This document shows positions 1 through 64,000 of a stretch of 64,000 nt of DNA, piece by piece; the stretch's first letter is position 1; each line of letters begins with the position of its first letter. The notes beneath the pieces were generated by a model, which saw only the letters and a program-made list of their open reading frames with translations, did not search any database and was not told the DNA's origin. Position numbers and translations under genes: made by a program. The stretch is taken from the NCBI RefSeq assembly GCF_964340395.1, contig NC_135565.1, positions 11,847,742-11,911,741 of the forward strand, given 5' to 3'. This stretch comes from Glandiceps talaboti (taxonomy: Eukaryota > Hemichordata > Enteropneusta > Spengelidae).

Positions 1-497
1 ACGAAGTGAGGGGAAAATACTATTTTATTTACTCTTCAATTACCACTAGCTGTAAAAGGCTGGCTACAAACAATGTATCACCAGTATAAATGAGTATTTG
101 AACACCATGTGATTATAAAGCTGAGATGTTGGCTATGACCATTAGTGGACGACCTCTAAAGTATATTGATGGTTGGCATAAAGATGGACAACTTTATTTG
201 GAATCAATGACAGTCATTTCACTTGAATGATGTGAGCTAGGAGCATACTTCACAAAATAAACAAAATTAAATAAAACCACCCAGTACTGACAATAAACAA
301 GAGCGGGTGCCTCGGATGTATATTCGCGCGATAATCTTTCAGTGTTGGGAACTATTTTGCGTTAAAAGTCTCACTCGGTCGCTATCACGTGCAGTAGGTT
401 ACTCAGCAGTAAACAAACTTGGCTGAGATCCGGGTTTCTGTAATGTTTATGCTGTAATAGGTTCCCGATACCACCCTGGGGGATACTGCTATGTTTA

Positions 498-773
498 TGC
501 CTAAAACATTGTTTGGTTCCGGTTACCCAACCCCACCTACTTTTTCACTGCCCGACCCTAAACTTTTTTTTACGTATTCGAGAAATAAAATCGCGAAAAT
601 TCACGCGAGAAATAGTGGACGCGGAAACTGACATCAACTTAAAAAGATAACATAATACTGTTCTTCCAATCTGTAATGGCTGTACATCTGATGAGAAGAA
701 ACCGAGAACACAGAGACCATATGGAAAACATAACTACATATGGAACATAACTACCTGAACTAGACACTCAATA
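498..773 (-). repeat. Dispersed repeat family A, copy 1
   Basis: Shares GAAAACATAACTACATATGG-type and CTGAACTAGACA segments and a GCGAAAATTCACGCGAGAAA stretch with copies at 10.74, 19.55 and 50.27 kb. Non-coding, about 275 bases. Confidence 0.6.
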
Positions 774-1532
774 TATCTTCACAATCACAGCAGTCGTTTG
801 GCGTTGAGGGCCAAACGAAGAGTAATGTATTCATATTGAAACCTTGTATACAAATGGTCAGTCATACAAGTAGCCGTTTCTGGCAGGATAGACTGGTTAA
901 AATTTGACCTGACGTCTTTAACCACTATTTTAGTTGATAAAATAAAATTATTATGAAACTGTGGTTTTTAGATGTACCTGTACTGTACTAGTGGAGTTTG
1001 TGGTTATGTTATGTATGTAGCAAACAAAAGTTATATTATTCTTTATGTTGAGGGCGCTATTGAGTTTGCTACATTAAGAGACTATGTTCAGACTATTTAT
1101 GATAGGGTGGTAAGTTACGCATTAATGCCTTTACTTACTGAAGAGCCGTACAACCCAGTAAATCATGTTTTGACTAATTTTCCAAGGTAAAATTTTCTCA
1201 TTATGTATTAATTGGCACATACAGTGCGTACTTATATTGAATAAATGTTACAACAGGAAATTTGCAAGTTGTCAAATTACCGTCTATGCTGTTGACTTTG
1301 GCTATGTTGTGTCAGCCAGTGTGTCGGTGTCGAATTTTGTCTGGCCGGCAAGGTGGGTTCCAATGGTTGAAACAGCACAACATTTTCAGGACTAACATTT
1401 CAGTTTATATCCATTATCTGTGCCAAAATTGGTGACTTTATCTTATCTGTGCCAAAATTGGCGACTTTATCTTAGGTGGTCCATAAATTTAAGTCGTATG
1501 GATTTCAATTTGATGTGTAGTTAGGAAATTAC

Positions 1533-1634
1533 TAGACTGTAAGATACGTCGTGACGTTTCGCCCTCACCGGCCTCCTCTGTTAGGGGTTGGCCGATGGTT
1601 GAGGGCGCCCCGTCACGGCGTACCTTACAGACTA
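1533..1634. mobile_element. 102-bp palindromic MITE with 9-bp target site duplication
   Basis: The inverted ends TAGACTGTAAG and CTTACAGACTA continue inwards through CGTGACG/CGTCACG to a GC-rich centre. GGAAATTAC directly repeats at 1524-1532 and 1635-1643, an exact 9-bp target duplication. A 9-bp duplication suggests mobilisation by a Mutator-like or similar transposase. Confidence 0.75.
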
Positions 1635-1643
1635 GGAAATTAC

Positions 1644-2129
1644 ATATACTGGGATGTGTGAATGGCGTTGGGTTCGATGGCCTTGAATGTATTTGTACAG
1701 TATCCGATAGCATCCATAAGGGGTCGTAAAATACTAGATTCGTCAATCTAATTTTTATTGATTGTATTTTTTTTCTTCTGACTACTCATACAATATACAC
1801 TCACTGATCTATTTTTTTGTTTTGTTTCTGTGGAGAATGTGTGTATTATTTGTGTGTTTTTCTTTCTTTTTAATTTCTGTTTTTGTGTTTCGATCAAGTC
1901 TTGGCAACAGCGGGATCACAGCCTCCCACAGTATCCATTCCTGAAAAAAAAGAGAAAGAACAAAAAAATTATACCAAAACTGTCCAAAGAGTGTGTGTAG
2001 TGACGATATTGTATTTTCTCTGGAAGTAGATAATACAGTAATACATGAACTTCGGTGTCATTGTTGGCCAGATTGGCATGCATGTAGTCTAAACAACAGT
2101 CACATTGTATTTTCCCGCCCAAATAGGAA

Positions 2130-2211
<82 letters not shown>

Positions 2212-2758
2212 CATACAGGGTTTTTGGGGGTTGTTTTTCAATATAATTCTTGGTCTTTGGTATTGCTAGTAAATTTACAAAAAATAATATATTGATTACA
2301 TGAGATGAGATTCTGCGCTAAAATCGAACTCTTTCTCCCGAATGTATGTTAATAGTACTACTTGGCGGTCATACTGGTCATTGCAAGTGTGAATTATAGT
2401 GTTTCAATCGGCCATTTTTTTTCATGGAATTATGCCTTGAGACGACAAAAATCAAACAAAAAGAAGGAAATATACGATGTAATATTTCAAAACATCACAA
2501 TTTTGAAACATAGCAGCCATGATTCTGTAAAAAGTACAGATGTGAATTTACCGAGTTATCACACACGGAACGGATCATGTAAAAGTCACTAAAACACTCT
2601 ATTCGCGGTCAAATTGTGTGTAACATAAATATACCCGATACATCCTGAGTAGAAACAGTAGGTTGATGAGATATACATGTGTTGTATATTGACAGGGGGA
2701 AAGGGCACACAGTTTACAGGCCTATACAGGCAGTTTATACTAAACTGACTTGTATTAC
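1644..2758. other. Intergenic, no gene seen
   Basis: Apart from the (CA)n tract nothing coding is recognisable; open frames across the repeat are repeat translations. Confidence 0.6.
2133..2209 (+). repeat. (CA)n microsatellite
   Basis: Nearly pure dinucleotide tract of about 77 bases with one CATA interruption. Confidence 0.95.
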
Positions 2759-3163
2759 AGCTAAAATGACGTAGATTTGGTACCCCAGTGTTTCACTCAC
2801 GTAACATGACATTTATTACACCTTCAGGTAACTTCAAATGCAAAAGAAACAATTACATAGGTGCCGTTCACAGTGGTGGTGTAGAAGTAGTTAAGTTCAA
2901 ATGTTGGTTATCATTCAAAAAATAAATAATTGCAGCCATTAAAATCATCAATTTCATGTGTAATGTTTTCATTAGAAGCCAGTTTTTACTGCCACTGTGT
3001 GAAACAATAGCAATGCTAATTAGTTTTCAATGTGATTGGGCAAAGGATCCTGCTGTGTTTATTGTGTCTCTGTTATTGTTAGTCGAGAGTTGAAATGTGT
3101 CTATCTATGTGTCGAAAACGTAAGGTTACATGAGTGAAACACCAAGCCTACATCATTTTAGCT
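2759..3163. mobile_element. MITE-like element with about 45-bp terminal inverted repeats
   Basis: The left end AGCTAAAATGACGTAG with GTGTTTCACTCACGTAAC is mirrored on the right by GTTACATGAGTGAAACAC and CATCATTTTAGCT. The interior is AT-rich with no coding content. Confidence 0.6.
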
Positions 3164-3611
3164 ATATATGTATCAAGCGCGAAGAAGCGACGCATCTTTC
3201 CGTAGTTTACGACGGCGTACAATGAAATTCGAGTACTTTTATATAAACAGCATTCTATTCACACTGATCTCGCGTGTCCTCGAATAGAACGAAGGGCCCA
3301 ACTACATTATTATATTACACAGTGTAGGATATTGATGTGCGACCAACTATTAAAAAATGAAATATGATAAATGAAATATTAAATAAATAAATGAAATGAT
3401 ACTTTAATATCTTTTTTTATAATTATAATCTAATCCACATTGGAATACAGACAAGGAGAATTAGAACACTGCCGTTGATGACAAGCTGGTGATGTTATAA
3501 CAACAGATCGAGTTGACGAATATTGTCTGTCCTAATATATATGTGGAATACTGATTTGGTGAGTGTTACATGAAAATAGCCAATTCTAAGCAAATGGCCA
3601 CTCATCATTTA

Positions 3612-4073
3612 CTATTTAAAGTGGCACAAGCTGAGTTAATAAGCATTTTACTCAGGTCCATATTAATAAAGTTTTATTAATAAAACCATATTTCAGTATA
3701 ATGTTAATAACGATATATGTCTTCTCTAATTATTACGATTGCCTTCTAGGATAGTAATTATAAGTAATTGCTTTAATAAGAATTTCCTGAAAAATCAATG
3801 TGAAACAACGTGTGTCAAGTCGTTGTTTGTAACTCAATAAATTGCAAAATATTGAGAAATGTGCACTGTGTAAAATGTTTGTTATTTTACGTATAATCAG
3901 AAACTTTTCACAAAGTCATTTTCAAATTTTTGCAACATTTTGAGTTACCGACTCAGATTTGGTCGATGCTATGAACATACTGATTTTTCAAGTAGAAAGC
4001 CATTATAAAATTGTTTTATTTAATTAAATATCCACAATAAATACCAAATCCTCATCCATATGGCCACTTTAAT
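3612..4073. repeat. Compound of MITE family E end and family F copy
   Basis: GTGGCACAAGCTGAGTTAAT (family E end) lies at the left. GTGAAACAACGTGTGTCAAG through CCATATGGCCACTTT is a family F copy. The junction between them was not resolved. Confidence 0.5.
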
Positions 4074-7248
<3,175 letters not shown>

Positions 7249-7571
7249 GACTTCACACGTCCCATGAATCATTACATAACTGAACCATATACGCCCTTTG
7301 TAAAGCTAAGACCCCCTAACCAACAATTGATGAATACGCCCTTGAGTACGCTGCTTTGCTTCAAACGTACCTTTAATACGAGCGGACTGACGTATAAATT
7401 GTAATGCACTTTGAGTAATATACAAGGCGATAGCTTGAGTATTAGCAGCAACACTTCAACGCCTGCTTGCTGCTTTACTCCAGTGACTTAGATGTATGTA
7501 CGTATAGCCAATAACCCTGTCTCTTCGGTAACTTTGTTCAACGTGTATTATTGTGTGCTACATCTAACAAA

Positions 7572-8531
7572 ATGTTGACACTACAAGATTCTGGTCCTGA
7601 GACTTTTAATGCAACGCCACGTTCAACCGTCAGTGCCATTCTTCCGACCTACGGCTGTGGCAAAGCGGACGAGGCATTTCCTATTCTGGGTCTTTTTCTG
7701 GGAATCGTTGGACTTCTAGGTAACATGTTGTTCTTATATGTATTTGTACGAGTCCAGTCCATGCGAACTATCACCAACTACTACTTGGTCAACTTATCTG
7801 TGGCAGACATATTGTATTTGCTTTTGACTGGGATACATCTGATTTGTGAGATATCACCAGACAATGGATGCATTTTGAGTGACATTTATGTGTTTTGTAC
7901 AGCATCGCTCTTGACAAACATCACAATTTTTACGTCTGTGTTCTGTGTCACTATGGTGAGCATTGAGCGGTACATTGCGGTCGTCAAACCGTTCCTAGCA
8001 CGTCGACTTTGCACCAAGTCCAAAGCAAGATTGCTCAACGTATTAGCATGGATTCTAGCCACCGTTCTCGGTATTCCAATGGGAATGTGTTATTATGGTG
8101 AAGAGAAGGTGTTGGTTTTTGATCACATCAAAATGTTCTACAAATCATTCTGGTTAGTTATGCTTACAATAACTGTGTGCCTCGTCACCATCTTGTACAC
8201 ACTGACAGCTCTTCATTTCAAAAGAACAACGATTGCTATAGAATCACATCACAGAATCAATCACGAGAAGGCAGTAGTCAGGCTTTGCGTATCAACAGCT
8301 CTTCTATACTTCGTGTGCCTGTTTCCAAAAACACTTATGATTACTTTAATGCTTGTACAAGACTTTAATGGATATGTCTTATCACCTACCACGTCACTAT
8401 GCCTTCATAACCTCTCCATAATACTTTTAATGGTACATGCAGCAGCCAATCCTATATTGTATAATCTCTTAAATGCTACTTATAGAAAGTCGTTTAAGCT
8501 AGCTCTTTCCAGTACACTTATTACTAACTGA
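7572..8531 (+). CDS. Intronless class A (rhodopsin-like) G-protein coupled receptor, peptide-receptor type
   Basis: A 319-residue seven-transmembrane receptor in one exon, expected at the plasma membrane and signalling through heterotrimeric G proteins. Seen: an N-terminus with an N-glycosylation site (NAT), TM1 with the GN pair (LLGNMLF), TM2 NLSVAD, a TM3 end reading IERYIAV in place of DRY, TM6 CLFP and TM7 NPILY (the NPxxY motif), then a very short tail. The intracellular loop MRTITNYY and the NPILYNLL junction recall the TRH-receptor-like and related peptide receptor group, but the ligand cannot be named. The ATG at 7572 (context AACAAAATG) is chosen because the seven upstream in-frame codons begin with TTG. 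A polyadenylation signal lies 22 bases after the stop. Class A membership is secure; the subfamily is not. Confidence 0.93.
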   Translation: MLTLQDSGPETFNATPRSTVSAILPTYGCGKADEAFPILGLFLGIVGLLGNMLFLYVFVRVQSMRTITNYYLVNLSVADILYLLLTGIHLICEISPDNGCILSDIYVFCTASLLTNITIFTSVFCVTMVSIERYIAVVKPFLARRLCTKSKARLLNVLAWILATVLGIPMGMCYYGEEKVLVFDHIKMFYKSFWLVMLTITVCLVTILYTLTALHFKRTTIAIESHHRINHEKAVVRLCVSTALLYFVCLFPKTLMITLMLVQDFNGYVLSPTTSLCLHNLSIILLMVHAAANPILYNLLNATYRKSFKLALSSTLITN

Positions 8532-8552
8532 TCAGAGTGAACCATGAGTTGA

Positions 8553-8558
8553 AATAAA
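8553..8558 (+). promoter_or_regulatory. Polyadenylation signal of the class A GPCR
   Basis: AATAAA 22 bases downstream of the receptor's TGA stop, on the same strand. This supports a compact, intronless transcription unit. Confidence 0.6.
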
Positions 8559-9275
8559 CCATTTTAAAATGATGCTGATTTTTTAAAACTTAGCTGCACT
8601 GCTCTACTTTGAAGTCATTTTCACCAAAATCAGAATCATGTAACAGCTTTAAAATATAGTTATAGAAATTGGCAAATCTGGCATTCTGGGAAGCAAACCA
8701 AGCTAGGAGCTCCTAATCTATGTAACCCTTGTTATTAAACAATACTGGGGCTTTTGATAAAAGATCCAGAGATTAGAAGCTCTCCACTGTGTTTGAAAAT
8801 GAATAGATAAGAGATACCGCCCGCAGACGCATATTGGCCGAATAGTATAAATTATGATTTACTGTAGTGCATATCCACATTTGGTATATACATTTTCTGT
8901 TATAAATATACACCATAATTATATTTGTATGTGATCGTTACGAGTTAGTCTAGTTCCTGTCGATGTCTTACCCTTTACTACCACAATCTCCACTGTTGGT
9001 AGTAAATCGTAGCGCGTCGTGAACTCGACTATTGACGAGTATGTTTGATGTATGATGGTATCGAAGTAGATGTCAACCCCATTTCACCAGCATTGAATTT
9101 CCAATCGTGCGAACGTCAGTATATAATATATATAATTATCGTGCCAGTTTGATATAGCGTCCGTTATTTAAGCTGCGGACCACCCATAGAAACCACAGTA
9201 TCCTATGATCAGTCATAACATGAGCACGCTGGTCACCATTTTCAAGTGCAGATGTTTCTTTTTAACCTTTCACAT

Positions 9276-9516
9276 AGACTGTCGACAGTCGCTCGCGCCT
9301 TTTTTTCCCTACGTTTTATCTAAACTTAAGTCGTCGCCGCGCTCCGATCCGGCGCAACACTACTATAATCGTATACTGATATCGAGGGCCGAAGGCCCGA
9401 GAGATCGAAGGCGCCCTCGATATCAGTATGCGATTATAGTGGTATTGCGCCGGATCGGAGCGCCGCAACGACTTAAGTTTAGATAAAACGTAGGCGCAAG
9501 CGACTGTCGACAGTCT
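9276..9516. mobile_element. GC-rich, almost fully palindromic foldback element
   Basis: The ends AGACTGTCGACAGTCGC and GCGACTGTCGACAGTCT, and nearly all of the interior, pair with one another (GATCCGGCGCAA with TTGCGCCGGATC; GATATCGAGGGC with GCCCTCGATATC). The element is far more GC-rich than its surroundings, which suggests recent insertion. Confidence 0.75.
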
Positions 9517-9867
9517 GCCTTTAAATTTTACACGGCACGGATCACGTGATGATAGCTAACCATGTCAATTAATTATGAGCTTAAGTGTAGTAGCACTAGT
9601 TGTTGTTTTTGAGATGGGAACTCAAAACATACACAGAATGGCATCATTCGACCAATTGTTTCCATTGTTCAGCCGAAGAAAGTCGAGTGGCATAAGGAGT
9701 CTTGACCCTACGAAGTGCAGCCGAATAGTAGTAACTCAACCACTATATATATCAAGAGTATTTTCCGGCAAAGAGGAAAAAATGGATATTTGAGAATATT
9801 GTCACAATACATATACAAATAAATGGTATAGGGTATGTAATTGTGATTGGGAAGGTTTACACTTGCT

Positions 9868-10119
9868 AATAGGGAACTTGCAATCCAGACTGAGCATGCT
9901 CAGACGCAAAGGACCATGGGATTATATGTGGTTATCGTAATACCTAATCTGGAGCTACCGATAAAGAAAACCTCCCACAATAATCAGGTTAACTATGAAT
10001 TGATCATTCGTGGTTGCAAACAATGTAACAGTATTGTTTACAATACCAATTCATTAGTATTTATTATCATATTTCCCATGATGCAACATTCAACATGGTG
10101 GGTTTGCAAGTTCCCTATT
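9868..10119. mobile_element. MITE family B, copy 1 (252 bp)
   Basis: The terminal inverted repeats AATAGGGAACTTGCAA and TTGCAAGTTCCCTATT bracket a conserved interior (TGAGCATGCTCAGACGCAAA). A second copy lies inverted at 20.26 kb. Confidence 0.75.
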
Positions 10120-10740
10120 AGTATAGATATGCTGACCACTTCCGCAGAACCAATTACGTAGACACAAGTAACAAGTTGACATGACGTATACGTAGAACGA
10201 CCAGTAAGTAAATACTTTTGTTTCTGTTCGAACCCATCCAACTTAGTCTGTGGGAATCCTTGCGGATTGGATTTTTTAAATTCGTCTTTCGTGATTGGAA
10301 AGACGAATGTAAAAGGTCCAATGCGCATGGATGTCGGGCTACTTACAACTTGGGTTGGATGTGGTATTAATTATCTATTTAAAGTACAGGATTTAATTAC
10401 AACATACCATGTCTTCATATAACTTTAAAAATATGACGATTTATGAGGCATATCATGTTACCATGGTTACAGTTAGGTGAATATTTAAAAATATACATTG
10501 ATTTATAGAAAATATTGCAGGCCTTCTTAGTGATTCAAGTTAGTAAAACTTGGATAGTTATATGTATAATCATATCTTTCTTCGAAATTACTTAATGTTG
10601 CTTACTGAACGAGTTTGGAGATATTTATCTTTATTAACTTCAGTACTTTTATACCCGTATATACTATACATTAATTGTGTGGTTCTGATTACGCTCAGTT
10701 TTAGAATAGGTGGGGTACGTAGATTATTTCTTGCTTTTTT

Positions 10741-10999
10741 CACATGTGAGAGTCTAATTCAGGTAGTTATGTTTTCCATACATGGTGTTATGTGATATTG
10801 GTTTCTTCCGATCTGATATACAGCCAGAAGAATAGTTTTATATTGTCTTTTTTTTAAGTTGCCTCATCCACTATTTCTCGCGAGGCTGCACAATTTTCGC
10901 GGTTTGATTTTTTCTCGAATTATACATAGAACAAATTAGGATCGGCAGTGAAAAACTAGGTTTTGATGAGTTGCTAGAACCAAACATTATTTAGGCCTT
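10741..10999 (+). repeat. Dispersed repeat family A, copy 2
   Basis: Opposite orientation to copy 1; shares TCAGGTAGTTATGTTTTCC, TTTTATATTGTCTTTTTTT and CACTATTTCTCGCGAGGC. Confidence 0.6.
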
Positions 11000-12861
11000 A
11001 CATTGTACCATTTTTGCTATGTATTTTGATACCATGTATATTGTTTCATAATGTATAATAATATTATTATTATATCTAGAAATTGAAAGTGATTGTTGTA
11101 TCATTCTTGTTTTAACTGGTTTACGCTTCCATCACCCTCTTCCATAAAGCTTCCAGAATGACGTCCGATGAAGGCTGCCATTTTTATCAAGATTCTAAGA
11201 GCAATTGCAGATAAGCTATGTCATAGATATTGTCACCTGACTGTAATGTCATCATGACTGTAAGTAGATCAACTGATCAAATAGGATAATAAAACCATTC
11301 GGATAAATGCTAAACCATTGCCAAAAAGCTATTGAATTCAATCACATTTTGGTTGTCTGCACTGCCCACTCAAACTAGTATATAGGCAGTCTGTCATGTC
11401 ATGTTGTAATGATATACTGCAAGTATGTGTATATAAAATAACAAAAACAACTTTGATTGACATCTTTATCGTGGGCTGGCATATAAGTTTGCAAAAGCAA
11501 ACGAGATTATTTATTTGACGTTTGAAAATATTTACGGACACATATACAAATCAGAATGCAGGCAAATTATAGCCATTTACAGCTAGAGATAAATCAGCCC
11601 TTACCGGTACTCATTCCGGCAGCCGCGAATGATAGGAACGGAAACAAGTCTGGTGTTTGCTTTCCTTGCAATACGATAAAAAAAACATGTCACATGAACA
11701 GTATATGCCGTTTTCATACAGCTTTCAGTGATTGGCTTATATCAAGTCACGTGGTATGGACTAATGACACTGGGTGACCGCAATTTACATAGAGTGGTCA
11801 CTTTTCTCATTCTACTTCCTCTAGGGCATTATTCGTGTATCAGGAGAGTCCTGAACTGTGGTTCCATTTTCCTTAGAAAGAACACAGGCTGGAGAATGTG
11901 ACATGCTATAAAAGACTTATTGTCTGGCCTCATTCTGGCACTAGTAGACGTACTGTTACCCCTCGGCGATCATGTTGTTATGTTGCAATTATTCCCATCA
12001 GCTTTCAGGCCCTGAAAAAAACAGCTGCATGACAGTTCTCAGAGTAATCGACGTCTGTTCATGCCCTCATAGCCAGACAATCAGTGTATAATAGTAGTAC
12101 ACTGTATATAATGTGTATTTGATCCACAAAGAGAAAGGCATGATGTTGTACACTAAAGGAAATGTTTATTTTCACGGCGTATTGTTGGTCCGAGGTGACG
12201 AAATATAGCTAGCTAGTAAGATTATGTCAAGCCAGCCTGTGAAACGTAGCAGTGTTCGCAAAGATTTTATGCCTAAACAAATGACATTGCTTTTCTGGTG
12301 ACACAGCCTTTATTGTATAGAATTTGTAAGGCCTCAACCAATAGTGACTTTGATTTTAGAAGAAGAAAAAATGCCCAATCATTCATTGATTTGTTATTCA
12401 TTAGTACACTTGTACCATAATCATGAAAGATATTTGAATACCACCAATGGCGTTAAAACACGTGTAAATTGTACTGTAACAGTAAAATTAACAATTAACG
12501 TTCTCCTGTCACTCAATGTTTCATAATGCTAGTATACGCATTATACATAGCGTTTATTATTCAGCGCATTTTTCGCTGAACAATGAAAACAAATTAAAGT
12601 AGTGCTGCACATAAACAAGTGAATTGTTATGGTTGTGCACGTACACTTCATTTTCACATGACTGCTCTTTCTCAGAGATGGAGAAATTTACACTGTCTCC
12701 AAAGACATTAGTGGTACAGTGCGACCTTTGTTATCGTAAAATTGCATTATTGGCAGGTATCCTAGTTTGGTTAATTATGGCCGTGTTCCCTTAAACCGTA
12801 CATGATGTTTTGTTTTGACTGGCGTGTGTACATACAGTGCCTGCTTGTCGACAGGAGTGTG
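11000..12861. other. Intergenic, no gene seen
   Basis: No recognisable protein, RNA gene or clear repeat. Confidence 0.5.
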
Positions 12862-12986
12862 GTAATATGTAAAATGTTATACAAGCCTCTGTACTTCCAA
12901 CCTGCTGTGCCAAGAAGTGTTATTAATCCAATTCATTTGCTTGCGTTTCTTATTTGTAACAGCTTCTGTTTGTCCACGGTCTGATG
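12862..12986. mobile_element. MITE family D, one-arm fragment
   Basis: Carries only the right arm (AGTGTTATTAATCCAATTCA to GTTTGTCCACGGTCTGATG). A weaker fragment of the same arm is at about 18430-18500 on the other strand. Confidence 0.6.
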
Positions 12987-13123
12987 TTGGCAGTTATGTA
13001 AAAATAAAAGCTGATTCTATACATCATCTGGTGTCTAGTTCAACACAATCAGTATTTCAACCAATAAATACTCCTTATATACCTACATGAATGAATCAGC
13101 AAACTCTATCCCTCCACCAACCG

Positions 13124-13377
13124 CTATACGAAAAGTCAAATTTACCCACCTTTACCCAACCTTTACCCTACCTGCGACCCACCTAACTACCATCTCTGTC
13201 AAGGGGTAGTACAAGACTAAGTGACACTTTTGGCTGCCTACAACCCCCAGGGGAGAGATCCCCGGGGGTAAATAAAGTCAAAGGTGTCCTTTCGTCTCAT
13301 ACTCACCACATTTACACATCCTCTGCTAAAGATTTACCCCGGTGGAAAGACGTGGTCAAATATGACTTTTCGTATAG
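13124..13377. mobile_element. MITE-like inverted-repeat element
   Basis: The ends CTATACGAAAAGTCA and TGACTTTTCGTATAG are exact inverted repeats 254 bases apart; the interior has a CCCCCAGGGG/CCCCGGGGG hairpin. Confidence 0.65.
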
Positions 13378-13728
13378 TATAACAACAACGTCTTACATGA
13401 CTTGGTGTACATCGCTGCGATTCTATATGTGTAAAGTGGCGATAGCGATGCCGCTACCAACGTAATAACTGTGCATGTCTTCAAGTGTGTACATCGTGAG
13501 TAATTGCATCCCTGTTTTCAACCAATTTTGAAATACAATGCATTATATTAGCTTCAAGAAATGTAAATAAACAGTTCATGAATTAGAAAATCACATAATT
13601 AATACTCCTACAAGCTCGTCAAGCTACATCTACTACTGTATCCGAGTTTTGAGAATACATTTCAGTAAATCTATTTAAAGTCTGTGTTTTTACATATTAT
13701 TTCCAATACTTTTCTTCGTTAAGCCAAG

Positions 13729-14012
13729 CAAAATACGAGTGACTTAAGGGGCCTTGTCACTATTCGTCTAGCAACGTGTAATGACAACCCTTAGGTCACG
13801 AGTATTTTCTGACTGAATGAGGAACAATATTGGGGAATAGAGTGATTATACCATTGCTCCTATTACATTTTTTTTAAATAGCTGAAAGTAATGGTATTTT
13901 TGAGCGTTTTGACTCATATTTCGAACACAGCAGAACCAATGACATAGACACGCCTTGTCGTGACATAGACACGCATTGTTAAGACGTTGAACGACCAGAC
14001 TATATATATTCA
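13729..14012 (+). repeat. Dispersed hairpin repeat family C, copy 1
   Basis: Begins with a hairpin (AAAATACGAGTGACTTAAGG pairing with CCTTAGGTCACGAGTATTTT) and continues to a conserved tail CAGAACCAATGACATAGACA and GAACGACCAG. Other copies at 28.36 and 48.45 kb; a tail fragment lies at 10140-10203. Confidence 0.65.
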
Positions 14013-14069
14013 ATATTGTTTTTTGTTGAATCTGGCTCCACTAGTGCAAGGTATACTATGGTTTATGCA

Positions 14070-14075
14070 TTTATT
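14070..14075 (-). promoter_or_regulatory. Polyadenylation signal of the HS3ST-like gene
   Basis: The plus strand reads TTTATT, which is AATAAA on the gene strand, about 25 bases beyond the TAG stop. Confidence 0.5.
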
Positions 14076-14100
14076 GTATGTGATTGGCGTCAGGAACAGT

Positions 14101-15264
14101 CTAGAACATCCAAGAAAATGTGCGATTTGTTAGCTTGGCGAATTCAAGATTGTATGGCCTGTAATACTCTGTTAGGAGATTTAAAACATTTCTATCTACA
14201 TCCGGGTGGGATCTACCTTTTGTCTGACCCATGCAAAATTCAGGCACTTTAATACAATAAAAACCCTTAGTTTTGTTGAAGTAAAAGGAGTCGTCAGTAA
14301 AGTAAGGTTGCAGATTTAGAAATGATTCCACCTTTTGAATTTCAGACAGCGGGTTGACTTTGAATGTATTGCCGTCCACAATCAGAATTCTGTCAGGTGT
14401 AAAATACTTTAACCACCGCTCCAAGAAATAAGAATACAGCCCCCTCCGTATAAGCCCGTGTTTTGTTTTAAGTTTCCCCTCTTCGTCCATAAGTGTCGAT
14501 TCAATCGTCGTATTAACAAAGTTATACCCTCCTGGAAGAAAGCTTTTTAAATATTGCGATGCCCTTTTATAGTCAAATCTATCCGGTTTTGATTTTTGGC
14601 TGAATAATTTGTGTTTCTCTTTGAAGTGCAATAACTGACAATAGTCGGAGATGACGCGTTGTACCGGGTCGCATGCAACGAAGATAATCTTTGTGTCTAT
14701 CGCCAGGTCTTCGTGTATATGTTTTATTGCTTTTGAACTATGGAAATAAGCAGGTGATCTTTCTATTGTCAGTTGTCCCGGTGTTGCCACCGGCATACGG
14801 CCAATATACCAATCTATTCCTTTGTCATACAAATATGGGGAATTAAAGAAAGCAACTTCACCCTCCGCTGCGACAATATTAGGATGGAAGTCGAGAAATG
14901 TGCCCAGGCTAGCTGTACCACATTTCTTAATTCCTGCAATGATTGCTCCTGGAAGTCTTTTACGTCTTTTGCTTCCTCTGGCATCTCCCTGGTGAATTAT
15001 TTCCTTGACGGCTCCATTATTACTTGTATTGGCCTCACCTTTTAATGTAGTATACGCACTACTTATGTGCGCTGTGTCACCTTTTACATCTGATATCATT
15101 AAAGTATTTTCCTTTCCAGTCATGTGTTGGCTATACTTTGGGTCAAGTGCTTGATCGGCATTGCCTTTCCAATTGGTTATACTTAATGTGTGACTTCTTA
15201 TGTATAAAAGGATGACGATGACCAGCAAGCCGAACAATATAACTCTCTTCTTCCGCATCACCAT
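14101..15264 (-). CDS. Heparan sulfate glucosamine 3-O-sulfotransferase-like protein (HS3ST family)
   Basis: A 387-residue type II Golgi membrane protein in one exon. The family transfers sulfate from PAPS to the 3-OH of glucosamine in heparan sulfate. Seen: a short basic cytosolic tail (MVMRKKR), a signal anchor at about residues 8-22 (VILFGLLVIVILLYI), a stem of about 80 residues, then the sulfotransferase domain. The 5'-phosphosulfate loop reads AGIKKCGTASL and the 3'-phosphate segment DPVQRVISDY. The C-terminus matches HS3ST closely (FYFNKTKGFYC, then KGRSHPDVD and RTFSWMF). The motif normally written EVHFFD reads EVAFFN: the catalytic Glu is kept, but His is Ala and Asp is Asn. Whether it is still a 3-O-sulfotransferase is therefore uncertain. 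The start is the first of two close ATGs. An AATAAA lies 25 bases past the stop. Confidence 0.9.
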   Translation of the reverse strand: MVMRKKRVILFGLLVIVILLYIRSHTLSITNWKGNADQALDPKYSQHMTGKENTLMISDVKGDTAHISSAYTTLKGEANTSNNGAVKEIIHQGDARGSKRRKRLPGAIIAGIKKCGTASLGTFLDFHPNIVAAEGEVAFFNSPYLYDKGIDWYIGRMPVATPGQLTIERSPAYFHSSKAIKHIHEDLAIDTKIIFVACDPVQRVISDYCQLLHFKEKHKLFSQKSKPDRFDYKRASQYLKSFLPGGYNFVNTTIESTLMDEEGKLKTKHGLIRRGLYSYFLERWLKYFTPDRILIVDGNTFKVNPLSEIQKVESFLNLQPYFTDDSFYFNKTKGFYCIKVPEFCMGQTKGRSHPDVDRNVLNLLTEYYRPYNLEFAKLTNRTFSWMF

Positions 15265-16632
15265 CGTATCTCTTTGACGTACAGTGAATATTCATGCATA
15301 TAACCCAAATAGATGCAGTACTGAAGTACACTGACTTGTTTCTGTACAAAGACACAAGGAATATGGAACTGTATGAGGTTTTAATCAAATCACGCTCCCG
15401 TTTGATACAATCATATACCTAGTTAATTCAACGACGCCATGTGAATCGAGTTGCTTTTAATTTACTTAAATTTAGTAAATTCATGGATTAACGGTATGCG
15501 AACACTTTGTTTGTGTAAAACGTGCCCCGTTATTAACTCCAAAAGAGTGCCCTAAATGAAATTGAGAGCACTGTTGAAACAATGGGGATAAGCTGGAGAG
15601 GAATACAACGGAATTTAATGAATAACCACAGTTACAAGTTAATTCGAGTGAAATATTCTTGAATGTATAGATAAACAATGCAAATGTGAAACTTTTAATT
15701 GACAGGTAAAGATAGACTTCATATAATAAAACAAAGCAGTATTTGGGACTGGTAACATCTGATATATCTGAATGAACGACTGATTAATGACAGCAATGTC
15801 TTCATTCAGCCAGAAACTACTCGATACTAACCTCAGGATTCATTACTGTTCGTCTAGCAACTATTAGTGACTAGTGACTAGTGACTAGGGGGGGGGGGGA
15901 TCTGCGATGAGCATTTTGCTTCGGGAGTCTTCGGAAAATTGCATCACAGCCGGGACACGATCGTTTTTTTTTTTAACCATGCCTGAACGTTGCGTGGTAG
16001 GGGAACGTCAATGATTGAGTCTACACTGATTTCCTCACAAAAGATTTGGAAGTTCTAATCAGCCTGCTTCTTTTCAACATACAGAGGATAAGTTTCCAAA
16101 CGTTTTCAATGATGTCTTAGTACTGCACAGCTCTCAAACTCACGAAAAACGATCATGAATTATAACATGCTGTGTCCTCGTGCATGGTGTACTACATACA
16201 TGTATTACGTCACTAGCCATGATGACGTTTCTTTTGTTGGCTGTGATTACGAGTCCTAATGTTGAATTGAAAGTTATTTCACCAGATAAGAAACATAAAT
16301 TACACTTTCAAAAAACATACTAGTATAACATTACGAGCTGGTACCACATAATGGGAATTTTTACAACATTTTATTGTATTCTGATAGAATCATTCTGAGA
16401 CATAACTCGGGAAACAAATGCCCGTGGTTCAAACACAGTTTTAATAGCGTACACGAACACATTGTGTAGTCAGTGAGTCTCACTAATACATCCATGGTCG
16501 ATATAACCCCACTAAATAGTACTACTGTTACGGCTTTATGATCTCAATGGGACAACTACTTTCTAAATTTCGACCCAATTTTTCCTTCATCTGCTAATTT
16601 AAAATATCTACTTTTTATTATCATAAACTTAC
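15265..16632. other. Intergenic between the sulfotransferase and the orphan exon
   Basis: Holds a G11 run near 15890 and a short CTATTCGTCTAGCAAC-like piece of family C near 15848. I searched the minus strand for a Cys-rich second exon of the P2X7-like gene and did not find one. Confidence 0.5.
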
Positions 16633-16892
16633 CAGTCAGTATTATTTAGTCTGTCAACAAGAACATCGTCAACGACCATTATGCATGTCTGCAGCTGGAG
16701 ATTGTTGTTTGGCTGTAGTCGTGGTTTTGGTAGTGGTTCATATAGAAACGGTACAATACAAGCATCCCTCACTACCGCATCATCTTCGTCATAACTAGTA
16801 CTGCATGTATTGTTGTCATTGTCAATTTTGACTTCTAAATAGTGGAAAGTGGTTCCACTAGAATGGTTATCCCTTGTTATGTAATCGGACAT
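16633..16892 (-). CDS. Orphan first coding exon, P2X7 ballast-domain-like protein (partial)
   Basis: An exon encoding 86 residues plus two bases from the ATG at 16892 to a consensus donor (ACTG|GTAAGT). The residues before the donor (VPFLYEPLP, a spacer, then DRLNNTDW) resemble the segment that precedes the Cys-rich zinc-binding part of P2X7-ballast-type proteins in invertebrates, where a PYxYEPL motif is followed by an xRLxNTxWCxCGNC motif. Here the donor falls exactly at NTDW, so the cysteines would lie in the next exon. I found no such exon downstream on this strand before the sulfotransferase gene. The upstream 60 bases carry a palindromic CRE and an ETS-like CCGGAA. It may be the start of a gene whose remainder lies beyond intervening genes, or a decayed copy. 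The assignment rests on remembered family motifs and is moderate. Confidence 0.45.
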
Positions 16893-18552
16893 ATTTGAAG
16901 TTCGTTCCGGTTGTGACGTCATGAAATACATAAACAACTTCGGCAATTTCCGGAATTTTTCCCCAAAAAATCATTTTTTTATAATTAATACCGTACTTTT
17001 GTCAAAAAATGTCACACAAATCTTTAATCACCTATGAAAACTACATCATTTGCAGGCAAAAAGTCTGAAAGTTTGGAAACCTATTTACATACACTTTCAC
17101 AAGTTTCAGTAGAATACTGTGAGTACCTTTTACATATGCAGAAATTCATCCTAAAACGTATAAACTCAGTTTAAGTCATTTAAGATAATTTGAGGTATGT
17201 GACAATAAATATGATATTATAATACCTTCTCTTCACTGTGAAGTAAGACTATTGTCCCATCAAATTAAAGGATCAGTGGATAGACAGTACCGCGTACGTT
17301 GCAAGGATGTGGTGTCTGGAAATAAACTCATGTGAAGTCATCGAGTTTCCAGACATGAACTGGCATGATACTATTCATGTAAAGACAAAACCAAATATGT
17401 GGAAATCCATTGTAATCACCGATCATTGTAGAACAAAAAAAAAAAAAACGAATTTTGGACGGGTATGACAATGGATAAAACAATCTTATATAACTAAGTG
17501 AACACTATCTATGAATACAAACAGTACATGTACAGTACAAGTAAAGCAGAAATGGAATGTGCATGGGGTTGGTGACATGCGCGCACAATAGGAACCGCCT
17601 TGAAGCAGACAAATGAATATGCAGCCTACCAGTAAGTAGAACATTGAAACCAAACCATATACAATAATTTCTGCAGAGAAGCCTGCTTCTTCTACAGTGG
17701 ATAAAAGAATGCTAAATTTATTACTTGCCGATGTGTATTTGTAAAAGGTGCTGCATGTTGATGATTTCTCTGTCTGTTTTTGTCAATCGTGAGTTGAAAT
17801 ACGTCTATATTTATAAAGTATATCATATCCCATGGCTGAATTCGAAAGGGTCCCTTTCTATATATTGTTACAGTATACGACAGCCTATGTGTACAGTGCA
17901 TTAATGTCGTTACAATGGGATTTAAAAGAGTCAATGATAAGTCGTGATGGTATAATGGAACCATTTGTATGCCATTGTTCCAACAATAGAAAGATCTTTC
18001 AGGAGCAGCTCTGACAATTTGGTAGCAGAACTCTGACAATTTGCGGACAGTGAGTGAATAGAATGATAACAGACAGACAGAGATAGACAGACTATCAGAA
18101 CATGATGAGAATGGTAAAAACAAACAGTGAAGTCCTCGATTATGGGAAATAATCGGAAATGCTGGTATAACATAACCGCCCCTTAAGTGAAGTAAAACTA
18201 CAGTACAGTGACGTTGAAAACACTTCTTAAGAATAATTAATCTCAATGACAAGTAACTACATCCAAATTTACAACACAGTTTTCATTGATTGTATTTTGA
18301 CATTTTCATTTTTTGTGTGCAAATATCAATACTTCGACAGTTTTTATTCGAAGAAAAATAAGAAACAAGCTTATATACGTACACTGACGAATAGAAATGA
18401 AACCACTCAGACACTGCATGCATACACAACTGCACCAATCAGTAAACAACTGAATTTGATTACTTGGCACATCATGTTGGAAGTACAGAGATTTATTTAA
18501 CAGCTGCATGACCACTTTATAGCTGCCCCCACAGGGTGCAGCGAGAATGTAA
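16893..18552. other. Intergenic, no gene seen
   Basis: A 186-codon open frame at 17692-18252 (minus) lacks domain signatures and repeated structure and looks like chance. Confidence 0.5.
16914..16921 (-). promoter_or_regulatory. Palindromic CRE motif (TGACGTCA) upstream of the orphan exon
   Basis: TGACGTCA lies 22 bases upstream of the ATG at 16892, with an ETS-like ACCGGAAC between it and the ATG. The pairing of CRE and ETS sites near a start is typical of animal core promoters, so this may be a promoter or 5' UTR. No expression evidence is available. Confidence 0.35.
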
Positions 18553-18612
18553 TTGATCGATTGATCGATCGATCGATTGATTGATTGATTGATTATTTGG
18601 TTAAACGATTGA
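18553..18612 (+). repeat. (GATC/GATT)n tetranucleotide repeat
   Basis: Alternating ATCG and ATTG units, immediately before a family G copy. Confidence 0.85.
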
Positions 18613-18639
18613 TCGATTGAATGATCAGTTTTTGTGGTG

Positions 18640-18935
18640 CGATATAACTTATTTTGTGTGTTATATTGATCAATTCACTCATTGAGTTTTAAAACTATTT
18701 CTTTTTCTTTCCCTGGTTACTTTGCTCTCAGCTGTATCTCAGACCACTAAAAGTCTGAGGCTGTATGTAATTCTCTTTTCTTTATTGACTAAATAAAGAC
18801 GCCTTGTCCATTCTTCTCCTCTTATCTAAATTAAAACACTCCTAATCTTATAATTGGCGAGAGATCAGTTACTGTGAAAATTTGCTTTGTGTCTAATCTT
18901 CTGCATCTGGGAGATTATCACACTGGACAGTCGAT
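18640..18935 (+). repeat. Dispersed repeat family G, copy 1
   Basis: Shares TCAGACCACTAAAAGTCTGA, AAATAAAGACGCCTTGTC and ATAATTGGCGAGAGATCAGT with copies at 41.04, 52.07 (reverse) and 57.12 kb. The last two are the paired arms of the second large inverted duplication. Confidence 0.65.
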
Positions 18936-19124
18936 CATGCATAAACTACAAATGTAGTAAGGAAGAGAATTACATAGAGTGCACATATGGTAATCTTGTC
19001 TATTGTTCAAACATTGAAAATTTAAATGGCAAATCTTTCACAAACAACAGATATGGCCAGTTCCTTATTGGCTACTGATAAAGTTAATCTGTCCATCACT
19101 GGTTAGGACTATACTATGGTACAA

Positions 19125-19186
19125 ACATACATACATACATACATACATACACACACATACATACATACATACATACACACACACCA
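19125..19186 (+). repeat. (CATA)n microsatellite
   Basis: Tetranucleotide tract with CACA interruptions. Confidence 0.9.
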
Positions 19187-19544
19187 TGAAAATTTGGGTA
19201 CCAACACTTTATTTAACTGTACTGAACAGCCTTGTCCACCTCCTACAAAATGTAGACTGTAGTGTACAAGTAAAACTATATGTGTACAATACTTCTGTTT
19301 TACTATACTTAATTGTGTCTTTTCACCCGTAACACATCATACAAAAACAATGGTATTTTCGACTATTATAATATCTTTTAGCTTAAAAATATCCATTCAC
19401 ATCAGTGCAATGTTGTGACTGTGGATTAGTACTAGGACTTATTATTCATTTATTATATCACAAAGTCAACTTATAAAGTTGTTCGTGTAAACACAAATGC
19501 GGCCCTGGTAGAGAAGGATTAAAAGTACCAATGTTTTTTAAAAA

Positions 19545-19676
19545 ATTACATCAACTTAAAAAGACAATATGAAACTGGTCTTCCAATCCATAACAGCTGT
19601 ACATCTGATTGGAAGAAAATAATAACAAAGACTACATGGAAAACAATGGAAAACATAACTACCTGAATTAGACATA
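19545..19676 (-). repeat. Dispersed repeat family A, partial copy 3
   Basis: Only one half is present: ACATCAACTTAAAAAGACAA through ACATAACTACCTGAATTAGA. Confidence 0.55.
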
Positions 19677-20254
19677 CCAAAAAAAAAATTAAAAAAAATA
19701 AACTAGAAAATCTATCTATCCCACTTGTTCTAAATTGAGCATAATCGGAACCACAGGTTTACTTTTTGTTAGGCCTAAGAAGATATACAGTTCAGTTTCA
19801 CTTATATCATTGGATATTGCTCCTAGAGCACTTGAACTTTGCATGGATATACATTTTGTATCTTTTAAACATAGAATTGTTACACTGTCACTCTGCGACA
19901 CAATCTTAGGACTTGAATAAGTACCTCTTTTAACCTTTCAGTATTCAGGTATGAACACAAAACATTTCCATAATACATTACTAGAGGGCGCTGTTCATTC
20001 AGAAAGGCCCCTGGTATGGCTGTTATAGTCCTGAGGTGAGTGCAAGTACAAATGTAGGTAACACTAGATGTCGAGATGGTTCAGCAGTATTGTGATGCAT
20101 ACATAAGTTGTATTAGGGCCGAGCATTACATACTAACTCCCTGTCCTCACTCGCCTTGTATATAGTGATAAAATCTTGAAAAATAATGTACACTCAAACT
20201 TATACATTGTTAGAAGACATATTTAGATATACATTGAATAATACATCACAGTCC

Positions 20255-20511
20255 AATAGGGAACATGCAAACCCACCATGTTGAATGTTGCATCATGGGA
20301 AAAGTGATAATAAATACTAATCAATTAGTATTGTAAACAATGTTGATACATTGTTTGTAACCACAAATGATCAATTCATAGTGACCCTGACAATTGTGGG
20401 AGGTTAATTTTTATTAGTAGCTCCAGATTAGGTATTATGATAACCACAGATAATCCCATTGTCCTTTGCGTCTGAGCATGCTCAGTCTGGATTGCAAGTT
20501 TGTTCCCTATT
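20255..20511. mobile_element. MITE family B, copy 2 (257 bp)
   Basis: Reverse-orientation copy of the 9.87 kb element, with the same ends (AATAGGGAACATGCAA and GTTCCCTATT) and about 90 percent identity by eye. Confidence 0.75.
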
Positions 20512-21140
20512 ACCTAAGGTCACTGATTGAATGGCAATGCAATGAAGCAGCATATCAAATTATTGTGAAGAACACAATGTGTAGTACTCACTGGTTGGGT
20601 AGCCATGTTGTCATTGCTGGTTATGACTACAAGATCAAAGCTGAAAACTACAAAGTTACATTCATGCCTGCCGTCTTTAAGCTGCAATTATCTTTCCTGA
20701 CCATCACACGATCCAGTCTCAAAATACCTTGTGATTCGTGTGTCCCTCCTGTCATAAATTTAACCATGCATTTTTAAATACCTTTCCTACAACCGGAATA
20801 TGATGTATAAATACATCATAATTCCATAGCGTTTGATTTCCTGTGATATGCAAATCTGTCGGCAAGACTATCAACATTACATAAATAGTTAGCTGAGATC
20901 TATCATCACTTTGTCCAAGCTGCGAGGTAGGAAGCGGTTACATCATCAAACCAATAATTATATTTGTCCGACAAACAGTTTAGTACGTCCATAACTCTAT
21001 GCTCCTAATAATATTATGTATGCACCTACAACAACAAAGAGAGCACTGATCATTTCAAACTTGACTTCACCCGTGACAATATTTCTGAAGATAAAATATA
21101 TTTTAGTGATTTTTCTTTGCCTCAAGTATAAACCACGATT

Positions 21141-21569
21141 TCAATATCTGTATTTTGTTGAGTAGTCTTTTGGTGAGACTACCAGACCTCGTCCTTTCCT
21201 TGCACCTCTGTATACAGTCTCTATAATATCGACCATTTCCTGCTTGTCCTCCAGTGCCCAGTTTATTTTGTTGTTGTTTCCGGTTCCCAAATCAATCATG
21301 ATATGTTTGTTCCTGAAGAAAAACATCGAAGTACAAGGATCGTACAATTCATACATTTTGTTGAAGTCGGGCACCTCTGAAATGTCTACCAGATACATCA
21401 CAGCAAAGTTTTTCACTTTATCGGCGATCGAGTACAGGACCTCATCCATTTTCATGCAGGTAGGATCCCAATCATGGCCAAATCGTATGACAACCACCCT
21501 GTCCTCCTCTGATAATATGGCTTGGTCCACTTGCCAACCATTGTGGAGATGTGATAACATGTAAGACAT
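21141..21569 (-). CDS. TXNL4A: Thioredoxin-like U5 snRNP 15-kDa protein Dim1 (TXNL4A)
   Basis: A 142-residue protein of exactly the family length, differing from the human protein at only about six positions by recollection. Dim1 is a thioredoxin-fold core component of the U5 and U4/U6.U5 tri-snRNP, needed for pre-mRNA splicing and acting in the nucleus. Diagnostic segments: MSYMLSHLHNGWQVDQ at the start, RFGHDWDPTCMKMDEVLYSI, DLGTGNNNKINWALEDK, and VSPKDYSTKYRY at the end. The WDPTC motif replaces the redox CxxC of true thioredoxins, as is normal for Dim1. All coding sequence is in one exon. A strong acceptor (pyrimidine-rich tract then ACAG) lies four bases upstream of a Kozak CACCATG, so a 5' UTR intron is likely. 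The gene is oriented away from NDUFA9. Confidence 0.97.
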   Translation of the reverse strand: MSYMLSHLHNGWQVDQAILSEEDRVVVIRFGHDWDPTCMKMDEVLYSIADKVKNFAVMYLVDISEVPDFNKMYELYDPCTSMFFFRNKHIMIDLGTGNNNKINWALEDKQEMVDIIETVYRGARKGRGLVVSPKDYSTKYRY

Positions 21570-21573
21570 GGTG

Positions 21574-21600
21574 CTGTCATAAAAGACAATAAGACAATAC
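21574..21600 (-). promoter_or_regulatory. Probable 3' splice site just upstream of the TXNL4A start codon
   Basis: On the gene strand a T-rich tract ends in ATGACAG, followed directly by CACCATG. This fits a 5' UTR intron whose acceptor sits four bases before the initiator, so the transcription start lies further towards NDUFA9. The upstream exon was not identified. Confidence 0.55.
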
Positions 21601-23942
21601 AAGAATGAATGTTCATGAACTCTGGGATGACAAATAATTTCTTGAAAAAGAATCCCAAATTTCTAAACAGCATTGGCAGGGGTGTACTGCAATTCAATTT
21701 TTTTTTTCAATTCTTCTGAGACACATGACAAATAACTTATAATCAATAATCTTAAATTTTTAGATTATTGTTCACCCCTGACGATGCTGACAAGATGTTG
21801 ATAAAAATTTTGGATTCACTTACGAGAAATGATAATATACCTATACTAAACATAAGAGTGGGTTACATGTTTTAATTACCAGTTATTTCATCCAACAATG
21901 GGGATATATAATTATGAATATTGTATAAAATCAGTTTTCAATGACTTTATCAGAGTACATTGTACTTCATCACAGTGTTTGGAGCATAGTTTTGTTTTCT
22001 GTAATTTTTAGTTTGAAAAAAAACATGGGATCAAATTTGTGAAACTTTCTCCATGGGAGGAAAACTAGCAGAGCCGAGGAGACAAGGTCATTGTAAACCC
22101 TGCTAGGATGTAGCTCTGGAAATGTGTGCTCTGATAACTCCAACATATCTCTGTTACTCAGCGATGGATCTGTTACGCCACAATTAATCCTCCCTGTCAA
22201 AAACCCTACAATAAACATATTAAAAAATGACACAGATCCATGTCAAAGTCCTTGATAAATATTGAAATGTATTTTAAATCACTAAATTTAACATACATCT
22301 TTGCCATAGCATCATGTCTAGCATAATGTTCACTCGAGCTGCAAAGCAAACTATAATCTGACTACATGTAACTCAATACTAAAACATCATCCATTTTACA
22401 TGTACATGTATGACTCACAGGAATGTTACATGTAGACAAGAAATGACTGAATAGACAAGATGTAGGTTAAAGGTAGAACTGGCCATTCATGTGGTTGTCT
22501 CACCTGTGTATTTGAAATCACTAAATTTTGCTATTTTTGCCCAACACACAAAAGTGAAATTCAAACAATCAAAATATCAGTTGGATAGCAGAATATTAGT
22601 AGTGATAGTCGTTCAAGTGTACAGATAGGCTGTATACATTACATATGTATTCTTGACAATGTACATGTATTCAGTCTATTTCTAGACTTGAACTACTATG
22701 GCTACTACATGTACATGTATATTCCGCTATCCTAACTCAGATTTTTGATTGTTTGAATTTTGCTCTTGTGTGTTGGGCAAAAATAGCAAAAAATCAAAAT
22801 GTTAGCTACTTAAGATAGTGGAATATTTCAGCGATAGTCGTTCAAGTCTACAGATAGGCATTAATGGGTGGTTATTTTACCGAACATCTGTACACAGGAA
22901 ACTAGAGTTGTAAGAAATTATGTGTAGTCTCAGGATTTTTTTTATAGGGAACCATAGCGGACCAATGCAGAAGTGTCGAAGTTATCAGAGCACACTTCTC
23001 TAAAGCTAGGTCGAGAAGAGGAATACAGTACAGCAATTATTAACAACAACAACAACAACAACAACAATGGTTGAATGAAAGTGGCATATTTTGAGTATGA
23101 CCAACTGTCGAATGTGATATGAAATCAGGTTTAACTTTAAGCTGTGGCAAGCTAACCCTGCATTCCTACATGTATTTTGTATTACTAACCTACCTCTACC
23201 TTCCCTCTCCATTTGAACATGCAGCCGGATCGAGAATAGACTTAGCCTGGCAAACAGTACTAATTTTAATACAAATTGGTTATGTGCAATTGTACCATAA
23301 ATTATTTGTATATCGGTGTGTGATTGTACAAGTATGTACAATCAGTTCACTCTCAGACACTACACTATTCGTCAATGCATGCATGGAACTTGGAAGAATT
23401 TGTGAGATATCCTCCCAAAGTCTAGTAATGGTAATGCATTGGTCTATCATTATTTGTACACACGGTCCACTGTTCTTGATTCTTGTCGAATGACGCGACT
23501 TTTAAAGCCCGTCTAGTTCACACCATCGTCGTATATTCGACCTACCTTGAACTTTGTCAACTCCAAAGACCATAAGATAAACGAAGTGATACTACATATA
23601 TCGTTTTCCTTACTCTCAAAGACAAACAAATATCGTTCTGACACTGCAGTCGTTTCCTGAACGTGTGGGTTTGTAACTCCCTAGTCGGAGATTTTTGTTG
23701 GTCAAGTGCGCCCTCTGTGCCACCCAAGCTACCGAAGTACAATTTTCAATTTTGTATGAAACAAGAAAGTGCTTCGAAACTGTACATTTTGAGTGTCTAT
23801 ATTATTGTTTATATCAATTTATTACAGAATAAAATGACAGCGTTCTCTTTTTGACGCACATTGGCTACTGACTCAATGTTTTAAATCACATAAGATAGGG
23901 AGTTCTTATAATGCGCAGAAGATCTGTACGCAGGTGTCCATT
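21601..23942. other. Region between the divergent TXNL4A and NDUFA9 genes
   Basis: Should contain the TXNL4A 5' exon(s) and both promoters. Visible features are the inverted repeat at 22.5-22.8 kb and a short (AAC)n at 23040-23067. Confidence 0.5.
22525..22791. repeat. Inverted repeat with about 80-bp arms
   Basis: TTTTGCTATTTTTGCCCAAC and its complement GTTGGGCAAAAATAGCAAAA end the unit; the arms continue through CAAACAATCAAAA. A direct repeat of GATAGTCGTTCAAGT follows at about 22835-22850. Confidence 0.65.
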
Positions 23943-23954
23943 CAAGATGGCGGC
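23943..23954 (+). promoter_or_regulatory. TISU/YY1-type initiator element at the NDUFA9 start codon
   Basis: CAAGATGGCGGC matches the published TISU consensus SAASATGGCGGC at every position and contains a YY1 core. Known of the element: it drives both transcription and scanning-free initiation on very short 5' UTRs and is enriched in mitochondrial genes. It implies a transcription start only a few bases upstream. Confidence 0.7.
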
Positions 23955-23986
23955 TTTACTGGTGACCCGAGCCGCGAACTGTACAA
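23947..23986 (+). CDS. NDUFA9: NDUFA9 exon 1 (coding part)
   Basis: [13 protein letters not shown] plus one base, then donor A|GTAAGT. It is the start of the mitochondrial presequence. The exon ends in phase 1, matching the exon 2 acceptor. Confidence 0.85.
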
Positions 23987-26900
23987 GTAAGTCTCAATAT
24001 TTTCGTTAACAAAGTGCTTAACTTCCAAATAATACGAAACAACGTCAATACATGTCATCAATATTTTTTATGCTGTGTGGGGAACGTTCAGAATGGATAT
24101 ATCTTTGATAATTTACCCTCAAATTTATATGTGAATATTTTTGCACTAGCTGCAAAGCGCTGCACGTAATAATAGTAGTAGTAATACCCATATTGTATCA
24201 CGATCATACAACTTACAAGTATTCGTTGGCAGTAAAGTCATTTTTGATCCAAAAATACTTGTGAGAACATTCACCTGAAGGTAATTTAAATCCAGTGATT
24301 GTCTGTTACACATAAACGTATTTTGTATAGTAATCATTGTGCCCTTCAAGTTCGGAGTCATACCAACCAAAATGATGTATATATGACTCCATACTCAAGA
24401 CGATTTTGAAGTCTAACAAATGTCATGAATCTTAGGAACTTGAAATAGTAACCATGGTCACAGGTACTTGAATTGAGACCCGTGTGGAACGCAAAATTGT
24501 AGGGGAAAATATTGATATACAGGAAAGATTTTATTTTCCATATCAGTCCCAATTCAAGTGCCCATAGATATAAGCTTGGCGGTATTATTCGAATGTGACC
24601 AGTTGAGAACAAGTTTGAGTGCTTACATACAGTATATTTCATAATAAATTTTCAAGTCGTGGTCTAGATGTTGATATTTCAGGTTGCCATGGAATTCTTT
24701 TTTACAAAATGCATGTGTCATGATGAAGATGTATTTTGTTCATCTATTAGAGAGTCATGTGGCTCCAGCAGTCAGCTTTGCCATTGTTTGCAAACGTGAT
24801 TGTCATCACCAAGTGGCACCAGGACAACCAGGAACATACCATCATTCATTGGCACCAAGGGGACGTGGTGGTCGTTCATCATTCAGCGGTGTTGTGGCTA
24901 CAGTCTTCGGTGCTACAGGATTCGTCGGCCGATATGTTGTCAATAGGCTAGGTGAGAAGTAGGATGTTTTCAGCAACACTATTAGTCTGGATGACACGAC
25001 TGGTTTCCAACCCAGTCTGGTCAAAGTCCCTCAATCAGCACACATTCCTGTGCTCCCTCCTACAGCATTCATATAAACATAATTATTTGGTTGCATCCCC
25101 GTGTGATTTAGTTTAAAAGGACTGGCTGTGGAGTCCAGGTTGGATATTGGACATCGTCAACAACAGCTGTATCAAATGAATATTTAATGAGCGGTGACGC
25201 CAGCCCGTTATTACTAGTGACATACACTTTTAGTGCTTCGCTCACTATGAGGTTGAACCATAATTAACACCTTTCATCAGGGCCTTGACTATACTGTGAG
25301 TTGTAGCATGGAAGTATACGTACATGGTCGTAGCGTAACTGTATAGGAACTAGACTACAACACTAATATAGAACATTAGACAGAAGGATTTGTGATTGTT
25401 TACACTTTTTAGTGGTAAATCACCCTCACCCTCATAATCTTAATTCTTATCTCAGACCACAACAAATCATATATCAAACTGTATCCCTAGCTACCCTCCC
25501 ACCTGAGGTTAGACCACGATAATTGTATCCCTAGCTACCCTCCCCTTATCATAGACCACAATAATCATATCAATGCGGTCCCCTTCTTAGGTCGAGAAGG
25601 ATCCCAAATCGTTGTACCATACAGATGTGATCCTGATGACACTAGACATCTCAAAGTGATGGGAGATCTTGGACAGATTGTGATGCTTGTAAGTATTGTC
25701 AGATTCTTATCAGTTCAGAGGTCGCAGTAACATGTTATTTGTGTGTATTTGATGCCACATGTGAGAAGTCTGGAATACATACTAGTTATTCCATGGAATA
25801 CTTTATGCCATTGGAATCTGGTTTGTGTTTTTTGCAGACTTTGTAAAGATAACATATCATCTTTACACTGTCATTCAATTTGTTGATGTATAATTAGCCT
25901 GTGGGAATATTTGTCCAAATTTCTTAATTAAAAAAATGAATTGATTGTGACTGCAATTAAAACTGTTTTCTATGCCTAGAGTACAATGTACATGTATGCA
26001 TGTATACATAGCGTATTATATGATTGTGTGCAATATTTACTCATTGAATATCATATCCATCCTGCAAGCCAAAAGATTAACACCACATTTTGCTGGAGGT
26101 TTTGTGTAAAAAAAACTTCCTCCCATGAAAAGAACTGAAATGGCTATGTCACTTTCTTTAATATTTAACTGATGACTAGCTGTAATGAAGTATTGCACAC
26201 TAAAGCAAGGTATATGATGCTGGTAGCATAGACATTGGCACTGGTGGATTTGGACAATGTCCTCTCCTGAAGACGATTTCGACCTTTGAATTCAATATTT
26301 CACATTAAATCAATGCTAGAAAATAGTCGCAAATTCTAACTGGATTTGAAATCTATTTACCGTGCTAGATACCGTCAGTAGCATTCTCATGTAATATGAA
26401 TATTAATGAATCAACAAAATCAAAGCTAAACACATAGGGAAACATTTTGTTAGCAATGTAATCATATTGCGATACACACGCCCTCTCAATTATAGTCAGT
26501 TGAATCGCTGCCACATAAAATCACAGACTAATTATACCTTCAGACAAATTTTGAATCATTTGTGGAGATGAGTCAGATGACATAATCAAAGTGCACCGAC
26601 GTAAATAACAATGTGTCATGCATTCATCTATGACATTACCAGTGTACGAACTTTTTCTATAGAAGTCATTACTATTAGACTACAATATACTCTCTCTTTG
26701 ACTCTTTTTTTCCAAAATTTAACAATTGATTTGAAATTAATTAGAAATGAAAATCTTATTTCTTAGTCTTACTTCTTTTTATTCCATAGGAAGTAGACGT
26801 CAAGTCAGCTGACTCAGTACGTGATATGATGCAGCACTCCAATGTTGTGATCAATTTAATGGGAAAAGATTTTGAGACCAGGTAAGATAGCAATGCCTTA

Positions 26901-29900
26901 AGTTTAAGGGGGCAAGATTGATATTTCAGTGCAGGATACGAAACTAAATTCTTTTAGTTTAGGGTTTGGGGGTTTGAATCATGATTTTAGTTCTCACTTG
27001 ATAACAAGTGTTTTAATTTTAATGGAATCTGTTTTGCACCCCAAAAAACAAATATTTCCAACAAATTTTGAGAAATGGAAGTATTTTCCCTATGATAAAT
27101 ACATGGCACTAATATACATGTAAGGATGAGCATGTCATATTTGCAGTGCTACATACCCCATACTAAATTGATCTGAAATTGTTCTACAAATGCCGACATC
27201 AGACCGTGGACAAACGGAACATGTTACAAAAGGGAAAAGTAAACAAATGAATTGGATTAATAACACTTGGCTCAGCATGTTGGAACAGCAGAGACTTGTA
27301 TTACACGCCATGGTATGATAAGAAAAGTATTATGGCCTCTTTATGTGTACATGAAATGCCAGGGGAACTGGAACTTTGTTTGTGAATTTGAACTATTATT
27401 TAAAATGGCCATAAAACTGTTCTTATCAAATGATGGAATGTAATACAAGTCTCTGCTGTTCCAACATGCTGTGCCAAGTGTTATTAATCCAATTCAGTTG
27501 TTTACTTTCCCTGTTTGTAACAGGTTCTGTTTGTCCACGGTCTGATGACTGAAGTTGTATCTCTTCATTGTTCTATCTCTGTTTTTACAGGAATTTTCAC
27601 TTCAACGATACCAATATAGAGGTTGCTGGAAGGATTGCGCGCATTGCAAGAGAACTGAAGATACCCAGACTTATTCACATGTCAGCACTTGGAGCAGATA
27701 TGAATTCTAGATCTAAATTCCTAAGAACAAAGGTAAGGTGAACATGGACAATTGCAGTAGCAGTTACTTTTGGCCCATCAGAATATCTTGTAGTGTATAG
27801 CAGTGCGCCCTCAAATAAGAGTCAACATTTGTTGTGAATCAAAGTGATAAAGAAGTAGCCTGTTTACTGTGCTGTCATGCATGATACATCGTTAGCCCTT
27901 GAAATTGCAGAAACTGATAATAACGAATTGAAAATTCTCACCCAATGCAATGGGCAATGACAGTGTGCAGTCCCTTCAATGAGAACCAGTCAGACTATCA
28001 TTATTCAAATGAATTATTATGTAAATGTAGGCAATGCATGAAGTGGACATGTGATGCTTTACATGTTATTTACATATGAATATATAAATTTAACCATAAG
28101 GATGTTTTACTACGATTATTTGGGGTGTGGCTACCTGAATTGTTTGAAAATCTTGTCCGCATAAGTGGAGTATGTGAGGGCAAGGAGGTACAGCCAGCTA
28201 ATGTTGTATCACGACCGTGCAGTAAACAGGTTACCCTGATTGTTGTGCAATGGGGGGATTACAACAGTGCATGTAGGCCTGTACAATTACATTTGCCAAA
28301 ACTCAAGTAGCGATTATTACTCAAATATTATTCCTTAATATTTGACTTCTTTCAACCAAGGAAAATACGAGTGACCTAAGGAGCCTTATACTACTGTGAG
28401 TTGCTAGACAAGTACTTACAAACCCTTAGGTTATGTGCATTTTATGGCAGACTGAAGAAAAATATTTTGGAAAATAATGTAAATATACTTCCTCTGGCAG
28501 GATTTGTGAAAAATCAGAAAAAAACAATGGCACTTTGATTCATTTTTGAAACACCACAGAACCAATGACGCAGACATGGGATGTTGTGACGTGGAACAAC
28601 CAGTGTATATAATCCATGTTTTCTGTTCTGGGTTAATAACTTAGACTTGTGCATGGTATGATGTATAATGCTTTGTGTTTCTGCAGGCTGCTGGAGAAGA
28701 TGTAGTTAAGAAAGAATTTCCTGGAGTAACTATTCTAAGACCAGCACAGATTTATGGAAGAGAAGACAGATACTTTAACCATTATGCTAGTAAGTACTAT
28801 GACAGAAGCCCACGACACATGAGTGCAAGTGTAGCATACTTGGGGTATTTGCATGAGTGCTTGCTGTGTTTTCTGCACCCATACTTTCACTCACTATACT
28901 AATAAAAGTACAGCAGAAATACTGCAAGCACAAGTGTAAATACTCTTGACTACCCACACTGGAACTCACGTGGCATAGGGTTCTGTTATTATTACATATG
29001 TTTATCCGAAAAAACAAATTTCCGTAAAATGACTCGGCAATCAGGTGCTTTTGTGCATAACAAACTATAATCGTGTCGTCGTTTGCACATCATTTGCATG
29101 CAGGTATGCAGTAATGTTTTCAGTATTGCACTGCAGTGCAAATACCACTGGTATGTGCTCACACAGGAACAAGTAATCTCTGGTATATATGTAATAATAC
29201 ATGTTTTATGATTATGTCAGCAACAACAAATATTGCAATTTATGTCTTGCCCAAGGCCTTGCACTCTTCACCAAAAGTGATGCCCAAGCCAGAAATGAAT
29301 TCACTATCAAATTTTGATAAAGATGGATAGCTTTTAGTGCTAGTGAATTTACCCTTGTTCAGGTAGAACACGGAATCTTTCACAAAGGCTTAGTACACAT
29401 GTTACCCCATTCTCATAAAAGGACAGGTACTAGTAGTATTTTAACAGGGAAAGCACAGATATTACAAGAGGGCTAAGTACTTCTGTTGCCTAGTTTGGGG
29501 TGAATACAGATATTTCAATTGGCCTAATTACTGCAATTACTATACCTTGTATAGAGAGAAGCAGAAATTAAAAATCTTTTCAGAACCCATGTTCCTTAGT
29601 AGAAGGAGAATTCAGTAGTCACATAAAGATTTTATGCACCAGTTACATTCTTTCGGTAGAACTTGCTCAAACATTTTCAGCGTGCTCAGAACCCATATTA
29701 CTTTATGGAGGGCAAATAGATGAAAAGTCACCTGAAGACTCTGTAGTCTGTTTTCCTGTTGTTACCTTCTTTGAGTAAAGCTCAGAAATGTTCAGGGTGC
29801 TCAGAACGCTTTGTGCATAGAGTAAACTGGCATTGCGAGATTACTAAGTGCCCTGTTAGTGTTACCATTTATAGGAAGAACATGGTGTATCTGAGAGTTA

Positions 29901-32830
29901 CGAACCCATATATCTTCAATTGTTCTGAGAGAATATTTGATTTACCCACATCAAAATTTTTAAAAATTGTATACTTTCTTTAATTCTACAGATCATCGTT
30001 TCTTTGGTGGTGTACCACTTTTCTTCAGCGACAGAAAAGCCCTCAAACAACCAGTTTATGTAAGTGAACTAATATTTAGATCCAGCTCTACAGTCTTTTT
30101 GGTATTGTAGTATTGTATATGATTCTGACAATTAGGACCATATCTTGGAAAATTTCCTCAAGCTCAGAAATGTTGTTACATCTGCTAGAGCTTAGAGTTT
30201 TCTATCAGATCAGTTTTTTTCTCATAATTCCTAATTCCTTTTATTGTACTTAGGTAACTGATATTGCACAAGCTGTCATGAATGTCATCAAAGACAGAGA
30301 GACCATTGGTAAAACCTATGAACTAGCAGGGTAAGTTGATGTTATGTAAATGTATATAGTAAAACCAATGAAGTATAAATGTAGCAGGGTAAGTTGATAT
30401 GTACATGTATAGTAAAGCCTATGAACTAGCAGGGTAAGTTGATATGTAAATGTATAGTAAAGCCTATAAAAAAAGTATGAACTAGCAGGGTAAGTTGATA
30501 TGTACATGTATAGTACAACTTATGAATTAGCAGGGTAAGTTGATATGTACATGTATAGTAAAGCCTATGAACTAGCAGGGTAAGTTGATGTTGTGTACAT
30601 ATGTAGTAAAACTTATGAACTAGGGGGTAAGTTGATGTTGTGTACATATGTAGTAAAACTTATGAACTAGGGGGTAAGTTGATGTTATATACGTGTATAG
30701 TACAACTTACAAATTAGCAGGTGAAGTGGATATGTACATGTATCACTGCGACTTGTGTAATCTGAGCAGTGGTCTAAATACCTTTATAAACTGCAATCAA
30801 GCTCACATTATTAGACAAATCAAAGAATTACATCTTATTGTTACAAACATTCGAAATAAAGAAGACACAAGGCAAATTAGCACCACAGTGACCCAGAATC
30901 GTAACTTAGCTGATCATCCATGCCTTCTAAGTCAATTTAATCAAAGGGGCACAAGCTTAGTTGATACATTTTGGGTATAGTATTCTACTTACTAAAGCAT
31001 ACGTACATATCACTTGCAATTGACTGAACTCAAACTAAATATTAAAATATTACGTAAACAATCAGATGGTGTAAATTTTTGATACATATTTTAAAATGTA
31101 GAGGAATCCATACAAGGCAATCAACCACTCTAATAAAATTTGTAAGCAATTGATATGCCACAGAAGACATGCATCAACATTAATTTTATACTATGATAGT
31201 GTAGTCGAGGTTTATGTAAGTATTTCATTTATAAACTCAGCTTGTGCCACCTTTAACCGATGCTGGATAGCAATCCATTGTGTGTATACACCAAATTTTG
31301 GTACTCATCTATTTCTCACTGTGTACTGACTCACAAGAAAATTTTGTTGTTGTTTTTTTTCACATGACAAAAAATGTCTTCAACAGTGGGCACATTGCCA
31401 TTCACAACTTAAAGTCTGATGTATTTTATAAACATGTTTTTTAAACATTATTTTAAGCCATTATGTTATCCAGTGTGTTGATTTGTACTTTTTGGTTTAT
31501 TGTTTTATCTCTGTTATACTGTATGTGCGGCGATTTTGAATTTTAAAAATAGACAAGACACTCCAGAAAAATAAATCAACTTTCAACTTTTTAATAGACT
31601 TACACTAACTTTTAATTGTAGAATGCATAGAAATGTTTCAATCTCTTTCATTTCAGACCACATCGTTACCAACTGGAAGACTTGGTCCATTATATCTACA
31701 GAGTGACAAGTCGTTCATATATTTGTTATCCTGTACCAAGACCTTTACTTCACGCAATTGCTAGGATATTTGAGATATCGTATTTCAACCCATGGATGTC
31801 TAGAGATAAGTTAGAAAGGGTAAGAAGTAATTACTCTATTTGTAAAGTTTTAAATCCCCTCCAGGGTTTGCTTTTCTGCTGGATACGAAAGATTTGACAT
31901 TGACCTTCATCTCCAAGGTCAAATGATAAATTGTTCAACACATTTGGAAGTCTCATCCAAAGCGACACTATTCAAATGTGTACACCCACATTGTTAGAGG
32001 TATGTTACTTTTCAATCAGATGTTTGATCGTAACCTTCATTTTCAAGGTCAAACTTAAATTTGCAGAATAATTTTGCCATACAACAAATTAGTTTGGGGC
32101 TATATCACTTTTATAAAGGTTTGTGTTATTTCTATTCGAAAATCACGTAAAATGTTGGGGACAGACAGGGTTAGCTCGGGTGAGTTTTGTTGTAGTTTGT
32201 ACAGGTTGAAAGGTAAAGTTCAATCAGACATATTTCTGCCTTTAGTACACTTGTAATGATTACTGTTATCAACATATATTGCTTTGGGTATTTAAAATTG
32301 CACCTCGTTAACATTCAATTTTGAAATTGTAAAGAATCCCCACTACACTGGACATGTATTCAGCCATTTTGGAAATGTTCTGCATGGGTTTATCCGAAAA
32401 CTTCTGTTGGTGACATCTAAGTTACCACAAAGTCTTTGTTTTGATAAATGCAACGAGTGTCACAGGTGAAAATTGTGTCTGTTTTGATTTAGTTGTAGAA
32501 ATATGTGGGGGTCTTAAGAAAGTTGAGAGTGAAAATACTTTGTTTAATTCCAGATCACTCCCTGCCATGTAGTGTATGCACTAAGATGAGAGTACATGTA
32601 TTGTGGTCAGCTAGCAGTTGATTTGCAAAAAGTACTAATTTTGTATGATTTCTCCTCCTTTATAGTATCATACAACAGAGAAGGTTGCACCTGGTATGCC
32701 AGGCTTAGAAGACTTAGGTATCAAGCCAGTCAGTGTAGAGGAAGCGGCAATCCATGGGCTGAGACGACATCGTGCTGATAGATACTTTGAAGACTCCGTG
32801 GAACAAGCTGAACCTGCAAAACATGTTTAA
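23947..32830 (+). CDS. NDUFA9: NDUFA9, complex I 39-kDa accessory subunit, ten-exon gene (coding span)
   Basis: Coding parts join 23947-23986, 24751-24951, 25591-25688, 26790-26881, 27591-27732, 28687-28789, 29992-30059, 30254-30330, 31657-31819 and 32666-32830. The phases fit throughout and give 1149 nt, 382 residues (human about 377). The product is a short-chain-dehydrogenase-like, NADPH-binding subunit of mitochondrial NADH:ubiquinone oxidoreductase, in the matrix at the peripheral arm. Seen: an N-terminus rich in Ala, Arg and Lys and nearly lacking acidic residues, suited to a mitochondrial presequence; the family start [20 protein letters not shown] with the Rossmann glycines [51 protein letters not shown]; and a terminal LPG-type segment ([11 protein letters not shown]). 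All junctions are GT-AG. Introns 4, 5 and 8 carry MITE-like repeats and intron 8 starts with a splice-donor minisatellite. Confidence 0.96.
24751..24951 (+). CDS. NDUFA9: NDUFA9 exon 2
   Basis: The acceptor CATCTATTAG was chosen because it restores phase 1 from exon 1; a TTTCAG at 24677-24682 gives the wrong phase. Encodes the rest of the presequence and the Rossmann segment with [14 protein letters not shown]. Donor G|GTGAGA. Confidence 0.88.
25591..25688 (+). CDS. NDUFA9: NDUFA9 exon 3
   Basis: Acceptor CCCTTCTTAG, donor CTT|GTAAGT. Encodes [13 protein letters not shown] and [10 protein letters not shown], matching the family's VIVPYRCD and MGDLGQ segments. Confidence 0.94.
26790..26881 (+). 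CDS. NDUFA9: NDUFA9 exon 4
   Basis: Acceptor ATTCCATAG, donor AG|GTAAGA, ending in phase 2. Encodes the segment with [15 protein letters not shown], homologous to SNVVINLIGRDWET. Confidence 0.94.
27197..27547. mobile_element. MITE family D with about 105-bp inverted repeats (NDUFA9 intron 4)
   Basis: CATCAGACCGTGGACAAAC at the left is mirrored by GTTTGTCCACGGTCTGATG at the right, and the arms stay complementary through CAGCATGTTGGAACAGCAGA and its reverse. It lies 43 bases upstream of exon 5, so it sits next to the acceptor region. Confidence 0.75.
27591..27732 (+). CDS. NDUFA9: NDUFA9 exon 5
   Basis: Acceptor GTTTTTACAG, donor AAG|GTAAGG. Encodes [19 protein letters not shown] and the segment [10 protein letters not shown], matching the FIHVSHLNA region of vertebrate NDUFA9. 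Confidence 0.94.
28361..28602 (+). repeat. Dispersed hairpin repeat family C, copy 2 (NDUFA9 intron 5)
   Basis: GAAAATACGAGTGACCTAAG at the start, CAGAACCAATGACGCAGACA and GAACAACCAG at the end. Inserted in NDUFA9 intron 5, just upstream of exon 6. Confidence 0.65.
28687..28789 (+). CDS. NDUFA9: NDUFA9 exon 6
   Basis: Acceptor TTTCTGCAG, donor A|GTAAGT, phase 1. Encodes [19 protein letters not shown] followed by [10 protein letters not shown], a hallmark of the family. Confidence 0.95.
29992..30059 (+). CDS. NDUFA9: NDUFA9 exon 7
   Basis: Acceptor AATTCTACAG, donor TAT|GTAAGT. Encodes [20 protein letters not shown], matching the PLGSLGWKTVKQPVYV segment. Confidence 0.94.
30254..30330 (+). 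CDS. NDUFA9: NDUFA9 exon 8
   Basis: Acceptor TGTACTTAG, donor GG|GTAAGT, phase 2. Encodes [20 protein letters not shown] and TYELAG. Its last 22 or so bases and its donor are repeated about eight more times in tandem downstream. Confidence 0.93.
30309..30745 (+). repeat. Minisatellite of the exon 8/intron 8 boundary of NDUFA9
   Basis: About nine units of 45-56 bases. Each carries a version of CCTATGAACTAGCAGG followed by GTAAGTTGAT and a tail like ATGTACATGTATA. Unit 1 is the real exon 8 end and donor; the other copies lie in intron 8. Most copies keep AGG|GTAAGT intact, so the array holds several potential 5' splice sites. Units drift (GGGGGTAAG in two, GTGAAG in the last). Confidence 0.9.
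30948..31255. mobile_element. MITE family E, copy 1 (NDUFA9 intron 8)
   Basis: The ends GGGCACAAGCTTAGTTGAT and TAAACTCAGCTTGTGCCACC are inverted repeats about 310 bases apart, with internal TTGACTGAACTCAAAC shared with the 59.5 kb copy. Confidence 0.7.
31657..31819 (+). CDS. NDUFA9: NDUFA9 exon 9
   Basis: Acceptor TCATTTCAG, donor AGG|GTAAGA. Encodes [17 protein letters not shown] and [19 protein letters not shown], homologous to RVFEISPFEPWITRDKVER. Confidence 0.95.
32666..32830 (+). CDS. NDUFA9: NDUFA9 exon 10 (terminal coding exon)
   Basis: Acceptor TCCTTTATAG. Encodes [19 protein letters not shown] through AEPAKHV and TAA. An AATAAA lies 113 bases after the stop. This exon and its surroundings (about 32257-32975) are exactly what is missing from the inverted copy at 37 kb. 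Confidence 0.95.
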   Translation, partial: YHTTEKVAPGMPGLEDLGIKPVSVEEAAIHGLRRHRADRYFEDSVEQAEPAKHV

Positions 32831-32942
32831 GCTTTTGTGTTGCTTTATACTGATAGAATATTACTGTATTATGTGTGACAGTTGAACTCAACACTACTTG
32901 TAGGGAGATGTACAAAAGAATCTGATTTAAAAAAGTTACTGG

Positions 32943-32948
32943 AATAAA
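32943..32948 (+). promoter_or_regulatory. NDUFA9 polyadenylation signal
   Basis: AATAAA 113 bases past the NDUFA9 TAA stop, on the same strand. Confidence 0.6.
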
Positions 32949-33915
32949 TTTGATCTCACGGCTACACAGTATTGTATATACCACAAATAGGTTTTGACAG
33001 TGTTTAATGTGATATGGATGTGATACATTCTACATCACAGAGCTCGATATATACTTAGATTCTATTGTTATTTGCAGTCAGCTGCATGCAAAGTACATAC
33101 AACACCACCAGAACAAAACAATATCAAGTTGGAATAAAAAGTAGTTCAGTGAACATCAACATTTTCAATGATAAATTTGATGTCAAATACTCCTATACTT
33201 TCTCACATCCCCCAACATGTTGGTTCTTCTATGTTAATGAAACTGTACAGATAAACTAAAAAAAAATTGCAAATGTTGCTTCGGAACATATAAAGGACAT
33301 GTATGGAAATACACATATATGTGAACACTTTCTTTCAGCAGTACCTGTTTGGCAGGGGTCGTGGTTTTTCTTCAAATAGCGCCCTCATGCAGGGGTTGTT
33401 ATATTTTTGGTGTCAATTCTCTTGATTGCCTGCTTGCAATTCACAACAATGTCATGTTCACTAGATGTGGATGTAGATTGCTGGAGATTTGATGACGATT
33501 GTAGGGATTTTGATGATAATAAATGTTTTAAATACATTGCACATTGTTTTATTTAAAGTGGGGATAACTAGAACAGGGGGGGTGGCAACAGGAGCAGTTT
33601 GTTACACTACCTGTATCAACAACTTTCTGTTGGTGTAATCCGATATACTTTATATCAGTAAAGACCCAATATTATTTATCAGTATGATTATTGCATGTTA
33701 TTTGTACACCTACTATATACACTTCAGTCCATGTAAAGTAGATCTTTCTATGAAAAACAGTATAACCCCTCCCACCCCCAAGAATGAACAAAAACACACA
33801 CAATCCTACTCATAAATTTCACAAATTTGAATTTTAACATTTTTCAGCATCTGGTACGTTATATTGTACATTTAATCCTCTCTCGGGTAGGGTGTGGGGG
33901 TATTTGTACACAAGT

Positions 33916-35839
33916 CATATCACACCATTTGAATTGAATGCCACATGGCAGTGACGAACAAGCTGATTGGGCAATTATGCGTCCCGGTCTGGATTTTGCC
34001 AAAATATGTACATTTAGTGTAAACTTGATTAACGTCTCAACTTATCTGTTTGTCTGTTTGTCTGTCCATCTATCTGACTGTCTCTCGTCCATCCGTTTGT
34101 GTATGAATATGACACGAACTGATTAGGCTCTCCTAAACTCTGTAATGCACATCATTGAATAATTTGCCTAAATAATTATGTGGGTAATCAAGTAACATCT
34201 TAAGGCAAGCTTTATATTCCATAAAAAGTTGTATAAACGTAAATTGGTGATCATAAAAAAGACGTATTTCGTAAATTTTGCAGATATAGATTTATATATA
34301 TTATATGTCGACATTCGAGTATTATGTTACGTGGAGACAATACTGCTGGCTGATACATAACACCTATCGATATTAGCAACAGGTCTTTCATAGTATCTAT
34401 CAGTTCCACAACTGCTTTGTTTGTGAGGCTATAGCTGTTTGATTTGTTGTCGTTGATTTCACACAGTGAGTAAATCGTGATGAGTTCCATTTACAGGTCG
34501 ACGTAGCGCGAATTCTATGATAACACCAAAAGCTAATATTCAAAAAGACATTTTCATCAGATTAACGCCATATGGAAACCCTACACCCTGACAGCTACGT
34601 ATACTTCAAGGATTACTATATGGAAACCCCTCTGACAAATACCTTATAGAGTACCATATGGAACCCCTCCCCTCTGAGGACTGCCTAAAAGACTACCGTG
34701 TGGAAATCTTCCACTCTGACAACTACTCAAAGAAAACCATATGGAACCCCTCCCTCCTGACAGTTCCCTCAAAGACTACCGCGTGGAAATCGTTCACTCT
34801 GACAACTAACTCAACGACTATCATATGACTACCCCCCCCCCAGCAACTACCTCAAAAAGTACCACATGGAGACCCTACACCCTGACAACTGCCTCAAGGA
34901 CTTCCCTACGAAACCCCTCTGACAACTACCTCAGAGTACCATATGGAACCCCTCCCCTCCTCTCTGACAACTTACTCAAAGACTACCATATGGAACCCCT
35001 CCCCTCTGACAACTACCTCAAGGACTACCATATGGAAACCCCCTCTGACAACTAGCTCAAAGACTGCCATATGGAACCCCTCCCCTCTGACAACTGCCTC
35101 AAGGACTACCATATGGAACCCCTCTGACAACTACCTCAAAGAGTACCAAATGGAAAACCCTCCCCTCTGACAACTACCTCAAATACAACCATGTGGAAAT
35201 CCCCCTCTCTGACGACTACCTCAAATACTACCATATGGAAACTCTCCCCTCGAGCGACTGCCTTGAAGACGACATGTGGAAATCCTCCTCTCTGACGACT
35301 ACCTCAAATACTACCGTATGGAAACTCTCCCCTCGAGCGACTGCCTTAAAGACGACATATGGAAATCCTCCACTCGGATAATTACCTTCAAGACTACCGT
35401 ATGGAAACCCCCTCTGACAAGTGCCTTAAAGAGTACCATATTTACCCCCCCCCCCCTGACAACTACCTCAAGGACTACGTATGGAAATCCTCCACTCTGA
35501 CCATTATCTCAAAGACTGCCATGTTAACATTAAAATTGACTCATGAGGCTATCAAATCTTCAGGTCATCATATACGTAGTAAGAGGATAAAATGCATACG
35601 AGACTATGTATGTTGTATAACTGCAACATAGACTTTAATTATCAAAGCTCTGAGTTCGGCTTCACGGCCTCACTCCAAAGCCAGAGCCAGGAGACGCAGA
35701 TGCTGACAGCTCCGCGGTCAAAATCCAAGTCATGGGACTGCAACGCTATTGTTGTTACAATAATTAAATCGCAATAAGTCACGCATATGAGATGAGCTTT
35801 TAAGATAACAATAGGTTATGCATGGTTATGAGCGTCGTG
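33916..35839 (+). repeat. Duplicon copy A (1.9 kb) with internal tandem repeat
   Basis: Collinear with 54669-56325: same start (CATATCAC then CATTTGAATTGAATGCC), (TCTG)-rich patch, GTATTTCGTAAATTTTGCAG, the tandem array, and the end TTATGCATGGTTATGAGCG. It lies in the spacer between the arms of inverted duplication 1. Confidence 0.85.
34560..35520 (+). repeat. Degenerate tandem repeat of about 42-47 bp in duplicon A
   Basis: Around 20 units like CTCTGACAACTACCTCAAAG followed by ACTACCATATGGAAACCCC. The peptide DNYLKDYHMETP appears in all three forward frames because units vary in length, so the open frames are a by-product of the repeat and not a gene. Confidence 0.85.
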
Positions 35840-36100
35840 ATGAAATGAAAATCTTTTTCTTTTTTTGTACTTTGTTGATACGTGTTTCTGTTTGCCGTGA
35901 AAGCATGCATGGGAAGATCTGTCAAACAGACCAGCTTCAACTTCCGGGTCAAATTGTCACTTTCTGCCAAAAATTCTGGAATGGACCGTTACACAAACAT
36001 TGCGAGTTTTTTGAGTTTTTTTACTAAGGTCATTTAAAGCACATAAGAATTCATCATTTTGTGAAATTTGAGATGTCAGTTTAGGTTTACGTTTTTACAG

Positions 36101-36236
36101 TATTTGAAATGGACGACGAGTTGAAAATATGCCAAACATTTGCAGAAGCGGATATGTACAATGTGTCAGCTGGAGTTCCTAAGCCATGTTTTAAAGATGT
36201 GGACATCCAAGTGTGTGAATCTCCTTGTGTAACTAG
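36101..36236 (+). other. Possible unassigned exon in the inverted-duplication spacer
   Basis: GTTTTTACAG at 36091-36100 looks like an acceptor and ACTAG|GTCAGT at 36236 a weak donor. Between them an ATG at 36109 opens MDDELKICQTFAEADMYNV and continues to CESPCVT. No family recognised. Two more open stretches nearby (36392-36604 plus; 36640-36843 minus, beginning MTLKMSQYQLGDIVILPDGE) are also unassigned. They could be exons of a mobile or decayed gene. Confidence 0.2.
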
Positions 36237-36885
36237 GTCAGTTTAAGTTGCTGTATAAGGTAGATTTCAGTCACTAAATGACAAGTAGTATTCTTGTCAT
36301 AAACATACCGAGGCTGTGCAGTTGGTGCCCAACTGGGTCACAATGGTTACACTGTAATCAAATCTGTTTCAACTAGCTTTTATTTCAAAATTTGACAATT
36401 GAAGACATTCACATTAGATATACATCATTTGAATACTTTATTCCTGATCCCTTGATCAATACAATCAATTCAGTTGAACTAGTTAACAAAGGCATTCCGT
36501 TCACCTGCCCGTCCGCAGCTGTATTTATTGATGTAGTAACTAAATGGATATACAGTGCATTGTCTGGTAGCACAGAATTTTTCCTTTCAACAAGACATGA
36601 ATGAACAAGAATCTAAAGGTTTGCCCGTACGGAAGGCATTCAGTTTATATCTGATATAATCCTACCTGGCTGCACGAGCGTTGTATTGTATAGCCTAGCC
36701 AGATTTAAAGGATATCGGCCAGGCCAACTTCTACATTTCAATCTCGTTTCTCCCACTTGCTTGTGTACAAACAAATACCCCAACTCCCCATCCGGGAGAA
36801 TTACAATATCACCTAGCTGATACTGAGACATTTTGAGTGTCATATAAACTTACGTTTGTGAAATTTATGATTAGCGGGTTTTTTT

Positions 36886-36970
36886 GTTTGTTGTTTGTTT
36901 GTTTGTTTGTTTGTTTGTTTGTTTGTTGTTGTTGTTTTGTTTTTTTTGTGTTTTTTTTTTTGGGGGGGGG
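36886..36970 (+). repeat. (GTTT)n with T and G runs
   Basis: GTTT units, then T-rich and G10 tracts, at the inner border of the right arm of inverted duplication 1. Confidence 0.9.
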
Positions 36971-37988
36971 TTGGCGGTTATACTGTTTTTCATGAAAAAG
37001 ACTTACTTTGCATATACTGAAGTGTATATAGTAGTTGTATACATGACATGGAATAATCATACTGAAAAAGAATATTGGGTCTTCACTGGAATAAAGTATA
37101 TCAGATTAAATCAAAAGAAAGTTATTATATATGTATGTAACAAACTGCTCCTGCTGCCCACGTCCCCCTCTGTTCTTGTTCTCGTTAGTCCCACTTTAAA
37201 TAAAACAATATACAATGTATTTAAAACATTTATTATCTTCAAAATCCCTACAAATGTCACCAAATCTCCAGCAATCTACATCCACATCTAGTGAACATGA
37301 CATTGTTGTATGCAAGCAGGCAATCAAGAGAATTGACACCAAAAATATAACACCCCTGCGTGAGGGCGCTATTTGAAGAAAAGACAGGACCCTGCAAGCA
37401 GGTGCTGTAAATTGTTGAAAAAGTGTCCATGTTCTTCCATACATGTACTTTATATGTTCTGGAGCGGCATTTGCAATGTTTTAGTTCATCTGTAAAGTTT
37501 CAAGGACATAGAAGGACCAACATGTGTGTGTGTGGGGGGGGGGGGGTGAGATAATATAGGAGTGTTTGACATCAAATCACATCACATTCATCATTGAAAA
37601 TGTTGATATTCACTGAACTATTTTTTATTCCATATTGTAGTTTGGCTTTGTGTTGGTAGTGTTGTATGTACTTTGCATGCAGCTGACTGCAAATAACAAT
37701 ATAATCTAAGTATATATCGAACTCTGTAATGTACAATGTGTCACATCCACATCATATTAACACTGTCTAAAACCTAGTTGTGGTAAATACAAGTGTACTA
37801 AAGGTAGAAATGTGTCTGATTGGACTTTACCTTTCAACCTGTACAAACTACAACAAAACTCCCCCGAGCTAACCCTGTCTGTCCCAACATTGGACACGAT
37901 TTCCGAATACTAGTTATAACACAAACCTTTATAAAAATATATATATAACCCCCTCCACAACTAGTTTGTTGTATGGCAAAATTATTCA
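36960..37988 (-). repeat. Large inverted duplication 1, right arm
   Basis: Reverse copy of the NDUFA9 3' region without its last exon. The deletion junction reads CACTTGTATTTACC on the left-arm strand, with TTGTA present at both left-arm breakpoints. Divergence is roughly 5-10 percent by eye. Confidence 0.85.
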
Positions 37989-38365
37989 GGAGTTTGTAAT
38001 AAAAACGGCACTCCAACTACAAAAGGGATGAACCAATTAGGAGACATGGACTTGAAGTAAAATTGATTAGGTTTGATAAAAGCACAAGTCCGGTTGTCTA
38101 CGGTTAAAATACTTTATTACCAACGTTTCGACCACACACGGGATGTCTTCTTCATGAATGGATATAGCGTGATTGTAATAAATAAAACCAAAACAAAGCT
38201 AAAAACACTACAATAAAAGTGGAAAATGCAGTACATAGTAAAAGTGAAAAATAATGGCGAACCTCGATAAAATTGCAGAAAGCATTACATCGGAAAGATA
38301 AATTTGAGATAAGATGACAACCCGTAATAAACAAGCTATCGTTTCTTGATGATGGGGGTGGGGGT

Positions 38366-38413
38366 GGAGTGGTGGTGGTGGTGGTGGTGGTGGTGGTGGT
38401 GGTGGTGGTGGTG
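38366..38413 (+). repeat. (GGT)n microsatellite
   Basis: About 16 GGT units. Confidence 0.9.
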
Positions 38414-38813
38414 CAATGCTTTCGGTATTTCAATCAGAAAGTTTTGGTCATTTCATATCGGCATTGCACCTTGCCGTTTAACACTATGATTACGAATAAT
38501 TAAATGGGATTTAACATATGGAATATCTCACACGATTCGGTAGATATTTGTCTCATACGAGCCCAAGGCCAGTGTGAATTGTTGTATAGCGTCACAGCAT
38601 CCTTCAGAAAAAGTATTTGGCAAATTCATTGTTCAGAGCACTATTAGGAGCAGTGATACATAGGGCGATTTCAACGACAAACCATAATATTTCTCTGAAA
38701 GGTCCATCGGTTGGTCCGCATATGTAACCAATCGCACTTCGTAATCTAACCTATGGTGGCGTATGATGTTACCGTCTCGATCAGTCACAATGATGATCTT
38801 GAGAAAGTACGAA

Positions 38814-40105
38814 CTTAGACTCTATCTTTTCTAGACTCTTTCAATTGTCGATCGATACTCACACCGTCCCTCACTACTGGAAGAAAAGTTGTATCATCCC
38901 TATCCCGAAAATTCCAAGGCCAACAAAGAACAATGACTTCAGGCCAGTAGCACTGACTTCCATACCCATGAAATGCCTTGAACGGATTCTGCTGAAATAT
39001 CTTGTTTCTCGGACATCGTTATACCAGGATCCACTGCAGTTTGCATATCGCCAACACAGGAGTACAGAGGATGCAGTTCTGTCCATTCTACATACAATAA
39101 CCCAGCATCTGGATGCTAGTAATACTTCGGTTCGGGTACTATTCGTGGACTTTTCGAGTGCGTTCAACACCATCTCCCCCAACTTGCTAATCAGGAAGTT
39201 GAGGAATATGGCTGTAAACCAACAATTAATCCGGTGGGTGGCAGACTTTCTGACCAGGCGTATGCAGTTTGTTAAAGTGAACTCAACAAGCTCGGGTAGC
39301 CGAATGACGAACACTGGCTCACCACAAGGCTCCGTTATTTCTCCATCCCTATTTACCATATTTACATCCGATTGCAATCCAATAAATACAAACAGCAACG
39401 ACAAGCTCTATAAATTTGCCGATGACAAAGCCCTGGTAGGACTTATTACAGCGAATCGAGACACAACTTATAGAGAAGAAGTGGATAGACTAGTGACCTG
39501 GTGTGACAATAATAACTTGATCCTAAATGTGAATAAAACAAAGGAAATGATTATAGATTTTCGGAGGAATACTTCAGAACCCACAATGCTTGAGATCAAG
39601 GGGGGGGAACGTAGGAAGGGTTAATAGCTACAGATATCTTGGTATGTCTTTATCGAACACTCTTACCTGGGGTGAACATGCATGTGCACTAACCCGTAAA
39701 TGCCAACAAAGAATGTATTTTCTACGCAAATTGCGTAGGTTTGGTGTATCTAGCAAAATTCTGCATATGTTCTATAAATCTACCATTGAGTCGATCATAG
39801 GATATTGTATTTCTTGCTGGGGTGGTAGTATCACTATGTCTAGTTTAAATCAAATAGATCGAGTTATTAATCAAGCAAGGAAAATTGTAGGAGTACCTGT
39901 GCCCAGTGTGAGTGAACTATTTGCTAAATCTAGTGAAAACAAAGCCGCACTCATCCTGGCTGATAAAACTCATCCACTGAACTGTAATTTCATTAAGACA
40001 AGGTCCGGCAGCAGATACCGCTCAATTCGATGTCGCACCGATAGATTCGGCAATACATTTGTGCCTTCCGCTATCAGGATGCTTAACCAAGCATGTACAA
40101 GATAA
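38814..40105 (+). pseudogene. Broken LINE reverse transcriptase (C-terminal half of ORF2)
   Basis: The first frame (to 39624) has RT motifs FRPVALTS, FVDFSSAFNTI, GSPQGSVISPSLF and the catalytic-box variant YKFADDKALV. At a run of eight G (about 39601-39608) the frame shifts by one base, and the second frame (to 40105) continues with SYRYLGMSLSNTLTW, FYKSTIESIIGYC and a typical C-terminus. The upstream part of ORF2, including the endonuclease, is absent. Non-functional as it stands. Confidence 0.85.
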
Positions 40106-40261
40106 ACATGTGGTGATCTAGTACAGTGTACGTAATGCCTTTAATGTTGTCTTTGTTGTGTGCATTTGCCACTTTTTGTACCTTACTTTGAATGTAATGT
40201 GTGTCGATATTTTTTTGCGAGTCTGTGTAACCAAGACAAATTTCCATTGAGTTGGACAATA

Positions 40262-40262
40262 A

Positions 40263-40306
<44 letters not shown>
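40262..40306 (+). repeat. (TTA)n tail of the LINE
   Basis: Fifteen or so ATT units directly after the LINE 3' UTR, the usual 3' terminus of this element class. Confidence 0.85.
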
Positions 40307-40548
40307 CTTTCAAGTGTCTTATCGTAGACTACACGGATTATATTTCGAAATTCGTAGCATTGAACAAGCGTCGATACATGTCCTTGCCTAATTTCACATA
40401 TGACACTAAAAGTCCGCAAACAGAACATTTGGTATTTCTATCTCTTCTATAATGCTCTCTGTCTCAGTCTGTCTGTTTATCTGTCGGGCACGATATCTAA
40501 AATATACTACACCAGTCTTAATGAAACTTGCTACACTTGCTTATATCT

Positions 40549-40609
40549 GTGTCTGTCTGTCTGTCTGTATGTATGTATGTATGTATGTATGTATGTATGT
40601 ATGTATGTA

Positions 40610-40641
<32 letters not shown>
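40549..40641 (+). repeat. (TCTG)n-(TATG)n-(TCTG)n compound microsatellite
   Basis: Tetranucleotide repeat whose core changes from TCTG to TATG and back. Confidence 0.9.
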
Positions 40642-41039
40642 CATGTGCGTTTGTCTTTGTCATTATCTCATAAGAACCATAGGTTGAATCTTTGTAGATA
40701 TCACACCTGTCTTTTTAAATTTGATTTGTTGAACACGCCGCCAACGATGAACTTATTTCAAAATCACTCGCATGTGCATTTAGACTAGTTGGGCCTTGCA
40801 CATGTTTGTGACCGCTGGCTGTGCTATTCCACAACTTAGCGGCCAATGATCAAACTAACACGGTGGTGACACAGGAGTGGCGTTAGTCCTTCATATCTGC
40901 AGGTAGGCTACGATTCTCGGGGAAGGAACAATAGAATCAGGAGAAGGTCACAGTTTACTCACAGGAGAAAGTAGGCGTGTAATTGACTGATCGATTTATC
41001 TATTCATTGATTGATTATTAGCTTGACGGATTGATTTTT

Positions 41040-41215
41040 GTTTCTTCTCTCCCTGGCTAGTTTCTGAGTTTTCCCTCAATCAGCTATAAATATTTTGACT
41101 AAATAATGGCATCTTGTCCATTCTTCTCCTCTAATCTAAATAAAAATACCCCTAATCTCAAAATTACCAATTAATGTGATAATTCGCTTTATCTTCTTGG
41201 GACTAACACACCAAA
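41040..41215 (+). repeat. Dispersed repeat family G, diverged partial copy
   Basis: Matches CTTGTCCATTCTTCTCCTCT and AATCTAAATAAAAATACCCC of the family, but lacks the first part and is more diverged. Confidence 0.5.
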
Positions 41216-42419
41216 CAAAATCTCAATGATGTACAAACCAGTATAAAAGAGAAGTAGTTTAGACACAATAACAACATAAATGTTCACCCCTTTAAAAACC
41301 TAGGATGTCTTCTCATATCTTGTTGCAGATCTTATACCGTTCCAAAAATTATGAAGCAATAACTAGATAGGTTCTGGATGGTGACCAGCAATATGGAACA
41401 TCTGAGAGAAATTTCAGACCAACACATACATGTTTTATATGTCAACAATCTCTTTGAAAGAAGTCAATACTTTTGATTTATGAATTATAGAAACTCAGAA
41501 AATGGGAAAAAAATCTAAAACTGATAAATGTCCACTACCAATCAGCAGTTCTATCAATATATACGTGTCTATACTTGTACTCTTTTAAGAGTTATCAATT
41601 TTTACCATGATAATGGTTTATTCTTGGTCAAAATATTATTGTCAAGGAAACCAGTCAATGGCCAGTTTGTATACATAATTCGCATACTGGTGAGTAGACA
41701 CCATTCAGGAAGCACTTTTCACATCTTAAGTTTTATGTAAATTACAAACAGGCAGGACACTAGTTTTCACAACAACACCATGTTTTGTCGTTGGTTTAAA
41801 CATTTATTCACATATCTCATGAACAATAATGACTCAAGTCATGGTAATTTTCGTAACTTTGTGGATGACTAGAATCAGTGATTCTTTGAAATAACTTTTA
41901 AAATGACACTTCCCAATTTTGATTAACTTTTGTTTGCTGGAAACTTCTCCCAGTATTGTTTTTATCAGTCACATACACACATTTGAACCCAGCCTTTTAC
42001 TGAAATACATCCAGGTATGGGACCATATAACTGGTCGATGTTACTACTGTACATGTGGGACAGTCAAGGCTTTCCCAGTCAGTCAACGGGCTATCCTGGA
42101 TTCACTTAGTTCAATGTATTTGTGTAATTGTCGGCAATTCAACTGATGTGGTGAAATCATTACTCCAGGAGTCACTCTTGGGAGGGTCACATTTTATATA
42201 TGCACCAGACAAGGCTTGATTTTCACCAGCCCTCCCCTTGTAATTGCTGAGAACGCCCTACTTTACTGAAGTTTTTGAATACAAAAGGACATCCGTTGTT
42301 GCCCTTCTTATCAAAGGGCGAGGAGGGGGTTCATAATTCTAAATCGTTACATTCAATGGTTTCAAGAAGTGCAATAACTATATCATACAGTTTAAGTCAA
42401 CGTACTGATAGTAATAATG

Positions 42420-43335
42420 AAGGTCAAGTTATATCAAAAAGTTCACATTAAGGACAAATCGCTGCAACAAAGTCAAATTACATCACCAAGGTCATATTAC
42501 GCTAATAGGGTCAAATTATACGTCAATAAGGTCATATTACATTAATAAATTCAAATTACGTCAAGAAGGTCAAATTACACAAATAGGGTTAAATGACGTC
42601 AATAAGGTTACAGTAATGCAAAACGGTCAAATTACACTAATAACGTCAAATTACGCTACTAATCATACTGATCATGTCACAATTACGCCAAGTAGGTCAA
42701 ACTAACTACAGCAATGAAGTCAAATTGTCCGAAGGAGGCCAAATTACCTCAATAAAATGTGAGGTCAAAGTACTGCAATACGGTCAAATTGCACCAATTA
42801 GTCAAATTACACTACTAAGGTCAAATGGCATCAACAAGGTCAAACATAAGGTCAAAGTACGGCAATACGGTCAAATTGCACGAATAAGGTCATTGTATAC
42901 TATTTAATTGTAATTATTATGAAATTATGCCAATTAGGTCAAATTACACCAATAAAGTCAAATTGCCCAAATTCCATCAATAAAGTGAATTACATCAATA
43001 AGGTCCAAAGTTGTGATATGGTTACATATGCACCAATAAGATCAAATTGCACTATTTAATTAAACAATTTTGTAATATGGTCGTTACCCTAATAAGTGAA
43101 ATTACACTACTCGGGTCAAGTTATATCAATAACATGAAATTACTGTAGTGAGGTAAAGAAATTGCACTAATCGATGTCAAATTACTGCAATGAGGTCAAT
43201 TTGTCAGTCAAATTGCACAAATATGGTCAACTTATTACAATAAGGTTATATTACACACTACTAAGGTCAAATTACCCTAATAAGTTCACGTGACACCTTT
43301 GAGGTCAGATTAGTACAAATGTGGGTCGAATTACG
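42420..43335 (+). repeat. Degenerate minisatellite of AGGTCA-containing units
   Basis: Dozens of short units (about 18-22 bases) of the type AGGTCAAATTACACCAATA. The unit core AGGTCA is the nuclear-receptor half-site. The array ends about 80 bases downstream of the SMB/7TM receptor stop codon. Confidence 0.8.
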
Positions 43336-43416
43336 AAAAACGTGAAGGAATCAATCTTTTCAGTAACAACGTTTGTTTAAACATATACGATCCATAGATA
43401 TTGCCATGGTTACTAG

Positions 43417-45164
43417 TTAATTACTTGCATATAAAAGTGCTCGTATTTGTCGATCTGCTATGAATGCTAAGAAGATGAAAGCTCCTTGTAGGGAATTGAA
43501 TATAATAACGAACGCACTAAATATTGCATTATTCAAAAAGCTTTCGGCCAAGGCAAAGAACCAAGAAAGTCCAATCACAATTGATAACTTAATGCAAATA
43601 GTAAGTTGTTTTTTCCATCCATGAACACTACTCCCTGTTGCTATGCTTGACGAATTCCTGACTGATTTCAAGACAAGAACGCCACAGATTGTGTTAAACA
43701 CAAGGATAACAGCGATTGGGGCAATGAAAAATGATATCAGTGCATCTCGGTTACGAATCCAGCAGATGTTGTCGGCACCATACCCTACAGTCAGACCAGT
43801 GCATTCACAGAGATCAAGTGTGGCTAGCACACCTACAACAATTGCAGGTACAACCCAACCACAGACACAGTATGTCACGTATAACTTCATCCCTTGATAC
43901 ACCGTTACAGAGCCATTACTGATGGCAGTAAATGTGCGACACATGTCAAACATCACTATAGCCATCCAAACGAAGCCAGTCAACCAAGAATAATGCAGCA
44001 ACGCTGCCAAAGGAAAACAAAGCTGTGGAAATTCATTCAGTCCCATTCCTGACAGGAATAAACTCAGTGCTAATAACTTAGATATCACCAGATGTAACAT
44101 AACTTTAGCAGGGAAACTGTGTAGTGTTTTGTTGACCCTGTACACTATTATATGTACACTTAGAGACAACACAGACAATGCAGAACAAACTATATTTAAC
44201 CATATTAACCACTGGCCAAGTTTAGGGAGAGAACTAAACAGCAGATCTGACATGCAAGTAAATACTCCCCCTTCAGAAATGATGAAAACATTTGCCCTGA
44301 CTTCGAAATCGCTAGAACGATAAACAAGTATACCTTCTTCAATATCATAATTTGTTATATTCAACCATAATATATCCGATAATGCACATGGCAACGAATT
44401 GTTGCTTAAAGTAATGTTATCCGTGTTAGAATAATTCTGCAGAGGAACTCGACTTGTTCCGTTAGAGTCATGGGTATTGTTAAACATTGGCATGGCATCT
44501 ACAGTATTGTGTATATGAGGTGTTCTGGGGAGGTGTATGCATGTCATAAGAAAAGGGTCATATATGGAGATCTCTGGGCAGGATACATTCCCAGTTTTAT
44601 CAGACGTGCGTTTATTAAATTGGGCATGTATATCAATTTGTTCAAAACTGGGCATATCAAACAATATTGTGAGACCATAGGTTACTCGCCCTATAGATAC
44701 TTTCGCCGCTACTCCGCAGGACTTTGCATTCAACCCATTACAAGTTGCACACTTTGCATTTTTGAAAATGATCTTATTCCGAACTGTGCCAGCCTCAACA
44801 AGGGACGTGTATGACTGACAATGCCGTGTTGCGTTTGCAAACCCTTCATCACTTTGGTAAAGAGAACGTTGACATTGTTCAACATAGGTCTTGTGGCACA
44901 TCCTTTTAATGGCGGTTGAATAGTCTCTTTCTACCGCTTTAATATAACATGTCTTGTCATCAAAGTTCGCGTTCATAAACTCGAGGAATTGCCAAAAGTC
45001 TAAGTTTAAACTCTCGCGGGACTGAGATGAAACCCCTTCACAAAACCATTCAGCTTTCCATGTCACTACTTCGGACAAGTGTATGCCATTGCACACTGTA
45101 CAGAATATATTACGGAAAACTGTCCCATCAGGTGCAGTCACTGGTATAATTCTCAGGGACGTTT
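43417..45164 (-). CDS. SMB/7TM receptor exon with ectodomain and seven-transmembrane region
   Basis: The acceptor TTTCTCCACAG opens the exon in phase 1 (AA ACG TCC, reading into TSLRIIPVTAPDG). It encodes the rest of the ectodomain and the whole 7TM domain, ending RALLYASN and a stop at 43417-43419. Confidence 0.88.
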
Positions 45165-47747
45165 CTGTGGAGAAAGAAAATCAGATTATAAGCACACGAT
45201 CTACTCGTTTAATGTACGCACAGTTACAATTGTTTGTCTCACTGGCATATTCATATCCGGAAAAGTGCTATTCATGGGAACTAAAGAAGGTTGCTATGAT
45301 TTTCTACAAAAACAATGTATAATTGAAAGTATCACCAACATTTACGTACACAATTATTGTTTTACCATTTTTAACCGACCAAAAGAGCCATTTGTTTTGT
45401 AGGATTTTACATTAAAAAAAAAAACAAATAAAAATCGCCGCCCGAAGGACAACAAAGCATTGTTTCTGGCCAGGACATTTTCATGGTAAACCGTTCAGGC
45501 CAAAAGTATTATTCTTATTTTGGCAAAAGTATTTTTTTTTTTTTTTTGAGCTACAAGTGTTTGGAAATTTTTCGAAAATGATTAATACCGGATCGTGGTC
45601 CGTAAAAACAATTGTATTTCTTCGGACCACTCGATTTCTATAGCAGGGGTGTGGAGTAACTATAATGACTGATTTCCGGTAGGTGTAACACGCGTACGTT
45701 GTCGCTGTACATGTACATGTACTTGGCACCTGCATAAGCGAGTCAAATGTCCATGCAAGTGCAACGGACAGCGACCAACGTGTATTAGGCCTCCGAAGTC
45801 AGTCAGGAAGTCATTTGAGTTACTCCACACCCTGCTATGGAGATTGAGTGGTCCTTGGAAACACAATTTTTTTTACGGACCATGATTCGAAAATAATATT
45901 TCCAAAAACCTAAAAGAATTCTGGTTTGACGAAAACTAAATCAACATGATGCCTGTAAAACACCATAATCTCAATTTGTTTGACATGGAATAAAAGTATG
46001 GATTCCATTGACAAATTACACATAAGTAGTTAAAATTAGTTTGTTTTAACTCCGAAAAATACTGCTAAAATAAGAATAATACTTTTGGTCCGAACGGCTT
46101 GCCACATTTTGCCTAAAATGGTGTGGGTTTGTTCCCCTGCCAAAAATTGCCCTGCAGGAAATTATGTTTTATCCACATTTGTAGCAAGAATAATGTACTT
46201 TTAAAGAAGAGATACAAAAGACATAAAATTTAGAACAGAGATTATTATTTAGAAACCATATTTGAATATTACATTGTTTGAACGTGAAATGTTGAAGTAT
46301 GGCCCTGTGAATTCCAGCGTTCTCTATATAATTTTGACTATGGTACAGAACATGCTAATAACTAAATTTAAGCAACAATCTGTGAAAATAATTAGAGTCT
46401 TGGTCTTGTTCAGACTTATTTTGTTTAATTATATTTATAGACATAGTAGTTCTTGTGAGATGTGGAACAAGTAACGTTTTTGCTATAAAATATCAATGGA
46501 AGGAAATTTGAAAATTGTTTTCTGATTATTTATTTTAAAAAGTGACTACAGTTGAGGTAAAGGCATGAAGGTATACACGGAAATAGAAGTAAATTGTTAC
46601 CATTTTAGCTTTTTGCATGCAAACATAATGGCTTTAGACTGCGGTCTCTCTCTTTTGTATTTATTTGGGCCTTAAGTTTCATAGATACGAATGTAAAAGT
46701 GAGTTCCATTGCTAATACTCAGTCAAAAATTAAAGCAAAACAAAAACCACAAATGATTTAAGTGATTTTACGTTAACTTACGAAATCAAAGAAACCATAA
46801 CAAATGTTGTGCTTTAAAGTGGAAATATGGAGAAGGATTGGGTTTTTATTTTAGATTTTTAACCTGTGTAAAATAATATTATCCTGACTTCCTTCTTGAA
46901 AAAGCAATGTGAAACAAGATATGCCAAATCCCTGTTTGTAACTGAATGTAAAAAAATGCAAACATTTATTTAATAAGTGTGTAAAATGTTTATTATTGTA
47001 CGTACAATAACAAACGTTTTACATATCCTTTAGCTCTGCAATGTATCCAGTTACAAACTAGGGCTTGGTATATTTTGTTTAACATTGGAATTTCAAGGAG
47101 GAAATCATGATAAAATTGTTTTATAGATTGAAAGTGGACAATAAATACCCAATCCTCGATATCCATATGGCCATTTCAAGGTAATTTTTATACGCTGCAA
47201 CACTGCCAAATCGTTAAGAACTTTCGTGGCATAGCATTTCTTTAAATTTAAAAAGAGAAATATAAGTGATGTGTTCTTTAACGCTGGGTATGGTAAAGAA
47301 GTAAAATTTCGATTAGTTACTAAACCCACCTCCATCTTCAATAGGCGTGACACACAAATTATAGATGTACACGTCATGCCAGTCAGCTGGACAGCTTTGC
47401 TTCATTAATACACTGCCTTCCATTGTATGTACACATACATCATGGAATTCATCTTCGTCCCTTTGACCAACCTGAGAAGGGGAAGGGGCAACTCCGCATA
47501 CATCCATGTAGTCAAAACAGCAGTCATCAAGCTGTAAACACAGCGAATCGCAGTGGCAGCTAAATTTATCTTCACCCTGGAATACAGTCCCGTTACACAT
47601 TGGCTGGCCAGATGCCGTGATACACGAGTCTATTCGACGATGTGTTGCCTCATCAATACAAATACCAAGTGCATTTGTTTCATTGTGAAAAGCAACAGCA
47701 GCAGCCGATATTAAATACATGACGGCGATTACAGTGAAACACAACAT
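43417..47747 (-). CDS. Somatomedin-B-domain seven-transmembrane receptor (class B/methuselah-like), two coding exons
   Basis: Joining 47330-47747 and 43417-45164 (minus strand) gives 721 residues in frame (phase 1: G plus AA makes Glu). Seen: a signal peptide (MLCFTVIAVMYLISAAAVAF), then a somatomedin-B-like knot ending CHCDSLCLQLDDCC and DYMDVC, a Cys-rich ectodomain with FRNIFCTVCNG and a second CATCNG, many NxS/T sites before the membrane, and a 7TM region from about residue 456 to 710. The 7TM part is secretin/methuselah-like (NICWIRNRD, IGLSWFFALAES, FNSLQGAFIF). No GPS autoproteolysis motif is visible before TM1, so it is not a typical cleaved adhesion GPCR. The tail is very short. The ligand is unknown. 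The ATG at 47747 follows an in-exon 5' UTR and an acceptor at about 47777, implying a further upstream exon. Confidence 0.85.
45469..46113. mobile_element. Foldback element of about 0.65 kb in the SMB/7TM receptor intron
   Basis: AAAAGTATTATTCTTATTTT at the left and AAAATAAGAATAATACTTTT at the right are complementary. Further in, CTATAGCAGGGGTGTGGAGT pairs with ACTCCACACCCTGCTATGG and GGTCCG with CGGACC. No coding content. Confidence 0.75.
46815..47178. mobile_element. MITE family F, fully palindromic (in SMB/7TM receptor intron)
   Basis: AAAGTGGAAATATGG with GGATTGGGTTTTTATT at the left pairs with AATAAATACCCAATCC and CCATATGGCCATTTC at the right; the interior pairs too (GTTTGTAACTG with CAGTTACAAAC). 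A related element ends at 4073. Confidence 0.7.
47330..47747 (-). CDS. SMB/7TM receptor exon with signal peptide and somatomedin-B domain
   Basis: The start ATG context is CCAAACATG. Upstream, CCTATTTACAG is an acceptor, so a non-coding exon precedes it. It ends with donor GGAG|GTGGGT in phase 1, after CVTPIEDG. Eight cysteines in an SMB-like pattern lie within about 55 residues of the signal peptide. Confidence 0.85.
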
Positions 47748-48451
47748 GTTTGGTGAAATTCTACGGATCAATATCTGTAAATAGGATAAAGAAATTCAAA
47801 TTAGATATGCTTATATAGTAGGGATAACTTAGGCTGGTGTAATTTGCCTTTTGTTATAATAATCATAAATGGATGTTTGGCCCTCGTCACTTGTTTCTTC
47901 AGGACTAAATGACAATATCACGAGAATATTGTTATCAAATGGCATGATGTCATGTTGGCAGTTTTTGTGTGGGCTTCTCCTGTGGTAATAGCAGACACAG
48001 GGTGAGCTGTGAGAGCTGTCCCTTGCATTTCCTGCCCCCTTTGTACTTATCTGACTGCGATCATTACATTACATCGGCTTGATGTATGATTAGAGAGTCG
48101 AGGGGACACTTGTGGTCATTCTAAAACACATGTACGCTAGCCCGTTCGTTTGCGTTGGATCTTTGTCTTCCGATTGTGGTTGTGAATTCTCATCATCAAT
48201 CACAAAATCATCAATAATGATAACATGCGTTGCCAGAAACATGTACAAAATATTATAAACTTATCTATAACTGTACACAGTATAACAATTTACAAATTAA
48301 TGTAGTGAGTCTAACGTAGATAACTAAACAATCAAGTAAACCACATTTCGGGCTGTAGGCCCCAATGAAGCTCTCATTGTCATATATGCAGCGTGTTTGT
48401 GTCAGACTGATATACTAGGTGTTGTCCCCAAATATTTTTCTTTGTTCGGCT

Positions 48452-48715
48452 AAAATACGAGTGACCTAAGGGGGGGGGGAAAGGGGACTTTGTCACTATT
48501 CGTCTAGCGAATAGTAGTGACAACATTTAGGTTAATCGCAAGAGTATGAATAACATAATTATACCAGGGCCAATAACAACAGTGAAAAATCGGGGGGAAT
48601 GTAATAGTAATTTTGAATGTTTTGTCTCATGTTTCACACACAGCAGAACCAGTGATGTAAATACGAATTGTTGTGACATAGACGCGCGTTGTCATGACGT
48701 AGCTAGAACGACCAG
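48452..48715 (+). repeat. Dispersed hairpin repeat family C, copy 3
   Basis: TAAAATACGAGTGACCTAAG followed by a G run, CACTATTCGTCTAGC, then CAGAACCAGTGATG and AGAACGACCAG. Confidence 0.65.
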
Positions 48716-51020
48716 AGTATTTGTTCCATATTTTTGTATTAACTTGGCGTGTGCATGGTATAATGATGGGTGTTTCTCAGACAAATGGAAAGTATAGTAA
48801 TGGCTAAACAATATATAAGTTAATTAGAAGGAAGGTAGTGTTTCAACAGCATTTTGAAGGTGGGTCTATTACTAAATTGTTCAATGGGCCAGACAGAAAA
48901 AGTTCCAATGTATGATTACTACGTATTTGATTATGTGTTAGTAGAAGGAGAGGTTAGAAAAATTATATCCATAATTTTTTTACGTAACTTATTTCATTCT
49001 TTATTTTATTAGCATTTGGTATTTGATGTGCATCTTAGACGAAATTTAACTTAGTAATGGGAGGTGGTTGGGGGGGGGGGTGTTGTACTTCACGTTCTTA
49101 GGTATTAAAGATACTTTGTGAATAATATCCTGTCCTGTCATAATAGTATTTGTCTAAATGTTTCTAGTTTGAGCAGTTTTTGTCGTGAATTCAATTCTAT
49201 AAACTAATATTTTAACAAAATATATTTTGTTACCATCGTCAAATTTCTTGAGGCTTCTAGGAATCTTCCCGCTCGTTATTATTGTAACTTGCACGCTTCA
49301 GTACTAAGACCAAAGGTGTGACATATGTATTGTTTAATTTTGACTCGTCAACGCGAATTTGCGGATTGAAATGAAGTGAAAAACGTATATTTAGATTTAT
49401 TGTATATTTAGATTGGTTAGGAATGATTTAAAATGCTAATTGCAGATGAAAAAGACAAAACATTTCTAAAACGTTCTGGTTTTCTGTTGTTATCGCCTAT
49501 CGCCTAACTATGCAAGCAGAGTGTGAGCTGGGTGACTAAGCATTCTAACTGATAGATTGATTGCAATGACATGATTCTGCAACATTGATTCTGTTTGTGT
49601 AATTCAGACTGTTTTCACTTTGCCTAGTAAATCTAACTCGTCACTGCTGATGTTTTTGAACCAGATGGGGATGGTAGGTACGAGTGAACTTATGTTTGAC
49701 GAGTTTTGGAGGTTTTTTTGTAGGAGCGCTGCTACACAACTCTCTTATTACTCCTTTATAATATACTAACTCGCTATATATTGATTATTTCAAAAAATGA
49801 ATATCGAATTCGAAATCGTGATTTTTACTTGTAAACATTGTTTCATCGTATAGTAGTATTGAAGAATATATAGGTCTTCTGATAAAGAGGTGATGAGTTC
49901 GAGATTATTCCACGTATAGACATGTTTTTAAAACTGACAGTTTACCACAGAAAAGGTGTAAAACTAAATATTGAATCTCAATCGAAGCAGCGCATCCACA
50001 GTTGTCAACCTTTTACGAGTAAGTTGATGTACAGTTCACTGTGCCGTCGAACAAGTTTGAAACCACTCGAATTCTTAATAAATGAATCTCGTTATCTAGG
50101 AGTGTTTGAAAAATGGAACGAGACGAATAGGAACATATCGTGGGTAAAACAATATATCTGACTAATAGACTGCATGTCATCTCACAAATGTAGTTTTTAT
50201 GAAGGTCGTTGGAAATTAAAATTTGACTATGAAATTATCAATAAGGCCTAACAAAAAAATTATATATATCACATGTGAGTGTCTAGTTCAGGGAGTTATG
50301 TTTTCCGTTGTTTTCCGTATGGCCTCTGTGTTATTGTTTCTTCTCATCGAATGTACAGCTAATACAGATTGGAAGAAAAGTTTTATATTGTCTTTTAAGT
50401 TGATGTCAGTTATTTCTTTGGTGACGTCACAATTTTCACGATTTTATTATTTATTTCTCAAGAATACGTAACAAAAGTTTAGGGTGGGCGTGAAAAATTA
50501 GGTGTGGTCGGTTAACCCGGAACCGAACAATTTTTTATAGGCCTAATATTGATTTACCAAAACAAGAAAGCCTTCGATGGTGTATTTTGTCAATTTTCTT
50601 AACGTGGCTTTCGGTCGTCCTTACAATATACGTTGTTAGAGTAACGGTGTGATAAGACATTGTAACATTATAATCCACACACAAGGCGAAAAAAATTGAG
50701 AATTAAACAAAATGTTTTTCTTTAAGATTAATTTCGTTTTCGTCGCAAACTGTACTACTTTTGCAAAACAAATAGAGTGTTACATCACATATAAGAAATA
50801 TCGAATTAAGTCAGAGATATGTTTTCACTCACCAATAGATGGAAAACTAGAAATGCGTCAGCACTGCAGTCTTCAGATATAGTTTGACTGTTCATGTATC
50901 TAGAGGAAGATATATCATGTCATGCAATTTATCTGAGACACCTCTCATCCGCTCCACCAATCACTGTCTTTCAAGGCCAACTGGGTAGTTTGATTGACAG
51001 CTCATCAGAATGTTTGTTTG
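48716..51020. other. Intergenic, no gene seen apart from family A copy 4
   Basis: AT-rich; a 79-codon open frame at 49922-50161 has no recognised domain. Confidence 0.5.
50270..50549 (+). repeat. Dispersed repeat family A, copy 4
   Basis: Full-length copy, from GTGTCTAGTTCAGGGAGTTA to ATAGGCCTA, in the same orientation as the 10.74 kb copy. Contains TGACGTCA. Confidence 0.6.
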
Positions 51021-51098
51021 ACATACATACATACATACATACATACATACATACATACATACATACATACATACATACATACATACATACATACACAC

Positions 51099-51129
<31 letters not shown>

Positions 51130-51176
51130 CATACATACATACATACATACACACACACATATATATATACATATAT
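51021..51176 (+). repeat. (CATA)n microsatellite, about 155 bases
   Basis: Long ACAT tract followed by CACA and TATA dinucleotides. Confidence 0.95.
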
Positions 51177-51323
51177 AAGGTTGTACAAAAGATCTTCATT
51201 AAATTCTCATTAGGTAAATTGTTTTAATATCTGTATTAATAAGGTGAATGTATTAATTTTATCATTTGAAAAAAGTGATCATCCCTGTTTGGACGCATGC
51301 ATGTATGCGGACGGACGGATGGT

Positions 51324-51324
51324 C

Positions 51325-51379
<55 letters not shown>
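51324..51379 (+). repeat. (CAGA)n microsatellite
   Basis: Tetranucleotide tract after CGGACGGACGG. Confidence 0.9.
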
Positions 51380-51537
51380 GACGGAAAGACACAGACAACT
51401 GTACAAAATGGATAACTTAGGTCATGAATAATTCTAATTATTATTTTGATTTTTCATTTAATGAGATTAATGCATATTTGTCTACGTTTGGCGTATCCCA
51501 CATTTCTATGTACTGTTTGTTGTCATGGTTATACGGA

Positions 51538-53296
51538 GTAAACACTTATTTTGTGCAATGGAAAACCCCACAGGACTTGCGATGACACTACATGTGACAG
51601 GTTATCGAAATTCACGATCTTCTTATGTTAATCAACACATCTTTCATATACATGTGCTTACTTCACAATAAACTCTCATTATGCTCCATCTGCACTACTG
51701 TATAATTAGATATGTCTTTTGAAGTGAAGTGGGGAACTGAAATGATGTGGGTGTTGAAGCAAAAACACACCATTAGTCACATTGTTTCGTCATTGTGTCC
51801 TTTTTGTAATGAAAATGCGACTGGGCACAAAGAAATTTATATGCAGCCTTCTTCAATTGCCTCGAACATAACGTGATTACGGTTACGCATAAACAAATGG
51901 GTCTCTTTATTTACAGTTTTAATCTGTCGCAAATTTGGCACTGACCATGATCAGCAGCGTTGACAAGACATGTCATTTGTGAACTCTACTTTATAATGGA
52001 CCATATTCTTAAATGGCAGCTGAGATCTCGCACAATGCCGATCATCGTTACTAGCTTATGCATGATCGACTGTTTGTCCAGTGTGATAATCTCCCAGAAG
52101 ATTAGACATAAAGCAAATTTTCGCAGTAACTGATTTCTCGCCAATTATAAGATTAGGGGTGTTTTAATTTAGATAAGAGGAGAGAATTGACAAGGCGTCT
52201 TTATTTAGTCTAAAGAAAAGAGAGAATTACATACAGCCTCAGACTTTTAGTGGTCTGATCAATATCACACACAAAATAAGTTATATTGCAGTCGTTATTT
52301 CTCTGATACCTGTAAACTAGCCAACGGATCGTTTCTCATATGCCCCTATAGTCTCTAAGGGGGGTTTCCAATATACCCCAAAAGTTTCTGAAGGGCATTT
52401 CTCAGATGGTATAATCACGTCAGACAGATTTTCAACCGATTCTAGTGTGCAAATTGAAACGAAAAAGGTAAAAAGCTTTGGGGAATTGAAAGGTTTGAGT
52501 CTGGCATATATTAAAATAGGTTATGAAGCACAGAGGAAGTTGAATATTACACAAAACACTTGAAATCCTTTGGTTCTTCAAGAAATCAACACTTTATTGT
52601 TGACCGATTCTTAGCGTGTAAGTTGTTTCCGTAGACTTGTTAATATTGTTTGCCTCAATATCAAACAAAACGTTTCAAAACATGTAAATTGAGAGAAGAA
52701 AGTTGAAAGTAGTAGAAATATTGAAATCCACCGGTTCTATCTTTAAGGGTATTAAAAACCAGAATTTAAATCCCTGATTCTTACATTAGTGATATCTTAT
52801 GATTGGATATGAAGGGCTTAAAATAATAGAATCATTCGTTTGTTCAGGAATAACTTTTTTGTACTAATTCTTTCAGGCAACTGTTTTTCACACCAACAAT
52901 TTAATCCTAATCTCAACCAGGCATTGAAACGATTCCTTGTAGTGAAGGGTAGTTTAATCATATCTTATCTCCTCATATTCATTCCAGATTTTTATGAAAG
53001 GGGAACGTCACTCCAGGAACGGAAGGCATTTTCATGAACGATGGGTTCTGGAGCATCATGTCATGGTTTTACATCACGCACATCACACGTGGTTTCAGGG
53101 AAATACCTTGAAGTTAACGTTGTCCACCATTGGGGGGGGGGGGGGGGCTTTGCTGATTACCTTGTCATAATTTTGTAATTATGAACGGTGGTTGTGTGCA
53201 GACATGACGTTGTTTATACATTACGTCAAACACCTAGTTAGAGAAGTGAAGATGATGTTTTAATGTAATGGGTGGCAAGGCAATAGGAACACTAAT
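51538..53296 (+). repeat. Large inverted duplication 2, left arm
   Basis: Reverse-complementary to 56372-57972, for example GGAAAACCCCACAGGACTTG, GGTATTAAAAACCAGAATTT and AATAGGAACACTAAT. It holds an extra 260-base block (about 52884-53145, ending in a G run) not present in the right arm. Confidence 0.85.
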
Positions 53297-53616
53297 CGCA
53301 TGGATTTATCTGTGAATCCTCCAGCATGATTGCCACAGATTCAATCTTACAGCCAACACAGCATGCAATGGGAAGTGTTTATAGAATGTAGTGTAGGCAT
53401 ATATCTAATTACTAAAATATGCAAATAACTTATTAAAACCAAAAGCTACATCAGTAATATTTTAAGGACAGAAATTACCGAAATCTATTAATTACTTAAA
53501 CTGTTCATTAATATTCAAGGAATGTTTACCAAAACCTAATCATTTCTTGCCATTACCCTACGGTACACGTGCACCAAATTTCGTTTGAATTGAGAAAGCG
53601 TTGAAACTGACAGACA

Positions 53617-53617
53617 A

Positions 53618-53684
<67 letters not shown>

Positions 53685-53710
53685 CACGCACGCACGCGCG
53701 CACACACACG
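53617..53710 (+). repeat. (CAGA)n followed by (CACG)n
   Basis: Two adjoining simple tracts in the spacer of inverted duplication 2. Confidence 0.9.
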
Positions 53711-54809
53711 TCATCCCCAGTATAAAGCCTTCCTTACAAAAGGTAAAATTGGGATACCCTTGCTCTTATATCACCGAACGTTCGGAGATTGAAAACAGAA
53801 CCTTTGCGTCATGTTGTCATAAATAAGACCGTTTCCCCATAGATCATAATACATGTACTGCTATACCCACAATGACCAATCAGAAGCCTGAATTTCTACA
53901 AGTTTGTCGGAATACACTTTTTCATCCACTTCTCCTCAACCATACAAATCTAATAGTTTGCATTTAACAAACTTTTGCAACATTTTCAGTAAACAGCACG
54001 TTTATTCCCGCCCAAACATTAAAGATACACCAAAGCAAAGACGTAAAAAGGAAATCAAATGTTCTTGTTTTTGTAACGTCATTCGAAGGAGACACAGCAC
54101 CATGCCTATATCATTAGCACTACTGAGTCATATCATTTCATTTGTGCTAAAAAGTGCTCACCATGGGAGAGGGACACCCATACATACCCTCCCATCTAGC
54201 GATCATGGTGATGCTGTTTCTCTCGCAAATCGAGATTGGATGGAAAGCCCTGTTGGACAAGTATTCCCAAGTATATGTTACAACCCAATGTGAGATCTCT
54301 CCCTGCAAAGCATCTATTTGTAAAGAAATGTGTTCTTCTGTATGGCCTGTTTACGGTACTTACGGTATATTCCATTCAACTTCTCATATGTTCGAATTCG
54401 TAACTTGTAACTAGAATTGGAAAAAGTTGATATTACGCATCGTCGCAAACCACGGCCTCCTTTACGGCACCGTCGAAACTTGCCTTAAGAACAAGCTCGT
54501 TAAATAACAGCTCTGGTTTGCGAGAATGATATTACGGTTCAACATCTCAACGCATTATTGCCCAGTCAACATGGTCGTCATCATGGGGAATTTAAATGAA
54601 GTGACATGCAGATGAACACATGGACACACATTAGCGAATAGAATAGAGCCCTGTCCTTGTGTTATCTGCATATCACTCCATTTGAATTGAATGCCCCATG
54701 TTGGTGACGAACAAGCAGATTGGGCAATATACGTTGCGGTCTGGATTTTGCCAAAATATGGAGCGCCCTCATTTATTGTAAACTTTATTAACCTCTGAAC
54801 TTATCCTTC

Positions 54810-54817
54810 TGTTTGTT

Positions 54818-54890
<73 letters not shown>

Positions 54891-54893
54891 GAC
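54810..54893 (+). repeat. (TCTG)n microsatellite in duplicon B
   Basis: The equivalent place in duplicon A has only a few diverged units, so this tract expanded after duplication or shrank in copy A. Confidence 0.9.
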
Positions 54894-55329
54894 TGTTTTG
54901 TAATGCATATCATCGAATCATTTGCCTAAATAATTATGTGGGTAATCAAGTAACATCTTAAGGCAAGCTTTATATTCCATTAAAAGTTGTATAAACGTTA
55001 ATTAGTGATCATAAAAAAGACGTATTTCGTAAATGTTGCAGATATAGATTTATATATTATATGTCGACATTCGAGTATTATGTTAAAGTGGAGACAATAC
55101 TGCTGGCTGATACATAACACCTATCGATATTAGGTCTACTTAAATCAACAGGTCTTTCATAGTATCTATCTCTTCCACAACTGCTTTGTTTGTGAGGCTA
55201 TAGCTGTTTGATTTGTTGTCGTTGATTTCACACAGTGAGTCAATCATGAAGAGTTCCATTTACAAATCGACGAAGCGCGAATTCTATGATAACACCAAAA
55301 GTTAATATTCGAAAAAGACATTTTCAGCA

Positions 55330-56020
55330 GATTAACATATGGAAACCCTACACCCTGACAGCTACGTATTCCTCAAGGATTACCATATGGAAACCCCTCT
55401 GACAAATACCTTATAGAGTACCATATGGAACCCCTCCCCTCTGAGGACTGCCTAAAAGACTACCATGTGGAAATCTTCCACTCTGACAACTACTCAAAGA
55501 GAACCATATGGAACCCCTCCCCCTGACAGTTCCCTCAAAGACTATCACATGGAAATCCTTCAGTCTGACAACTAACTCAAAGGCTATCGTATGCCCCCCC
55601 CCCCCTTCTCGGTAACTACCTCAAAAAGTATCACATGGAAACTTACACCATGACAACTACCTCAAAGACTACCGTATGGAATCGCTCCCCTCTGACAACT
55701 GCCTCAAGGACTACCATATGGAAACCCCCTCTGACAACTACTTCAAAGAGTACGAAATGGAAACCCTCCCTTTGAGCGATCTCCTCAAAGACAATGTATA
55801 GAAATCCCCCCTCTGACAACTGCCTCAGAGACTACTACTATATGGAAACGCTCCCCTCGAGCGACTGCCTTAAAGACGACATATGGAAATCCTCCACTCT
55901 GACAACTACCTCAAAGACTACCATATGGAAACCCCCTCTGACATCTACTTTAAAGAGTACCATATTTAACCCCCCCCCCCCTTTGACAACTACCTCAAAT
56001 ACTACCGTATGGACATTAAA
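55330..56020 (+). repeat. Degenerate tandem repeat of about 42-47 bp in duplicon B
   Basis: The same unit as in duplicon A (CTCTGACAACTACCTCAAAG and CTACCATATGG), fewer copies, several units disrupted by C runs. Confidence 0.85.
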
Positions 56021-56371
56021 ATTGACTCTTGAGACTATCAAATCTTCAGGTCATCATATACGTAACAAAAGGATACACTGCATACGAGACTATGTTTGTT
56101 GTATAACTGCAACATAGACTTTAATTATCAAAGCTCTGAGCTCGGCTGCACAGCCTCACTCCATAGCCAGAGTCAGGAGACGCAGATGCTGTCAACTCCG
56201 CGGTCAAAATCCAAGTCATGGAACTGCAACACTATGGTCGTTACAATAATTAAATCACAATAACTCACGCATATGAGATGAGCTTTTAGGATAACAATAA
56301 GTTATGCATGGTTATGAGCGCCGTGGAAATGAAATAAAGGACACGGAATTTGACATCTCCAGGCATACAAC

Positions 56372-57972
56372 ATTAGTGTTCCTATTGCCTTGTCACCCAT
56401 TGCAATAAAATATCATCTTCATTTCTCTAACACGGTGTTTGACGACATGTATAAACCACGTCATGTCTGCACCCAACCACTGTAATTACAAAGTCATGAC
56501 AAGGTAATCAGGAAAGCAGTTGCCTAAAAGAATTAGTACAAAAAAGTTATTCCTGAACAAACGAATGATTCTATTATTTTAAGCCCTTCAGATCCAATCA
56601 TAAGATATCACTAATGATAGAATCAGGGATTTAAATTCTGGTTTTTAATACCCTTAAAGATAGAACCGGTGGATTTCAATATTTCTACTACTTTCAACTT
56701 TCTTCTCTCAATTTACATGTTTTGAAACGTTTTGTTTGATATTGAGGCAAACAATATGTTTGTTAACAAGTCTACGGAAACAACTTACACGCTAAGAATC
56801 GGTCAACAATAAAGTGTTGATTTCTTGAAGAACCAATGGATTCCAAGTGTTTTGTGTAATATTCAACTTCCTCTGTGCTTCATAACCTATTTTAATATAT
56901 GCCAGACGCAAACCTTTCAATTCCCCAAAGCTTTTTACCTTTTTTGTTTCAATTTGCACACTAGAATCGGTTGAAAATTTGTCTGACGTGATTACGCCAT
57001 CTGTGAAATGCCCTTCAGAAACTTTTGGGGTATATTGGAAACCCCCCTTAGAGACTATAGGGGCATATGAGAAACGATCCGTTGGCTAATTTACAGGTAT
57101 CAGAGAAATGACGACTGCAATATAACTTATTTTGTGTGTGATATTGATCAATCAATCATTGAGTTTTAAAACTATTTTTTGCCCTGGCTACTTTGCTGTC
57201 AGCTGTATCTCAGACCACTAAAAGTCTGAAGCTGTATGTAATTCTTTCTTTTCGTTAGACTAAATAAAGACGCCTTGTCAATTCTCTCCTCTTATCTAAA
57301 TTAAAACACCCCTAATCTTATAATTGGCGAGAGATCAGTTACTGCGAAAATTTGCTTTATGTCTAATCTTCTGGGAGATTATCACACTGGACAAACAGTC
57401 GATCATGCATAAGCTAGTAACGATGATCGGCATTGTGCGAGATCTCAGCTGCCATTTAAGAATATGGTCCATTATAAAGTACAGTTCACAAATGACATGT
57501 CTTGTCAACGCTGCTGATCCTGGTCAGTGTCTTTGAGAAGACTGCTATAAAAGTAACCGACGCCAAATTTGCGACAGATTAAAACTATCAATAAAGAGAC
57601 CCATTTGTTTATGCGTAACCGTAATCACGTTATGTTCGAGGCAATTGGAACCTCAAAGAAGGCTACATATAAATTTCTTTGTGCCCAGTCGCATTTTCAT
57701 TACAAAAAGGACACAATGACGAAACAATGTGACTAATGGTGTGTTTCTGCTTCAACACCCACATCATTTCAGTTCCCCACTTCACTTCAAAAGACATATC
57801 TAATTATACAGTAGTGCAGATGGAGCATAATGAGAGTTTATTGTGAAGTAAGCACATGTATATGAAAGATGTGTTGATTAACATAAGAAGATCGTGAATT
57901 TCGATAACCTGTCACATTTAGTGTCATCGCAAGTCCTGTGGGGTTTTCCATTGCACAAACTAAGTGTTTCAC
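56372..57972 (-). repeat. Large inverted duplication 2, right arm
   Basis: Mirror of 51538-53296 at roughly 90-95 percent identity. Includes a family G repeat (57120-57400). It begins about 45 bases after duplicon B ends. Confidence 0.85.
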
Positions 57973-58521
57973 TACACCAAATGATACATATTCGCATACG
58001 AAAACGTTTGCATTTGTAGTAAATATCTAGTGGCATATCCTACTATTCAGACATATGCACACGTATTCTAAGAATTTGGAGTCGACGTATGCTCATAAGA
58101 ATAGCATGAAAAACGATGAGAAGATGAACCACTTTTGCACATAATATTCACAGCATATTCTCACCATGAATATCTTAGCATACGCCTATGAATAGGATGT
58201 GAATACATGCCTTATGATAGGAATATGGACGTATTTTAACCATAATCAGGGCATATTCAGGGATATGTAAACGTATTATTAACGTAAACTGATGAGAATA
58301 CTATAGGCATACCCATATGAATACTCACGAATATCTTTCATACCCGATGCATACATTTGCATAAATGATTACACAAACACGTTATTAATTAATAATAAGA
58401 ATAATTTATTAAAGGAGTGTACTCCAGAGGTGATTATCTAAACCATTACAAAACAGAGAAGAAAAGAAATATGTGAAACAATTATCTATATCTAGTTGTC
58501 ACTTGCTATTTATATGTAGGT

Positions 58522-58525
<4 letters not shown>

Positions 58526-58613
<88 letters not shown>
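58526..58613 (+). repeat. (AT)n microsatellite
   Basis: Pure AT dinucleotide of about 88 bases. Confidence 0.95.
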
Positions 58614-58617
<4 letters not shown>

Positions 58618-59502
58618 ATATTGGAATGGGTCGGCTAGGTCCTACCTTTCTCTGAATAACTGATCTATTGTGTTTGCTAGTCTATTCACACGAATGCTGT
58701 ATTGTGACATCAAGTGTATACTCATAAATTCCCATTCAAGAAATAGTTGCTCATCAATGCAGCGACCTCTACGACAATCTCTTAAATCACTTCCTTTTCG
58801 TCAAGTTATTAATTCCTCACAAATAGTTGTACGCCCTCTTTTGATGATCAAAGGAGACATAAGCAATAGCCGGTAAAACAAAAGAATCAGAATAATATGA
58901 TAAATGATAATGAGAGTGAACTATGCTATTTTGAAACTATCATAATTTGATAGTATTAATGTTTCGGTTGCATTGACACTGACCTCGATCAACTTCATAC
59001 TGAAGAATTGAGTTCATTTAACTATAGTGAACTCTTAGCGGCCGTAATATATCGTCTCCGATAATAAGCGATTGCTTTCATTTCTAGTTTAAGTTTTTTT
59101 CTTCAGAAAAACAATACAAAAGTTCTTCGAAAATCGACAAATAATTAACAAGCCCTTCCTTCTCTTTAGTTACTGACATAAAATACCAATACTAACAATA
59201 TCAAAGTTAAAGGCACTGACATGCCCAGAATTACAGCTAGTAAATTGGCTCAATGTGCAAACTTGGTGAAATGCACCGTGGTTGTCTAGCACAACATATG
59301 ATATATGTAAACTCTTGTAGAACTACATACACACTGGCAGTTTGGTCAGATATTTATATTATTGCCATATCTCTATATGCACATTATGGAAAATTAGTGA
59401 AACATTTACACGTAATTTAGTACAATAAATTTAACAATATAACCTGAAGAGAGTGAAGACAAAATATTGGAAACACTAATAGTTTTCGCCTTAGACTTGA
59501 AG

Positions 59503-59815
59503 GGCACAAGCTGAGTTTATAAGTACTTCGGTGTAATTTTTGCAGTATTGTACTTACTGAAGCACACTTAACCACCACCACCACTTGTGATTGACTGAAC
59601 TCAAACATGGTTGTCATGATATAATTAAAAAAAATATCCGATGATTTCATTTATAATACGTAATGATATAAAAACATGTTCAGGAAATCAGTACTATGTA
59701 ATCGTAATGTCATGGGAAACGACATGCATTAATATTAACAATGCACTGGAATGTGGTTTGTTAAAGTATTTTCACTTGAGTAATATGCTTACAAACTCAG
59801 TTTGTGCCACTTTAA
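59503..59815. mobile_element. MITE family E, copy 2
   Basis: GGGCACAAGCTGAGTTTATA to AAACTCAGTTTGTGCCACTT, internally conserved with the NDUFA9 intron 8 copy. A single end is present at 3612-3650. Confidence 0.7.
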
Positions 59816-60113
59816 AACACCCTCCCTTCGCTCAAACTTTACCTAAATTTGCTCAAAGCATTTTAGGGCAAATTCAGTTTTACGGCCGGAGGGGGAGGGG
59901 GGGGGCTAAGTCATCACTTTTACAAAGCAGATCGGTGGGACGGTTTGACTTATTCCGAGTTTTGCCTCTCCGAATCAAACTAAGCCCCAGGAGCAGTTAT
60001 TAACCTTGTAAATTTGAAGAAAAAAAATGTTTCAGCTTTGCCGCAATTATGTAAGGTGCATTTACTTATGTACAATTATGTGGCAGGTTATAACCTTCCA
60101 TTAATAGTTTATC

Positions 60114-60115
<2 letters not shown>

Positions 60116-60147
<32 letters not shown>
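60116..60147 (+). repeat. (AC)n microsatellite
   Basis: Short dinucleotide tract. Confidence 0.85.
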
Positions 60148-60148
<1 letters not shown>

Positions 60149-61949
60149 ACGCGCATGTGTAATAAATTGAAAACTGGATAGTGCCCAATAAACTCAAGTA
60201 AAAACGTTTGGCTAGAATTTGTCATGTACATCATTATGTCAGCAAATCTACAATGTATACAATATCGTTAAAATTGGGACAATAACATTGTGCTGTAGAA
60301 TAATTTTTGAATTACTAATTGAGGTGTTGAAGACCATATTCCAGTATTCTTTGGCTATTCAACACCATCGCCTTCGGTAATTATAAACACCCCATGACAT
60401 ACACTTGGAGATTGCTTTTAACGTTTTTTTTTTGTTTTGTTTTTTTAAATAGTAATTGTTTTCATTTAGGGGTGGGGCTTCTTTCGGATGAAGGGCTCAC
60501 AAGGGGAAAAGTCTTTCAGTACAACACAAACAATTCCCGGCACATCCCCAGCCGTAAAAATGAACTCTCCCTTAACATGCAATTCATTGATTGTTCGTTT
60601 GCTACACAATGTCATCTAGTTCATCTTGTGTTACTTCCAAATTTCCCATTCCGATTCGTCGTCATCAGAACTCATATATAGCACTGTCTTATAAAATATT
60701 ATTTTCTTCTTGGCCGATTAACTGTCAACCGTCTCTGTAGTTTCTGCGAAGTAAAAGATGCCATAGTTTAATTATCTTTAGTATTAAGAAAACAATAACA
60801 AGTTACACAAATACAACTTTTACTTACTTATCTAAGTGATGATTTTTAGTAATTATGAATTACATTTCCAGCAACAATTACGCGAGAAATGTACCCATAT
60901 AATTTGGTAATATACTGTATCTATCCGAAACAAAGTAATATAGAAAAGTCCTACTAATGTCTGTGAAACACACTGAACGTACTTACAATGTAAACTATTT
61001 GTATATGTTCATGGTCGATTGAATAGGAGTGACTATATTTAGTCCTGAGTGCATGCAGTGTCATCCGATCCGATGTAACTGTATCGCACCAGTACTGATG
61101 AAGGTCAACACAGTCAGTATCACGTCAACACATGGCATTTTCAGTCAAAGTAAATGAATACATGTAAAACGCGCGCTATTTTTGTAAACGTTTCTTTTTT
61201 TCTTGAAAGAATGATTACAAACTGTGACTCGATGAATACTGATGCTTTGTTTTAAATTTTTATGATGAGAGGTGTAAAAAGGTAAATAACTGTGACGTAC
61301 CGAAACTCCTCTCAATATTTTTTTAGGGTCGAATCTTCTATCTTCTTATTCAGCAGGTTCAATCTGTATAATTTGCTGACGATAAATTCTCTTCTGAGTG
61401 TTTTCAACAACGTCCATCATTATGGAGCCTACAGATAGTATATATAACACACTAATTACTATATGTAATAGCCGTGTATGTGTTAATTGCCTGTTCAAGA
61501 ATCAACACATTTATACAATATATATAAACATGAAGTAAAGTAAGATTACAGTAATCTTTTATCAGTATTTTAAAGCCTTCAATCTCGAGGGAAACGGCTC
61601 TTTTAATTAACCCAATGTATATTGTTCCCAGGTTTCCGTTTCATTTTCCCTCCTGGATCTAGGAAGCACCGTTAACACTACACTTTTGAAGTGACCCATT
61701 TTAATTGCACACAAAAGGAAAAACTCGTTTTTACCTAGGACATTCAATTTTATCAATATCTTGCAAAATACCAGCATATTTACCGGTCTTAGTAATTTTA
61801 GAGAAAATGTACTAAAATAAATAGTTGATTTGTAAATGTTACGGAACTTTGTGAATTTGTTCTTTGTTTTTATAGTGTTCGTAAATATTGTACGACATCT
61901 CAAATAAATAATAGAATTATAAAAATATATGTATAAATAAATAAACAAA

Positions 61950-62021
61950 TTATTTAATTAATTAATTAATTAATTAATTAATTAATTAATTAATTAATTG
62001 ATTAATTAATTAATTAATTGA
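61950..62021 (+). repeat. (TTAA)n microsatellite
   Basis: Self-complementary tetranucleotide array. A second array is at 62388-62445, then (AAGT)n at 62451-62486. Confidence 0.9.
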
Positions 62022-63596
62022 AACCAAAGCCTTCATACATTCGTAATTTGAGACTTCAAGTTATAAGATAACTAAGATAACTTTTTTAAATATTCGTTAA
62101 GTTTATTAAATTAATCGATCCACAGATTGGTCTATTGATTGATCTAATTGATTGATTGATTAATTGACTGACTGATCGATGCAGTATCCACAAAATACAC
62201 ATTCAACTGCCAAGTGGTCCTAATGACTTAAACATCCACATATACCACCTCCTCATCACAGTGTAACTGATCCTTTTAACAACCTCCAAATAGCAAACAC
62301 TGTCTCCTGTGTCTACATCTAGTAGTTCTATCAACCTACTCGTACAGATATATACACATCCATCTTAAAAGACTTTACAATTGATTGATTAATTGGTTAA
62401 TTAATTGGTTAATTAATTAATTAATTAATTAATTAATTAATCAAATAAGTAAGTATGTAAGTAAGTAAGTAAGTAAGTAAGTAAGCAAGTAATTAACTAC
62501 TTGGTTGATGATTGAACTAAAATATAGTGAAAGCGTATGTTCACCAAATTCCATACATGTCTATGTTATACGAGATCACTAGATTATAAAGTGTGCCAGT
62601 TTACTAACGGGATTGATTACAACATCAGATACACATATGTTGTATTCCCGCCTTTTCCCAAGTTTTTGCTTTAATACATCAGTTAATGAATATTCAGAAG
62701 ACATGCATATGCACTATCAGGAGTAAGGTCACGAAAGAGCAAAGTATGCTGTACTTTTGTTACACGTCACTCACTTCTATTGTATACGTTCTTCATTTTT
62801 CTCAGTCAATGTTACATGATTTAGATAAAATCCAATCATGGAAATGTGCGTAAAAAGTGTCGTGAAAACGGAGACACAATGTATGAACTTCACTTCTGTG
62901 TAATTAACCATTTCAAGCATTTTCAGTCAGTCTGCTGTTATGGAATACATATAATGACAATGGTACAAAATATTTTGTCAATTCACTAAAAGAATTTTGT
63001 CAACTTACCTACGTGTCTGTCGTTCCTCTATGTCTTCATACGGCATTCGGCACACGACAGCATTGACAGTGCCATCTTAGCTATATCTACCAAACCAGTT
63101 ACTAGGATGGAATACCTCTGTGATTCTCTCGAAGATCATGAGCGTTCTATCGTTCCGATAATACGTTGAAATTGGCGCGACTACACATAAAAAGACACCT
63201 TAACTTAAGCTGCATTATTGTATGATTACCCCATACTGGCATGAACGACCACGCAAACTGTAATTGGAACAAACATGTTTAGACGGCTGGGCGGCCCTTC
63301 TCAATTTCAAGGTATTTAGAGCACAAAAATTGCGCCAAAAGTCGTTGACCCATTTTAGCCATCAACGTCGCTGAACTTTGAAAATTTTATAACTAAACTG
63401 TGGTTGACTTGATATCAACAAGCTAATGCCGATTTGCTTAACATTGAAATGATCAAAGGTCGTGAACAATACATCAAGAGAAGTATGATTAACTAATCCA
63501 TACTGAATTTGCTAGCTTTACACTAAGAGTGAGTTATAATATCAATGATACACTGATGTAATGCCAAGATGAGTAAATGTAAGGTCTCGGGGCGGG

Positions 63597-63745
63597 CATA
63601 GACCCTACGGTGTAGGGTCTATGGGGCGGGCAACTCCCATAGACGGCTATACGGGGAGGGTCCGCGCGAAAGGGGTCGTTTTTTATGCTGATTGGTATCA
63701 GAAAGGGTATACTTTTCATGAAGTGTTGGTATCAGAAAGGGTCTG
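63597..63745. repeat. GC-rich hairpin and short direct repeats, probable fragment of a repeat
   Basis: CATAGACCCTAC and GTAGGGTCTATG form a hairpin with a 3-base loop, flanked by GGGGCGGGCA direct repeats. TTGGTATCAGAAAGGGT occurs twice 37 bases apart just downstream. The block is more GC-rich than its surroundings. Confidence 0.5.
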
Positions 63746-63979
63746 TAAATTAGACTATGTGTTTCAGCCTGTTTTTCTTCCTTGAAAAACTTCTCTCGTC
63801 GCTCATGCCACTTCAGATCTAGGGCCACCTTCCCCTGAAAACCCCTGGTTTTAGTCACGTGCAGCTAGCATGCAATATTCCTGCAAGTGCAACCATAACC
63901 AGACACTCAAGTGTGTCTCCAGCAAAACATCCAAGCAAAAATCCAAGAACCGGACCATAATGATCATAATCAACATATA

Positions 63980-64000
63980 GATGATGATGATGATGATGAT
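63980..64000 (+). repeat. (ATG)n at the window end
   Basis: Trinucleotide tract running into the window edge. Confidence 0.85.

Follow-up and report, generated by a model that had tools for sequence, protein, structure and literature searches.

A minisatellite of duplicated exon-intron junctions at the donor side of an NDUFA9 exon

The stretch of DNA analysed here (64,000 nucleotides, referred to below as the window) contains a gene that the earlier note had named NDUFA9, and comparison of the joined exon pieces with solved NDUFA9 chains bears this identification out. Eight exon pieces, joined into a sequence of 284 aa, matched residues 19-78 and 102-339 of chain 7zdh_d with the best E value obtained, 5.1e-90, and matched 32 distinct solved chains at E values up to 0.001. 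The best-matching NDUFA9 chains are mammalian. A candidate further coding piece (VVINLMG...) was located near 26838. Nine coding pieces were placed in all, the third as a candidate only, in a count that leaves out the 5' exon for the transit peptide; the exon studied here, exon 8 of the earlier note, is the seventh of them. The genes and introns of the window point to an animal, and, in keeping with this, the exon that follows (31657 onward) showed no relative when viral and prokaryote contigs were searched. The region 30000-31800 gave no Rfam match at gathering score. The parts of the gene that concern us are these:

30060..30253, + strand: upstream intron, 194 nt, in the short class (<250 nt) of PMC9225289
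30254..30330, + strand: NDUFA9 coding exon carrying the start of the array, 77 nt, 26 residues, ending in phase 2 (chain alignment and translation)
30331..31656, + strand: host intron, 1326 nt, with its acceptor AG at 31655-31656
31657..31822, + strand: next NDUFA9 exon, with an approximate 3' limit at 31822 (chain alignment and translation)

The donor at 30331 (donor 1), when joined to the acceptor ending at 31656, gives an in-frame translation across the junction (...TYELAG|PHRYQL...), and the best NDUFA9 chains align gaplessly across it, with no insertion. Since the join through donor 1 is both in frame and gapless, we take donor 1 to be the productive donor, and, judged from the translation, it is the only donor that would yield the conserved NDUFA9 protein.

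Around this junction, from 30309 to 30744, we found nine tandem units of 45-56 bp, each combining the tail of the NDUFA9 exon with the first bases of the intron behind it. TRF detected the array at 30309-30743 with overlapping periods of 45, 47 and 101 (scores 355, 312 and 368) plus weaker rows, and a second repeat search recovered it as well. The nine units were aligned by hand, and the joined rows reproduce 30309-30744 of the window exactly (string match). The exon-derived part of a unit ranges from 21 to 33 bases (22 in the authentic unit) and the intron-derived part from 23 to 28 bases. The individual units are as follows:

30309..30358, + strand: unit 1, the authentic junction, with 22 bases of exon and 28 of intron; exon tail GTAAAACCTATGAACTAGCAGG followed by donor GTAAGT at 30331
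30359..30411, + strand: unit 2, donor intact at 30389; exon-like part 8 nt longer
30412..30456, + strand: unit 3, donor intact at 30434; the unit most like unit 1 (a single difference over 45 aligned bases)
30457..30512, + strand: unit 4, donor intact at 30490; exon-like part 11 nt longer
30513..30557, + strand: unit 5, donor intact at 30535
30558..30605, + strand: unit 6, donor intact at 30580
30606..30652, + strand: unit 7, donor intact at 30627; TAGGGG in place of TAGCAGG
30653..30699, + strand: unit 8, donor intact at 30674; TAGGGG in place of TAGCAGG
30700..30744, + strand: unit 9, donor degraded to GTGAAG at 30721

The donor hexamer GTAAGT is kept in eight of the nine units, and units 1-8 are identical from position -2 to position +10, so that U1 pairing over this stretch must be the same for all eight donors. 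The 12-mer GGGTAAGTTGAT occurs in eight exact copies in the whole window, all eight of them within the array. When up to one mismatch was allowed, nine matches were found in the window against 0.39 expected, a number that none of 100 shuffles reached; the ninth match, with one mismatch, lies outside the array at 50017. The description in the earlier note of about nine tandem units, most with an intact donor, agrees with these data (nine units, eight with an identical donor and the ninth degraded), and its proposal that one unit is functional can be made specific, as reading frame and homology both single out unit 1. The repeated string that it gave stands in part: the exon end has indeed been amplified together with the donor, but the exact CTAGCAGG|GTAAGT occurs in only four of the nine units, with AGCAGGGTAAGT present in six of the nine and TAGGGG|GTAAGT in two.

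The consequence of using a later donor can be read from the phase of the exon. Because the last two bases of this phase-2 exon are GG, a retained donor 1 reads GGG TAA in frame, which places a stop immediately after ...YELAG:

30332..30334, + strand: TAA within donor 1, an in-frame stop whenever a later donor is used

Whichever of the eight later sites is taken (one of them degraded, the other seven intact), translation ends at codon 27 of the exon reading, between 54 and 386 nt upstream of the new junction. It had been proposed that the later donors would act as alternative sites and add repeat-encoded residues to the protein. The donors are intact, and the distances from donor 1 to the intact donors 4, 5 and 6 and to the degraded ninth are indeed multiples of 3, but the GGG TAA stop is kept in each of the eight later-donor products; translation refutes the proposal for this allele, and we give it practically no chance. 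The suggestion that the array buffers the donor fails too in its simple sense, since a transcript with donor 1 mutated and donor 2 used would still meet the stop. In such a rescue by donor 2, the stop would be escaped only if the mutation struck the TAA itself. Under the usual 50-55 nt rule of nonsense-mediated decay, and with coding exons further downstream, mRNAs spliced from a later donor should be expected targets of decay.

Compared pair by pair, the units differ at 1 to 13 positions out of 44-52 aligned, and individual units carry indels of their own. These differences bear on whether a single or double unit could have been inflated by mis-assembly. Tandem repeats are prone to mis-assembly, and the number of copies given here may be inexact, but simply using a single sequence over again does not create such differences and indels, and we consider an assembly artefact very unlikely. 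Unit 9 is the most diverged, with 6-13 differences from the other units; units at the edge of an array usually are. The 101 bp period found by TRF, the lengthened units 2 and 4, and the fact that unit 1 is nearest to unit 3 together fit a stepwise duplication of one and two units at a time. We infer that tandem duplication of the junction came first and that slippage or unequal exchange, in steps of one and two units, then enlarged the array; this is its natural origin and agrees with the slippage suggested in the earlier note. The position of the array on a junction is not remarkable by itself. Of the 16 TRF arrays with a period of at least 16 bp, the 15 that remain when this one is set aside cover 3.8% of the window, and, with array intervals taken by hand from the TRF output and placement assumed free, 0.31 to 0.61 chance overlaps of such arrays with 8 to 16 splice sites are expected, so that a single overlap in one window calls for no special explanation.

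Arrays of this type have precedents, and the general statement that minisatellites normally avoid splice junctions overlooks the ones published from amphioxus and from human ABCA7. The name "mirages" was given in amphioxus Adh3 to minisatellite-like duplications of intron-exon boundaries, and such duplications are also described in the globins BflGb6 and BflGb9, with splice signals in many, though not all, of the units (PMC3087553). Troponin C is reported as a further case, and PGBD5 as having similar imperfect repeats (PMC3902484). Adh3 data together with the authors' own RT-PCR are given as suggesting no interference of mirages with regular splicing (PMC3087553), and the authors state that splice signals are duplicated while regular splicing is undisturbed (PMC3087553, PMC3902484). 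The NDUFA9 array resembles mirages in its minisatellite-like repeats spanning an exon-intron boundary and in edges left out of homogenisation, and it resembles BflGb9 in particular in the duplication of a donor-side exon boundary (PMC3087553, PMC3902484). All nine of its units hold exon and intron sequence of one junction, and the splice signal is present in many but not all of them (GTAAGT in eight of nine); the divergence of unit 9 fits the globin mirage, in which edge units are described as having escaped homogenisation (PMC3087553). The amphioxus mirages lie in other genes than the array described here, which lies in NDUFA9 and of which no earlier report was found in the open-licence literature searched. 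The GC content of the window is 36.5%, against about 41% in amphioxus. If the host is not amphioxus, boundary-spanning minisatellites with exon sequence would not be a lancelet peculiarity.

The second precedent is the VNTR of human ABCA7 intron 18, which has units of 25 bp and starts at the exon 18 donor (PMC5954066). In both genes the tandem array includes the authentic donor GT, which in ABCA7 forms its first two bases (PMC5954066). The ABCA7 units are described as lying in a C-rich stretch, starting at the GT and lacking exon sequence (PMC5954066), whereas the NDUFA9 units are 45-56 bp long, include 22 exon bases in the authentic copy, and form an array that begins 22 nt inside the exon instead of being wholly intronic with its first unit at the authentic donor. 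Retention of one ABCA7 unit is reported to shift the frame and to give a premature stop, in a transcript described as subject to decay (PMC5954066). Two further ABCA7 results were noted. Against the idea of mere passengers, splicing from the VNTR's second donor does occur there, if at a low level (quoted as 2 +/- 1%; PMC5954066). Array length is also reported to correlate with skipping of exon 19 and with reduced expression (PMC5954066). As far as its sequence anatomy goes, the NDUFA9 array is like the mirages and the ABCA7 VNTR, and belongs to a type of feature already described.

One documented way in which introns are gained is the tandem genomic duplication of AGGT (PMC3443670), and mirages have been proposed as such a route in amphioxus globins (PMC3087553). 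The array shares with that route its tandem copies of AG/GT-bearing sequence (PMC3443670), and CAGGGT is present in units 1-6, as would be expected if tandem duplication of AG|GT segments had begun the birth of an intron or an exon. The NDUFA9 copies, however, sit inside a host intron that is already present, and there is no sign of a new intron. As a crude measure of acceptor quality we used the pyrimidine fraction over 17 nt. By this measure the 36 AGs of the array reach at most 0.47, as against 0.65-0.82 for five NDUFA9 acceptors, with 0.82 for the acceptor of the host intron itself (the AG ending at 31656), and no duplicated AG qualifies as a new acceptor. The lack of a pyrimidine tract at the array AGs also means that the units are not ready-made exons, and on the same crude measure we rejected the units as cassette exons. 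Intron or exon birth at this locus is on these grounds highly improbable. Elsewhere in the host intron, AGs with pyrimidine fractions of 0.65-0.71 can be found.

The reading that we prefer, and that we hold to be quite probable, is that the array is a mirage-type minisatellite which arose by duplication of the NDUFA9 junction and grew by slippage or unequal exchange, with donor 1 as the sole productive donor and the others as passengers. The identity of units 1-8 from -2 to +10 implies that donor strength over that stretch cannot decide which donor is chosen. With a short intron upstream (194 nt) and a long one downstream (1326 nt), the splicing machinery would pair sites across the exon and would take the donor nearest to the upstream acceptor, that is, donor 1. 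The extra donors would then be intronic passengers, tolerated because exon-spanning pairing takes the donor nearest to the upstream acceptor, and an occasional escape to a later donor would produce an mRNA with an immediate stop, probably removed by nonsense-mediated decay.

For this gene, an account of donor choice by proximity to the exon is a prediction carried over from human cells, where competing donors of near-equal strength are reported to favour the upstream one when both introns are long, a bias that is stronger with a short upstream and a long downstream intron (143 events, again of near-equal strength; PMC9225289). In minigenes carrying a pair of identical CAG/guaagu donors at a spacing of 52 nt, splicing went exclusively to the upstream one (PMC9225289); here the interval between donors 1 and 2 is 58 nt. 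Two points described in the same source stand against proximity to the exon. When no strength filter was applied, most events in all four intron classes preferred the downstream donor, and an older rule of intron proximity, by which the donor nearest to the next acceptor wins, would point to the later donors (PMC9225289). Further, the border between the recognition modes is placed at 200-250 nt, and the upstream intron of 194 nt lies near it (PMC9225289). The minigenes with two identical 5' splice sites pose the same question as the array, namely the choice among equal donors in one exon context, in built constructs in transfected cells, with two donors and introns of 365 nt on both sides (PMC9225289), whereas the NDUFA9 array is natural and has eight donors and introns of 194 and 1326 nt. 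It thus offers a natural set of eight equal donors sharing one exon context, with a built-in read-out, as use of the wrong donor leads to an immediate stop. Length alleles, if they exist, would allow donor choice to be related to donor number in the living animal.

RNA structure was considered as another means of setting donor 1 apart. In predicted folds, units 5, 7 and 8 fold locally with an AACTTA-TAAGTT pairing, which suggested hairpins that hide the decoy donors inside some units. The predicted probability that positions -3 to +6 are unpaired ranks donor 1 only sixth, fifth and fifth of the eight donors in three window sizes; we rejected the hairpin explanation on this ranking, and predicted structure does not appear to expose or single out donor 1.

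The extra donors could also be kept as a valve, by which unproductive splicing sends some transcripts to decay and lowers NDUFA9 output in a controlled way. Eight of the nine donors are intact and identical over 12 nt, and the stop falls in the same place for every later donor, both of which are in keeping with a valve. Against it, the stop comes with the donor sequence itself, which in this phase reads GG|GTAA, and selection is not required for it; donor 9 is broken, and predicted RNA structure does not set donor 1 apart; in ABCA7, moreover, use of the second donor is reported to be independent of VNTR size (PMC5954066). The conservation of the donors is not unusual either: with columns treated as independent, gapped columns left out and the relatedness of units ignored, a permutation gave P = 0.14 for the invariant run of 12 columns among units 1-8 (12 of 44 ungapped columns being variable), and with unit 9 included the longest invariant run is just 4 columns (P = 0.99). 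On these permutation results we rejected selection for the extra donors, and a valve seems to us distinctly unlikely.

The passenger reading remains our preferred one, and beside it we considered a self-repairing junction, in which the array would serve as a reservoir of spare junctions whose length drifts freely. The extra U1-binding sites could, in addition, hold U1 along the start of the intron and so affect the rate of splicing. We regard this reading, in both its parts, as unlikely. A deletion by unequal exchange that fused the exon to unit 3, 5 or 6, three of the eight extra units, would restore an in-frame exon end, each time with its donor intact and a single residue altered. Fusion to unit 2, 4, 7, 8 or 9 would put the exon out of frame, provided that the break fell at the start of the unit.

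Several kinds of repeated sequence were found in the window, as follows:

34602-35522, minisatellite 1, unit of 41-42 bp
55371-56013, minisatellite 2, unit of 41-42 bp
51540-52887 and 56513-57969, arms of a long inverted repeat, 93-97% identity
27185-27559, 9276-9516, 22526-22791, 45569-45908 and 46814-47179, self-complementary palindromes, ~240-375 bp

The two minisatellites share one common consensus (CCTCAAAGACTACCATATGGAAACCC...), and both are contained in a larger repeated block, whose two copies within the window (33916-35850 versus 54669-56334) are 78-84% identical. This block, with its internal minisatellite, is perhaps a mobile element carrying the array. The second 42 bp array also falls within the ~3.6 kb between the arms of the long inverted repeat, which may represent a recent inverted duplication or else an element with long inverted ends. 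Segments of both arms are also similar (89-90%) to 18638-18948.

Another inverted match joins 36947-37987, nearly continuously, to 32066-32255 plus 32972-33798, with 82-86% identity. The latter two segments are separated by 716 bases, inside which lies the last NDUFA9 exon piece (32690-32827), a coding segment placed by match to solved NDUFA9 chains.

The five palindromes, which show 70-81% identity to their own reverse complements, are perhaps MITE-like elements; that at 27185-27559 has one NDUFA9 exon piece on either side.

Finally, open frames at 38803-40105 resemble in translation a non-LTR reverse transcriptase, which they may encode. A long uninterrupted frame on the minus strand (21141-21662) resembles in translation TXNL4A/DIM1, a spliceosomal thioredoxin-fold protein; this putative TXNL4A/DIM1 frame is possibly an intronless copy.
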